Notes under the pieces: model-generated | The model's database searches: none | What the model was told of the DNA's origin: nothing | Seen by the model: the letters and a program-made list of their open reading frames with translations, nothing else | In this document: piece by piece, positions 1-64,000 of the stretch | Position numbering within the stretch: position 1 is the stretch's first letter | How the letters are laid out: each line of letters starts with the position of its first letter | Translations under genes and position numbers: made by a program | Origin: Jaminaea rosea | Taxonomy: Eukaryota; Basidiomycota; Exobasidiomycetes; Microstromatales | Length of the DNA stretch: 64,000 nt | NCBI RefSeq assembly: GCF_003144245.1 | Contig: NW_020289979.1 | Location: 310,001-374,000, forward strand | Direction of reading: 5' to 3'

Positions 1-1140
1 TCTCCAGCCAGATTGCCTGCCAGGCCTCTTGGTGTAAGATGGGTTGTGGAGCTCGAAGGAAGGGCCCCCTTGACGTCGCTTCCTGGCTTGCCCACGCCCA
101 GGACTACCTTGGCGAAATGGGTCGGGACGCCAACGGAGGGTGGAGAGCCGATTACCCTGCGGCCGCGATGCAAGAGGGCGATTAGCCATCGGAGTCACTC
201 CTGCCGCAGCTCACGTCGTCGTACTCACTCGTAGCTGACTCGCCACTTGCCGTCAGAGTCTTGCTTGGGCAGGTAGAGCGGCACAGTAAAGCAGTAGACG
301 TCCCTGAACTGCCCGGTCAATCTTCTAACGAAGTCCTCCGTGTGTGCCCAGTAGTCCCGATTGAATCCCTCGCCGACCTGAGGCGCAATATTGGTCAGGT
401 AGAACGTCTCGTCCATTGCCTGTTGGGAGAACTTGGCATCCGCCGCAGCCACCATGTGGCCGCGATCGTAGCCGCTGCGGAAGTAGTCGGCGAGGTGAGC
501 ACGAAAGAGGTCAGGAATGCGAGAATCCTCTTTAAAGACTGAGTTGCTGCGATCACCCCGGGGTGGCGGAGGCGTGCCCGGCGGAGGAGGGACCTTGAGG
601 AGGGACTCAGCTGTCATGTGGCAGGCAACCTGTAGAGGGATGCAGAGGGACAGGTTAGCTTCTATTGGTAACAGGCAGTGGTGTTGGGTGTACGCACCCA
701 GCTAGGATGTCGTAATCGGCGATCATAGCCGGCGACGTAGGCGGTGTTGACGAGAAGGTCAGAGACGGGACCTGGCGTGAGGATGAGACGGGAGAGTGTA
801 AGTATATGCGCTTGCCTCCGCTCCTTTGCTGCTCACCTGGGTATCCCGACGCCTCGATTGCTCCTCCTGCCGCCTGAGCTGCCCTTGCGAGGAGCCTGCG
901 GTCAAGAAGATCAGTGTCGAGAAGGTTTGAAGTAGCGCCAGGCGGTGATGGAGTAGCCCCTGGAGCAGGAGGTGCGGGCACACCAGTGGCAGTCGTCTTT
1001 GTTGGCGGCACTTGCTGCTGCTGCTGCTGGTGTTGCTGCTTGTCCGACTTTTTTGAATCAAAGAGAGTAGCAATGACGGCTCCCGTCAGTCCTCCCAGAC
1101 CAAACAGGCCGACCAGAGTGGCCGTTCTAGTTGACGCCAT
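1..1140 (-). CDS. NUC1: Mitochondrial non-specific DNA/RNA endonuclease (NUC1/EndoG), partial at 3' end
   Basis: Member of the DNA/RNA non-specific (beta-beta-alpha metal) endonuclease family, which acts in mitochondria and in nuclear DNA degradation. Four exons are visible on the minus strand: 1140-837, 771-698, 629-229 and 156-1, with GT-AG introns of 65, 68 and 72 bp; phases agree throughout. Seen: an N-terminal hydrophobic stretch with Gly-rich turns (residues about 7-25) fitting a mitochondrial membrane/targeting segment, a Gln run, a Pro/Ala-rich linker, the conserved YDRRLRHPSW segment before intron 2, and the catalytic DRGHM motif in exon 3. Exon 4 begins VIGSPPSVGVPTHFAKV, typical of the family. 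The start at 1140 is preferred over upstream in-frame codons because it begins the family-like hydrophobic N-terminus. The C-terminus lies beyond base 1. The Gln run (CAG/CAA repeat, about 1010-1040) is probably variable. Identification is firm. Confidence 0.9.
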
Positions 1141-1462
1141 GAGGTCAAGTGCTGAGGTCAAGGGAGAGTCAAGGCGGAACGAGGACAGTAAAAAAGCGAA
1201 ATGCGAGTGGCCCCAGCGAGCCGCGGACAAGGCGGAGACGGAGACGGAGACGGAGGAGCTCGCTCCCCCCGCACATGACTGAGCGTCAGCACAACGCCGA
1301 GCTCCTTTCTATTCAACCACACATCGAACAAAGCATCTTCACCATCAGACCTCGGTCGGGTGCTCTCCGCTTTGATGTCACGCCCACACGCGCTATCAGC
1401 CTCGCCATCGTGACGGGCCCTGCCGCGTCGACCTCTGACTTCCCCACCGCCACCCGGGCACT
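1141..1462. promoter_or_regulatory. Divergent promoter region NUC1 / ATG2
   Basis: 322 bp between the two divergent start codons. It must hold both 5' leaders and promoters. I see no TATA box or other recognisable site; a short GGAGAC repeat lies near 1233-1256. Confidence 0.5.
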
Positions 1463-4400
1463 ATGTTCGCCCTCCCCACCTTCCTTGGCGGATGGGAGCT
1501 GCCCACGCTCTCGTCCTACACCAGCCTCTCCTCTACCTTGCAGAAGCGCATCTTCTCCTTCGTCTTGCGACGGCTACTGGGCAGGTACGTCAAAGAAGGG
1601 CAGCTCGACTGGAACCAGATCGAGGCCGGCATCACGCGGGGCAGCCTCGAGATAAGCAATGTCGAGCTTGATCCTGCAGCAATCAACCAGCCTCTGGATG
1701 GTACGCCGCTGCGGGCAAGTGGCTTGGTCGTTGGGAGTATCAGTATGCAATTACCTCTCACCAACTTGCGCTCGGGCGGCATCTCGATCACAGTTAAGGA
1801 GCCGCGCCTCCGGCTTGAACTTGCACCTACCGTCGCCTCACGACAACGGCCGGGTCCGAGCAGTCAATCGCCATTAGACGCACCAGAGTCATTGGCAGAC
1901 TTGGCTGAAAGCCTTTTACATGACGACGTCGAGGGCAGACAGCTTGAGCAGTCTATTCAAGACTCAATGTTGTCTGAGGACGACACAGCGATACCCGGAT
2001 CAGTCGCATCTGGACCGGAAGCGCAAGACGCTCCTCAGGCGGGTGGCTTCGTAGCTGCCATCATTGAGGGCCTCCTTGCTCGCCTTTCCGTCAGCATACA
2101 GCGACCAAGTATCGTTCTTGAACATACCCCTGCAACTTCACAACTCGGCAAGGTGACTTTGGACCTCACAGCAGACAATATCGAGCTACAAAGCGAGACG
2201 AGCGAGGAGGCCGCAGGCGTGGATGATGCCTTACCTGTACGTAGCAAGATGAGGAAGCTTGAAGTCTCAGGTCTAGCACTGTGGTGCACATGCTCTCCCA
2301 CAGAAACAGGCAAGAAGCCGCGTCCCCCCTCCTCAGGCTCAGGCTCAGGGTCAAGCGAAGATGATGACGACGAGGATTCAGAAGGGATGATGCAGATGAG
2401 CCAAGCCGTGCAGGATCTCTCGCTGAGCACGGCCTCGGCCGTATCGCATTACAGTGACGCCACTGCTGGGTCGGCGAGCGTATATGAGAGCGCTGAACTA
2501 CCAGCCGCAAGAGGGGAGGAAGCTGTTCGACATCGAATCCTCAGCTTTGGAGAGGAGCCTATCATCGTTAGGATGACGACGCAGAGGCCTGTCTGTACTG
2601 TTCGAGGAACAGGCGCAGCATCAAATGCGACGGCAAGAGAGCCAATTGTGCGCAACATCGATTTGTCAATCGAAGCTGGCACACTTGCTGGCTTGGTGAG
2701 ACCGCAAGACGCCTGCGGCATACTGAGCCTCGTCAATGAGCTGAACTGCTTAATGGAAGGACAAGGGCAGCATCGAGACGGAACAGCTGCGCCAAGGTCC
2801 ACACAGCCATCCACGGTTGCACTGTCGGCAAAAGTATCCCTTAAAGCCGCGCATCTCCTGTGTGCCTACGGCATGGTAGAAGCAGACTCGAATCGTCAGA
2901 CCGGGCTGGATGCCTTCTGGGCTCGCCCTAGTCGAACGCAGCCGCCGTTGGACCATTTGCGCCTCAATTTGTCCTCTTTACTGGTTTCATTCACTCAGCA
3001 AGCAGGACTGGAGTCCAAGTCCAATCTAGCATTGAGAATTGCCGATACTGACCTGATGGATCACCACCTCTCTACCAAGTCATCTAGTACGATGGTCACA
3101 CTACCCATTCTCATCTTCGAGCCCTCGCTCGGCGAGGAAGCTCCGTCATCTCTACTCGATTGGGTACAGCTCGCCCGCGAGTCAGCGTTCAGCACCAACA
3201 AAAGCTCCTTCCAACCGTATACTCGCACCACCTTTGGCGAAAGGGCCTGGCGTCTCAAGCCTCGACATCGTCGAGGATCGAGCAAGACGGCGGAGACGAC
3301 GGAGAGCGGGGCGGAGAGTCCCAAACACAGTCTGGCGGTTGATGGAACATTCTCTACCTCAGAGCAGCTATCTTACTCGGTTCACTTGGGCGCCATGCAG
3401 TTCTTCGCGGACCTCTCGATGGTAAGCCGCATAATGCCCTTACTTCACTCGCTTGGGTCGGTCCATTCAGCGAGATCGCCGCCGCCCTCATCGATGGGCG
3501 GCAGCAGCTTGATGAGTTCGATCGAGACGTTACACGCTGAAAGGATAGCAGACGATGACGTGCAGGCAAAATCGCCAGTCGCGCTGACGCTCAATTGTGA
3601 GCTGATCAGAACGCATGTCCGGGTGCCGAACAAGCATGGCCGTGAGCAAGATGGGCACAACGACGCGACGAGTCTTCGGTCTGGTCTCCTTGCAGTGGAC
3701 ATTGCGGACGTTGGCTTCGTGCAAGGGGCACCATCTGGAGTTGCAGCTACGCCTCCACCTACTGGTTTGCGCGTGCGGTACGCAGAAGATACGAGACCAG
3801 CTGAGCCCTCAGCAGAAGTTTCAGTTGGACACATAGCCGTCCACTTCCAATCCAGTGTAGCGGGCGCCACCGTGAGCACCATCGCGAACGTCGGCCAGCT
3901 CGGACGCCAAGACGAAGAGTCGACCCCACGGCTACGGCCACGCATTCAGCTACCGGATGCAACATCGAGCATACGCAGTATCACCCGAGCCTTTGTCCCC
4001 CTCTGCACGGCCAGCATTAGCAAGCCCACCCTAGATGGGCTCGCCCTCATGGCGGACGATGCAACGGCGTGGTCCGCCGACCTCTCGCGAATAGGAGAGA
4101 GCTCGCAAGACGAACAAGACGGCCTGCGCATCCTTGGTAGCCGCTTCTTTGGCTCGCGGGTTGGGCTGGCGTCTCCATCAATGAGCAGCGACTCGATCAA
4201 CACAGTGCAAGACGCTGGGCAGAAGAAGGGAGCTTTCGAGCTGAATATGACCGAGGCGGAGGTGACTTTACTCGTGCCGAGACAAAGCGCCCGTTCCGCC
4301 GGCCAGGAAGCATCCCCTCGCCAGCTCGATGTGATTGGCAGAGATATGCGTCTCTTTTTCGATCCCTCGCACGAGAAGGACACTGCCTCCCTCACTCTGA

Positions 4401-7400
4401 CGCTTCTGGCCCTCTTCATTAAGCAGCGGGACGCTTCCCTGCCTCTCCTGACTCCAACCATGGAGCAGTCCCTCACACGCGGCGTCACGCCCGTCCTTTC
4501 GCTCAGCATGGTTCTCTTTGCCGACTCGGCTAGCTCACGGAGGGAGAGCCGGATCGAGCCTCTCGTCCGCGACCTGACGGTCAGTGTCACGGAGGACCTC
4601 AGCCTGTTCGCGGATTTGGGAGCCTTCTTTCAGTCTCCGGCCGGAGCATTTGAGAACGTGGAGCCGAATGAGTTGACGAGGCTCATGGTCAGGCTGAAGA
4701 ATGTTTCGCTCCAGCTTGCACCAGCCACGACGCCAGCACGCGCTGTTCTCCTGCTTGGGGACATGCAGCTTCGTAGCCGGCTCGTGGGTGATTCGCCGAG
4801 GAGTAGCTATACCTTTGCCTTTGCGGAGACGATTGTACTCGTCGTCGATGAGGCAAACCCGTCAGTGGAGGAGAGACGCTTTCGCATCAAGCGCCCCTTG
4901 GATCACTGGGTGGCGCAAGGGTTTGCGAAGGTGCTGCGAGTCGATGATATACAGGGCAGTGTGACGATGAGTAGACTGACCTTGCCCGATGTGGATGTCA
5001 AGGTCTCCCGGGTGAGGGCTGAGCTGAGTGCTTGTGCTGATACGGCACTCGCCTTTGAACCTTTAGCTGCGGCATTCAGTGCTGGGCAAGCCAGCCAAGG
5101 CATGGCCAGCGATGCGGAAGAGGCGACTGGGGACACCTCGATGGACAGCTTCGACGACGGCGACGATGCAGAGCGGGGAACAGGGTCAGCCAACATCCTC
5201 GACAGTCTGGATGAAGATGCCTTTCGCGGCAAGGTCCTGCCATCGGCGGCATCTATTCCGGACATGCTTGACGACGATATTCCGTCACATCCAGCATATT
5301 ATGGTCACGAGCCACGTCAGCCCACAGTTTACGTGGAGACTCCCTTAGCAGAGGACGAGTTTTTCGGCGCCGAGTCTATTGCCTCGATGGTAGAGACGGA
5401 GGCTGCCTCTGAAACAGCCAGTGGTCGAGGCGGCGAGCGATCACAGGCTCCTGTCTTATTCTCGTCGAACATCGTCACCATCCGGTCCCTGGACCCTCGT
5501 GGCATCCGCCCCACACCTGGCTACTTCAGTCGTTCCGACCTCACGCCTGCATCGCGCAACCCATCCGCCAACCTCGCCAGCACTCTCCGCATCCGCGTAT
5601 CGGACTGCGACATTACTCTCAAGCTGCATGGCGGATATGACTGGTCGTCCACGCGCATCGCAATTGAGGATGAGATTAAGCGGGTCCGTCGACGATTGCA
5701 AAAGATCAAGCAGCTGCTCGACGAGGGACAGCAGCCTGACGACAGTATTGAGGAGGCCACGCAGGGTCTGATGGAGTCGATACACATCTCGGCGCCATTC
5801 GATCCGAGAGGGGCCGAGGTGGGCCAGGCCCTTGGGGCATTGAATGCTGAGTTGGAGGAGGAGCAAAGTGAGACGGCGAGCTCGACGAGTACGTGGCAGC
5901 CGCTGCCACGTGGACAGCAGCGAAGCGCAGCAGGGTCGGGTGCCTTCGCTGCTACTACGGCCGCGGTCGCAGCCCGCCGCAAGCGCTCCAAGCTAGAGCG
6001 GTCCCACTCTTCGCAGATCGATATCGCATTCCGCGGCTTTGCTCTGGAGTACGACGTCTTTACCTCAGGCTCGCCTCTGACTTCCAACCTCGACGCCAGT
6101 GCAGCGTCGGTGCAGATCCTGGACAACCTCAAGACGTCGACTTGGCACGCTTTCCTGACGGAGATGAAGAGCAACAAGCATCTGCCCGAGGCCAGCAGGC
6201 GAGGCGCGAAGATGCTGAGGGTCCAGGTGCTCGGGATGCCGACAAGGAGGGGCCGAAGGCGAGGAGGGGAAGGCGGCGGTGAGCAAGCCTCATCAAATCC
6301 TTCGGAAGTCGAGCTTCGCGTTCGCGCCAAGCTTTCCCCTCTCCGTCTCCACGTAGACCAAGATGCGCTCGACTTTCTCAAGAAGTTCTTCGCCTTTGAA
6401 AGGCGCGGCACAGTGCCTCCAAACTCATCACCGCGCCGATCTCCTTCAGGCAGTGCACTTCCCTACATTCAATATGCGGAGATCCTACCCATCACCCTCT
6501 GCCTTGACTATAAGCCGAAACGCGTCGACTACTCCCTGCTCCTTCGACAGGGCAAAGCCATCGAGATGATGAACTTCTTCCACTTCGATGCGGCCGAAAT
6601 GACGTTGCGCCATATCAAGCTGCGAGGCATTGCTGGCTGGCCACGGCTCTTCGACACGCTCAATGATATTTGGACGCCGGACGTCAAGGCTAATCAGCTT
6701 GCCGATGTCCTGGCGGGGATTGCGCCACTGAGGAGTGTGGTCAATGTCGGGGCTGGTGTGGCGGACTTGGTGCTGTTGCCGATCGAGCAGTATCAGAAGG
6801 ATGGTCGATTGGGCAAGGGCCTGCAGAAGGGAGCGAAACGATTTGCCAAGGCCACGGCGCTCGAGGCTTTTAGATTGGGGGCGAAGCTGGCGACTGGCAC
6901 GCAGGTGGTGTTGGAGAGGGCGGAGCATGTGCTTGGAGGAAGAATACAGGGTGTGGCGGAGAGTGGTCCGGCGACGAGGAGGGAGAAAAGGCGGGACAAC
7001 AGGGGCAGCGACCGCGGATCGAGCGACGAGGAAGACGATGACTACGAGGATGGTCTGGTCTCAACGATCATCGACCCCTCGGCGACCAACTCCTCAGCAT
7101 CCACGTCAGCTCAGCCTCTGAGCAAATACGCCTCTCCACCCGCCTCAATGGGCCAAGCTCTCTCTCAAGCCTACACAGGCTTGCAGCGTGGCGTCTCCTC
7201 GGCGGCGCAGACGATCCTCGCTGTGCCAATGGAGGTGTATGAGAGTGGACAGCCGGGTAGCCCTGGAGGAGGAGGAGCAGGTGGCAGTGGCGGTCGCACA
7301 GTGGTCAGGGCAGTGCCTATTGCCGTGCTGCAGGGAGCTAGAGGAGCTAGCGAGGCCGTCAGCCGGACAATGATGGGGCTGGCGGGGGTGCTCGAGGGTG

Positions 7401-7540
7401 GCCAGCCATCGCAGGCGCGCAGCGATTCGCAGCGCATCAAGGAGAGTGGCGGCATGAGCTCGCGTATTGACGAAACTTCGCGACGAGGCGGCGATGACCC
7501 AAGGGCGATGGCTGGGAAGTACAAGCAACGACAATCTTGA
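1463..7540 (+). CDS. ATG2: Autophagy-related lipid-transfer protein ATG2
   Basis: Single-exon gene of 2025 residues. ATG2 proteins are rod-shaped bridge-like lipid transporters that feed the growing autophagosome membrane from the ER, working with ATG9 and ATG18/WIPI. Seen: a chorein-type N-terminus (residues 1-120) with LQKRIFSFVLRRLLGRYV followed by QLDWNQIEAG and a typical LEISNVELDP segment; long Ser/Glu-rich disordered insertions (for example around residues 290-310, from a TCAGGC-type repeat); and the ATG2 C-terminal region (about 1660-1810) with MMNFFHFDAAEMTLRHIKL, GWPRLFDTLNDIWTPDVK and a Gly-rich amphipathic tail. Length is usual for basidiomycete ATG2. The start is the first ATG before the conserved amphipathic N-terminus. 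The protein ends in a basic Ser/Arg-rich tail. VPS13 is the closest alternative, but it is about 3000 residues and lacks this C-terminal block. Confidence 0.95.
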   Translation: MFALPTFLGGWELPTLSSYTSLSSTLQKRIFSFVLRRLLGRYVKEGQLDWNQIEAGITRGSLEISNVELDPAAINQPLDGTPLRASGLVVGSISMQLPLTNLRSGGISITVKEPRLRLELAPTVASRQRPGPSSQSPLDAPESLADLAESLLHDDVEGRQLEQSIQDSMLSEDDTAIPGSVASGPEAQDAPQAGGFVAAIIEGLLARLSVSIQRPSIVLEHTPATSQLGKVTLDLTADNIELQSETSEEAAGVDDALPVRSKMRKLEVSGLALWCTCSPTETGKKPRPPSSGSGSGSSEDDDDEDSEGMMQMSQAVQDLSLSTASAVSHYSDATAGSASVYESAELPAARGEEAVRHRILSFGEEPIIVRMTTQRPVCTVRGTGAASNATAREPIVRNIDLSIEAGTLAGLVRPQDACGILSLVNELNCLMEGQGQHRDGTAAPRSTQPSTVALSAKVSLKAAHLLCAYGMVEADSNRQTGLDAFWARPSRTQPPLDHLRLNLSSLLVSFTQQAGLESKSNLALRIADTDLMDHHLSTKSSSTMVTLPILIFEPSLGEEAPSSLLDWVQLARESAFSTNKSSFQPYTRTTFGERAWRLKPRHRRGSSKTAETTESGAESPKHSLAVDGTFSTSEQLSYSVHLGAMQFFADLSMVSRIMPLLHSLGSVHSARSPPPSSMGGSSLMSSIETLHAERIADDDVQAKSPVALTLNCELIRTHVRVPNKHGREQDGHNDATSLRSGLLAVDIADVGFVQGAPSGVAATPPPTGLRVRYAEDTRPAEPSAEVSVGHIAVHFQSSVAGATVSTIANVGQLGRQDEESTPRLRPRIQLPDATSSIRSITRAFVPLCTASISKPTLDGLALMADDATAWSADLSRIGESSQDEQDGLRILGSRFFGSRVGLASPSMSSDSINTVQDAGQKKGAFELNMTEAEVTLLVPRQSARSAGQEASPRQLDVIGRDMRLFFDPSHEKDTASLTLTLLALFIKQRDASLPLLTPTMEQSLTRGVTPVLSLSMVLFADSASSRRESRIEPLVRDLTVSVTEDLSLFADLGAFFQSPAGAFENVEPNELTRLMVRLKNVSLQLAPATTPARAVLLLGDMQLRSRLVGDSPRSSYTFAFAETIVLVVDEANPSVEERRFRIKRPLDHWVAQGFAKVLRVDDIQGSVTMSRLTLPDVDVKVSRVRAELSACADTALAFEPLAAAFSAGQASQGMASDAEEATGDTSMDSFDDGDDAERGTGSANILDSLDEDAFRGKVLPSAASIPDMLDDDIPSHPAYYGHEPRQPTVYVETPLAEDEFFGAESIASMVETEAASETASGRGGERSQAPVLFSSNIVTIRSLDPRGIRPTPGYFSRSDLTPASRNPSANLASTLRIRVSDCDITLKLHGGYDWSSTRIAIEDEIKRVRRRLQKIKQLLDEGQQPDDSIEEATQGLMESIHISAPFDPRGAEVGQALGALNAELEEEQSETASSTSTWQPLPRGQQRSAAGSGAFAATTAAVAARRKRSKLERSHSSQIDIAFRGFALEYDVFTSGSPLTSNLDASAASVQILDNLKTSTWHAFLTEMKSNKHLPEASRRGAKMLRVQVLGMPTRRGRRRGGEGGGEQASSNPSEVELRVRAKLSPLRLHVDQDALDFLKKFFAFERRGTVPPNSSPRRSPSGSALPYIQYAEILPITLCLDYKPKRVDYSLLLRQGKAIEMMNFFHFDAAEMTLRHIKLRGIAGWPRLFDTLNDIWTPDVKANQLADVLAGIAPLRSVVNVGAGVADLVLLPIEQYQKDGRLGKGLQKGAKRFAKATALEAFRLGAKLATGTQVVLERAEHVLGGRIQGVAESGPATRREKRRDNRGSDRGSSDEEDDDYEDGLVSTIIDPSATNSSASTSAQPLSKYASPPASMGQALSQAYTGLQRGVSSAAQTILAVPMEVYESGQPGSPGGGGAGGSGGRTVVRAVPIAVLQGARGASEAVSRTMMGLAGVLEGGQPSQARSDSQRIKESGGMSSRIDETSRRGGDDPRAMAGKYKQRQS

Positions 7541-7593
7541 GAGGCGGTCGAGCGCTGCCCAAGGAGTGGAGGCGAGTTGAGACCAGACTGTAG

Positions 7594-7624
7594 CATCACA
7601 TCACATCACATCACATCACATCAC
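7594..7624. repeat. CATCA pentanucleotide microsatellite
   Basis: Six perfect copies of a 5-bp unit (CATCA/TCACA) in the 136-bp gap between the convergent 3' ends of ATG2 and DBP6. Probably a simple slippage repeat in 3' UTR sequence. Confidence 0.85.
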
Positions 7625-7676
7625 TTCCTGCCTCATCCACGATTGCAAATAATGATACATTGCCCCACGCCACATC

Positions 7677-9968
7677 TCATCTCGCTGCCCTATTCGCCCC
7701 GGCCTCCCTCTGCTCTCTCACCAGCGCCTCGAGCGCCGCATCGTACCTTTCCCTCAAGGGCTCCAGCTGCTTCTCCGTGATCCTTACCCTCTTGACCCTC
7801 TCCAGCCTCTTGAGCTCATCCCTCAACAGTCCCTTGAAATGGCGGGCTTCCTGCTCTTCCACCAAGCTCCACGCATGCCCCTCCCTATTCGCACGCGCAG
7901 TCCTACCTACGCGATGAACATACTTGGCCGCATCCACCGGTACGTCATAGGAAACGACGTGCTCCACATTGGGGACATCGATACCGCGGGAGATGAGGTC
8001 AGAAGCGACCAGCACGTCCACTTGACCGGACTTGAAGGAGCTGAGAAGCTCTCGACGACGAGCCGGGGGTAGATCCGAAGTATAGTTTGCGACTTTGAGG
8101 GAACCACCAGTGCCAAAGAGCGTAAGGAGACGGACTAAACGATGCGCCGAGTCGACGGATTTGGTGAAAATGAGCGTCTTGCGCATAGGCTCTGGGTGTT
8201 GATGGAGGAGCAGGTGAAGGAGGTAGAGCGGCTTAAGAGCCGTCGTGACGACTATCATGTTTTCGCGCAGGGAGGCGGGGAGGGAGAAGCGAGCCGGCAA
8301 CGTCGTCGTCGTAGCTGCAGTTGAATTCTCACGTTGCTCCTTCTCGGCCTGCGCGTCGTCCCTTACGTCAATGAAGACCGGGTCGCGAAGGCCAAGCTCG
8401 GCCAGTTTGCCTGGCTCGCGAGTCAGCGTAGCAGAGAATAGGAGCTTCTGTACCACGCTCTGTGGCGCGATCGGGTCATATGCTTGTGGGTAGACGATGT
8501 CCTCGTCTTCACCGGTCAGGTGGCCCTCAATACTCTCTCTCAGCCTTTGCGCCCAATTATGGAAGCTTTGCCCGAGTAGACGATCGGCCTCGTCAATCAC
8601 TAGGAAGCGAAGATGACGCAGTGTGAAACCCTCGGTCTCGTCTAGGTGGTCGATAAGTCGACCGGGCGTGCTGATCAGAATGTCCAACTTATCCTCCCTT
8701 CCCACGAGGGCCTGCTCAGATGAAAAGCTCTGAGCACCAGTGACGCTTCCCACCTGTAGGCCAGTGCCCTTTGCCAAAGCTTCGAGAGTCTCACGCACTT
8801 GCAGGACGAGATCTCGCGTTGGTAGAACGATGACTGCGCGTAGCCTTGTAACCACTCGAGACTTCAAGTGGGAAATGATGGGTATTGAGTAGGCGAGCGT
8901 TTTCCCCGATCCTGTTGGGGCGGAGACGCACAAGTCTCTCGGTGGGGAGAATGGTGAGGGGAGGGCGGGCGTAGAGAGCAGGTGTGGGATGACCGCCGTC
9001 TGCACTGCAAACCAGGAGGTGACGCCGAGCGAGGCAAGGCGGGTTACCATGGCGCTGTCCAGGTGTGCGCCTAGGGAGCGCAGGAGTGAGGATGAGGAGT
9101 CGTCTTGGGCCTCGACTGCGCTGGTCGTGCTGGCCCCGACGATCTGAGGCTGGACCATTCCGCGGGGTAGACCTTGGACGGCGAGGGCTTGTAGAGCTTC
9201 GGCGCTATCGACGTTTGTCTCTGGGTTTCGGGTGAGTGGAGCGAGGAATTGCAGACCGGCATCGACGTCGCGTGAGGTCTGGTCTGCAGGGGTTTCTTCC
9301 TCGGAGGAGCTTGAGCTCGCGCTCGAGTCTGAGTCTGAGCCCGAATCCGAGTCCGAGGACGAGGACGACGAGGATGAAGAGGATGATGAAGCGGCTGCCT
9401 CTGCGGCTGGTACCACCTCCTTGACAATAGGCTCCATCTGGGTGGGGACAACTGTAGCCGGCGCAGCCTCATCCTCCTCGCTCGAAGAATCATTATCGCT
9501 ACTCTCCTCCTTCTCGTCCTCACGCGCGGCAACTTTGGCCTCCTTCTTGCCTCCTCCCACCCCAGTCGCCTTCTGTTTTGCCTTTCTCCTCAATTTCTTC
9601 TTCTTGAGATATCTCTGCTTGGCTTTCGTCTTTTCTCTCGCTACACCGGCGGCTTGTGCTGCCTTTTTGACTGAGCGGGCAAGGATAGGTGCTTGCGCGA
9701 GACGGGAGGGATGTATCGAGGGCATGGCTGATGGCTGGTTGGCTGGTGCTGAAAGAAAGGTATCTGAAGATGAGCCAGCCGCAGTGGCAGGGGCGGAGGA
9801 GGAGGGTGAAGGGTCGGAGCCATCCTGCGTATCGCGTTTGCGCTTGCGTTGCGCTAGAGCGGCGAGACGTGATGATGATGATGATGATGATGATGACGCA
9901 GCTGGTGCTGATGATTCTCCAGACCCGTTCGGCGCCGCTGTGGCATCGAAGCGATTGAGAGTGAGCAT
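7677..9968 (-). CDS. DBP6: DEAD-box ATP-dependent RNA helicase, DBP6/DDX51 type
   Basis: Single exon, 763 residues. Dbp6 is a nucleolar helicase needed for early 60S ribosomal subunit assembly. Motifs in order: motif I APTGSGKT (about residue 347), Ia PTRDLV, Ib TPGRLIDHL, II DEAD (about 459), III SAT in LLFSATL (about 512), V SRGIDVP, VI HRVGRTARANREG (about 690). The spacing from motif I to II and the NREG after motif VI fit DBP6/DDX51 rather than other DEAD proteins. The first 230 residues are low complexity: Ser runs (one encoded by a GAT repeat on the plus strand at about 9870-9896), a Lys-rich basic patch likely to hold the nuclear/nucleolar signal, and an acidic Ser/Glu/Asp stretch. 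Start at 9968 is the only ATG before the repeats. 3' end converges on ATG2. Confidence 0.9.
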   Translation of the reverse strand: MLTLNRFDATAAPNGSGESSAPAASSSSSSSSSRLAALAQRKRKRDTQDGSDPSPSSSAPATAAGSSSDTFLSAPANQPSAMPSIHPSRLAQAPILARSVKKAAQAAGVAREKTKAKQRYLKKKKLRRKAKQKATGVGGGKKEAKVAAREDEKEESSDNDSSSEEDEAAPATVVPTQMEPIVKEVVPAAEAAASSSSSSSSSSSSDSDSGSDSDSSASSSSSEEETPADQTSRDVDAGLQFLAPLTRNPETNVDSAEALQALAVQGLPRGMVQPQIVGASTTSAVEAQDDSSSSLLRSLGAHLDSAMVTRLASLGVTSWFAVQTAVIPHLLSTPALPSPFSPPRDLCVSAPTGSGKTLAYSIPIISHLKSRVVTRLRAVIVLPTRDLVLQVRETLEALAKGTGLQVGSVTGAQSFSSEQALVGREDKLDILISTPGRLIDHLDETEGFTLRHLRFLVIDEADRLLGQSFHNWAQRLRESIEGHLTGEDEDIVYPQAYDPIAPQSVVQKLLFSATLTREPGKLAELGLRDPVFIDVRDDAQAEKEQRENSTAATTTTLPARFSLPASLRENMIVVTTALKPLYLLHLLLHQHPEPMRKTLIFTKSVDSAHRLVRLLTLFGTGGSLKVANYTSDLPPARRRELLSSFKSGQVDVLVASDLISRGIDVPNVEHVVSYDVPVDAAKYVHRVGRTARANREGHAWSLVEEQEARHFKGLLRDELKRLERVKRVRITEKQLEPLRERYDAALEALVREQREAGANRAAR

Positions 9969-10198
9969 CCTCGTTGCCCGGTGTGGAGAGGTGAGGATGA
10001 TTGAATGCTAAGTTGTGCAGCTTCCAAAGCCACTGGCCCAAAATTCAAGGAGTTGCAGGGCGTCGGAAAGGGCTTTGGGGTCGGAACGGGACAAGGGATG
10101 AGCGGAAGGCGGACGGACGATGGAGGATGACGATGATGGCGGCGTCAAAGTTATTTCATTCATTCATTCTCACACTCGTACTCTCATCTCAATTAACC

Positions 10199-10509
10199 AT
10201 GGCAGGACGAGGACAAGACGGATTCATGTAAGTGCGATTCGAGATGCACGAGTGATTCCATCGCATTCAAATCTAATCTCTTTGCCCCCGCTACACAGGC
10301 AACCAGGCTTCCTCAACGGACCCGGGCGACGAGGTGGACCTCCTGCTCCTCCTCGCAGCTCCAACCCAATTGCCCGCTTCTGGGCCGAAGAGATTGTTCA
10401 CCCCGAGAAGCTGCCAGGCAACATGGCTATCGCATACGGTACAGCGATCGCTGTTGCGGGCGTGCTGTTCATCAGGACGTTGGGCAAGGCGGCGTTGGTT
10501 CCCTTCTAA
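10199..10509 (+). CDS. Small single-pass membrane protein, TOM6-like (candidate)
   Basis: Two exons, 10199-10227 and 10299-10509, joined by a 71-bp GTAAGT...ACAG intron that splits an ATG codon; product 79 residues. The intron and the good start context (ACCATGGC) support a real gene. Seen: a Gly/Pro/Arg-rich N-terminus, a short amphipathic segment ARFWAEEIVHPEKLPGN, then one hydrophobic helix (about residues 51-70, rich in Ala/Ile/Val) and a short tail ending ALVPF. A C-terminal anchor followed by a few residues ending in LxPx is the layout of fungal Tom6, the small outer-membrane subunit of the mitochondrial import pore; the tail compares best with Tom6, but the similarity is short. Other tail-anchored mitochondrial proteins remain possible. 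Divergent from DBP6 (230 bp between starts). Confidence 0.65.
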
Positions 10510-10817
10510 ACGCGAAAGAGGCGTGGAGGACTTGGTTGGGAGAGATTTGAGCAGGGTCAGATAGGTGATGGAGAGGCGAAAAGTGGCGTTATCTGAGCGA
10601 GTGATATTCCGGTTCGGCTTTCACGCAAATGCAGCGTCAGATGCTTTGCCGTCAATTCGCTGCTTGCGTACAGCTCATTTACACCCACAGATGCCCCGTG
10701 TGAATGGAAAGCTTAGTACACGTCCATGTACATCTCGCAACCGCCTGCTCATGGCTTTGACAGAGGCAGAAACTCCTTTATTGGCTGCTCATGCTCACTC
10801 TGGTATCAATTGCACTC
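10510..10817. other. Convergent 3' intergenic gap
   Basis: 308 bp between the 3' ends of the TOM6-like gene and the HbrB gene. It presumably holds both 3' UTRs. I see no RNA gene or repeat. Confidence 0.5.
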
Positions 10818-13757
10818 CTACCCAACAGCGGGCAACACAGGAAATGTAGCCCCCTGCCTCTGCACAGGCGTAGAGAAGTCTTCCCCCTCTTCGCCCCCCA
10901 CTTCCATTGTATCATCGCCAGAGACGCTGCCGTCGTCGTGCGACGATCGTGCATCGCTCTCCATCTCTAGCCCCGCAACGCGTCTCGAATACGGCGTACT
11001 CGATCGTGAGACCCCCGCACCCGGCAACGCTACGTCGCTACCTGCCGAGGTGGCGCGACTATGAGCTGCCCTATTTCCCTCGCTGACGCCTCCATCCAAC
11101 GTGCCATCACTTTGCCCCTCTCTGACCGTCGCGACTGAGGAATCGTGCGAATCCAGGCTCGCCCCATTCAGGCTCGTGGCCAGGGTTTGGTCCTCCACTG
11201 AGCCTCTTCTTGCCCAGTTGCCATCCCGATCCCCATCAGCAGAGTGCGTTCCGTCCGTATCAGAGCTCTGCGCTCTTTGCTGTCGCGGCCTAGGCGGAGG
11301 AGCCCATCCGCGCCTATTGGCCCGCTCCGTTTCGCGAGTTGGGAGAGCCGCCGCGGTGGAGAAGGACATGGAGCTTGGCAGGCCAGAGAACTGGACGCTG
11401 CCTGCATTGCCACCGTGTGTGGACATAGTGCCATTCGTCAGGCCAAGCCCTAGTCCAGCGGCTGCGGAGGTATTGCTTTGCGAGGGTGGCACGGGAGATC
11501 GCGAAGAGGACGCCATCGTCCTTCCCGCCGAGCTGACAGGTGTTCCCGGAGGATGTGAGGGGCGACTCCACCCAACTCCACCGCTCACACTCCCACCTTG
11601 TGTCGACGTGTCCCCCGTCATGGTCAATGTAGCCCTGCCAGCCCCGCCGCCAGCGCTACCGCCGAGTCGCAGTGCTCGCAACAAGCCATCGACAGCCCGT
11701 TGCTGCTCGTCACCCGTGTGTGCCGACCGGAGGATGTGCGTCATCTGCGTGAGGCGACGCACCGTATCCATCGCTCGATCGCTGTCACCCGTCCAAGAAG
11801 CTGGCGCTGCGCCAGTAGCGTTGCGTTGTGTTCCCTGCCTCGAAGTCCCGTCTAAGCCGCCCTCACCCTGAATGCCCAGTAATGCGTGAATCCTGCCCAA
11901 TAGCCCGTATAAGGTCTCAAAGGCGGGCAAGACCAAGCAGTCCCTGAATGCTACGAGTGCCAAGCGACGGACATCGATGCGTTGCGACCGCAGGGCAGAA
12001 GGGCCGGATGCTGCTCCTGGAGCGGGGATTGAGCTACCTGTGGGAGGTAGCGGAGTCGTAGGCGGTTTAGGCGATGCGCTTGAGGGGAGTGGTGCTGCAT
12101 GGCTGAGTGGTGAGCCCGGGGGAGCGCTGTTGGCTGGTGGGACGAGTCTAGTGGAGCTGCCGAAGGTCGACGATGCCAACCCCGAGCTCGCAGTATCGGA
12201 CGAAGCCGCTCCGGCAGGAAAGGGCAGTGGAGTCGAAGGTAACTGCGATGAGCCACCTCCTCCCCCGCCCGCGTGTGCACTTGCAGTCCCGCTACCCCCA
12301 CTTGAGAGGCTCAGCAAGACAGGGTCGGTCCCCATGGGTAAGAAGACCGCCTCGACCCAGGGTAAAACAGAGGAGAAGAAGGCTACCCACGCTGCAGAGA
12401 GGCGATGGAGCGTTCTTGCCTCTTCCGCCGCAGATGAGCTTGCGCTGGTGGAAGGCTGGATAGCCAGCCTGCCAAGGCCATTCACAAGGAGGGCGCGCAG
12501 ATCAGCAGTTAAGCTAGCGGTGGCTCTAGCCGGACCTCGCTCCAGGGCGCGCCGGATGTGTAACGCCACATAATCATTTAGCTCTTCGACGGGCAGGCTA
12601 GGGAAAGGAGCAGCCCCGCTGGAAGAGGAGGCCATGCTGCTTGTGGCGGCAACAGCTGCCGCGTCAAAGAGGGGCAAGATGCGCGAGCAGACCGTTTGCC
12701 ATCCTTCGCTACTCGCACCGGGTGAGGGGGTTGCCGTTGGGTGAGGAAAGATGAGGCGATGCGATCCTGCGCCTACGGCTCCGGAGATTTGTGAGGATGA
12801 TGGCTCACTTACATCGTGATGAAAGCCGTCCAGCGCATCATTGCGTAGGCCGAGCCCCGAGCCGGAGCCCATGGCCATTGCTCGACTCATGAAGCTGGCA
12901 CTGTACTGGTTGTAAGGCTGCGGCGCCTTGCCCTGGATGGGCTTAGCTGGTGGTACGGGTGGGGCAGCGCGTGACGTCTGGGAGGAGACGGGGCGACTCG
13001 CTTTGCCTCCAGCGGATGATGAGGGACGCATCGAAGTAGGTCTGAAAGCCCTCAGGTGGTCGGACTGGTTCTGCGGCCCGACCAATCGGACGAAGACGTC
13101 GCTTCGTGGTGGAGCTGGATGCGACTGGGCGTCTACCTCCGACGGAGCAGGAAAGCAACCCTCTGCTGCCTCCTTTGCAGGCACACTGACCTGCAAGCGC
13201 GACCAAGAGGTATGCTCCATATCAACTCTCTCGTAGCTGGCGCGCGGGTCAGGCCATGGCTGCCCAAATGCGCTCGCAGGGTCATGATAGGAGAGGAAGA
13301 TGTCCAACAGAGCAGCGATGGCCGCTTCATGAGATACGACTACGACGTGGGCGTCTGCTGGGCCAACGTGGATACTCTTGCTGCGCAGAGCCTCAAGTCG
13401 AGGCAAAATGAAGCGACGGATCGAGGTGCCCAGTCGTGCATTTGCTTGCTGTGTGCTCTCGGCCTTGTCGTCCTGTTTGGTGGCCTGCTCTCTCAAGCTC
13501 TGCGTCTGCACAAGCGGCGGAGGAGGGATGGTGGTATTGGCCTCGAGGAGCTCATGTGCCGTCTGTGATGCTCGCTTGATGTCTGATGAGTAGATGGCAT
13601 CTATCGGTGTGCGGGCGAATGCAGTTGCGAGGGCTTTGGCTTGAGCGAGGGCTGACGAGTTGAGCGGAGCATCGCGCAGCGTAGCATGAGGCGGGGGAAC
13701 CACAGCTACCAGGGTGATGTAGATGCTACGCAGGGGGAGCTCTGCGTCGTCGAGCAT
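10818..13757 (-). CDS. HbrB/Bit61-type TORC2 subunit with N-terminal histidine-phosphatase-like domain
   Basis: One uninterrupted reading frame of 979 residues. C-terminal two thirds: HbrB domain, the family of yeast Bit61 and animal PRR5, TOR complex 2 accessory subunits. Seen: GWQTVCSRILPLFD (about residue 345), LNDYVALHIRRALERG, SAAWVAFFSSVLPWVEAVFL (about 450), a Gly/Ser/Pro-rich insertion, then IDVRRLALVAFRDCLVLP (about 593), all characteristic of HbrB. N-terminal 1-200: a histidine phosphatase (phosphoglycerate mutase-like) fold, with first strand IYITLV, IDAIYSSDIKRASQTA (about 53-68) and the late-strand VVVVSHEAAIAALLD (about 138-152). The RHG motif that should follow the first strand is absent (AVVPPPHA instead), so the phosphohistidine nucleophile is missing. 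About 130 disordered residues link the halves. The family knowledge is firm for HbrB; fusion and loss of activity are inferences. Two merged gene models are possible, but no stop or clear splice pair separates them. Confidence 0.85.
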   Translation of the reverse strand: MLDDAELPLRSIYITLVAVVPPPHATLRDAPLNSSALAQAKALATAFARTPIDAIYSSDIKRASQTAHELLEANTTIPPPPLVQTQSLREQATKQDDKAESTQQANARLGTSIRRFILPRLEALRSKSIHVGPADAHVVVVSHEAAIAALLDIFLSYHDPASAFGQPWPDPRASYERVDMEHTSWSRLQVSVPAKEAAEGCFPAPSEVDAQSHPAPPRSDVFVRLVGPQNQSDHLRAFRPTSMRPSSSAGGKASRPVSSQTSRAAPPVPPAKPIQGKAPQPYNQYSASFMSRAMAMGSGSGLGLRNDALDGFHHDVSEPSSSQISGAVGAGSHRLIFPHPTATPSPGASSEGWQTVCSRILPLFDAAAVAATSSMASSSSGAAPFPSLPVEELNDYVALHIRRALERGPARATASLTADLRALLVNGLGRLAIQPSTSASSSAAEEARTLHRLSAAWVAFFSSVLPWVEAVFLPMGTDPVLLSLSSGGSGTASAHAGGGGGGSSQLPSTPLPFPAGAASSDTASSGLASSTFGSSTRLVPPANSAPPGSPLSHAAPLPSSASPKPPTTPLPPTGSSIPAPGAASGPSALRSQRIDVRRLALVAFRDCLVLPAFETLYGLLGRIHALLGIQGEGGLDGTSRQGTQRNATGAAPASWTGDSDRAMDTVRRLTQMTHILRSAHTGDEQQRAVDGLLRALRLGGSAGGGAGRATLTMTGDTSTQGGSVSGGVGWSRPSHPPGTPVSSAGRTMASSSRSPVPPSQSNTSAAAGLGLGLTNGTMSTHGGNAGSVQFSGLPSSMSFSTAAALPTRETERANRRGWAPPPRPRQQRAQSSDTDGTHSADGDRDGNWARRGSVEDQTLATSLNGASLDSHDSSVATVREGQSDGTLDGGVSEGNRAAHSRATSAGSDVALPGAGVSRSSTPYSRRVAGLEMESDARSSHDDGSVSGDDTMEVGGEEGEDFSTPVQRQGATFPVLPAVG

Positions 13758-14085
13758 GGCGGGCGGGATTGAGGCCTATTGCAAGGCTTTGCTCGCTGCT
13801 GGATCTAGCTCATTGAGTCGACGAAGGCGTGACGGCCACTTTATGGATGATTGCAAGTCAAAGTGTTGCGCCGCCTGTCCGCCCGCCCTCGCCTTCGCTG
13901 CTCCCTCGTCTCCACGTCGACGACGCTCGGGCCGCCTCGCTTTTCGCCCTGAGCCTTTCCTCCGCTCCTCATCCTTTTCTCTGAGCCGCTCGCCGCTCCA
14001 TGGCCCCTCCTCATCCTCATCACACCGGCTAGACTGACGTCTTGATTATCTCCTCTGCACGTCACCATCGCCGCCTGCCACCACC
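13758..14085. promoter_or_regulatory. Divergent promoter region HbrB gene / HRD1
   Basis: 328 bp between divergent start codons. The half next to HRD1 is pyrimidine-rich on the plus strand (about 13880-14000), as is common in fungal 5' leaders. No TATA box seen. Confidence 0.45.
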
Positions 14086-16261
14086 ATGCCGCCCGCTACC
14101 ACCTCCCCACTCGCGCAGCACCGCCTTGCCCTCTACGGGTCGGCATCCCTCGTCGCCACGTCCGCCGTGGTAATGCGAGCCTTCAAAGAGCGTGCAAACT
14201 TCTATGCCGCTACCGTCTGGCTAGGCAGGAGCAATGGCTGCATCCTCGTCCTCGTCAACTTCGGCATATTCTGCACCATTCTGTTCGGCAAGTTCTGCCA
14301 GGCCGTGTTCTTTGGGCAGCTCAGGCCGATTGAGGTCGAGCATTTGTACGAGCGCAGCTGGTATGCGGTGACGGAGACGCTGTTGGCCATGACGATCTTC
14401 AGGGATCAATTTGTGCGTAGCCGTGCTCTAGCTTTCAAGCGATCGCCTCGCTCACGCTCACGCTCACCACCCACTCTCCCGCCAGGACGCCTCCTTCATC
14501 ATCCTCTTCGGCACGCTCCTCTTCCTCAAAGTTTTCCACTGGCTCTGCGCCGATCGCGTCGAGCTAATGGAACAGTCGCCTAGCCTCTCCCGTCTCTTCC
14601 ACGCACGCATGGTCTCCGTCTTGTGGACCTTGTTCTGCCTGGACCTCTTCCTCGTCGCATTCGCCATCGAGGTGCTGATACTGGAGCAGCAACGAATGGG
14701 GATCATGATCATGTTCGCCAGCGAGTTCACGATCCTCACCGCGACGCTTTGGAGCACCATCGCAAAGTATGTCCTCAACTGCGTGGATCTGAGGAGCGAC
14801 GAGCCCTGGGAGGGCAAGTCGATGTACGTCTCTGCGGTGGACCTCGTGACGGACTTCCTCAAGTTGGCGACGTACCTCTGCTTCTTCTCCCTCATTCTGA
14901 CGTACTACGGCCTGCCCCTCAACATCGTGAGGGACGTTTACGTCACGGGGCGCTCCTTCTTTGGACGCATTCGAGACCTCCTGCGTTACCGTGCTGCCAC
15001 TCGCAACATGGACACGCGCTTCCCTAATGCTACGGCCGAGGATCTCGCCAGGACGGATGCAACGTGTATCATTTGCAGAGACGAGATGGTGGCGCGTGGC
15101 GAGGGCGAATTTACGCCGCCTGGTGCTGTCAATGACACGCCGAAGAAGCTGGCGTGTGGGCACGTGTTCCATTTCAACTGTCTGCGCTCCTGGTTGGAAC
15201 GACAGCAGAGCTGCCCGACTTGTAGGAGGACGGTATTTGATACGCCAGAGCAGCAGCCGGCGGCTCAACAACAGGTGCAGCAGCAGCAGCAGCAGCAGCA
15301 GCAGGGAGCTCAAGGTGGTGGTGGAGCTGCAGCCGCAGCGGCCATCGCGCCGTATCTTGGGTTTGGGCAGGGTGGCGCAGCACCGGGCCAGGCAGCGCCG
15401 ACACCTACAGCTGCTCCTCAAACGCCCCATCCTGCTCAGCTAGAGCGAAGTCACAGTGGCGGAGGAGGGAGCGGCGAGCAGGTCTATCCCCAGCACAGCG
15501 CCCAGCAACAACGTCTTCAAGCTCTGCTCACCCAGGTCGTGGAAGGGGCGCCAATGGCAAGGCAGGGCCCGCTTACTCCTGCTACTGCAGCAGCTTGGGT
15601 CCCGCCGCCGCCCGACGCGCTACGTCCGCCCGGCTGGGCAGCAGCCCCGACCCCAGCTCCAACCGCTGCGCCCACGTCCGCAGGCCCTTCCTCCCCTCTC
15701 CCCACCCCTACGATCCCGGGCTCAGATCCAACCGACCCACGCGCAGCAGCACGAGCAGCGGCATTGCGACGCTTTGAAGCTCTCGGAAGCGGCAGTGGCG
15801 GAGCAGTAGGCAAGAGGGTAGCAACGAGCCCATTCCCAACTGCCGCTACGGCGAGCTTGGACAAGAAGGGAAAGGGAAAGGCGAGAGAGGTGGAAGATGT
15901 AATACGGGAACAGGACGACCCAGCCGCGCCTCTCTCTACCGGGCTCAGCAGCGGGACGACTCCTGCTACGACGACGAGTGGAGCGAGCAGTACGGCGGCG
16001 CAGCGTTCAGCGGTTGAGGAGCACATGAAGGATCTCGATGCACTAGGACGAAAGGTGTGGGAGCTTCAGTGCGAGTTGGGTAGGGTCTTGAGCACTATGC
16101 CCGCTGCGGGCTCGACAGGAGACGATGATAGTTCGGAAGATGCGGACAAAGGGGTGTCGCGCTCAACGCAAGAAGAGCGCGGATCTGAAGTCGCTCATCA
16201 GGAGGGGCCCGTGCCTTCCGGTGAAGAAGGGGCTCACCTTGATTCAGAATCCTACTCGTAG
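14086..16261 (+). CDS. HRD1: ER-associated degradation E3 ubiquitin ligase HRD1 (synoviolin)
   Basis: Two exons, 14086-14412 and 14486-16261, with a 73-bp GTGCGT...CCAG intron; product 700 residues. Hrd1 is the multi-spanning ER membrane ligase and retrotranslocation channel of ERAD. Seen: several hydrophobic segments over residues 15-290 with the Hrd1 signatures RANFYAATVWLGRSNGC, the FGKFCQAVFFGQLRPIEVEHLYER region, and VLNCVDLRSDEPWEGKSMYV. This is followed by a RING-H2 domain (about 302-360): CIICRDEM, then CGHVFHFNCLRSWLERQQSC and PTCRR. After the RING comes a Gln run (CAG repeat, about 15280-15303) and a long Ala/Pro/Ser-rich cytosolic tail ending in a short coiled coil with acidic residues. 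The start gives the expected first membrane helix. The tail is longer than in yeast, as usual for basidiomycetes. Confidence 0.95.
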
Positions 16262-16578
16262 TTACCTCCCTCTCTGTGCTTTGTCATAATATCGAGCTGC
16301 TCGCCTCCCTACCAATCGATAGAGTTTATTTGTCTCTCACGATGCGACTGAAGCCCGCGACAAAGACTGTGCCTTGAGCGCGAACCACGCCGCATCGGCC
16401 GCTGTGAGTAGGGGTCCCCACTGCTTCAACCTCCATCACTGACCTAAGCATCAGACAAGGCAACGAAGGGGGATAAGGTTGATTTGATGATTTCTTGAAC
16501 CCGGACAGAAGAAGACGCAAGACGAAATACCGTCACCGCTCAACTGGTGGTCGCGGGGGTAGGAGGGAAAGCCGCAGC
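16262..16578. other. Convergent 3' gap HRD1 / NDK1
   Basis: 317 bp between converging stop codons. Presumed 3' UTRs only; nothing else recognisable. Confidence 0.5.
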
Positions 16579-17590
16579 TTAGTTCTCGTAGACCCACTGG
16601 TCGATGGCGCGCTCGTACTGGATGCCGGCAGCCTCCTGACCGAACCAGAGCTCGAGCTGTGCAGAGGAACAGGAAGTGATGAGTCAGTCGAGGGCTGCGG
16701 ATCGAGCTGAGGGCGGAAGGAAGGATAGCTCACCTCCTTCTTGGCGGACTCGACGGCTGCGGGGTGGGGGAACGAGAGAGAGAAAGAGGGTCAGTCTGAG
16801 CAGCACAATGCGTTGTTGAGATGCTCGTGTAATCACCGTCGCTGCCATGGCAGATGCTACATTCGCGAAGTAGGGGATGAGGAGGGTGAAGAAGGAGATC
16901 GGCTGGTGAGCGAGGCGTCGCATTCAGTCTACTGAAGCTGCTGTCACTCACTTGCGTCCGACGTCGATGGCGTAGTCCTGAGAAGCGCAGATGTGCGGGC
17001 AGGGGCGGAGAGAAAGCGAGAGATGGCTTGTCAGTCATCTTGGATGATGCAAGGCTTCGAAGGTGCTCAAAGTACACTCACACCACGGATAGTACCGGGG
17101 GAGCTTGCCAAAGGGTTGGTAGCACCGAGGAGAATTCGTCCTTGCTTCACGACGTCTTTTCCAGCCCAGCACATTGCGACAACAGGGCCGGAAGACATGT
17201 ACCTATGAAGAAGAGAGAGAGGTGTCAGAGGTGTCGAAGGCAAGGTGAAGTCACCATGCTCACTTGACAAGGCCGGGGTAGAAGGGCTTGCCGGCGAGGT
17301 CCTCGTAGTGCTTCTCGATGTGCTCCTTGGAAGCGTGGACCATCTTGAGGTTGACAAGCTTGAAGCCACGGCGCTCAAAGCGGGAGATGATCTCTCCGGT
17401 GAGTCCGCGTTGGACCTGTCGAAAGGGGAATCGAAGGTCAGTAGAGGAGCGGTAAAGTTGACAGGTCAACGATGAGACGTACGCCGTCAGGCTTGACCTA
17501 TGGGCGGAATAAAGAGATGTCAGCAATTTTGTGTAGTTTTATGGAGTCTTTCTGGTCTCTCACCATGATGAAAGTGAGCTCAGATGCCAT
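16579..17590 (-). CDS. NDK1: Nucleoside diphosphate kinase (eight exons, four microexons)
   Basis: Transfers phosphate between NTPs and NDPs through a phosphohistidine; cytosolic hexamer. Exons on the minus strand: 17590-17564 (27 bp), 17497-17483 (15), 17415-17264 (152), 17202-17082 (121), 16977-16952 (26), 16856-16837 (20), 16756-16734 (23) and 16656-16579 (78). The sum is 462 bp, or 153 residues, exactly the usual family length. Seven GT-AG introns of 61-104 bp, all in phase. Family residues fall where expected: VKPDGVQRG across exons 2-3, [43 protein letters not shown], then the catalytic-His stretch [15 protein letters not shown], which is spread over exons 5-7. The last exon encodes the conserved ELWFG start and the usual terminal YEN. 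The active-site His is encoded in the 20-bp exon. Identification is firm; the exon map is hand-derived. Confidence 0.93.
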
Positions 17591-18840
17591 TTTTGATGAT
17601 GCTGCAAAGGGGTATTGGGAATGAAGAGGAGGTGTTGGCAGTCCAGTCGAGTCCACTTTCGCTTGCTCCACGTTGGCCGGCCGCCCACTTCTTCCCGCGC
17701 AGCTGGCTGGGCTCGCGTGGATACGCCTCCGTTCCGATTGCGGCTCGAGATTAGAGCTCGCCCTAACTCCACGTCGATTTGCTCTCGCACTGACCTCTCG
17801 ATGCACGCGTGCAGATCGCAATCAATCCAGTCGACCTAATCAATCCTCGCCCGTCGAGCATCCTCCGCATAGCCCAATGATCGTCTCGCCGCCCCTGTCC
17901 TCACTTCCCTCTCTACGCAATCATCGCGCCTCCCCCCATAACCCAAACCCCATCGACCTAGGCACCCTTCGTTCTACCCACCCTTCGTCCTCACACCGTA
18001 ACCTCGCTACACCACGCCATTCTCGTCAAGGGTCTGAGCGACGTCACCACTGTGACCTCGCTCGGACCCCCGCCATCGCCGTCATCAAGTCACGGAGCCC
18101 ACGAGGGATATCCGGAGCTAGGGTTCAATTGCTCTGCAATCTCTTGAGCCCGCCACTCTCACATGGCCGTGTGATTACCTGCACAGCGAGTTGATGTTGA
18201 AGACGGTCTCAGGGTCGACAAAGAAGCGAAATCGGATTGAGGATAAGGTGGGGCCTTCGCCTATGTGAGGTGCCTTAGATACTCCTCGAGACTTGACAGA
18301 TCGTAAACATCACCGTCTTCACTCATCATCATTGAGCAAAGGGCATGCCGGACCACCAGGAAGGAAGGCCTGGCCGGGCGGTCCGCTTAACGGCGTGTAC
18401 TGTCGGGCCGGGCCTTCCTTCCTGGTGGTCCGGCATGCCCTTTGCTCAATGATGATGAGAAAGTCGGTGCTGGCCTGACGGCGGCTAAGAGCATCTATCA
18501 CGCGTGCCTGCCTTTCCCAGATGAGCGAGAGCACTGCATCCTTCAGCCGACAGTTCGATGTCAAGACCTTGGTCTAGCGCGCATTTCAGGAGACAAGCAG
18601 CTATCCTATTGGATGAGCTCGCGTCGCCGCGACGCCCCCATGCCTTCCCAGAGAGTCCTCATCGCCTACCAGCGAAATACGGTCCTGCTCCAGCTGATCA
18701 GGATCCATTACAGCTTGAACCGCGGTGAGCGAATGGCTGGAGGCTTTGGAAGCGGTATGCACGAGAAGGGCCGCCGACCTCTGGAGTCGTCACTCGCGGC
18801 TCAGTGCGGCTGAGTGGCAGTCGAGGGGGGGCATTGGACA
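17591..18840. other. Gene-poor stretch upstream of NDK1
   Basis: About 1.25 kb with no convincing gene. The part next to NDK1 (17591-17900) is its promoter/leader. From 17870 to 18010 the plus strand is C/T-rich. The main feature is the long inverted repeat at 18322-18459. Short open frames here lack splice or family support. Confidence 0.5.
18322..18459. repeat. 49-bp perfect inverted repeat (hairpin)
   Basis: The left arm 18322-18370 and right arm 18411-18459 are exact reverse complements (49/49). Past one T/G position (371/410), four more pairs extend the stem to 54 bp, leaving a 30-nt loop (18376-18405). The arms begin CTCATCATCATTGAGCAAAG and end in an AAGGAAGGCC block. I see no target-site duplication next to the arms. 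It could be a fold-back (snap-back) element, a MITE remnant, a source of double-stranded RNA, or an assembly fold-back artefact. Confidence 0.9.
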
Positions 18841-18841
18841 A

Positions 18842-20391
18842 CCTAAACGAGGTGGTGCCCAGCGCTCGAGCTGCTGACCTTCGAGCTGCAAACAAGCAGG
18901 TGAGTACAAGTGATGACATCCCGTTGCCTCGGGCAGATAGCAGCCAAGCCCTGCTGCTAGTGTATACATGCTGACGCTGCGTGGTCCCTGCCGTCATTCT
19001 TCTGATCGCAGCTGCGCGCCTCAACCAGCCTCCATCCCTCATTCATCAACGAGCTCGACGATGTCATTGCTGGGCGAGCTCCCGTGTCGCTGCCATTCCC
19101 CAACCTCGAGCTCTACGGCTCAGTCTACTCTCTGGTCCGCGACGACGCCAGGGAGAAGAAGATCTTCTCGCGCGGCTTTAACACAGTCGTCGCCCGAGTA
19201 TAAGAGCTGTTCGAGGCTATGAGGTCAAGGCCGGCTGGCGAGCGCGCCGCGCAAATTGCCGGCTACTACACAAAGGGGCAGCTGCGCAATCTCTTCCGGC
19301 ACATCACGTCATATGATGCTGGGAGGCAGATACACGAGCGGCAGCTGGCAGTGTACAATGGCAAGAGGCTAGGGGAGCTCTTTGCCACAATGACGCTGCA
19401 AAATAGGAGGGCAAGCGAGTTTCGCCTAGCAGACATCCTCGAGCAGCAGGACGAGGATGCCATCGCCAAGCACTCCGCCGGTCGCAGCGACTATCTCCTT
19501 CATACCGGTGTGCCAACCAATCCCGCGTACAAGATCGTCAAGGACGACGGATCCTTCAGCAAGAAGCCTAAACCGACCAAGGTGCAGGCACTGGTGAAGA
19601 CGCGGGAGAGGACGGCTGTGGCCCCGATCAGCAAAGGCAAGATGTCGGCGGAAGAGAAGCTCGAGAAGCGCCAGTCAGTAGGGAAGAGATCGCCAAAGCG
19701 CAGTCGTCCAGAGGTCTGACGTTCGTCCTTTCACGTCCGTACTGCAGAGAATTGCGCTCGGGCGAAGGCGCCCGTGATCTGGAGAAAGGGGACAAGCCTT
19801 GCGACATCTGCACGGTCGTCCTCACCCACGACATCCTCACCGCAAGGATGCCGGGAGCCGTGGCGAAGGAGGGGTATCGCATCGTCTGGCACAACGCCAG
19901 CCTCGATGCGATCAAGCCGCGGCATCTTGGGTTCGACTACGCCAACAATGCCGGTTGGGTGAGTTTCAACGATGGAATCTTACCGATACGAGCAAGCATC
20001 AACTGACGCCTGTGTCATCATCTGGCTCCTGCTGCACGAAGCTGTGCCATGGCTGCAATCTGCTCAAAAGTCGTAGGCCTCTCGCATGGGCCAAAGAGCA
20101 GATTCAGCAGGTCGCTCTTGCGCTCATGATCGTCGACCAGGACGGCTTCATGGCGACGCCTCCGCCGCCTAGGCGAACTCCCCTCTCCGAGAAGGAATTA
20201 AAGGCAATCCGGTCAGTTCGTTGTTTTGGCAATCCTGTTGACGTCAGCTCACTGTGGCCTCGAATCTCCGTATTCGCAGTGGACAAGCAGATGTGATCAT
20301 CCATCACATGGAGACCGCCATCGAGCTTGAGCCGTGGAAGAGGGGAGACATAGACAGGCAGTGGGTCGAGGAAGAGTTGGCGAAGAGGTGA
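18842..20391 (+). pseudogene. HNH/endonuclease VII-like zinc-finger protein gene, interrupted
   Basis: A spliced gene with in-phase exons: (at least) 18842-18899, 19012-19673, 19748-19958, 20042-20211 and 20280-20391. All introns are GT-AG, but the third ends in AAG, which is weak. Exon 2 carries an in-frame TAA at 19201-19203, with protein-like sequence on both sides, and no ATG is found in frame upstream of it. The next ATG is at 19219, giving an intact 315-residue product. Seen in that product: a Lys-rich middle, then CDIC (170-173), WHNASLDAIKP, a GFDYANN turn, and LCHGCNLLKS (from 223). Two Cys pairs bracketing an S-L-D...GY-x-x-N...CN-x-x-K pattern resemble His-Me finger (HNH/endonuclease VII) nucleases. 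I do not recognise the family. The gene could be a decayed copy, or a live gene starting at 19219. A single-base sequence error at the stop cannot be excluded. Confidence 0.6.
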
Positions 20392-21017
20392 CAATCCTGC
20401 ACGGAGCTTCAGCGCGTCCAGAATACTTACACGCTACCGTTGCACGCCACAACCTGCTGGCATCACGCAGCCATAACTTTATTCTACGTAGAGAAGACGT
20501 ATATCTCAGGTAGAATAGCACGTTCATAGGCATCAACACCCGCGTCATTCGCATCGATATGAATGAAAACATCTTACACGGTTGGGCGCTGCGTGCGAGT
20601 CGTGAGCAGGTGAGAACGGCTGGTGGGCGCACCCACATTCGTCTGCCTGCCTAAGATCTGAGCTGGTAAAGCCACGGTAAGAACTTCAGTCGCCAGCCGC
20701 TCTGACGTGCCTGCTCAGCTGATGGAGATTGAAGAGACGAGTGGGCAGGGCCGCAGCGCCATGATCAGTACGGCTGGTGTCAGCGAGCAATGAGAGAGCC
20801 TGGGAATCTCACTGACAGCGACCCGCACTCCACTCATGCACGAAGGACGGAAGGAGCGCCCCCAGCCACGTGGTTTTCCCTGGCCGTCGAGCTCTCCCGC
20901 TCATCCCGTCGTGCGTCCCCTCCATCGATGCAGCTCGTTGACACTCTCCTCACCATCAACTTCGAGGTAACGACGACTCTGACTTAACGCAAGACTGTTC
21001 TCCCTCTTGCTGCTGCC
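20392..21017. promoter_or_regulatory. LSM1: Upstream region of LSM1
   Basis: 626 bp between the stop of the HNH-like gene and the LSM1 start. Holds an A/T-richer patch (20455-20540) and a short upstream open frame starting with ATG at 20929, which ends before the LSM1 start. No RNA gene seen. Confidence 0.4.
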
Positions 21018-21606
21018 ATGGTCGTGGACGCCTCGTCCATCGAGGCCAATGTCCTCTTTACGACGTCGGGCGCTCTGGTGGATTGCGTAGACAAGAAGAT
21101 GATGGCCATTCTGAGAGATGGAAAGAAGCTCATCGGCGTACTGCGATCGTACGACCAGTTTGGTGAGCAGGCAGGGTGGAGGTGGTGACATTGGTCATTA
21201 TACTATACTGAACACACCGGAGTGACCGCGCTCTGCTCGATCAGCCAACCTCGTCTTTCAGGATACCGTCGAGCGAACCTACGTCGGAACCGACTATACC
21301 GATATTCCCATGGGAATCTATCTCGTGAGGGGAGAAAACGTCGTCATGCTTGGAGAGATCGTAAGTCTCTGCGTTCGCTGCCCTCTCTCGGCCGTCGAGT
21401 CTTACCGTCTCTCTGTGCGCTGCCAGGACCTCGACAACGACCCACCCCCGGCGGTTCGTCCCGTCCCTGCTGAATCGATCTCACAGCTCATGATGGCCAA
21501 CAAGGAGCAGCAGGCTCAGAGGAGAGCGAGGGAGAAGAGGAAAGCGGAGTTAATGAAAGAACAGAAGGGCTTCTGTGAGGAGGGGGCCGAGGGAGATAGC
21601 TACTGA
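21018..21606 (+). CDS. LSM1: Sm-like protein LSm1
   Basis: Three exons, 21018-21162, 21245-21360 and 21427-21606, with introns of 82 and 66 bp; product 146 residues. Lsm1 defines the cytoplasmic Lsm1-7 ring, which binds oligoadenylated mRNA 3' ends with Pat1 and promotes decapping. Seen: Sm1 motif from TTSGALVDCVDKKMMAILRD through GKKLIGVLRSYDQFANL (which crosses intron 1), and Sm2 motif GIYLVRGENVVMLGEI. Both match Lsm1 closely: the VDCVDKK and RGENVV forms separate it from LSm8. A short charged C-terminal extension (about residues 95-146) carries an Arg/Lys/Glu helix, the region known to matter for Pat1/RNA contacts. The start at 21018 gives the usual short N-terminus. Confidence 0.93.
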
Positions 21607-22025
21607 GATGAAAAGGACGATGGCACGAGGAGCCTCGCGGGGCAATGCCAAATACTTTGCACAAGAAGAGAACGTCAGGAAGACGGGCCCGTCACGCGCG
21701 TCGCACTGCTTCACAAAAGTCAATTACGTCAACACAGGATGGAAACAAGAAGGAAGATGGGGCACAGCGAATAGAGAGAGAGGGGGAGCGTGACAAGGCG
21801 TGCAGGTCAGTGCCTGCCTCTATGCCAGTCGCGCATGGAGTGGACGTTGTGGTTGTACATCGACGTTGCTGGTTTGTCGCGGGGATGCGGGCGAGCTCGT
21901 GACCATTGAATGAGGGGAGCATGCTGAGTGGAGATGTTTTGAAGTGCCGCGTCGCTGCGTCTAAGCCGGTCCGAGATCCCTCATACCTTCTTTTGCACCT
22001 TGGTATCATCCGCACCCGTACCGCC
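21607..22025. other. Convergent 3' gap LSM1 / NOT1
   Basis: 419 bp between converging stop codons. Presumably two 3' UTRs; no repeat or RNA gene recognised. Confidence 0.5.
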
Positions 22026-25000
22026 CTACGCCTGCGCCTGAGCGTGGCCTGGCGCCGGCGACGAGGTGACCGCATCTCCACCCGCACCGGCAACCCCGAT
22101 AGCCGCGCTGCCTCCCAATCCACCACGAATGTGGTCCAGCAATCCCTCGATCTCGTTGGGCATGCCCGGAGGCATCTGGCAGCGACCTTGCGCATTTCCC
22201 CTCAGCAGCTCAAAGACGCTCATGAGCAGGGCCCACGGGTGAGGGCGAGTGACCACGATCCTCTCCAAGAGCACACGCAGCACTTGTCCGCGAACCTCGT
22301 CCGTCGTCTCAGCGTGGCCAAAGATGTGGAGAATCGCCAGACTGAAGTAGGCCGAGTGGCTTGATGGGTAGCGCAGCTGGTTTGCACAGGCGGAAAGGAC
22401 GAGGTAAATACCCTCTGGGTCGAGCGTGAGGATAAGACCGCGAAGCAAGGCCAGTGTAGCATCATTCTCCGGGCTGCCAGTGAGCGCGTTGCTGCCGCCC
22501 TTCTCAAGAGTGTTGATCGCCGACGTCAGGACGAGCGCATTGACCATCGGCACATCGTAGCGGGGCTCCCACGAGCCGTCACCCATCTCTTGCTCGTCGC
22601 CAGACCCGGAGCGCAGGAGCACATCCTTGAGCGAGGCCGGGAAGCTGCTAGGCGATCGACTCTGGCCCCACAGTGCCAGCGCCGACTTGAGCTCGGCAGG
22701 CAGCGCCCCTTCGTAGTCACTGAGCACAAGGGGCGGCGACGACACCTCGGGCAGGCGGTCGATCTTGAGGTTGGGCGCAAAGGGATCCGGCAGACGACGG
22801 TCTCGAGGGAAAGCGCTGAGCACGAGGTTGCGCATCTGCGTGCACGTGTAGGGGACCAAGTCGCACAGCGAGTGATGGTACGCTGCGAGGAAGTCGGGGA
22901 AATCGTGCAGCAAGACGAGGAAGATGCGTAGAGTCCCGCGGTAGAGGGAGCGCGACGTGTCTTGCAACTCGGCCTTGCGAAGAATGGGGCCCAGGAAGCG
23001 CAGCAGAGAGCAGAACAAGCGGTGGAACGCCGCCCAGCCATGCTGTCTGTTGGCAAGCAGCTTGGGCATGAAGAGGCGGTGCGAGATGAGGCTCATCCAC
23101 GAAAAGGTGAATCCGGGGAAGAAGCTGGGCTGTAGCGTGTTAAGTGTGTTGCTGATGGCGAGGAGCGACTGCTGGTACGTCGTTTGCAGGCTCGATTCGG
23201 CCACGTGCAGGTCATGAAGCAAGGTCGAGAAGAAGCGGAAAAATGGCTTCTGCTGGAAGTGTGGGCCAAGCTCCTCGTGCGACTGGGCCAATACCAGCAC
23301 GACGATGGAGAGAATTTTGGTCAAGTAGTGCACCTTGGCCTGGTCGTGATTGACGCCAGCCGGATCCGAGTGGTACTTGATCATCAGCACGACCATCTTT
23401 GAGAAGGCGTCCACCGGCGAGAAGATGCCCGTGGCCAGCGATCCACCTGCAGCCTTCTGCTTGATGTAGGAGTCGACGCCCACCTCTGTGCAGACGCGAA
23501 TGAACATGGAAGAGATTTCTTCGCCCTTGAGGATACCCTGCGCTTGAAGCTGAGTGACAAAGTCGATGAAGGACTTCTCTGCGTTGGGCGAGTGCTGGAA
23601 GAGGCGGACCCACTCGGCGAAGCAGAACGAGAGCTGCTCGCGGAGAGCGGCGTTGCCCACGTCAGCCTTGGTGCCCTTGAGCCCGTCGAGCTCCTCGAGG
23701 AATTGCGTCGCCGTAGCCGTCGCCTTGCCCTGCTGAGCTGCGCGCTCGAGCGCCTCGATGATGTTGGAGAGCTGGCCCCGAGTGGCACAGGGGGGATCGC
23801 GAAGACACTCCAACGCAAGCTTGGCCGCAAAGTCGACCATCGCTGGCTTAAAGTCGCGCATGATCAGCTTGGTGAGCTGGACGTCCGTCTCGGCAATGTT
23901 CATCAATCCAGCACGGACGAGGCTGACAGTGACGGGGACGTTGAACTTGCGCTCGTCCTCGGCGTACACGAGCCATGCCGTCACTTCCTTGGCGACCTTG
24001 ATCGAGACCTCGCACAGACGCTCCAAGAGAATGACGTAGACGTCACGCGCCAAGCCCGTCTCGCTCTTGAACAGCAGCTGAACGACCTTTTGCGAGAATG
24101 CCAGCGCAGCCTCGTCGCGGTTCATCGACTGCGAGGCGATGACAGGAACCTGGCGCACCACGTCGCGCAGCTCGTGGCCTTGAGGAAGCGTCGTGATGCC
24201 CTCATCCGGCCCCGCCTGCGCGAGTAGCTGCTCAATCTCGACGACGCACTGATTAAACTTGTCCAAGCTCTGCTGAGCGGTGAGAGCCCCGCCCTCTTCG
24301 TACGCGCCATCGGTGATTGCCTCTGGCCCGCCCGTACCACTCGCCGCGCTCGCTGCTGCCGCTACTGCAGCCGCGGCGGCGTGACGCTCGTCCTCTCCGC
24401 CTCCCATCGACGGCGTCCTTGCAAAGTTGCCAAAGTCCTGGTACACGCGCAATTGCTGTGGTTGCAGGCCCTCGTGCTTGAGGCGAAGGCCCTCGGGCAG
24501 CGTAGCAGCGTATTGAGACGTCGTGAGTGCGCCCGCGTCCCAGAAGAAGCCTCGCCCGCGCTGGCGATGCTCACGGCGAGAGCTGTACGCATTGGCCAAG
24601 CCATCGTCCACTTCAGGCATCGCCTTGTCCATCGCCGCCTTCTCAATGACCGAGCACGCCAGCTCCAAGTTGTCTTGCATGATGCCAATGACAGCCGGCT
24701 CAGGGAACGTCTGCTCGGTGAACCCACTCTGCAAGAAGAGCGTACGCGCATTACCGACCATGCTGGCTCTGAGTGGCTCCTTGCAGGTGACCAAAGCCAG
24801 ACTTCCCGCGAGGTTGGCGGCCATCTGGTGTGCAGCATCGCGCATCTTGTTCTCGTCGCCCTCCATGGCAAAATCCTTTGTGACGAGCTCACGCGTCGAT
24901 ATGGAGGCGATGGTGACGGAACGCTCCACGACGGGAGCGACAATCTCGCGGATGGCGCGGTCGATGGCGACGTAGACGAGGCGCTTGATGGCCGAGTTTT

Positions 25001-28000
25001 GAAACAGAGCCAGCTGCGGATTGATCTGAATGTAGTGCGGCAGGTTTTGCAGCATTTGCGAAAGCGATTCCGTGTAGGCACCTGCGGCTTGCATGGCTTG
25101 CTCGCTGGGCTGCTGCTGGGGAGGAGGGCGGCGTTGATCTCTGGCGCCGAGAGCAAGTCGCTCCATCTCCGAAGTCGGTGGCGCACCCTCGATGGCCTGC
25201 TGCTGCTGCTGGAGGGCGAGGTGAGGTTGTTGCGCTTGAGGAGGAGGAAGGAGCTCGCGCGAGCGGATGATGGACGACGGTTGAATGTCCTTCAGATCGA
25301 CGCCGAGACTCTTGCAAAGGACTTCGATCTCGAAGCGCAAGTTGAGCTTGAGCTCCGGCAGCTGGTAGAGCTCGGCGAGCACGCGCAGCACAGCATTGAG
25401 CCAGGGGTTCGGCAGCTTGAAGACTCGTGACTTGCTGCACTGCTCGAGAACCTTGGCAACGAACGGAACAGCGACGATGAGACGTCCCGAGTCGTATCCC
25501 TCAATGAGCAGCAGCTTGAAATCGATGTTCTTGAAGCGGATAGGCCTGTCCCGGGCGAGGGTGATCAGACCGAGCCACGATCCAATGTTTTGCAAGGCCT
25601 TGCGACTCTGCAGCGTCGAGACAGTCGACTCCGAGTTGATGAGGCGCTGCGCCAACGCCAACGTCTCGCGGAGCACGTAGGCATCGAGCTTGGCGTCTCC
25701 GACTGCCTGAAGGAAACGCAGGTAGAGGCCGTGGAAGTTGGGCTCGAGCTGACAGCGCTCAAGCGTGAGGTAGTGGGCGAACCAGCGGAAGATGCGAGCC
25801 GTCAGTACAGGCCGGACGTCGGCGAGCTTGCCCTCGAGGTTAGAGGGCGAGAGGTTGTTGATCGCGAACAGGACCTTGTCCGACGCTTCCTCATCAGGCT
25901 CGACTTGCTCTTCGCTGCCGAAAGGCTCCGCTCCTGGGTCGACGGCAGTGAATGCGGGCCGATTGGCGCCATTGCTGTCAGTAGTGGCGACCGCCTCTGC
26001 CGTCACTGGGGCCTGGGCCGCGCGGTTGAGGATAGCTGTGACCTCCGAGTGAGGCGGCAGAGCCTGCAAAGCTTGGGCCAGCTGCGGCCAGTCCTGCAGC
26101 CGCCCCTGGAAGCGTTTGAGAGCTTCGAGGCCAAACTCAAACATGGGCGAGCCGGGCTGCGTTCGCAGGGCGTCGAGACAACCGCGAATCGCGATACCGA
26201 GCGCGACGTAGTCAATGAGCGAATGTTGGATGAGGTCACCAAACAGGTGAGCCGTCAACCTGAGCTCGGTCGGCGGGTAGCTCTTGATGTACCGCTGCTC
26301 ATCAAAGAGCGTGTGGACCATGCAGGCAAACAGCTCCGTGTCTTGCGTACGCTCCGAATTCTTGAGGCGCTGCAGAATGGCAACGACGTCCTCGACGCTG
26401 AGCTCCTGCTTGTACATACGTCCGAATGTCTCGTCGCACTCTTCGTGTATTTCTTGGGCGAATGAAGCGACCTCCATGCCTGGTTCCTGGCTCTCAGAAG
26501 CACGGATGGGCAGAAGACGAGGGTGAAGCTGCAGAGCCAGATTGCGTACCATCTTGAACGCCTCGATATCCTCCGCCGACATGCTTTCGCCGTGCGTGCG
26601 GAGGCGGCGCAGAAATGTAGCGACAGTCTGCACAGAGGGAGCGACGAATTGCTGTTGCTGTTGCTGACTTGCATCCTGCTCCTGCAGCGCCAGCTCCTCC
26701 TTCAGCTTCTCGCTGAGAAAGTCCAGTGTGGCCCGCATGAATGTCGTGCCATGCTCATGTATCAGCCGCTCGAGGAAGAGGTCCGCGTTCAAAATCTCTC
26801 TGCGTGAGGCCAAAGCCGCCACGTCGAGTGCAAAGAAGAATGGCTTGGCCGGGTCTGCTCGAGCTTCGAGTAGAGCAGGCAGAGCCTTGAGGTCTTGGGC
26901 AACATCAACGATGCGCGTCACATTGGCCGGGTTGTTGAGATAGCTGCGGACGAGGCTCTGCAGGACGAAAGTCCGGTTCGTCTGGTAGGAGATGTGGAAG
27001 ACGAGCTGGTGTCCCGGGGCGCTTGAGAGGAACATGCTCATGAGCTTTTGGGAGAGCTCCATGTGGATGGGGTTCCAAGGCTCAGGAATCTGGACGAGGC
27101 CGATGAGAAGCAGCTCCGGCGCCTCCTTGATGAAGCGCTCCAGCAAGTGCGTCACGCCCTGCTTGACGTCTGGCTGCTGATCCGCTGCGAGCAAAGCCAA
27201 CGTCTCTACGAGGTCCAGCGAGTTCCACGTCGCACGCTCGCAAGCTGCGACTGACTGACGAATCGTCGTGCTCGCTCTCTGTACATCAGCAGACGTCACG
27301 ACGCGCCTTCCTGGTACCGCTGCAAACGAGAAAGTGTCGGCGTCGAGGCCCAACAGGCCTGAGAGTATGGTGAGCTGAAGAATCTTTTGGTTCCAAGGGC
27401 CCCAGAGACCAGTGACTGCCGGGGCCTGAGGCGTCGATGGCGCGTCATAGGACGAGGCGAGCAGCGCCGCCGCAAAGCCTGACCAGTCGGCGTTGGCCAG
27501 AGGTCGGAAGCCTTCGAGGTCATCCAGCGCTCGGATTGCGCGTGGCCAGGTGACGGGTCTGAACGTTGAGATTGCTCGCACAAGGAGCGACCAATTGGTG
27601 ACGTTGTCGCGGCCGAGATCGTCCGGCGAGACGGCGAGGAGGCCGGCAAAGAGGTGGGCGACGGCGTGCTCGTCCGGAGGAGATGACTCTGTGAGGCCAA
27701 AGCGCGCAAAGATGGCGCGAACGGTCTCGACGTTGGAGATCCCAGTAGGGCCCAGGTCGGCGAGAAATCCCGGCAGACTCTTTTTGATCCTGAAATTGGC
27801 CAGCGCCTCGATGAGGGCCCGAGAGAAGGCTTCTGACCCAACACGCTCTGCGGCCGAGGCTACCAACGTCCTCCTCTGGGTGCGGCCAAGGACAGGCGCA
27901 TCCGCACCATCGCCGTCGTTAATGAGCTGCTGTAAGAAGATACTGAGTTGCTTCGGGCTGAGTGGCTCATTGGATGTCGGTCGAAGAGCATTGAGCGCAG

Positions 28001-28579
28001 CGCCCAGCACTGCGGAGCCTGTGCCGCCTCCTCCATCTGGAGGGGCTGCGGGCTGATTGTTCATCCCGCTGCTGCTGCTGCTGCTGCTGCTGAATCTGGC
28101 CGCCCACTGGACGGCAAGCCTGTTGCGTCTCTCAGTCGCTGGTGAAGTTGGCGATGTAGGAGCTGCGAGAGCCCAGAGGAGCACAAGTCTCTCTCGCCTG
28201 TCGAGATGATCAAAATCCTCGAGGGGAGGTACGTCGCTGCACTTTGCGAGAACGTCGGCGAGTAGAGATGCTGACCGCGTATCCTGTGAGCAGGCCTTAA
28301 GCTCAAGCGCTAGCAACTGCTGAAGGACGCTGGAATTGTCAGAGGTAGCGCGAGCGTCGAGGAGCTTTTCGAGAAGCGCGACGTAGACGTCAGGACCGAA
28401 ACGTTGGCAATGCTGCGCGAAAGGCGTGAGTGTGGTCAGCGATGGGCTGTAAGCTTTTGCTCGGTGCACTCTTCGCCATCACTCACCCTCCGAAGCTCTT
28501 CCTGGTATGCTGCGAGATTGTCTGGGGTGACTGTCGAGATGAGAAAGTTGACCTGACTCTTGACGACGGTGAGATCGCC
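22026..28579 (-). CDS. NOT1: CCR4-NOT complex scaffold subunit NOT1; start codon unresolved
   Basis: Scaffold of the deadenylase complex that shortens mRNA poly(A) tails. Exon 2 (28412-22026) encodes 2128 residues. A 74-bp GTGAGT...GCAG intron (28486-28413) joins it to exon 1, whose frame VKSQVNFLISTVTPDNLAAY...EELRR continues smoothly into HCQRFGPDVYVALLEKLL; this matches the extreme N-terminus of NOT1 proteins. Seen later: the N-terminal HEAT region, a MIF4G-like CAF1-binding region (about residues 860-1075 of exon 2), the CN9BD/DUF3819 helices (about 1160-1290) with a Gln-rich segment just before, and the C-terminal NOT-module region (FLVLLHDFPDFLAAYHHSLCD, then NLVLSAFPRDRRLPDPF). The 5' boundary given is the last codon that looks conserved. 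The frame stays open to at least 28837, but holds no ATG (see findings). Identity is certain, the start is not. Confidence 0.9.
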
Positions 28580-29449
28580 AGCCTTTCCTTTCTCGGTCTT
28601 GCTCGCCTGTCGTTCCTGCTGTTGACGTCTCTGGTGCAAAAGAGCCGAAAAGCCCCTTCTTTGATTAGTCGAAGCCGTCGTTGCGTTCGTCGTCGTCGTC
28701 TCGTTGGTGGTGCTGGTAAAGAAGAGGATGCGTATATGCGCGACGACGAGGGCGACGACGAGGGTGAAGCGAAGGAGAAGCTTGACGAGTGTGAAGAAGA
28801 GGAGAAGAAAGGTCGACGAGTATGATGCGTTGCACACGGCAATGCAATGGCCGCGAATACGTTGGTGATGAGGAGGAGGAGCAGGAGGAGATGGTGGATG
28901 GATGCCACGAGGTCGTCGTCGTGCGAGGAGAGGGAGGATGACGAGGATGGATCACCCGCTGCAGCTGCTGCTTCTAGACGCTCTTGAACTCTGGTCTATG
29001 GGCTGCGTCTCCGTCGTAGCAAGGGCGAGTGCGCCTCGACGATGATGGTGGTAGTAGTCGTGAGACTTAGTTAGGTCAAGGGTCGTCGTCGGCTGGCTGC
29101 TGCGTGCTTGCTTGCTTCCCTTCAAGTCGATCTCGTCTCGTCGTCGTCTGTCCCGTCTGCTCGCTGCTCGCTGCTCGCTGCTCGCGCTCAGAGCGGAGAT
29201 GACGCTGTCGCCTGCCTGCCTCCAGTCTCGAGGGGGACCGAGTCGAGCCGCTTAGCCCGCCGCGCACTCGCCCACGCACTCGCCCGCCTCACCTCGGGCT
29301 GAAATTGAGACTGGCTCGACCACCGCCGCCGCGTGCTTCGCTCTGTCCGTCTGTCCGTCCGTGGAGGCGCCAAAGAAAGGACGACACAGAAGCAACAGCA
29401 GCGGCGGCTACTTCTGCCTCTAAACACGGCAAGAAGCTCGAGCTAGCAT
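28580..29449. promoter_or_regulatory. NOT1 leader and divergent promoter with an unknown gene
   Basis: 870 bp separating NOT1 from the plus-strand gene at 29450. The minus strand has no ATG from 28480 to 29446, while the plus strand has many. A 7-bp GCTGCTC-type repeat (about 29158-29186) and G/A-rich and C/T-rich runs are present. No TATA box recognised. Confidence 0.5.
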
Positions 29450-30343
29450 ATGGCCTCCTCAGCAATGGCCTCAACTCCACAGAAGCCGCAGCCGCCGCCT
29501 CGGCCTCCTCTGCGACAGCTCTTGGCCCCCATCTTCCTCTTCACCACCGTCGTCTCACTGGCATTCAATCGCGCCCGCCTCGCGCGAGATCGTAGCGAGG
29601 AGCATCGTCGGCACCTTGTCGCCTACCACCTTCTCGACGATGAGCTGCGGAGACTGACGAGGGGGCGAGGAATGATGACGACGCCTCTAGAGGACGAGAA
29701 AGCTTTCGCCAGCCGGTGTGCGAGAGCTGGGATTGACTTGCGAAGACTAGGAATCAGGAAGGAGGCGCTGCCGGCTGGATATCTAGATCGAGACCAGGCA
29801 GCGATGGCATCATCTTCTGCCTCTACGGCTGGTGTGACGTGGACTCAAGCTCTCTTTGGTGGGCAAGGTACCACTGAGAGGCTCAAGGAGGCAATCTCGA
29901 GAGCTGCCTCCTCTCTCAAGGCCAGCTTTGCCGGCGCAGCAGGCGGAGGCGCTGCCGTGGGTGGGCAAGGCAAGGGAGAAGTCTCTGAGCAGCAGCAGGA
30001 CGAGTGGGAGCAAAGTGAGCGATCAAGACAAGAAGCGTAGTCGCTACTCGAGAGTCAACTCGCTGACCTGTCTCTCTCTACAGCCTTGCTGGCCTACGCA
30101 GCTTCAGCAGAACGAGCAGAGGAGGCTGAGAAGCGGCGAAGAGAGGAGCAGCAGCAGCGACAAGCCACTCTGCACGACACTCAACCTCGATCATCGCATT
30201 CGACGTTCTCAGCGTCACACTCGACTTCCTCGTCACCTGCAATGATACCCAGTGATACCCCGCTGTCAGGAGACAACCAAGGCGCGCCACGACCGCCGCC
30301 CACGTCAGCTGGCCAGACGGGGGGACGACGATTCTTCGTGTAG
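29450..30343 (+). CDS. Unknown protein with N-terminal membrane segment
   Basis: Two exons, 29450-30014 and 30084-30343, joined by a 69-bp GTGAGC...ACAG intron in phase; product 274 residues. I do not recognise a family. Seen: a Pro-rich start, one hydrophobic segment LLAPIFLFTTVVSLAF (about residues 26-41), then a charged helical stretch of Arg/Glu/His with HLVAYHLLDDELRRL. This is followed by Gly/Ala/Ser-rich sequence, a Glu/Arg/Gln coiled-coil segment right after the intron, and a Ser/Pro-rich tail ending RRFFV. The single anchor near the N-terminus with Arg on its far side could suit a mitochondrial or ER membrane protein; that is a guess. A second ATG (six codons on) is an alternative start. 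The intron and frame preservation support coding. Confidence 0.7.
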
Positions 30344-30575
30344 TCTCCGAAAGCAATCAAGGAAAGCATTGCATTTGCATCGATGTCTGGATGAGGGGTA
30401 CAGCTCCTTTTCCGCAGCAAAAAAGCGAGTGAAGCATCGACGAGAGGACGATAGACGACGAGGCCAGGATGGATGGAGTGAAATGTGTCGGAGAAACTGG
30501 TATGGCGACAGGAGAACCCAGGCCGCAAGGCCGACGGAAAGCAGCGGTGAGCATGCCGAGGATGCTGCTTGCTGC

Positions 30576-33500
30576 TCAAATCGGTGCATGCAGCAATCGT
30601 GCCCTCCTCCTGCCCCTTCCTCTCTCGCCTTCTTCCTCTTCCCTCATGAACGATGCAGGCCCAGACGTCCCCCTCGCCCAGACCTCTGTTTCAACCGCTT
30701 GAGCCCCAGAACCACTCCTTACGAGCATTTGATCCAACGCTGATCTTTCGGACGGCTCCGTCACGATGATCCTCTCCGGACCCTGCGCAGGCAACGTGTT
30801 GGGTGGGGCCGGGAAGCTCGCAATGGCGGGCAGCATCGTTTGCCCATCTGCGAGGCTCGCCATCGTCGATGTAGACAAGGACTCAGGCAGTAATGGAGCC
30901 TGTCGGTCAGGTAGCACGGGCGTGGCGATTTTGGGGTGCGCAGAAAGGGAGAGATCCAAGATGATCGCTTGAGCTTGGACATGACCTTGCGAGTAAGACT
31001 GGCTGGAATTGGACTCAGTGGAACGGATGGAAGTGGAGCCAGCCACAGTCGGGAGGTAGTACTGGCTGCTCAAGATCTCGGAGAGCGGCGAGGATGAGCT
31101 GATGGGGCCCATCTCTGGAGTTCTGGCCGCCGAAGAGGGCACGCTTCCCTCCTCCGATGAAGAATGTGCAAGCAGTGGTCTCCTCTCCTCCCGCCCGGTG
31201 ATGCTGTCCGTGTCTGTCCATACCTCACCACTCGTCGAGATTTCGCGAGGATCAATGCTCTCGGTGTCTCTTTCGGAGTTCGAGCCACGACTGTAGCGAT
31301 TGTCAGCAATGGCAGCCGTCTCCTCCGACACCTGGATTAGGGCGGCAGCCGTCGTTGTTGTAGGGATCTGGGAAGTGTGATGCTGATTCTGCTGAATAGA
31401 GGCGACGGAGGCTGACTTGCACCGATTCACGGGAGGGCGCTCTTGATCTGAAGCGTTGGCGCTTGCGTCTGGTCCGGACGAGAGCGCTGCGGTGCTGCTG
31501 GTCGTCGCCTCCTGTATCTGAGGGGCGATGCCGCGCGACTCGCTGCGATTGTGGCGGGTAGATAGTTGCCATGGGGACAACCGGATTGTCAGATCGCCTA
31601 GAGATCTCCTCCAAGCAAAGCTCCGCCTCTCGGCCCTTGCCTGTGCCTCGCGCTCTCGCACGCGACGACGCCGCTGCTCCTGACGATCGTTTTCGCGCTC
31701 TCGAGCTGCAACAGGGTCACGCCCCGCCATCAGCTCCCTCATATCGGCCCTCTTCTGCTCCTCGTGCCTCGCTCGTTCAAGGTAGCACGGGCGCTTAACG
31801 ACCGCTCGAATCTTCTCGATGATAGCCTGCGGGCTGTGAGCATCGAGTTGCTCGACTGAGCTCGCGACTTTCTTCTTGTAGACAGGCAGGTCGTGGGAGG
31901 AGTAGGAGCCTTGTCTCTTGGGTTGCGACCTGAGGACGTCGACAAGGGTCGTGGTGATCGGAGTGATCGGGCCGTCTGCGACGGGAGGCGAGGTAGGAGG
32001 GACATTGCTGGGAGGAGCGCCGTGGTTGGGAGCTGCACTGTTGGCGGAGAGAGCGTCGTCGTTGGGATAGGCGTCGTTGCTGGCAAGAGCACTCTCGTTG
32101 GAAGGACCCTCGGCATCATCACCTGGCGAGCGGTTGCGTGGAGGAACATCAGGTGCAGCTGCTGGGACGGCATCCGGATCGTGATGCGGATCCTGGTCAC
32201 GCCAGAGCCAGTAGCCTGGCGGCAGGCCGTCACGGTCAATAGAATCCGCATAGGACGGCACGCCCGGTTGTTGGCTCCCACGATTAGCGATGGCGAAGTC
32301 GTTGATGCGGAAGAGAAGTCCAGACGGAGTGTAGGCCAGACCACTTTCAGCGTGCGGCGGGAGAATTTTGGGCATCTGAGTGTCGACCTGGATCAGTAAG
32401 TCATAGCGGACACGCAGATCTTTGAACTTGGTAGTGGGTTCAGTGCGATGCTGCGGGCTTTGAGGTGTCGCTGCTGGAGCTTCTTCTGCTGGTGAGCATC
32501 GTAACGGAGAGGTAGTGGGAGTAGAGCGCGAGAAAGCGGACTTCGTGCTTGGCGAAGAGGATCCCGAGGAGCGGGAGAAGAAGGGGAATCCCCGCTGCTC
32601 GTTCTGCTTCTTCGCATCATGCTTCTTCATGTAGCGATCGATGACAAAGCTGCCCTCCCAGTAGTGCTCAAACGCCCTTCGCTCACTGAAAGCGAAGGAT
32701 CCAGGCTTCCTGTGCTTGAGCTTGAGCTTCACGGCGCTTCCCCAATCGAGAGAAGCCATGAGGGTGGGAGGAAGGATGACTATCTCTCCTCCCGGACCCT
32801 GGGTAGAGACGCTCTTGAGGACGTTCATGCGCAGGTTGCCGTCCACGAACAGCCCCGCGAAGTGGGGAAGATTGATGCCAAAGCTGAAGGGGTACCACTC
32901 GCCCGTTGTGAAGCTGGTATGGGCCCCGGTGGTGAGCGACATGTAGGCAGCGCCTTCCGGCCGCCCATCGTAAAAGTTGGTCAGGCCTCTTGCTACTCTT
33001 CTGCGTGCTGCAGTGGGTCGAAGTCGCCGAACAACAGGGGGAGCAGCGAGGCAGAAGGTCTTGGCATCCCATGGGAGACGAAAGGGCTGAGATTCTTGAG
33101 GCAGTCGCCGACGAGGATCGATCTCCTTGACATTAGCCACATCTTCATAGGCGTTGTAGCTACACGTACGCTCGAGTAATACTGGCGGCGGGCCTTCTGG
33201 AGCAGCGGGTGGAGGCCAGACTGGCACTGGCTCGCTGGGCTGAACGACGATGATTGAGGTGGCTCTGTACGTGCATGCATGCAGCAACAAGAAGGAGAGT
33301 GGTGTCAATGGGATCGGGTCATTTTTCTCCTCCGACGCTAGCCTCCGACCCTCACGTCTGGTCATTATGGGAGATCGGAATGCCGCAGGGCATTGCCTTT
33401 GTCGGCAGCCATCTGACGGTAGCCCGAATCTCGTAGCAGATGGTAGCCTCTCTCGGCGTGCGAAAAGGGGAGTGCATATTTGCCGCATATTTGAGCAAGC

Positions 33501-34445
33501 CCGAAGACGATGCTGCTGGCATCTCTTGCGTCGTGATCGTTGGAGGTAGGTCGAGGGGCACATCCTCCCCTCCTTGCCTGCGGGTACTGTCCATGTTCCT
33601 TTGTCGGGCCCTGCGGGTAAAGGCGTACTTTGTGACAGAGGAGGGGATCTGAGTAGTGAATGGGAACGTCTCCTGCCAGGCAGTGCCCGGCGGGTCTAGT
33701 GACTCTGACCAGTCGATTTGCTCCAGGCTGGCGCACTGACTCTTGAAGCAAATGCCTCGGTGTCTCAGGAAGTCGATGCCGTTATGGAGAGTGTAGGCTT
33801 CGTACGACGTATCCTCCCTGACGACGTCCTGACTCTGCGGTCTGAGGTTGCAAAAGTGCCTAGGGAGAGGGCACAGGCACAGGAGCGACCGCAGGTCAGC
33901 TTGAGGGCGAGGCAGTGCGCAACGCATCATCGTCCTGCGCACCTCTTGTAATGGCCAAGGAGCCGAACGTCCACCATACCCAGCTTCCAATGATCCCTGC
34001 TCTGCGATACAACACGAACGGTGCCGGTTATGGTGTCGCCCGGGCGGTAGATTCCGTCGTCGTGAACAGCCTTGTTGACCTCCAGGTGAATGTGCTTGGG
34101 GTCCTTGTGCAAGGCATCGTCCGACCATTCCGTGAGTTCAGCGCTGGACTTGCGTCGAGCGTCAGGTCGGAGCCAGGTAGAGAAGCTAGAGAGACGGCGA
34201 AGACGACTGCAGGAAGTCGTTGTAGATGGCGAGATAGCAGGGCCTGCCTGCGCCTGCCCTATTGATGTTGGTGGTACGTGAAAGCCAGCGCCATCCATAT
34301 GAGCAGCTGCCGGAGCTGAGGGATCGGAGTCGGAGGTCGTGGCGGCCCGGCCAGGACGAGTAGTAGCGACGGTCAAGCAGCTTTGAGGCCTTTCTTGGCC
34401 ATCAGTGGCACGCCGACCTCGTATCCGCTGAGCAAAGTTGGGCAT
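30576..34445 (-). CDS. Alpha-arrestin (ART-like trafficking adaptor)
   Basis: Three exons, 34445-33943, 33859-33356 and 33264-30576, with introns of 83 and 91 bp; product 1231 residues. Alpha-arrestins bring the Rsp5/NEDD4 ligase to plasma-membrane transporters for ubiquitination and endocytosis. Seen: arrestin-N strands IHLEVNKAVHDDGIYRPGDTITGTVRV and WKLGMVDVRLLGHYK before intron 1, a mid-domain ETFPFTTQIP, CYEIRATVRW before intron 2, ATSIIVVQPSEP after it, then arrestin-C features such as TGEWYPFSFGINLPHFAG. A PPGY sequence (about residue 680) is a candidate WW-domain (PPxY) docking site. The second half is disordered, Ser/Pro/Gln-rich. Exact ART paralogue is not assignable. An in-frame ATG at 34514 would add 23 residues. 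Confidence 0.85.
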
Positions 34446-35021
34446 AGCGTGGAGGGAATGAAGTAGCCTGGTTTGGATGCCGGAAGGAGTGTGCAATGCG
34501 GGCGATGTGAGCAATAAGACAGGGAGCAGCAGATACGACGATGTGCAAAGGTATCAATGGTGGGAAGCAAGGATGGAAGGTCATTGACATCGAGCGTGAG
34601 AGCGAGTAGGCAGCCGCCTGCCTGCCTGCCCGCCTTGCCCTCTGCCGCTGCCTTCGCATGCTTGTCGTCGCCCTCGAGGTCAGTCGTGTGCGTTCTGCGC
34701 TGCTCAGTGGAGCGTCACTGCGTCGTTGCAAGCCGTGCTCGTCGTTGCTTGTTGCTTGTGTTGCTTTGATTGGCTCTGGGCTTGCTGACACCTCGAGTCT
34801 CAGCCGAGTCGTCCTAGTGTTGGACTTTTCGCTCGCCCTCTGCACGGGCCCCGGCCTTTGTCGCTTTGCAGCCTCGAAAGCGGGACGGCAGGCAAGGGGC
34901 GGGCGGCACGGCGGACAGAGCAGTCGAGGGGGAGTGAAGCAAGCAGCCAGCTTGCAGTGGGCTCCAATCACCACTTCACTTGACCTCCTCTCCTTTGCAC
35001 TCCATCATCGTGCTCAACATC
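34446..35021. promoter_or_regulatory. Divergent promoter region arrestin / SH3BGR-like gene
   Basis: 576 bp between divergent starts. Contains a GCCTGCCTGCCTGCC short repeat (about 34614-34632). No TATA box seen. Confidence 0.45.
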
Positions 35022-37865
35022 ATGTCGGTCGTGCCAACCGTCGAGCTCTTTACGACCTCAATTCTCAGCAACCATAAGGTCCGCCATCGTCACGAACGCT
35101 ACCTCGCCGTCTTTGCCGCCAAGCGCATCGACTATGTATATCACGACCTCGCCTCCGATGAAGACGCAAAGAAGCGTTTCAGGAGAAAGGCAGCCGATCC
35201 TCAGATACCTAACATACTTGTTCATAATGAGTGGCGAGGAACATTCGAGGAATTTGAAGAGGCAGTCGAATTTGGAGAATTGGACCTGTTTCTGCGCATA
35301 GATCCAGCCAAGGTGGCAGGCCCGAGTCCAGTGCCGGCGCCAGCAGAGGCACCGACAGAAGCAGCATCAGCAACGCCAGCCACGACCTCAAAGCTACCAC
35401 CGGCACCGACCGCAATGCCAAAGATGGCTCCCGCAGGCTCCGGCGCGGGTCCCCGCCGTAACTCAATGGACGACTTCCTCGACTCACTCGAAGCTTGGAA
35501 GCCTCAAATGGACTCCATGTCAGACGCAGACGTCAGTGCTCTCCTCGAAGAGGGAGAATCCTCAAAGGCTCGTCAAGCCCACGCCGCCGCACCCAAAGCC
35601 CCTCAAGATACGCGCGACTATCCTGGGCACCGCAAGCCAAGCGCAGAGGGAGCGGCGGCGCAGCAGGTCAAGCGAACCTACTTTCCTTCAGAGAAGGCGG
35701 GGACCAGACCATTACGCTTACCCAAAATGGGAGATGGAGCTCGGGCTGCTTCCTCGCCGGTCCTCAACAATTCGTCCTCCCCCAGCTCGAGCAATGACAC
35801 GCCTATCTCGCCTAGAAGTCCAGCAGGTCATTCACGCTTCTCCGTCAGCCAGAACTCCTCTCGCGCCTTGGCCGCAGAAGCGTCTGCAAGCGCATCGCAT
35901 CGCACCTTCTCTGCTAGACAGCTGCGCTCCGGTCTCGACTCGGGCAGGATGTTGCAGGACGTCATGGGCGAGCTGAGGGATTCGGCCTCATCGCGAAGGA
36001 TGTCGAGACATGGCGGTGTTGGCGGGGAGGCCGATGCCCTCCTCGAGGAGCTGGGCCTCGCCGATCTCAAGCTGACAGAGGAAGAGGCAGAAGCCTTCCT
36101 ATTGGACGGTGCAGTGCCTGAGGGCTTAGAGCTTGGGGGCTCCAGATTGAAGCGGGGAGGCACAAAGGCACGCGAGCATGAGGCGGCAAGAGATGTCGCC
36201 GAGAGGGCTAGAACGCTTGCTGACGAGAGGAGAGCAAGTGCGACTGTTGCCAAGGAGAGGAAGGAGAGGGAGAGGGCAGACTCGGTCGAAGGAGCGAGTG
36301 TCGATAAAGTGCCCGCGCCAGCTGACATGTCCAAGAAGACGAAGGAGCTTCTGGAGAGAGCCAAGGAGAAAAGGGCAAGCAGGCAGATTGCTGCTAGTGC
36401 TGTGGCGCCGTCGGTGACCGGCGATGCGGATGGCGTAGCAGGTCCGGAGGCCTCGGCGAAGCGCGAGTCCTTGCTACCTGCGGCGATTCTTGAGAAGGCT
36501 GCGCAGAAGGAGGATGCCGGAGAAGTTCCGCCCGAGGATGTCCACACCAAAGAGAGCGGGGAGGCCGACGAGGAGCCATCGTCAGTCACGACTGAGGCTG
36601 ATCCAGCAGAGAAAAACGGCGGAAAGCAGACAAAAGGTGATGCCGCGCCTTCACGCGAGGAGTCTGAGGAGGTAGAGACAAGCAAGACGTCCGAGGATGC
36701 CACGCCCGACATACCTACGCCAGCCGCTGAGCCTACCATAGAGTCAGCAGCATCAAGCGAACTACAGCAAGAAACGCCTCCGCCTGGTCAGACGGCCGCT
36801 GCTTCGAGCTCCAACGTCGATCAAGCAAACGACTCTCCTTCTCCTGAGGAAACGCCCAAGGTCCGACAACCCGCCCTTCCCGCATCCACAGTCGCGCCGC
36901 CACCTCCAGCAGCACCGGACTTTGCCACCAACGCTCGCGCCGCGACAGCAGGCGAAGACGAGGAGATTGACGACCTCTTTGCGAGACTGAGCGGGCTGGG
37001 TGAGAATCAAAGGCTCTCGGCTGTCTTGGGCCCTTCCTCGTCGTCTGCTCAAGACAAGCCGACCAGCGAGGAGAAGAGTGGTCTGAACGGAGCTGGATTG
37101 GAGAAGGTGGATGAGGAAGAAAGCAAGGCGGATGAGCCTGCTGACAAGGGCGAGGAGCGCGGGGCGAGCTCTACGGCCCCTCGAGAGGCGGTGACGCCTG
37201 CCTCGCCATCAGCAGGCCAAAACCCCTCAGCAGCACCAGACAGCGTCACCTCCCCAACCTCCTCCGCGCAACCTCTCTCCGCCGCAAGCATGAATCGCTC
37301 CGTCAGCAGCACAAGCAATGCGAGCGGCACCTCATCCTCCGCCTCCTCCTCTGCCCGCAAGGCTCGACCAAGTGAGCCAAACTCAGCAGGCTCGCGCAAA
37401 GGCATGGACCTCACCCGCCGGCCATCGTACAACAATCTCGCCTCTCCGCCGCTGCGACCGAGCAATGTTAGCGGTGGCGCACCGAACTCTGCCCCGCCCG
37501 AGGGATACCACAGTCCTGCCTCGCCCACGTCACCGAAGAGTCCGACACTGAAAGCTCGCCTGAAATCATTTGGCTCTCTGGGCAATCTGAGCGGAGCGAG
37601 CAGGAAGAGCTCGTCCACCAGTGGTAGCAGAAGTGGGACGCCTGCGTCTCCTCCTGGGTCGGCGGGGAGTAAAATGTCCTTCAATGGGGATGCAGTATCC
37701 CCTTCTTCAAGCTTAAGGAGCCAGAAGACTTTGAGTCAGATTCTGAGGGACGCGGATGCTGCTATGGCTGGGGAGGATGACGATGATGAGGATGGAAGTG
37801 GTGTGGGACCGACAGAAGAGGATGAGGCGGATGATGGTTTGGGAAGGGCGGAGATACGTATTTGA
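35022..37865 (+). CDS. SH3BGR-type thioredoxin-fold protein with long disordered tail
   Basis: Single exon, 947 residues from the ATG at 35022, chosen because the fold starts right there; an ATG at 34980 would add 14 unrelated residues. N-terminal 90 residues: VVPTVELFTTSILSNHKVRH, RYLAVFAAKRIDYVYHDLAS, then DPQIPNILVHNEWRGTFEEF and EFGELDLFLRI. This is the glutaredoxin-like fold of the SH3BGR family, which lacks the CxxC redox pair (none is seen here). The remaining 850 residues are low complexity: Ala/Pro/Thr linkers, Ser runs, and a Glu/Lys/Arg-rich stretch (about 380-500) that may form coiled coil. A short segment EIDDLFARLSGLGE (about 648-661) could be a binding motif. Function unknown; SH3BGR-like proteins in animals are small adaptor-like proteins. 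Confidence 0.75.
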   Translation: MSVVPTVELFTTSILSNHKVRHRHERYLAVFAAKRIDYVYHDLASDEDAKKRFRRKAADPQIPNILVHNEWRGTFEEFEEAVEFGELDLFLRIDPAKVAGPSPVPAPAEAPTEAASATPATTSKLPPAPTAMPKMAPAGSGAGPRRNSMDDFLDSLEAWKPQMDSMSDADVSALLEEGESSKARQAHAAAPKAPQDTRDYPGHRKPSAEGAAAQQVKRTYFPSEKAGTRPLRLPKMGDGARAASSPVLNNSSSPSSSNDTPISPRSPAGHSRFSVSQNSSRALAAEASASASHRTFSARQLRSGLDSGRMLQDVMGELRDSASSRRMSRHGGVGGEADALLEELGLADLKLTEEEAEAFLLDGAVPEGLELGGSRLKRGGTKAREHEAARDVAERARTLADERRASATVAKERKERERADSVEGASVDKVPAPADMSKKTKELLERAKEKRASRQIAASAVAPSVTGDADGVAGPEASAKRESLLPAAILEKAAQKEDAGEVPPEDVHTKESGEADEEPSSVTTEADPAEKNGGKQTKGDAAPSREESEEVETSKTSEDATPDIPTPAAEPTIESAASSELQQETPPPGQTAAASSSNVDQANDSPSPEETPKVRQPALPASTVAPPPPAAPDFATNARAATAGEDEEIDDLFARLSGLGENQRLSAVLGPSSSSAQDKPTSEEKSGLNGAGLEKVDEEESKADEPADKGEERGASSTAPREAVTPASPSAGQNPSAAPDSVTSPTSSAQPLSAASMNRSVSSTSNASGTSSSASSSARKARPSEPNSAGSRKGMDLTRRPSYNNLASPPLRPSNVSGGAPNSAPPEGYHSPASPTSPKSPTLKARLKSFGSLGNLSGASRKSSSTSGSRSGTPASPPGSAGSKMSFNGDAVSPSSSLRSQKTLSQILRDADAAMAGEDDDDEDGSGVGPTEEDEADDGLGRAEIRI

Positions 37866-37992
37866 GCAGAGCAGGTCAGACGCTGCGCCGCGCCGCGCCG
37901 CGCTACTATACCCCATCAGCGACCTCAGCGACAGACATTGTAGCATCGCTATGCCATTGAAAGCTATTGTACATTGCAGCGAGCCGCCGGGC

Positions 37993-39723
37993 CTATCCTC
38001 TCGGTCCAAAGTACTGGTTCCTGAAGTCTTTCTGGTCAACGTTGCCCTTGTACCTGCCAGTGGTTGCATCGAATTGCGATTGGCCTTCTGAGCGTCGCTG
38101 CGCCGAGGAGGCATCGCCGTCGCCCGCTGTGGCGGCCTTTGCTTGGCCATCGTCGACGGCTTCTGCTGCCCCTCTCGGCTTAAGCTGTAGCGTCACCAGC
38201 CTTCTAGCCCATTTGCCAAAGTCTTGCACACTGACAGCGATCAAATCCCACTCGGGCCCTGTAGGGACCGGTGCAGTAGACGCCTTGGCTTTTGCTCTCC
38301 TTCTACCCTCCTCCGGGCCCTCGCCTTCTCCTAGTTCCTGCTCCATCTCCTCTTCGTTCATGACCGGCATCCAGAACACCAGCCTGCCCCCTTCCTTCAG
38401 CATTCTGCTCGCGAAGCTCAGCAGATCGTCCAACAGATCATTCAGAGCGTACGGCCTCGTCGGAGGTACATAGTCCTCTTGCTCGTGGGAATAGCCGCCC
38501 TTTTCCTCCAGCCAGTAGGGAGTATCCCTCTGCCGTGCCACGTCCCGGTGGCCGAGACGTTTAGCTCCTGCACGTACTCCGTAGGGGGGATCGGCTATGA
38601 TGGCGTCGAGGAAGGCCGGGCGTGAAGGCCCTGCGCCGGATGAAGATGCTGCGCTGGGATGGAGGAGACGCCATGGGTGCTGGGTGATATCGCACGTCAA
38701 GCAATCTAGGAATCTCCCCTCCAACCCATACTGTCTCGCCGCCCTCAGCACGCCCGTCTCCTTCCAGCACCCTGGGTCTTCCTTGACCTCCTTGCCTTTG
38801 CCCCTGATCATCCGTCCATCGATGTCTGACCCCATGACGTACGCGCCCAGCGCTGCTGCTGCTACCACGAGGGAGCCTGTACCGACAAAGGGGTCATAGA
38901 TGATCTTGCCTGGTGCCGACATGGCCATCTGCGCCATAGCGAGGGACATTTCGCTCTCCATGCTCGTGTTGCCTATATAGCTGCGCTTCTTGAGATCGAG
39001 GCGATCGATCCAATCGCGAGCGAGTGTTGGTGGTTGGCTCTTCGACCCAGAAGCTAGAGGGGGCTCGGCTGTAATCTTCCTGCCCACTACGACGAGCCGC
39101 AGCGCCTGTGCCTGACTTGCATGCACACGATCAGTCATATGTGCCCCTTCGATGCCCCAGCGCTCCTCGTACCAGCACCACTCGAAGTCTGGTTTGCTCA
39201 GGTTGATCGGCCCTTCAAAGTCGAGGAAACGGCATGAGTCGATGATTGATCGCTTCTCGTCTGCGGTCAGGCGTAGGCCAAGTGAGGCTACGTCCGCCTT
39301 CCAGCTGAGTGATGGTGGCTGAAGGTGAGAGTAAGACCGCTGTGAGGAAGAATGCTGTAATGCGGATATTGTGCCTTCGCGAGTGGTTCCGACCGACCAG
39401 AGGTGGATGATGTTCCGGATTGCCGTGCACCGATGAAGGAGGGTGGAGGCGGCTGCATCTGAGGGAAGGGCTACGATGCTGAATGCTCTGCTGATATCAT
39501 TCTGAGGGTTACATGACGAGTCATGATGGGCGAGGATGTCGGCATAGGACCATGCGGTGTCGTGCGACGATGAGTCCGGCGGGAGAGGGAAGAAGGTGAT
39601 CGGGATGTCATGCTGTTTGGCTACTGACTCGAGGACAGGAATGCGGAATGTCGGATGAGAGAGGGGGTAGACGATAGCATACAAGCGCATTGCCGATGTA
39701 GATGGATCAGAGCCTTGGCTCAT
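37993..39723 (-). CDS. TRM11: tRNA (guanine10-N2)-methyltransferase catalytic subunit TRM11
   Basis: Single exon, 576 residues. Trm11 with Trm112 methylates guanosine 10 of cytosolic tRNAs using S-adenosylmethionine. Seen: an N-terminal region of the THUMP-containing type (LYAIVYPLSHPTFRIPVLES), the SAM-binding Rossmann strand with DPFVGTGSLVVAAAALGA and VMGSDIDGRM, the catalytic DPPYG (about residue 377) in AIIADPPYGVRAGAKRLG, and a C-terminal block with LVFWMPV and RRLVTLQL. The length is a little above yeast because of Ser/Ala-rich inserts. An alternative start eleven codons downstream (MRLYAIVYP) fits the family N-terminus equally well. Converges with the SH3BGR-like gene (127 bp apart, containing a GCGCC repeat near 37888-37908) and is divergent from ARF1. 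Confidence 0.92.
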   Translation of the reverse strand: MSQGSDPSTSAMRLYAIVYPLSHPTFRIPVLESVAKQHDIPITFFPLPPDSSSHDTAWSYADILAHHDSSCNPQNDISRAFSIVALPSDAAASTLLHRCTAIRNIIHLWSVGTTREGTISALQHSSSQRSYSHLQPPSLSWKADVASLGLRLTADEKRSIIDSCRFLDFEGPINLSKPDFEWCWYEERWGIEGAHMTDRVHASQAQALRLVVVGRKITAEPPLASGSKSQPPTLARDWIDRLDLKKRSYIGNTSMESEMSLAMAQMAMSAPGKIIYDPFVGTGSLVVAAAALGAYVMGSDIDGRMIRGKGKEVKEDPGCWKETGVLRAARQYGLEGRFLDCLTCDITQHPWRLLHPSAASSSGAGPSRPAFLDAIIADPPYGVRAGAKRLGHRDVARQRDTPYWLEEKGGYSHEQEDYVPPTRPYALNDLLDDLLSFASRMLKEGGRLVFWMPVMNEEEMEQELGEGEGPEEGRRRAKAKASTAPVPTGPEWDLIAVSVQDFGKWARRLVTLQLKPRGAAEAVDDGQAKAATAGDGDASSAQRRSEGQSQFDATTGRYKGNVDQKDFRNQYFGPRG

Positions 39724-40150
39724 CGTGGTTGTTGATGCTGCCGCTGATCACGAGAACTTCGACAAAGATTGAATCAACTTCGAAGGACAAAATCGCCCTG
39801 TCTACTTCCGTCCTCCTCTCTCGTGCGACGGAACGGGAAGAGGAGAGAGCGACGAAGCTGGCAAGACTGAGCGTCGTCGTCTGGCCCGCTGCTCAGATGA
39901 ACGAACAAGGGGCAACGCAACGCGGGGAGGCGAGGGGCCCGACTCGACGAGGGGAGACGGAGAGTGCAACACTCGCTGCCCATTTCCCTTGGCTTTGCCT
40001 TTTGCCATCTCACCGCGACTTCTTCAACATCATCATCATCCTGCCGCCAGACCCACGCTCCTTTATCTCGCTGTTTCTCCTTTCACGACATACTAGACGC
40101 CAAAGCTTCCTGCCTCCTTTTGCCGCCCCCGCCCCTAGTACGCTATCATC
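39724..40150. promoter_or_regulatory. Divergent promoter region TRM11 / ARF1
   Basis: 427 bp between divergent start codons. The ARF1 side is C/T-rich (40010-40140), typical of a highly expressed fungal gene leader. No TATA box seen. Confidence 0.45.
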
Positions 40151-40936
<786 letters not shown>

Positions 40937-41245
40937 GCGATGGCGGACACGAGATGCTGCCTGAGATGTTCTTCGTCTCGCACTCCTTACCCTCCATCGC
41001 GGATGATGGTCCACATCACTTGGTCGATGACGCCGATGACCTGCAGGCCAGTGCGATCTTCGAGCCACTGCTCTGTCCAGCACTACCTGTCCCCACTTCT
41101 CGACTATCACGCCGGCACCGCTTCCAACACCTCCTTCGTGATTAATACCTCTCCTCCCTTTACCAGCCCTCTACCCCCCTCGCGCCGACTCACCGTCTGC
41201 CCCATCTTTACACGCCCACCTCCTCCCTCTCATTTCCAGACTCTC

Positions 41246-41283
41246 GCCCCGACGCCCCGACGCCCCGACGCCCCGACGCCACT
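41246..41283. repeat. GACGCCCC octanucleotide tandem repeat
   Basis: Between four and five perfect copies of the 8-bp unit CGCCCCGA in intergenic DNA. Simple tandem repeat. Confidence 0.8.
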
Positions 41284-42163
41284 ACGTCTTTGTTATTCAC
41301 TCGCGAGCCTTGCAGACGAGGAGGAACGGGAAGGAAGCGAGGAAGCCACAGGCGAAAGAAGAGCAATCAATACCCTACACGAATCTCGTTCTCTTGAGGA
41401 AGCTCGCGTCGCGTGACCAGGTCTCTCCCACTGGGGCATTGAGCCAAAGAGCTACGAATCCTGCAAGAGCAGCCGTTGAGGGGTCGCAGCCGTTGTAGGT
41501 TCGCAGCCTTTTGGGGCTTGCAGCTGCCGCTGCATCTGACTCGTCGCTGTAAGCACTGCCTTCTCTCACGGTGGGATCGCGGCACCCACACGCAGCACCC
41601 ACCATCGAGTCACGCGTCGCGTTCGCAGTCTCTCCCAATTTAACGAGTCCCATTCGCGAGTCGAGTCGCCGACCGATCCCCGTCCATAGCCTCAACACTG
41701 CATCTGCTCGCTCCATTGCATCGCCGTCGCCTTGCAGACCAAGGCGAAACGCCCCTCATCATTCATGCTGGCATCGGATTATCTTATCTTATCGGCCCGG
41801 GCGGCTAGCCTCGAATGACGGCCGGGCTTTCTTGGCCCCCCCCAAAGAAGCCAGCAATGCAGCGCGCTGTCTTGCGCCTCCTCCACTTCCCACCCTTGCG
41901 CCGCACCTCGCCTTTCAATCCAACCCAATGACACGAACGACGACGCACGACGCAAGTTGCTGCTCTTCTTCGCGCACGGCGAATGAGGAGAGGACGCGTC
42001 ACGTTGCTCGCCGTTCAAAGTGGGGGCTATTAACTGCGTGCGAGACTGGAGGCTTGAATGACGGGATGGGAGATGCGTGTTGTTCGATGATGTGCCTGTG
42101 TGGAGCAAGGACAGATCAAGATCAGACAAGGCAAAGACGACCTTTTGGACGATGCAAAGAGGC

Positions 42164-42170
42164 TATATAG
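42164..42170 (+). promoter_or_regulatory. TATA box
   Basis: TATATAG inside GGCTATATAGAGTC, 105-111 bp upstream of the ATG at 42275, followed by a C/T-rich leader. It is the only clear TATA element I noticed among the promoters here, suggesting regulated expression of the downstream small gene. Confidence 0.55.
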
Positions 42171-42274
42171 AGTCGGAACAATCTCCTTCATTTCTCTTTT
42201 ACTTTTGTCCCTCCTCCTGCTCGATCCTGTCGTCTACTCAGCCTTCAGTGACACAACGTATCCTTTCGTTCAAC

Positions 42275-42541
42275 ATGCCCGCCTCGTTCCTCCTCCGCGA
42301 CCTCACCACTCACGCCCGCGACCAGACTCAGTGGCTCAACGCTCGGCGCCAACGTGCGGCCTCCGCCGCCGCTGCTTCTTCTTCCTCACCCTCTGCCGTT
42401 GAGTCAAAGCTCACAACAACGAATCTCGTGGCTCAGCAGTCTGGCTATACATCAATCGGCAGTATGGGCCAGATGACAAGGAGGTACAGCAGCGATTCGA
42501 ACTCGTCCAGCGAGTCGGGGAGGAGCGCAGGACGCTGGTAG
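42275..42541 (+). CDS. Small unknown Ser-rich protein
   Basis: Open frame of 88 residues starting in a good context (CAACATGCC). I do not recognise it. Seen: MPASFLLRDLTTHARDQTQW, a basic helix-like start with NARRQRAAS, then an Ala/Ser run, a polar middle, and a Ser-rich tail ending GRSAGRW. No signal peptide or membrane segment. The TATA box and pyrimidine-rich leader upstream support transcription. A downstream GT (at the stop) and the CCCAG near 42630 could create another exon, which would change the last residues, so the C-terminus is uncertain. It could also be non-coding. Confidence 0.5.
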   Translation: MPASFLLRDLTTHARDQTQWLNARRQRAASAAAASSSSPSAVESKLTTTNLVAQQSGYTSIGSMGQMTRRYSSDSNSSSESGRSAGRW

Positions 42542-43157
42542 GCCTTCCGTAACAAGGGTGAGTTCGATAGGGAGAGTGGACTTCTCCAAGATGTGAAGCA
42601 ACGCTAACAGCCCGTCCGCCCTGTCTTCCCAGCCTCCGTCGCATTCCTCGTCTCCAACAAACATAAACACTCTGCCAGTCGCAATTCAGTATGGTGACCC
42701 TGCCTCGCTCATCAGCTTCGACGCCCTGCTCGCCCCTCCTCGATTCCATGTATACCTCTGCGCTTCTGAACTTGGAATCGAGCACCAGTAACGCCATGCC
42801 TGAAGCGCCTATAGCCTCTTGTGTCGAGCTGACGTAGATCAGCATCACGAGATCTGAGCGAGTAATTGTCCTCACATACGCTCACACGGTGTGTAGCGAC
42901 TGAAGCTGAAGCAATGGATATTAGACAAGAAGCGGACAATTTGGAAATACAAAGAAAGGTAACAAGGTCAAGTCTAGATACAGAAGAAGAGAGTGAATAG
43001 AAGAGGGCCAAGGAACGCATTGCAGCGGTGAAGGTGTCGGTGACGGCAGTATGGTTCAGTCTGACCGACATACACGTATCTGGACATTTGAGGACGTCCG
43101 ACGTCCGCCGCTATGTCGTCCGCTATTCCGGTCCCCGTAGAGGCGAAGAAGGGGTGC
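42542..43157. other. Convergent intergenic gap
   Basis: 616 bp between the small gene and the 3' end of the zinc-cluster gene. Presumably 3' UTRs; an A/T-richer stretch at 42900-42980. Nothing else recognised. Confidence 0.45.
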
Positions 43158-45230
43158 TTAGTGTGACTGTGAGTACCATTGCTGCTGCTGTTGGGAAGCA
43201 TGATGCTGTTGTTGTTGCTGTTGTTGTTGCTGCTGCTGCTGGGATTGCTGACGATGCTGTTGTTGCAGTTGGTTAATCTCGTCCGTGGATAGATTCCAAG
43301 AGGGATCATGCTGATCTGGAGCAATTACTGCAGCACCCATTGGCATCCAGTGTCCTTGCTCGCCGCTCTGCGAGTTCGCCAACATGGTCATCCTTTGGAT
43401 GTCCCTGTTTGCGTGCTCGCGAGGGCCGATCGATTGGTATTGGTCCTGGTAATGATGAGGGGCAACAAGATGCTGCTCGAGCGATGCGCTCGTGCCCGGA
43501 CCCGCTGCCGAGTCGCTCAGAGTCCTGAGTGGTGCTGCCGCGCTTGCATCCCGGTCACGTAGCGTCATCATGAACGGACGCTGTTGCATCATCATCGTTG
43601 GTGACGCCCGCGCCGAGACGCTGACGCTACTGTCACGGCTACTGTTCTTGCTGCTGGCAATGGCACCTGAGGGCGGGTCCATGCTGGTGGTGATGTTGCT
43701 GAGTGCCGGACCGCCTCCAAAGACATCGGCCTTCGCGGCCCGGAAGCCTGTGACGTCAAGGGACCGTTGTTTGTTAATGCCTCTGAAGGACGGAGCATTC
43801 GCAGACAGCATATCGCCGGAAGACGACGACGGGAAACCGACCATTGCATGTACTTCGGACGCGGTGCTCGGGCGCGTGCTGCCAGCGCCTCGACTTCCAC
43901 CGCTGGCGCCGCCTCGCTTTGCCTTGGATCCAGGTCCTCTTGCTACGCACCAGGGATCCTGCGCCGCCGTTGATCCGATGGCGGATAGCGATGATGAATT
44001 CGAGGACGAGGCCGAGCTGGGACGGTGGCGCTGCTGTTGATGTTGAGCCGTCGCACGAGCCGTGGCCGCAGCGGCATTGATGGCTGCTTCTCGCGACGCC
44101 TCGTCGTTTGCGGACCTTCTCCTGACCCTGCTGGGAATGAAGTGCAGTCCCTGAGCGGCTAACAGCTCCTTCTCCTTCTTGCTCGGTGGGCCCCGCTTCC
44201 TGAGCGTATCAGTCGTAGCGCACTGCTTGCCCAACGACAGGCACTTTCCGCAGGTGGGTTTCTGGCGATCACAGCGAATCTTGCGCTTGCGACAATAGTC
44301 ACAGGCCGCCACACCTTCCTTTGAGTCGGAGGAACGACTACGGAGCCGCTTGAGCATCTCGTCTGCTCGGGCTTGGTCCGAGAGGGGGTGGAGGGATGTA
44401 GGTGAGGAGAGGGAGGATGACAACGACGTGCTAGTCAAGTCCGGGAAGTGCATGTCGCCGCTTTGTGATGTTGGAGAGGGGTCGACGCTGTCTATGCTGC
44501 TGCTGTCGTCCATGAGGTGGCTGCCGGCTGATGACACTCTTCTGATGTGAGGAGAGTTCGGGTGGGATGGGCCGGTGAGACCGCTGAGGGTCAAGCTAGG
44601 CATACTGTTGCCGGAGTCCATCGAGCGGACCAGGGCAGGGGCAAAAGAGGTAGGCAGAGAGGTCAGGACTGAGCTGGTGGGGACCGTAGCCGAGGCGGGA
44701 GCGCTGGAGACGTCGCCCATCCGATAATCTTGCATGCTTTCCATGTCGAGGGAAGGGCCATAGTAGGGCGAAGAATGCTGGCGTAGCAGACCGTCACTCG
44801 TGCCGTGGCTGCTGTGCGGTGACGGCTGGTAGCTGTGTGAATGGCCCCAAGTAGAGGGAGGCGCGGGAGCTGGTGGCGCTGCGATGTTGGTGCGAACATC
44901 ATGATGCGGGTGATACCCTGGCTCTCGCATGTCATTCTGCTGCATTGCCGCGGTGAAGTGCAAAGCTGTGGGCGATGGTACGGCCGTACCTGACGAGGCA
45001 AAGTGCGACGGAGCGTACGGTGCCGGAAGGCCCTGGTGTGAGTCGTGATGCCAACTGTCATGCTCTTCCTGGTAGAAAGGGAACGTCTCGCTCTGGTGCA
45101 AGGGAGGGAAGGCATTGTGAGCGTGCCCAGCAGACGAAGACGTCTGGGCAGCCGTGCCAGCCGTGGCTGCACCGCCGTGTGGGTGATTGCGAGAGGACTC
45201 AGCTGAACCTGGCCAGCCAGGGTTGCTCAT
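43158..45230 (-). CDS. Zn2Cys6 zinc-cluster transcription factor
   Basis: Single exon, 690 residues from the ATG at 45230. The frame is open upstream to 45575, but that part looks like leader. Gal4-type fungal regulators bind DNA through a binuclear zinc cluster. Seen: the six-Cys cluster at about residues 306-333, CDYCRKRKIRCDRQKPTCGKC then LSLGKQC, followed by a basic linker RKRGPPSKKEKELL. The cluster is central rather than N-terminal. Around it are His/Ser/Pro-rich regions, and the C-terminus ends in a long Gln/His run (CAG/CAA repeat, about 43165-43275). No fungal-specific middle homology domain is obvious. Target genes are unknown. More than 2 kb of gene-free DNA lies upstream, consistent with a strongly regulated gene. 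Confidence 0.85.
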   Translation of the reverse strand: MSNPGWPGSAESSRNHPHGGAATAGTAAQTSSSAGHAHNAFPPLHQSETFPFYQEEHDSWHHDSHQGLPAPYAPSHFASSGTAVPSPTALHFTAAMQQNDMREPGYHPHHDVRTNIAAPPAPAPPSTWGHSHSYQPSPHSSHGTSDGLLRQHSSPYYGPSLDMESMQDYRMGDVSSAPASATVPTSSVLTSLPTSFAPALVRSMDSGNSMPSLTLSGLTGPSHPNSPHIRRVSSAGSHLMDDSSSIDSVDPSPTSQSGDMHFPDLTSTSLSSSLSSPTSLHPLSDQARADEMLKRLRSRSSDSKEGVAACDYCRKRKIRCDRQKPTCGKCLSLGKQCATTDTLRKRGPPSKKEKELLAAQGLHFIPSRVRRRSANDEASREAAINAAAATARATAQHQQQRHRPSSASSSNSSSLSAIGSTAAQDPWCVARGPGSKAKRGGASGGSRGAGSTRPSTASEVHAMVGFPSSSSGDMLSANAPSFRGINKQRSLDVTGFRAAKADVFGGGPALSNITTSMDPPSGAIASSKNSSRDSSVSVSARASPTMMMQQRPFMMTLRDRDASAAAPLRTLSDSAAGPGTSASLEQHLVAPHHYQDQYQSIGPREHANRDIQRMTMLANSQSGEQGHWMPMGAAVIAPDQHDPSWNLSTDEINQLQQQHRQQSQQQQQQQQQQQQHHASQQQQQWYSQSH

Positions 45231-47548
45231 CCTCCCAACGGCTCCAAAGGCGCAAAGAATGACGGCGAGAGGGAGGTGCGAGCCGGTTGAAGGCGGGCAC
45301 GATATGGAGGCGTTTGCGTGCAATGAGTGTACACCACCTCCTTTTCGGGGGATGGATTTGAGAGCGAGACCCGGCCGAGTCGGCTCGACGCGATCCTTAT
45401 TTGGACCTTGGATAAGGGTAAGCCTGCGGGAGTTTGAGCAGCGCTGAAGTTGAGCCTTCGTTGTTGCTAGAAGAGAGAGAGGAAGGGACGGTAAGAAGTG
45501 CTCGCTGCGTTTGGCAACAACAAGGAGGGCGCCTGTAATTCTTCGCCTGCCCTGCTCAGGGTTCTGGGCAGACAAGGGGACAGGAGACTGGCTAACGGCC
45601 GGTCGGCGAACGGACCGAATCTTGACAGCGAGCTAACCGCTGATAGCGAGTAGCCGGTCAGCACGCAAGCAAAGCGAAACGCAAAGCGGTCCCGTGGTCT
45701 GGACAAGTGTGAGCCGGCGATAGTCTGGATTGGGCGTGCGACGATCGAGGTAGGCTGTCAAGAGCGAGGAGGGACAAGCAGAGGGCGGGGTACGGAGAAA
45801 GAGAGAAAGCGCCCGCTGCAAAGCGGGTCTCTGGTCTCTGCCTCTGCGTGTAGTTCGTACATTGTGCCCGTGCGCTAAGGCTAGCTAGCTCCGACGGTCT
45901 TCGCAGTATATGTCTGGACGCACAGTAAGCTCGGCGCTCTCGCATTGCCGGAATGCCACGGGCGGCTAGACGATGTTCAGTGTGCCTTCTTTCTTTCGCC
46001 ATACGAAGCGAGAGGAGGGAAGGCCAAAGGGGGGTCTTTGGCATTGCGCGAATTGAGGCGCGACTGTACGAGAAGCAGCGGCGGCGCCGCCTGCGTCGCA
46101 CTTGTAGTTGGCGCACCTGATCGAGCAATCGCCCCGTGCACAATCAAGGGTTGGGCTGCAAGAAATGACACGATGGAGAGAAAGGCGCAGTGACCTCACG
46201 AAGCGCCTCCCCTCTCGTGTTTTCTCAACTCAGGTTTCAGACTGCGACGTTCCGATGTATCTTCCGATGATTGCCGCTGCACGAAGTAGCCTCTAGGCGA
46301 GAGGGCGCAGGTGCGACCCGCCTGCAGCGGGCTTCGCCGCTGTCTCCAAAAGCCGCGGCCCCGTGGCTGCAACTGCGCCCTTGTCGCCTCGATTGGCGAT
46401 GCAACGATGGTCTCAAGACGCCAAGGGCAAGCTCACTCGGCATCGTCAGCGGAACTACAACAATGGCTGAGCCAGCGGGCTGTCATGGCTCGTGAGCATC
46501 AACTCAGTGCAGTGCTCTGGCGGCCAACACGGCTGATGCTGAGAAGGAGTCGCTCTCATCTGAGCCATCGTCATCAATGAACGTCGAGATCAGCCAAGTC
46601 AGCTCGCGAAGGGGAGAAAGGCAGGGGAGCGAGCTAGCGAGCCCGCAGCTGGATCAGCGGGCCCGCGATACCGCCAAGGCGAGTGCCGAAACGAGGGTGA
46701 GAGCGAGGGTCATAAGCGGCGGAGCAGCGGAGTGACACCATCTCACGACCCCTGTGACGACGACGATCGAGCGTCCGCCTGTGGCGCGACGTCTTTGCGG
46801 TCTCCCGCTCGAGAACCTTGTGTCGTTCAACACAGGAAAAACAATGAGCCGCCCATTCCTGCCGTGCGCACCGCTCTTTCGTCACCAAATGCTGATTGGA
46901 CGTCTCGGGGCCGTCAATTGTCACCCCCTTATCTGGCTGGCAGCCTCAGTGGCGGTCGGCAAACACGGAGCGAGAAGAACAGAGCAAGGCACGGCCCTTT
47001 CTCTAAGCGTCGCCGCCTCGCAGCATCGATGCATCGCAGTTTCGTCGCCTACGCCCAAATGGCACCCGTCCACTGGACAGGCTTAGGAATCGCCGTGTGA
47101 TGAAGAGGGCGATTGGACGAGGACGGAACCAGGGATATGGATCAAGGCATCACCTGCGTCTAGTGCATGACATGACGACCGGCGGCGATGATGGTGATCT
47201 GGCCATTTCGAGGAGTGGCTTGCTGACTCTGGCAGGCAGGGTATGATGAGGCTTTTCTGGGATCTTGCAGCTGCGTCGCCCTGCCCTGTACACATGCACT
47301 TCCATGCGATTGATTGCATGGGAATATGCGATGCGATGACAAAGGCCCGGCCATATCTGAAAGCGCGCCGACTCAAGAGTTGCAGGAGATTCCGGAGCGA
47401 AACAAGCCGGAGCGGCGATTCGAAGAATCTTGGCTCCGTTCCGTGCTCTCAATCGTCAGTCCGTCCTCCCTTGACGCCGCCAAATGAGATTTCGACGTTG
47501 CGGCTCGCAGCACAATTCGACATTTCCAATAGCCCGGCGACGACCAAG
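45231..47548. promoter_or_regulatory. Long gene-free region between divergent TF and DPH1
   Basis: 2.3 kb with no supported gene, the largest gap in the window. Both strands carry scattered short open frames with ATGs, unlike the ATG-free NOT1 leader. It probably holds a long promoter and leader for the zinc-cluster factor. A frame leading into DPH1 is open from 47243, but its first 100 residues look like translated leader. No tRNA, hairpin or tandem array recognised. Confidence 0.45.
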
Positions 47549-49360
47549 ATGGCAGGCTGCCACGACGGCAAGGACGGTACGAACGGCTGCGGCTGCTCAA
47601 CATCACAAACGAGTGCTTCTGAGCCGCGACGACGCTTCGCCAAGGCTGCCTCGACCTCGGCTGCGGTCCCCGCCGACATCCTGGAAGATGAGGCTCTGAA
47701 TGCAGCAATTGCCTCGATCCTCCCGCCCAATTACAACTTCGAGATTCACAAGACAATCCACCACGTTCGTCGTAATGGTGCGACTTGTGTAGCCCTGCAG
47801 ATGCCCGAGGGTTTGACTCTCTGGGCTACGGGGATAGCTGATATAGTGGAGACATTCACCGAGGCCACCACGGTCATCATGGGGGATGTGACGTATGGAG
47901 CGTGCTGCGTAGACGACTACACCGCCATGGCGCTAGGATGCGATATGCTGGTACACTATGGCCACAGTTGCTTAGTACCGGTGGATCAGACGGCCATCAA
48001 GACGCTGTACGTCTTTGTCGAGATTGCAATCGATCCGGGACACTTGGCCAAGACGGTGCGCGCCAACTTTCCTAGTGAGAGGGAGGCATTCAGGGCAAGA
48101 ATACTGGGAGGATCGCAGGGTAAAGAGGGAGAGACACAGCCTGACGAGTCTGCATTGAATCAAATGGCAAAGGTCCAGATCGGAGTCGAGGAAGAAGGAG
48201 TACATGCGAGGATACAGCCTAGCCAGGGAAAGGCTGCCGATAGACCAACACACTTGGCTCTCGTTGGGACCGTGCAGTTCATCAATGCTCTGCACAGCTT
48301 ACAAGACGCCCTCGAAGCAAGCATCGAGCCAAATGACAGCGCCGAGCAAGCGCAACGTCTGCTCTTGACGTCTGGCGAGCCATCGGCCGCCTCTCCATCA
48401 GCCATCCCTTTCCCCCTCCCTGCTCTCGGCCGCTACACGGTCACCATTCCGCAAATCAAGCCTCTATCACCTGGCGAGACCCTAGGCTGCACCTCTCCGC
48501 GCTTGCCTTCAGATGTGGACGGGGTCATCTACGTAGGGGACGGACGCTTCCACCTCGAGAGTGTCATGATTGCCAACCCGCGCCTCCCGGCTTTCCGATA
48601 CGACCCGTATACCAAGCGCTTTGTCAGGGAGCTGTACGACCATGCCGAAATGAGAAAGACGAGGGGGGAGGCAGTCAGGAGGGCGAAGGAGGCACTACCC
48701 TCCGGAAAGCAGGACGTCGTGGCGCACGGGCCGGCAGAAGCAGAGAGCAACGGCGACAAGAAGGTGTCAGTCATGTCTGCTTCAGCACCCGAGGCAAATG
48801 CCTGGGGCTTAATCCTCGGCACCCTCGGACGACAAGGCTCCCTCTCCGTCCTCTCGCACTTGTCCTCCCTCGTCGGCCCACGCGCCTCCTTCGTTCCCAT
48901 CCTGCTTTCCGAGCTCTCACCCTTCAAGCTCTCCCTCTTCAACCGATACGATGCAACGTCCCTCTCCACCTTCGTTCAGACCTCCTGCCCTCGCTTGAGC
49001 ATCGACTGGGGGTCTGCATTCGATCGACCTCTGCTCAGCCCGTATGAGGCAGCAGTCGCTCTGGGAAGGACGGAAGGATGGGAAGTGGAGAAGGCCGAGA
49101 AGCGGAGACTGGGAATGAGGAGGGACGTTGCCAAGGCGCAGGAGGAGGAGCAAGAAGAAGAGGTCGGACGAGAGGAGGGAGGCGACTACCCGATGGACTT
49201 CTATGCTGACGACTCGAGAGGCCCCTGGACTCCCAGACACGGGAGGGGAATGGCAGCGAGGAAGAAGGCGCCTGGGGCCACGTCGAATCGCGAGCTGCTC
49301 AAGGCGAGGATGAGGGAGGCACAGGCCAAGAGAGCGGCGGCGGCGGCAACGGCAGCGTGA
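47549..49360 (+). CDS. DPH1: Diphthamide synthesis enzyme subunit DPH1
   Basis: Single exon, 603 residues from the ATG at 47549. Dph1-Dph2 is a radical SAM-like iron-sulfur enzyme that transfers the 3-amino-3-carboxypropyl group of SAM to a His of eEF2, the first step of diphthamide synthesis. Seen: [28 protein letters not shown], then the three cluster Cys regions: [15 protein letters not shown] (about 119), [12 protein letters not shown] (about 313) and [14 protein letters not shown] (about 478). [17 protein letters not shown] and LGTLGRQGS are also present. The spacing between the first two Cys is about 190 residues, larger than in yeast or human, owing to a polar insert. The N-terminus has a Cys/Gly-rich stretch ([13 protein letters not shown]), and the C-terminus is Lys/Arg/Glu-rich. 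An upstream in-frame ATG at 47243 is less likely. Confidence 0.93.
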
Positions 49361-49468
49361 CCTCTAGTCTCCAGCACGGACCCACATCATCTTGTATATC
49401 ATCAGAGACATCTCCATTACGAATGCGCACGCCTGTACATCTCTGTTTGCTCACGAAGCTCAAGTCGC

Positions 49469-50337
49469 TCAGGCAGTCCAGAGCTTGGCGCAGAGCTCTG
49501 TGAGTCCGACATCGTCTGGGCGAGAGGAGAAAGAGGGACGGCGTGAGTTGGGCTATAGGCTATACCTGCCGACGCACAGACACCTGAGCACTTACTCGTC
49601 TGCATCTCGTAAAGACCCGCAATGGCGCCCACTGCGGCGACACGGATGCCCCAAGGCCAGATACGGCCGGCGATGGGGAACTTCCTCTTGTGCAGGTAGT
49701 CATTGAAGATGGAGTCGAAGCCTGCAGAGTGAGGAGAGGGAGAAGGTGAGAATGTAAAGGTCAGCAAGAGATCAGGACTGTCATGAGGTATGGGAAGGTG
49801 CCTCTATCGTATGGCAAGCGTGCTGAAACAACAGGAGACGGTGCAGAAGCGGCCTCATCCCTGGACGACGTGCTTCGCAACGTGCCTGCTCTGCATCTCT
49901 TTGAGCCTCTTCAATGGCCATGCCTTACTCGCTCACGAGAATGGCCACTGCCACGTCGCCGCTAACAACGCCCACGTCGCCGCTTACAACGTCTCGCCAT
50001 ACTTACCGATATGACTGTGCGCCACCAAGCTCAAACCAAGCGCAGCGTCCAGCACACCGCTCGCTCCGTGCTTCGCAAACGCAACAGCCGTCAGGGGCAA
50101 GAGTGCGACTGAGATGGCCCTCTCGACAGCCCAGTGCTGATGACCATGAGTCGCATTAGGCGGCGGGTACGTCGTGGGGTCGTTGACCGTCCCCTTGATG
50201 TAGGAGGATGAGGCCGACGCAGAAGGGTGAGAGGCGGGCAGACGGGTGGTAGTCTGGAAAGGGCGGATCAGGAGGCGCGATGATGATGAAGGGGCCGAAG
50301 TTGAGGCACGAAGCCCGAGCCCGGTACGGAAGGACAT
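49469..50337 (-). CDS. SDH4: Succinate dehydrogenase membrane anchor subunit (CybS)
   Basis: Three exons, 50337-50007, 49721-49596 and 49515-49469, with introns of 285 and 80 bp; product 167 residues. It anchors complex II in the inner mitochondrial membrane and helps bind haem and quinone. Seen: an Arg/Ser-rich presequence (residues 1-45), HGHQHWAVERAISVALLPLTAVAF leading into the first membrane helix, LVAHSHIGFDSIFNDYLHKRK (haem-ligand His region, crossing intron 1), then a third helix and the short C-terminus NDVGLTELCAKLWTA. All phases agree. The 285-bp intron is much longer than others in this window. Yeast has the paralogue names SDH4/SHH4, which cannot be separated here. Confidence 0.93.
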
Positions 50338-50757
50338 GATGGGTGACGGGTGAGCGGTGGTGGTGGTAGTGTTGGTAAGTTGTGTTGAATGCAGCAAGCG
50401 ACGATGATCGATGTCGTCGAGGCAGGCGGAGCGCGGAGCACGGAGCCCAGGGCGGGGCGGGGCGAGGCGAGGCGAGGCGAGTGGGCAGCAGAGCGATTGA
50501 TCAGCAGCGCTCCTCTCCCGGCCACCTCCCGCCCTGTCCGCCGGGCCTCGTTGGCTGGTCCGGCTTTGGCCGGTCGACGCGAGAGCACTACCACAGCAGG
50601 CGACGGTTGCACTCTCGTATTCAAAGCCAATGCTCATTGTTTGGGAGTCTGAAAGAATGATCGTATGATTGACAAGGACGCAATCAAAGAGCCGATTGAG
50701 GCGTGAACAGAGCAGATCTGGATACGATGGATCGCTACTACTGCCTAGGGCAGGCTG
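50338..50757. promoter_or_regulatory. SDH4 upstream region and 3' end of kinase-hydrolase gene
   Basis: 420 bp. A purine/G-rich repeat of GGCGGG and GGCGA units lies at about 50450-50483; it is C-rich on the SDH4 coding strand. No TATA box seen. Confidence 0.45.
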
Positions 50758-53700
50758 CTACGACGAACCGCTTCCCCCTCCTCCTTGCCCAGCCCCGGTA
50801 GGCGTGAACACCCTGGTATGAAGCTCGGCCTGCTGTCGTTCGTACTGATCCATGAGATCCTGAATGGCAGCGTTACTCTTCAACCTCCTCATCTTGGGCC
50901 TAAATGAGTTCCCACCAGCAGCAGGATCATGGAACCGGGCGAGAGCTGGCGCGCCTGATGACTCTTGGGCGCGCATTCCTGCTTGAGCACGTTGTTGCGC
51001 CTCTTCGAGGGAAATGCTGAGCGGGAGCAGAGGGGCCGACGTAGAGGAAGAGGCGGCATCGTGACTCTTGCGTCGCATGGGCTGCGAGGGTGATGCTCCT
51101 TCAGCAGCTTGCCCAACGCGTGTTGAGCCAGCCGCGGCGTCGGCTGCCTCGCGCCTCTTGTCCGTTGCAACGTCGTCATTCTCCATCTCTGTCACGGCAG
51201 AGTCGCCCACACCGAGCGCGGCACCGACTGCTTTGCCTGGTTGAACAGCTGCCGCCACCTTTGAAGAGCGGCGACGATCCCCTTCTGAAGAGCCACGGCG
51301 ATGAAGCTCCCAGTCCTCATCCGAGTCGTCGTCTCCACGACTGCCAGGGACTTTCTTGCTGGCTGTCCCTTCCTTGCCGCTTTTGACTGCAGAGCCGCCG
51401 CCGCCGCCAGAGGGCGTGTCTACCTCTGTGTCACTCTCAGGCTTTCCCTCTTTCCAATCTCCCCTCCTGACTCCAGTGCGAGGCTCGACCTTCTCCCCTT
51501 GCGTGTTGCCCATATTTTCTCTCATCTCCTGATCCATCCTGCCGCGCGCATCCTTGCCAACTTCAGCAGGGGCACGCCCGCCCACCAATCGCTTATCAAG
51601 AGCGGTTCGCACAAAGTGACGACAGCTCTGCAGCGCCTTGCGCGAGGCATCGAGGAATAGGAAGGCCTGGAAGACGTGCACGCAGTCCTCGTAGAGCTCG
51701 TGACGGACCGCTACGCCTGCAAGAGAAGCCTTGTGCGCTAGCAGGGTGACCTCGTCGCGGAGACATTCAGCGTCGCCGCATTGAATGAGTAGCGGGGGCA
51801 GGCCACGCATGTCTCCAAAGAGCGGGGAGGCGTAGGGGTGCGTGATGTACTTGTCGAGATTGTCCCCCAAATAGGCCCGCACTGGATTCATGTGGTCGTG
51901 CGACCCGGGTACGACGAGGTAGTCGTAGGCCGAGTTGGTGTCCCAGCTGTCGCATGACATGGTGAGGTCAACCCATGGACTGAAGAGGATCGCGCCGGAG
52001 GGCAAAGGGTAGCCGTTGTCGCGCAGGTAGTACATGAGGGCCGTGGCGAGCCCACCGCCTGCCGAGTCTGCTCCGAGGACGATGTTGCTGGCGGGGATGC
52101 CGAGGTCGTCTGTCAGCCGGAACCAGGCGGCAACGCAGTCGTGAAGTGGACCAGGGAACTTGCAGCCGGGAGCAAGGCGATAGTTGATGGCGAAGACGCC
52201 TGAGCGAGGAGCGAGGAAGAAGCGTGTCAGCGGTTGCTCTTCCGCCCTTGATGTCGTCGCGTCGCGTACTCACGGCACTCGGTGTACTTGGACAGCGAGA
52301 TGGTCACGGGCCTATGCGTCACAGCCGACATGACAAAGTACGCCCCTCCATGGATGTACAAAATGACCCTCTCTGTCCCCTTTGCCTTGCCACCACGCCA
52401 CTCAGCCTGCAATCGCCTCCAAGTCTGCTTTCCCACGACCCACTCTCCGGTCAGCTCTCTGCTGCCATCCTCCTCAGCGTCTACGTCCTTGAGAAAACCC
52501 TTCAGGTTGCGTTTCTTCACCCTGAAAGTCACCGGTGTAATGAGTCCATCCTTCGGCACGGGCAGGAAAGACGCAAGCTCAAAGAAGCGCTGCATACCAT
52601 CGACGGTAGCAAATTGCGTGTAGCTGGCCGTCTCGCGGAGCAGACGCGTGAAGACGGACATCTCTATTCCCCAAGACTTCTTTGGCGGTCCGTAGATTGC
52701 ATGCGAGGCAACGGCCGAGCCGATGGTGATGCCCTGACTTACCAGCATGGGCAGATACTGCCAGGCTTTGGCGATTGTCATCGGCTCGCGCTCTTTTGGT
52801 GCAACCGTGGTGTCGGTGCGCGCTGATTGCGGAATATTCTGGCCGCGGTATTGGTCAAGCATCGTGGTGAGGGCAGAGTGGAAACCTCCACCGCCGCTGC
52901 GCTGCTTGCGAGACGCTGAACCGGCCGCGGCGCCTGCTGCACCTGCTGGGCGTGTGGTAGCATCTGAGCTGGCCGATTCGGCACCAGGGCTAGAAGGTCG
53001 TGCCGTCGTCTCTGAGCTGGTGCTGGCGCTACGTGAGACGCGCGAGTGAGGCGCGGTTGACCCGACAGGCGGCTGATGAGCTCCACCGCCGCTCGTCTCG
53101 ATGCCTTGCGCAATGGCCTCCGTACCGGGCATACCACGGCGAGGTACGTCCTCTGCACGAGCAAAGTTGCGTCGCCCGCCTCGTCTGGGACCGCCACCAA
53201 ATTCAGGCATGACGACGAGGTCGATGGACATGGCCGAGTCGTCCTTCGTCGCCGCCTTCTGGCGGTTGCGCTCCTCCTCCTCCATACCTTGCGTGCTACC
53301 ACTCGCGCCGCCGGTCTTGATCGTTGCCTGCGATGCTGCAGCCAGATCGTCTTGTCGCACCTCGTCATTTGCCAGCTCCTGCTCCGTCGATGAGAGGTGT
53401 AGGTGCGTCGCAGCTCGAAGTAGCCTGGACAGGTGGTCAGTCGACGTCTCGTCGGCAGAGTGCTCAGTGCGCAGGTCGTGGAGGCGCTGAAGATAGTGGA
53501 CCGCTTCAATGGCAGTGACGGCCTTTGCGACCTTCTGGCGCGCCGTGAGCCCCTTTAGAGCGTTCTCCTTCAGGCAGGCGCCTCGATGCTCGTCTTTGAC
53601 GTTGAGCGGCGGCAGTTCGCGTAGCCACGGGTGGGCGAGGGCTTGCTTGGCGGTCATGCGCTTCTCGGCGGGACAGAGGCATTTTCGGATGAAGTCCTTT

Positions 53701-54956
53701 GCCGTATCGCTGATGTCACTCCAGTACTCGGGCTCGAAGACGACTTTCATCTTGACGATCTCCTGGAAGAGGGTAGGCTGGTCCTCGCCATAGAAGGGCG
53801 TGTAGCCAGCCAAGAGGCAGTAGGCGATGACGCCGCTGGACCAGATATCGACTGCTGAGCCATAGCCTTTGCCGAGTAACACCTCAGGCGAGACATATTG
53901 AGGCGATCCGCACGCGGTCATGAGCAAGCCCTCCTCGGGGATGAAGCGCGACAGGCCAAAGTCAGAGATGGCGATGTCGCTCGGGTCTCCCTTGTCTCTG
54001 AGCAAGATATTCTCCGGCTTGAGGTCGCGGTGGATGACGTCGTGCTTGTGCAGATAATCGACGCCTTCGAAGATCTGCTTGACGATGTGGCGTGCGTCGA
54101 GCTCGTTATAGTGCACCTTCTCGACGAGGCGATCAAAGAGCTCGCCGCCGCGACAGAGGTCGGTGACGATGAATACGCCTTCCTTTGTCTCGTAAAGGTC
54201 CCACATCTTGATGATGTTGGGATGCTCGACTCGTTCAAGGATCTTGATCTCCTCTCTGCGGCACGAGTGAGCGATGTTCAGTTCAAGGACAGGGTCATGC
54301 GATTGCACAGTCTCGTGCCGCGCACTCACTTGAGCATGTTCTCGCTGTTCTCCTTCAAAGGTCTCTTGGCGATGATCTTGAGCGCCCTATGCTCGCCCGT
54401 GGCTTTCTCTACAACTTCCTTGACGACGGCGAAAGATCCTTGGCCTAGGACGGTCGACAAGACGTTGTACTTCTTAGACAATGGGCCGGGCAAGACGGGA
54501 GTGCCATCGCTCTCGGTCTGGAAGGGAGGGGCAAGAGATTAGTGAAGGCCCCGCGACTCCGAAGTATGATGTTGCACTCACTTCTTTGAACCAGCCTCGA
54601 AAGGCGTGGTGAAGATGATCTTGCAATTGCTGCCCGACCATTCTGACACGCTCCCTACGTTGACCTCTTACGCGGTTGCTCGTCCTCCGTCTCAGAAACT
54701 GGCCAAGCCCTCTAGATCCTTTAGGTTCGAGATCTGCGGCTGCAGCTACAGCTTCGTCGTCTGATTCGTCTCGAGGTACGGAACGGTGAGAGCGGTCGTA
54801 GGCAGGAGGCGAGGGCGATCTCCTGTCGCGAGATCGATGTCGTTCTGGTGCTTCGACCTTCTCTGACTCCCAGACTCCTTCGACTCTTCTAGTAGCTGCG
54901 TTGTTGTTGGATCTTGGAGAGTCTAGATTGGAGTCAGTGTAGTGAACTCGGCTCAT
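50758..54956 (-). CDS. CAMK-type protein kinase fused to HSL-family alpha/beta hydrolase
   Basis: Four exons, 54956-54582, 54517-54330, 54255-52274 and 52199-50758, with GT-AG introns of 64, 74 and 74 bp, all in phase; product 1328 residues. Kinase domain (about 140-410): glycine loop GQGSFAVV (150-157), catalytic ALKIIAK (Lys172), HRDLKPEN (Asp265), DFG (286), activation loop TACGSPQYVSPE. It appears complete and most like Ca2+/calmodulin-dependent kinases, whose usual APE is SPE here. After a Ser/Arg-rich linker comes a hydrolase: oxyanion HGGAYF (about 823), NYRLAPG, nucleophile GADSAGG (Ser894), acid CGDAECLRDE, and His in EDCVHVFQAF. This is the hormone-sensitive-lipase/steryl-deacetylase class. 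A disordered tail follows. One 1982-bp exon carries most of the kinase and the start of the hydrolase without a stop. The fusion is inferred from frame continuity; two overlapping transcripts remain possible. Confidence 0.85.
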
Positions 54957-55919
54957 GCCACAGACGGCCACAAAGTAGGATTGAGAAGGGGGAGATGCAG
55001 GACCTGCGGTGGCTAATGTCTCGGCGGTCTCTTGCTCGTCCTCGTTGGGAAGAGAGGTTGTCGCTCTCTCGCGAGGCGACGGCCTGCGTACGAGGAGAGG
55101 GATGTAATAGGAGAGGGATGTTGATCAGCATCACTCTCTACACGGCATCGGATCCCATGAGAGCTCTCAATGGCGGCGAGAGGGTACGAATCTTCCGCCC
55201 GCATGTCAGGGAGGAATCTGCCTGCCTGGTCCAGACAATCGTCGCCGCGGCCAGCCTGAAGCTCCGACCCTTTGCTGCGACGACGGTATCCACTGACGTG
55301 CGACCCACTCACCACCAACTACTCGATCGTGCTGCGCGATCGGACAAAGGCCAAGCGTGCTACGCTAGCTAGGCGTGAGGCTGGGCCGATGGTCTTGAGA
55401 AAGCTGCCTATGTACGACGTGGATGTACAGGTCGTAGCTAGGAAGATGAAGATGAAGTGCGAGATGGAAATGCAAATGCGGTGTTGGTTGTCAATGACGA
55501 CGACGGACAAGGCTGAAGCGTGCGTGCGGCCGCCCTCGACCGGCCTCGACCCAGACATTGCTCTCCACTCCAGTCGGCGGCCCGTGGCCGTCGGTCGCCC
55601 CTTCCGCCTCGCCTCCTCTTCGTCAGCGAGGCGCGAGGTTGACTGGGCTGGACCCGTGGGCGTGGCTTTGGTCTCGATTTCACGCAGCGCCGGACGCGGC
55701 GCGAGCGGCGGCCACCAGCGAGATAGACGCAGGCGCGTGGGGGATGCGCGAAGAAATCAGTCCTTTTCAGAGTAGACTCGACAATGTAGGGGTGGCATTG
55801 CAGGGCTCGCAGAGAATGAGAATACAGATGGAGGGCATGCGGCGGAAGAGTGGCGATGACGACTCCAAGGACGCTTGCTACGGCTGCTGATTGCCAGCTG
55901 CCTTTTGAGGTGCTCACGC
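54957..55919. other. Intergenic region upstream of the kinase-hydrolase gene
   Basis: 963 bp between its start and the eIF3a stop (same strand). It should hold the promoter of the former and the 3' UTR of the latter. No convincing coding frame, RNA gene or repeat recognised. Confidence 0.5.
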
Positions 55920-55986
55920 TCAACGAGCACCAGGTGGACGGTAAGCGCCGGCAGTCCTCTTGACCTCGGTGAAGCCGTCACCACCA

Positions 55987-56017
<31 letters not shown>

Positions 56018-59000
56018 GACGAGGAGCGGCAGAGGGGGGCGTGGAGGCACCGCTACCTGCACCACCGGCAGCCTGCTTCGCTGCCATCCTCTCTCGCCAT
56101 CCACCAGGAGCAGGAGCTGCGGCCGGGGCAGGAGCGGCAGAGGCAGCAGCTGGAGCGGGACTCGGCGCAGGGCTGCTCGATGCCGCACGGCTAGGGGGCT
56201 CACTCATGCCAGCACCGCCAGCCTGCTTAGCAGCCAAACGATCACGCCATCCTCCGGTCTTTTGTCCACCAAAGGCAGGTGCAGGTCGCTCCTCGCCACT
56301 CGCCGCAGGACTGGCGTTACGCGCCGAGGCAACAGCGCCAGCAGGGGCGCCACGGCGCCAAGTCGAGTCACCGGCGAGAGTCGGGCCCGCAGCTGCGCTC
56401 GCAGCCCTCTTCTCATTGGCACGTCGCTCCTCGATCTCCCTCTCGCGCTGACGTTGCTTCTCAGCCTGCTCCTCCAGCTTGGCCTGCCTAGCCTCAATCT
56501 CGGCCCGCTTCTCAGCCTCGAGTTCGGCCTTCTTTGCTTGCTCAATCTTGCGCTGCTCGGCGGCACGCTCCTCCTCTTCCGCCTTAATGCGCTGCAGCTC
56601 TGCCTCTTCCGCAGCACGACGCTCCTCCTCCTCTTCACGCTTGCGACGCTCCTCGCGGGCGGCGGCAACCTCCTTGCGGCGTTGCTCCTTGGCGGCCTCG
56701 ATCTTGCGCTGCGAGTCAGCACGCTTCTCAGCGAGCTCCTTGGCGCGCTTGCCCTCGATGGACTTCTTCATGTCGTGGTAGTCGGGCAAGATGCGAGTAA
56801 GACGCTTCTTGGCTTCGACGTCCGACTGGTGCTTCTCGCGGGCGGCGTCCAGGGCGACCTTGCGAGCGCGTTGGTTGTACGCGAGGTCGTCCGTCTTCTG
56901 ACGCTCGTAGTCCTTCTCGAGCAAGGGGAGCTCCTCGCGACGGTAAGCACGCTCGAGGTGGTCCATACGGCGGAAGATGACGCGCAGACGCTCTGCGAGG
57001 TCCTTCTTCTCCTTCTCGATCTGAGAGACTTGCAGCTGCACGAGCTTGTCCGTGTCCAGGTTGGCATACTCCTCTTCGGAGAGCTTGAGCCCACCCTTCT
57101 CGCGAAGCGATTGGGCCATCTTGCGCGTCTCCTCGGCGCGGACGGCTTCGAGCTCCTTCTTGATACGCTCCTGCTCCTTGAGACGCTTCTCTTCGGCCTG
57201 GCGCTTCTGTTCGGCTTCGGCTTGGGCGCGAGCACGCTCGGCCTCGGCCTTGGCCTCGTCGCGGGCACGCTCGTGAAGGAGCTCCTTGTGGCGGGCGAGG
57301 ATGGCCTTGCGGGCGAGAGCGGCCTTGTGCTCCGACTCGGCGACAGCCATGGCGCGGGCAAAGACGTCGCGCTTGGCCTTCTGTGCCTCCTCGACGACAC
57401 TGGGGTCGATGGTGCGCATGGTGCTGTCGAGGCAGGTGGCTAAGCGAGTAAGCTGAGTGCGTACAAGCTCTCCAGGCGTGGCTTGGAGACGGACAGAGTC
57501 CTGGTGGCCGCTGGACGAAGCAGCAGGGTGTGAATCGGCGCTGAAGACGTCCTCCTGGAAGGTGATGGCCTGGCTGACGTGGTCGACGCTGATGTTGAGG
57601 TGACCACGCTTGGCGGCGTTGAGGCAGAACTTCTCAATCTCCTCGCGGGTGTAGGCGTAAGGGGCCTTGAAAGAGCTGACGAGCTCCATGACCTTGTCAA
57701 GCTTGACAGCGTCGTAGACCTGGCTCAGCTGTTGGAAGAGCCTGGTGAGGATGACCGAGTGAAGCGGCTTGATGTACTTGGCCATCTCTTCATTCTCAGC
57801 GATTTTGGCGATGATGGGCTCGATCTTTGCGCAGATGGAGAGAGGGTGGAACTCGACCTCGAGGATGTCGTAGAGCTCACGAATCTCTGGGCGAACACGT
57901 TTGAGGACATTGCGGGAGAGAGCCTCCTTGAGCAGACCGGTGCGGGTGGGCGTGCGACTCAAGCCTAGGAGAGAGGTCAGACGGCCAGTGCGACTGATGG
58001 TGTCCTGATCGCCAAGGAGAAAGTCAGACTTGGACTTGTTGAGGTTACCAGTGCCGGGAGCGCTGGACGAGATGACAGGGACTGCGAGGGAGGACAGGAG
58101 GACCAGCGACGAGAGACGAGTGAGCTCGTCCTCAGTCTTGATGTTGCCACGGGCGAGAGCATAGTAGCGGCTCCATGCGGCAGCGTGGAAGAGGTTGTTG
58201 TCCGAGACCATAAAGATGCGGGAAAGCTTCTCGTAATAGTTCGCCATCATGGACGGGCGAGGCGCCTTCTTGGCCATGGTGAGCAAGTTGTGGACATCCT
58301 CGACGCTGCGGAAGGCCTCTTGCCACAGCTCAAGCTCAACGGCGGCGTTGAGTTGGGCAAATCGTGTGTCAAGGTGACGCTGCAGGGTGTCGGGGTCATT
58401 GAGGTTGATAGCATGGGTGTGATGCGACAGCCTGGTGACATTCTGCAAGTGAGTGCGGAGAAGGTCACAGAGGCGACGGAACTCAGTCTTGCGCTTAAAC
58501 TGCAAGCAGAAGCGGAGGACCCTAGAGTGGGGATGGTCAGAAGGAGGGAGATATGGTCAGAGATGGGACTGGCTGACAGTGAAGCGCCGCGCCCGCGCCA
58601 CTCACTGGTGAACAACCTGCTGGTAGGGCACTTCGAGACGAGCGTTGTTACGCAAGATGTCGAGAGCGGTACGGTAGGCCTCCCAGAGGAACTTGAGGCA
58701 GGGGGTAACCAGAGCTCGGTCGGCACGGTCCTTGTTCTCGTCCGAGGTGACGGCACCGAGAAGCATTCCTTCGGGCGTCTCGCTCTCCTCGAGGTCATCA
58801 ACATCAAGGTCGGCAGCGGCGGCCTCAGCCTTGGACTGAGCATCAGCGACGCGAGCCTCTGACAGCTTGATGAAGTGCTTGATGACATTCTCAATGGACT
58901 GAGGCTGAGTGTTCTGCGAGATGTTCTTGTACTGCAGAAGACCGTCCTTGGCAGTTCGTCCGCGACGGAGCTCGACGCAGAGATCGACGAAGCGCATCAT

Positions 59001-59150
59001 GATTGGCTCCAAGGATGCAATGGGCGCCGACTTGAACTTGCGCGAGGTGATGACCTCCCCGAGGGCCGTCAAAGCGGCCGAAGACTGGCCGACATTGATG
59101 AGCTCCTCGCTGCGCTTGAGGATCGTCTCTGGGCGGGCTGTGCGAGACAT
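55920..59150 (-). CDS. TIF32: Translation initiation factor eIF3 subunit a
   Basis: Two exons, 59150-58606 and 58521-55920, with an 84-bp intron; product 1048 residues. eIF3a is the largest eIF3 core subunit and links the PCI/MPN octamer to eIF3b and the 40S subunit. Seen: N-terminal RPETILKRSEELINVGQSSAAL and LYQQ-type helices, the segment QFKRKTEFRRLCDLLRTHLQNV right after the intron, a PCI domain over about residues 330-500, then about 350 residues of Glu/Arg/Lys/Ala-rich coiled coil (spectrin-like region), and a Pro/Ala/Gly-rich tail. The tail has a repeated GGWRDRLAAKQAGG / GGWRERMAAKQAAGG segment and a ten-Gln run (CAG repeat at about 55990-56017). The start at 59150 (MSRTARPET) is the only ATG before the conserved helices. 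Long antisense open frames over the coiled coil are composition artefacts. Confidence 0.95.
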
Positions 59151-59708
59151 GTTGGGCAAATCAGATGGGGTGTAGGTGACGACGAGGGCGTGGTGTTGAT
59201 GTGAAGCTGGGCCTAAAGACAGCTCGCAGCTAGATTTGCCGTCTGCTGGTGGGGAGGTGGTAGCAGAGGAGGCGTTGAGGGAGGAAAAGAAGAAGAGGCG
59301 CGGCGGCCGCGCGAAGGAGGCTCAGCGCAGGGCGCAGGCCGTCGGGCCGTCAGGGCGGAGCGGAGAAAAATCGCTGAGAGGCAGTCGACGAGACGACGGC
59401 ACACGAGTCGAGGAGGCTGAGTGGGGGGTTGAGGAGACAATTGCCATCGAGCAAGCGTCGAGAGGTGTGCTGTCGAGCCATGTGGGAATGCAGACCGTGA
59501 GCTTCACGCCTATCGACATCATCACCACCACGAGCATACAGCGTCAAAGGAGTTGCTCTCGCAGAGTTTAGGCGCGCCTCGTCGACGATCTCCTCGTTCC
59601 GCTCGGCCGACTCGGACGACGATCTTGGATCGATTCGAGGCACAGGCCAACATCCGCCTCTCCTTCCGACACCATCTCGATCCTCGTCGCTCATCTCGCT
59701 GCCTCATC
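59151..59708. promoter_or_regulatory. Divergent promoter region eIF3a / SF3B2
   Basis: 558 bp between divergent start codons of two essential expression-machinery genes. No TATA box seen. Confidence 0.45.
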
Positions 59709-61667
59709 ATGGCCGCTCCAGCCGCTGCCGCAGCCGCTGCTCCTGCTCCCAATGGCTCGGCAAAGGTCAATGGCAGCAAGGGCGATGCTCATCCGAAAAT
59801 GAGCAAGAACGCCAAGCGCAGAGCAAAGAAGAAGCAGGAGAAGGCGGCTGGTGCAGATGAACCCGCCACATCATCAGCGGCGGCTTCATCATCTGATCAA
59901 GTCAATGGCATAGACGACAACGATGCGAAGCCTGAGGTATCCTCATCGTCATCACAGCCCGTAGCATTCGCCTTACCCAGCGAGGACGACGAGACATTTG
60001 CGCAATTCAAGGACATCTTCTCCAAGTTCGCCGCTACAGACGCAGATGCCTCTCAAACGGAGGCTGGCCCCTCCTCATCGTCCAAAAAGGGCGACGTCAT
60101 CTACTCGGACGATGAAGACATGTCCGACTCACAAGCCTCGGATCGAGAAGATGGCGAAGCGCGTGCTACATTGTCCAAGCGCAAACAGAAGAAGCTCTCA
60201 CGGCTCAGCGTCGCCGAGCTGAAACAGCTCGTCAGGAAGCCCGAAGTCGTCGACTGGTCAGACGTGAACGCTACGGATCCTACTTTGCTGGTCCACATCA
60301 AGTCCATCCGCAACACGGTCCCTGTCCCCGCGCATTGGAGTCAGAAGAGGGACTATCTCCAGAACAAGCGAGGCATCGAGAAACCGCCATTCGAGCTGCC
60401 CGCCTACATTGCGGACACAGGCATAGGCACGATGAAGGACGCCATCAATGAGAAGGAGGCAGAGCAGTCTCTCAAGACAAAGACGCGAGAGCGAGTGCAG
60501 CCCAAGATGGGCAAGGTTGTCGTCGATTACCAGAAGCTCTTTGACGCTTTCCATCGCTTCCAAACTAAGCCACCACTGAGCAGCTACGGGGAGACGTACT
60601 ACGAAGGCAAAGAGTACGAGACGAAATTCAAGGAGCGCAAGCCGGGCAATCTCTCACAAGAGTTGAAAGAGGCGCTGAGCATCCCTCCGCTCGCACCTCC
60701 ACCATGGTTGATTGCGCAACAACGCTTTGGACCTCCGCCTAGCTACCCTTTCTTGCCCATCCCAGGTCTCAACGCTCCGATACCAGATGGAGCGCAATGG
60801 GGCTTCCATCCAGGAGGGTGGGGTCGTCCGCCCCTCGACGAGTACGGTAATCCGCTCTACGGCGATGTACTAGGCGCGGCGGCTCAGGCTCAGGCGCAAG
60901 GTGCGAACTTCAGCATCGCAGCCGCGGCGGCACTGGCGGGTGAGCAGCCTGCGATCAGAGAGCCATGGGGCGAGTTGGAGCCGGAGGAGGACGAGGAGAG
61001 CGAGGAGGAAGAGGAAGAGGAAGAAGAGGAGGATGAGGACGGTGAAGCGATGCAAGAGGACCAGGCGGCCGCTGGAGGGTACTCAGAGCAAGATCTCCCC
61101 GCCGACGGACTCGAGACGCCCGGCGGTATGCAGTCTGTGGCTTCCACTATCCCTAGCGGGTTGGAGACTCCGGACTTCATCGAGCTTCGCAAGCAAGGCA
61201 GAGGCGGCACGGCCACGCCTGCCATGGAAGATGTCCGACCGCAAGCGCAACGCAGCCTCTACCAGGTATTGCCGGAGAGAGAGACGCGCATCTCTGGCTT
61301 GATGGGGAGTGAGCACGGCTACGATCTCAACAGCGGCAGCGGAAGTCGCCCGCCACCAAATGCGCCCGTGCTAGGCGCCGAAGACTCACCCGCTCGCGGC
61401 AGCAAGCGGTCTGCAGCTGGCAACGTAGAGGTTGCTCTGGACCCTTCAGAGCTCGAGGGCATGTCCGAGCAGGAGCTTCAGCAGCGCTACGAGGCCGCGA
61501 GGGCTACGCGCGGGGGTGGTGCTGATCCTGGAGGCGTAGGCGGTGGTGAGGATTTGAGCTTGTTGCGGGAGGAGCTGAGCAGGAAGAGGAGGCAGACGGA
61601 GGAGAGACGGCGAGAGAAGGGCAGGGGAGGAGAGGACGGTGGGAAGGGCGGGAAGTTCAAATTCTGA
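59709..61667 (+). CDS. CUS1: U2 snRNP splicing factor SF3b subunit 2 (SF3B2/Cus1)
   Basis: Single exon, 652 residues from the ATG at 59709; the frame is open upstream from 59553, but the first conserved-looking residues follow this ATG. SF3B2 sits in the U2 snRNP, binds SF3B4, and helps recognise the branch site. Seen: an Ala/Pro start, Lys-rich SKNAKRRAKKKQEKA (nuclear signal-like), an acidic Ser region, then the DUF382 block (from about residue 180) with VPVPAHWSQKRDYLQNKRG and IEKPPFELPAYIADTGI. The PSP domain follows (about 312-390) with LKEALSIPPLAPPPWLIAQQ, SYPFLPIPGLNAPIPDGAQ and WGRPPLDEYGNPLYGDV. A Glu/Asp run (about 430-450) and a charged Arg/Glu tail finish the protein. Both diagnostic domains are intact. 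Confidence 0.95.
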   Translation: MAAPAAAAAAAPAPNGSAKVNGSKGDAHPKMSKNAKRRAKKKQEKAAGADEPATSSAAASSSDQVNGIDDNDAKPEVSSSSSQPVAFALPSEDDETFAQFKDIFSKFAATDADASQTEAGPSSSSKKGDVIYSDDEDMSDSQASDREDGEARATLSKRKQKKLSRLSVAELKQLVRKPEVVDWSDVNATDPTLLVHIKSIRNTVPVPAHWSQKRDYLQNKRGIEKPPFELPAYIADTGIGTMKDAINEKEAEQSLKTKTRERVQPKMGKVVVDYQKLFDAFHRFQTKPPLSSYGETYYEGKEYETKFKERKPGNLSQELKEALSIPPLAPPPWLIAQQRFGPPPSYPFLPIPGLNAPIPDGAQWGFHPGGWGRPPLDEYGNPLYGDVLGAAAQAQAQGANFSIAAAAALAGEQPAIREPWGELEPEEDEESEEEEEEEEEEDEDGEAMQEDQAAAGGYSEQDLPADGLETPGGMQSVASTIPSGLETPDFIELRKQGRGGTATPAMEDVRPQAQRSLYQVLPERETRISGLMGSEHGYDLNSGSGSRPPPNAPVLGAEDSPARGSKRSAAGNVEVALDPSELEGMSEQELQQRYEAARATRGGGADPGGVGGGEDLSLLREELSRKRRQTEERRREKGRGGEDGGKGGKFKF

Positions 61668-62670
61668 GGGTGAAGAGCCGCCATTGTACAACATTCCTAA
61701 TCGTAAGCTGGTTGCAATCAGCACTGTCGTAGCATTGTCTCCGCGCAGCCTCATGAACACCAACCTAGTCCCATGAAGGACGACCAGATCCTACTATGAG
61801 GCTGAACGAAGACATGAGCGTCAGGATAAGGCGTGGATGTGAGCGGGGCTTGGTGAGGGAACACTGCGGTAGGGAAGAAAGAAGGCCTCGAGGCGGGGAG
61901 CGGCGACGGGACGACTCGCAACGACGACACGCTACGCAGCCCTCGGTCTCATTCGGCAACATCCATTGGCGGATGCGTGCTGCCACGCTCGGAAACATCT
62001 ACAGCTGGATGATCTTTGAAAGCGGTCCCGTAACACTACCTCTGCACAAGGGTTCATCGGAGCTGGATAGCCTCATGACCATGACCTCGAGCCTATTCAA
62101 CTCCCGCCAATGACGACCAGGTCTTCCTCCTGGACTCCGAGATAGCCGGCTCCACGATCCGGAAAGGGCGCTTCGGACTTTTCATTGGGCCGCCTCTGCT
62201 GTGACGAGATGAAGCGGCTGTCGCTCTCACTTTCTCATTTTCTCTCTCACATGACCACATGATCAAGAACGTCTCGCCCGCCCGGCCCACACACGTTCGT
62301 CAATGCCGTAACGCTCGCCATTAGCACGCAATCAAGTCCGCTCGTGTCGCGTCGCTGCGCCCCCGCACCCTCGCAGCCCTCAGGCGCAGTGCCCGCCGTG
62401 CGGTTCACGCCCCGAAGAGGTCGTGGCCCGTGCGAAGGCAGCATCTTCAATGTCGCCATTCGAAGATCTTGCAACTGTACGGGCGAGGGGCAAAGACTTC
62501 GAGAGACTTGGAATCGAGGCCGACCGCGTATCTTTCTTCCTCACCATCATCACCATCAAGCCTCGATCTTGATCGTGAATTACGGACAATAGCCCTTCCT
62601 TTGCCTGACGCCTTGCTATACCACCACCCACTACAACTTCTTACCCCCACCCCTTCTTTCCTTCACCACA
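61668..62670. promoter_or_regulatory. Upstream region of MET17
   Basis: 1.0 kb between the SF3B2 stop and the MET17 start. I looked for a CACGTG (Cbf1) element and for TATA and saw neither; a TGCTATACC lies about 60 bp upstream of the ATG. The last 150 bp are C/T/A-rich leader. No gene recognised. Confidence 0.4.

Positions 62671-64000
<1,330 letters not shown>

What the first reader, a model, noticed from the sequence alone, without database searches (positions are those of the whole stretch)
50758..54956. Protein kinase and HSL-type hydrolase encoded as one 1328-residue polypeptide
A complete CAMK-like kinase domain (glycine loop, Lys172, HRD Asp265, DFG) and a complete hydrolase triad (Ser894 in GADSAG, Asp in CGDAE, His in CVHVF, plus HGGAYF) lie in one reading frame. 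The exon from 54255 to 52274 carries the kinase core and the hydrolase N-terminus with no stop. Three introns fit in phase. I know of no standard family pairing these domains; it suggests phosphorylation-coupled lipid or sterol-ester hydrolysis. The hydrolase could also have its own start at the internal Met of EPMTIAKAWQ.
Basis: partly seen in the sequence, partly recalled or inferred. Interest (0 to 1): 0.78.

Follow-up and report, generated by a model that had tools for sequence, protein, structure and literature searches.

The report
Fungal protein kinase–esterase fusion gene
A fungal gene appears to encode one long protein that joins a calmodulin-kinase-type signalling enzyme to an ester-cutting enzyme, an unusual pairing, but whether it is made as one protein and whether relatives share it could not be tested here.

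Summary
Four exons (54956-54582, 54517-54330, 54255-52274, 52199-50758, minus strand) with three GTGAGT...CAG introns give 1328 codons without a stop. Pfam finds Pkinase (147-399, E 1.7e-75) and Abhydrolase_3 (819-1026, E 9.1e-45), both above cut-off. The main catalytic residues are present. The nearest solved chains are CaMK1D and esterases such as Est8. The 229-codon linker is stop-free with gene-like codon usage (0.094; coding median 0.120). Of 1032 windows outside long ORFs none was stop-free; of 1070 wrong-frame windows 5 matched it on both counts. One polypeptide is the best reading, but no transcript and no fungal relative could be reached. Steryl-ester activity rests only on a partial Say1_Mug180 match. 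Best mechanism: a CaMKI-type kinase tethered to an esterase, controlling it in cis or bringing it to its signalling site. Three kinase-consensus sites lie outside the two domains, 0.23 expected (a post hoc count). The CaMKI-like tail has Val where CaMK1D has Trp, so calmodulin control is doubtful. It is a new combination of two known enzyme families.

The parts
54582..54956 (-). Exon 1: start codon (54956) and N-terminal arm of disordered composition, aa 1-125
   Evidence: first ATG of its frame (ORF 54474-54971), G at -3
54330..54517 (-). Exon 2: start of kinase domain, glycine loop (150-157) and K172
52274..54255 (-). Exon 3: rest of kinase, CaMKI-like tail, linker, hydrolase N-terminal part through HGGAYF; open throughout
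   Evidence: 0 of 2000 shuffles stop-free
50758..52199 (-). Exon 4: hydrolase catalytic core with S894, D991, H1023, C-terminal arm and stop codon
54518..54581 (-). Intron 1, 64 nt, GTGAGT...CAG
54256..54329 (-). Intron 2, 74 nt, GTGAGT...CAG
   Evidence: kinase homology continues across it
52200..52273 (-). Intron 3, 74 nt, GTGAGT...CAG
   Evidence: hydrolase homology continues across it
53622..54454 (-). Protein kinase domain (Pfam Pkinase, aa 147-399), spans intron 2
   Evidence: 254.3 bits, cut-off 31.7; coordinates
53469..53618 (-). CaMKI-like regulatory tail, aa 401-450; Val where CaMK1D has Trp
   Evidence: alignment to residue 447; 17 of 5000 shuffles reach the tail score
52782..53468 (-). 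Linker of disordered composition, aa 451-679, between kinase and hydrolase
   Evidence: 82% disorder-promoting residues; coding-like codon usage
51667..52781 (-). HSL-type hydrolase region, aa 680-1026; Abhydrolase_3 at aa 819-1026 (52364-51667), spans intron 3
   Evidence: 153.4 bits, cut-off 25; coordinates
50761..51594 (-). C-terminal arm of disordered composition, aa 1051-1328, with CaMK-consensus site S1290

Best explanation
One fungal gene encodes a 1328-residue protein in which a catalytically complete CaMKI-type protein kinase is joined by a probably flexible linker of about 230 residues to an HSL-family (Abhydrolase_3) esterase with a complete catalytic triad. Shown by sequence: the single frame, both sets of catalytic residues, the coding-like linker. 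Inferred: it is made as one protein; the kinase phosphorylates the protein's own arms (T92, T471 and S1290 fit the CaMK consensus) or partners held nearby; this switches or positions the esterase, which cuts a small acyl or lipid ester. Activation-loop Ser305, where CaMK1D has Thr, would be the site for an upstream kinase. I put one-polypeptide at about 0.85 and in-cis control at about 0.35.
For: Gene model with no stop over 1328 codons; both domains far above Pfam cut-offs; catalytic residues intact; linker coding-like and stop-free, with 0 of 1032 windows outside long ORFs stop-free; the 5' spacer toward the neighbouring eIF3a-like ORF has 3, 6 and 10 stops in its three minus-strand frames; no AATAAA, ATTAAA, AAGAAA or TATAAA in 53468-52700; 3 CaMK-consensus sites, one in each of N-terminal arm, linker and C-terminal arm, mean 0.23 in shuffles, 7 of 5000 shuffles reach 3. 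By analogy, a review says AMPK may phosphorylate mammalian HSL at Ser565 and so reduce its activity, and calls AMPK's role in lipolysis controversial (PMC9513423, passages); AMPK is placed in the CAMK group in PMC3591445 (passages).
Against: No transcript, peptide or relative was available; conservation of the fusion is untested. The -1 frame of the linker is also stop-free, 11 of 2000 linker shuffles are stop-free, and one minus-strand frame of the 418-nt 3' spacer 50757-50340 is stop-free too, though with a non-coding score of -0.134. 5 of 1070 wrong-frame windows match the linker on score and openness. The phosphorylation consensus is recalled and was counted after I had noticed S1290 and T92 by eye, so the 7 of 5000 is not an unbiased test; T471 lies in a hydrophobic stretch that may be structured. 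The nucleophile elbow is AxSxG, so activity is not certain.
Confidence: 0.5

Rival explanations
1. The fusion is real but the two enzymes do not regulate each other: a passive gene fusion, in which the linker lets each act alone and the gain, if any, is co-expression or shared location.
For: Long low-complexity linker (82% disorder-promoting residues); no further Pfam domain between or around them at E up to 0.1; calmodulin tail degenerate.
Against: Consensus kinase sites lie outside the domains more often than in shuffles, though that is only a post hoc motif count.
Confidence: 0.3
2. Two products come from one locus: a kinase-only transcript ending by internal poly(A) or alternative splicing, and a hydrolase from an internal start at M680.
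For: M680 lies just upstream of the hydrolase region; a GTAAGT donor-like sequence sits at 52742.
Against: Linker has coding codon usage and no stop; M680 has C at -3; no common poly(A)-signal word in 53468-52700. Splicing 52742 to the TAG ending at 52664 would remove 79 nt and shift the frame (positions; only this acceptor was considered).
Confidence: 0.12
3. Assembly or gene-model artefact: two genes brought together by a sequence error or missed stop.
For: No independent reads or relatives could be examined here.
Against: A 1982-nt exon continuous in one frame, with coding usage on both sides and in between.
Confidence: 0.08

Closest known systems
Calcium/calmodulin-dependent protein kinase I (CaMK1D, PDB 2jc6); in fungi the CAMK/CAMK1 class of A. 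nidulans CmkA and CmkB (PMC3591445, passages)
   Same: Best solved match, E 1.7e-76, aligned from the glycine loop through the regulatory tail; catalytic motifs kept
   Different: Ser305 for the activation-loop Thr; Val for the tail Trp; followed by a hydrolase. The fungal CAMK1 kinases were not compared by sequence
Esterases Est8, EstD11 and E40 of the HSL family (bacterial family IV; family and origin recalled, not in the call)
   Same: Est8 1.3e-46; HGG and Ser-Asp-His triad in register
   Different: AxSxG elbow instead of GDSAG; the first about 115 residues of the query (aa 678-792) lie outside the best stretch of all 60 listed of 98 matches; fused to a kinase
BaEstB, the HSL esterase of the basidiomycete Bjerkandera adusta (PMC5552909, abstract start and passages)
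   Same: Basidiomycete HSL-type esterase with Ser-Asp-His triad
   Different: 322 residues; the word kinase does not occur in that paper's main text. No sequence comparison was made here
Say1/Mug180 steryl acetyl hydrolases (PF10340)
   Same: 39.8 bits over residues 814-942, above the cut-off of 21
   Different: Only 137 of 374 profile positions, far weaker than Abhydrolase_3

Membership tests
Eukaryotic protein kinase (Pkinase) | Glycine loop, VAIK-type Lys, HRD Asp, DFG Asp | tested here: met
   GQGSFAVV 150, K172, D265, D286; Pfam 254.3 bits against 31.7
CaMKI family | Closest to CaMKI among kinases of known structure | tested here: met
   Of the top eight of 263 matches (60 shown), seven are named CaMK type 1, 1D or 1G and one only calcium/calmodulin-dependent protein kinase; no tree was built
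CaMKI family | Autoinhibitory and calmodulin-binding tail with hydrophobic anchors (anchor role of the Trp recalled) | tested here: inconclusive
   Tail aligns (score 36, 17 of 5000 shuffles reach it) but Trp is Val and amphipathicity is low
CaMKI family | Activation-loop Thr for CaMKK (recalled) | tested here: not met
   Ser305 in CGSPQY aligns to Thr in CGTPGY; Ser could still be phosphorylated
HSL / Abhydrolase_3 | Pfam match above cut-off | tested here: met
   153.4 bits against 25
HSL / Abhydrolase_3 | HGG(G/A) oxyanion motif and Ser-Asp-His triad | tested here: met
   HGGA 823, S894, D991, H1023 aligned to Est8 and EstD11
HSL / Abhydrolase_3 | GxSxG nucleophile pentapeptide | tested here: not met
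   ADSAG; AHSMG-type AxSxG lipases of other families are active (PMC9408867, abstract and passages)
NCBIfam GESAG, GTSAG and GCSAG HSL subfamilies | Curated cut-off | tested here: not met
   165.9 against 430, 106.4 against 380, 58 against 410 bits
Steryl acetyl hydrolase (Say1_Mug180) | Pfam match over the family length | tested here: inconclusive
   39.8 bits, above cut-off 21, but 137 of 374 positions
Steryl acetyl hydrolase (Say1_Mug180) | Membrane anchor (recalled for yeast Say1) | tested here: not met
   Only one 19-residue window exceeds Kyte-Doolittle 1.2 (1.24, at residue 320 in the kinase); no dedicated membrane predictor was run

The most novel reading that the evidence does not exclude
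A self-contained signalling lipase: a CaMKI-type kinase that, on a calcium or upstream-kinase signal, phosphorylates the flexible arms of its own polypeptide and thereby switches the attached HSL-type esterase, so that lipid-ester hydrolysis is wired directly to kinase signalling in one molecule.
Probability: 0.25. Interest if true: 0.75.

Novelty: new variant of a known kind. Interest (0 to 1): 0.5.

Why it matters
In animals HSL is controlled by separate kinases (PMC9513423, passages). A fungus that carries both activities in one chain would give a simple system in which kinase control of an esterase can be tested with point mutants, and would point to the esterase's pathway through the kinase's signal. 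If the fusion is conserved among related fungi, it would also give a function lead for HSL-type fungal esterases without known roles.

Tried and rejected
The plasmid search gave 898 records, all under 60% identity; 5 were listed and one was opened, Variovorax, 41.1% over 66% of the query; its 8 annotated features within 3 kb are an alpha/beta hydrolase among dioxygenase, hydratase and related genes, with no kinase. No fungal collection was available, so conservation and horizontal origin were not judged.

Sterol-ester specificity was set aside as unsupported. A strongly hydrophobic anchor was looked for and not found. A relation between linker and C-terminal arm was tested and is not significant: score 65, 58 of 300 shuffles as high. 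No disorder predictor was run; 'disordered' here means residue composition only.

Literature, ten answered searches. 'Pkinase' with 'Abhydrolase_3' gave one paper each. In PMC4631099 (passages) each occurs with calpain in different proteins. In PMC2837644 (passages) both are listed as FYVE partners in a table that does not say they share a protein. Listings (20 of 26; 15 of 20) were capped. PMC11218826 (passages) describes plant NLR receptors with either a kinase or a hydrolase at the N-terminus, not both. PMC3482391 (passages) concerns bacterial toxins and shows no such pair. PMC2838846 (section 7 and passages) does not contain 'hydrolase' or 'lipase' in its main text; its supplements and figures were not readable here. 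PMC11878206 (passages) mentions kinase once, in another context. PMC3140968 (passages) and PMC11402454 (passages) were not useful. PMC3591445 (12 of 13 passages shown) lists fungal CAMK1 kinases and does not contain 'lipase'.

Full report
What is there. On the minus strand, exons 54956-54582, 54517-54330, 54255-52274 and 52199-50758 join to 3987 nt, 1328 codons and a stop, with no internal stop. All three introns have GTGAGT donors and CAG acceptors and are 64-74 nt long. Introns 2 and 3 interrupt the kinase and the hydrolase, and the homology runs on across both, so these two are well supported. Intron 1 rests on its splice signals and on the frame. A tblastn of the protein against the window (E up to 1) found only the gene itself.

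Domains. Pfam gives Pkinase at 147-399 (254.3 bits, cut-off 31.7) and Abhydrolase_3 at 819-1026 (153.4 bits, cut-off 25); the five other matches lie within or about these stretches, and nothing matches the N-terminal arm, the linker or the C-terminal arm. The kinase keeps its glycine loop, K172, D265 and D286; the hydrolase keeps HGGA, S894, D991 and H1023. The best solved relatives are CaMK1D (1.7e-76) and esterases led by Est8 (1.3e-46); that the latter are bacterial family IV/HSL enzymes is recalled. Two departures from the textbook motifs matter: the activation loop has Ser305 where CaMK1D has Thr, and the nucleophile elbow is ADSAG, AxSxG instead of GxSxG. AxSxG lipases of the AHSMG type are active in other families (PMC9408867, abstract and passages).

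One gene or two. The linker, aa 451-679, is 82% disorder-promoting residues. With codon usage learned from eight other ORFs of the window, picked by me from the 25, it scores 0.094 per codon, against a median of 0.120 for true coding windows (71 of 214 score at or below it); its other two frames on this strand score -0.12 and -0.17. Seven stretches without a listed ORF of 250 aa were used as a non-coding control; one was too short to yield windows, and some may hold intron-rich genes. Of their 1032 overlapping windows in six frames, 10 reach the score and none is stop-free. Of 1070 overlapping wrong-frame windows inside the eight ORFs, 13 reach the score, 30 are stop-free and 5 do both. Against this, the -1 frame of the linker is also stop-free, 11 of 2000 shuffles of the linker are stop-free, and one minus-strand frame of the 418-nt 3' spacer is stop-free with a score of -0.134, so openness alone is modest evidence; the codon usage adds to it. 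The 5' spacer toward the eIF3a-like ORF has 3, 6 and 10 stops in its three minus-strand frames. The internal M680 has C at -3; no common poly(A)-signal word lies in 53468-52700. I take one polypeptide as about 85% likely; this is a judgement, not a computed figure.

How it may work. The kinase tail aligns to the CaMK1D regulatory tail (17 of 5000 shuffles reach the score) but Val stands where CaMK1D has the Trp that I recall as the calmodulin anchor, and the stretch is only weakly amphipathic (rank 418 or worse of 1311 18-mers), so calmodulin control is uncertain. Three sites fit the consensus hydrophobic-x-R-x-x-S/T-x-x-x-hydrophobic (recalled for CaMKI and AMPK): T92, T471 and S1290, one each in the N-terminal arm, the linker and the C-terminal arm; shuffles of these give 0.23 on average and 7 of 5000 give 3 or more. 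I had noticed two of the sites by eye before counting, so this is a hint and not a test. By analogy, a review says that AMPK may phosphorylate mammalian HSL at Ser565 and lower its activity, and calls AMPK's role there controversial (PMC9513423, passages). Substrate: an acyl ester; sterol esters are not favoured, since the steryl acetyl hydrolase model covers 137 of 374 positions at 39.8 bits and no strongly hydrophobic anchor is seen.

Novelty. In eight searches of the held open-access library aimed at the pairing or at its parts (two listings capped) and in the papers opened from them I saw no report that pairs a protein kinase with an HSL-type hydrolase in one fungal protein. A survey of kinase-associated domains in 30 fungi, Ustilago maydis and Malassezia globosa included, does not name a hydrolase in its main text (PMC2838846), though it reports 32 domains that occur once, most of them not named in what I read. 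These are limited grounds: annotated fungal proteomes were not searchable, and the pairing may sit unremarked in public domain databases. I file it as a new combination of two known enzyme families.

Limits. Expression, conservation and activity were not tested.

Noticed in passing
52074-52057 (aa 891-896): The hydrolase nucleophile elbow reads G-ADSAG, so Ala takes the place of the first Gly of GxSxG; A and G are swapped against Est8 (AGDSAG in the protein).
   Followed up: partly
52742: A GTAAGT donor-like sequence lies inside the hydrolase N-terminal coding region; joining it to the TAG ending at 52664 would remove 79 nt and shift the frame, so it is probably a coincidence or a cryptic site.
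   Followed up: partly
aa 651-660 and 1295-1304: Similar short motifs TTMLDQYRGQ and QDLMDQYERQ flank the hydrolase on both sides; the linker and C-terminal arm as a whole are not significantly alike.
   Followed up: partly
22026-28469, 55920-58505, 47243-49360, 1463-7540: Long ORFs that look, from recall only, like Not1, eIF3a, Dph2 and Atg2-type genes, consistent with ordinary fungal nuclear DNA around the finding.
   Followed up: no
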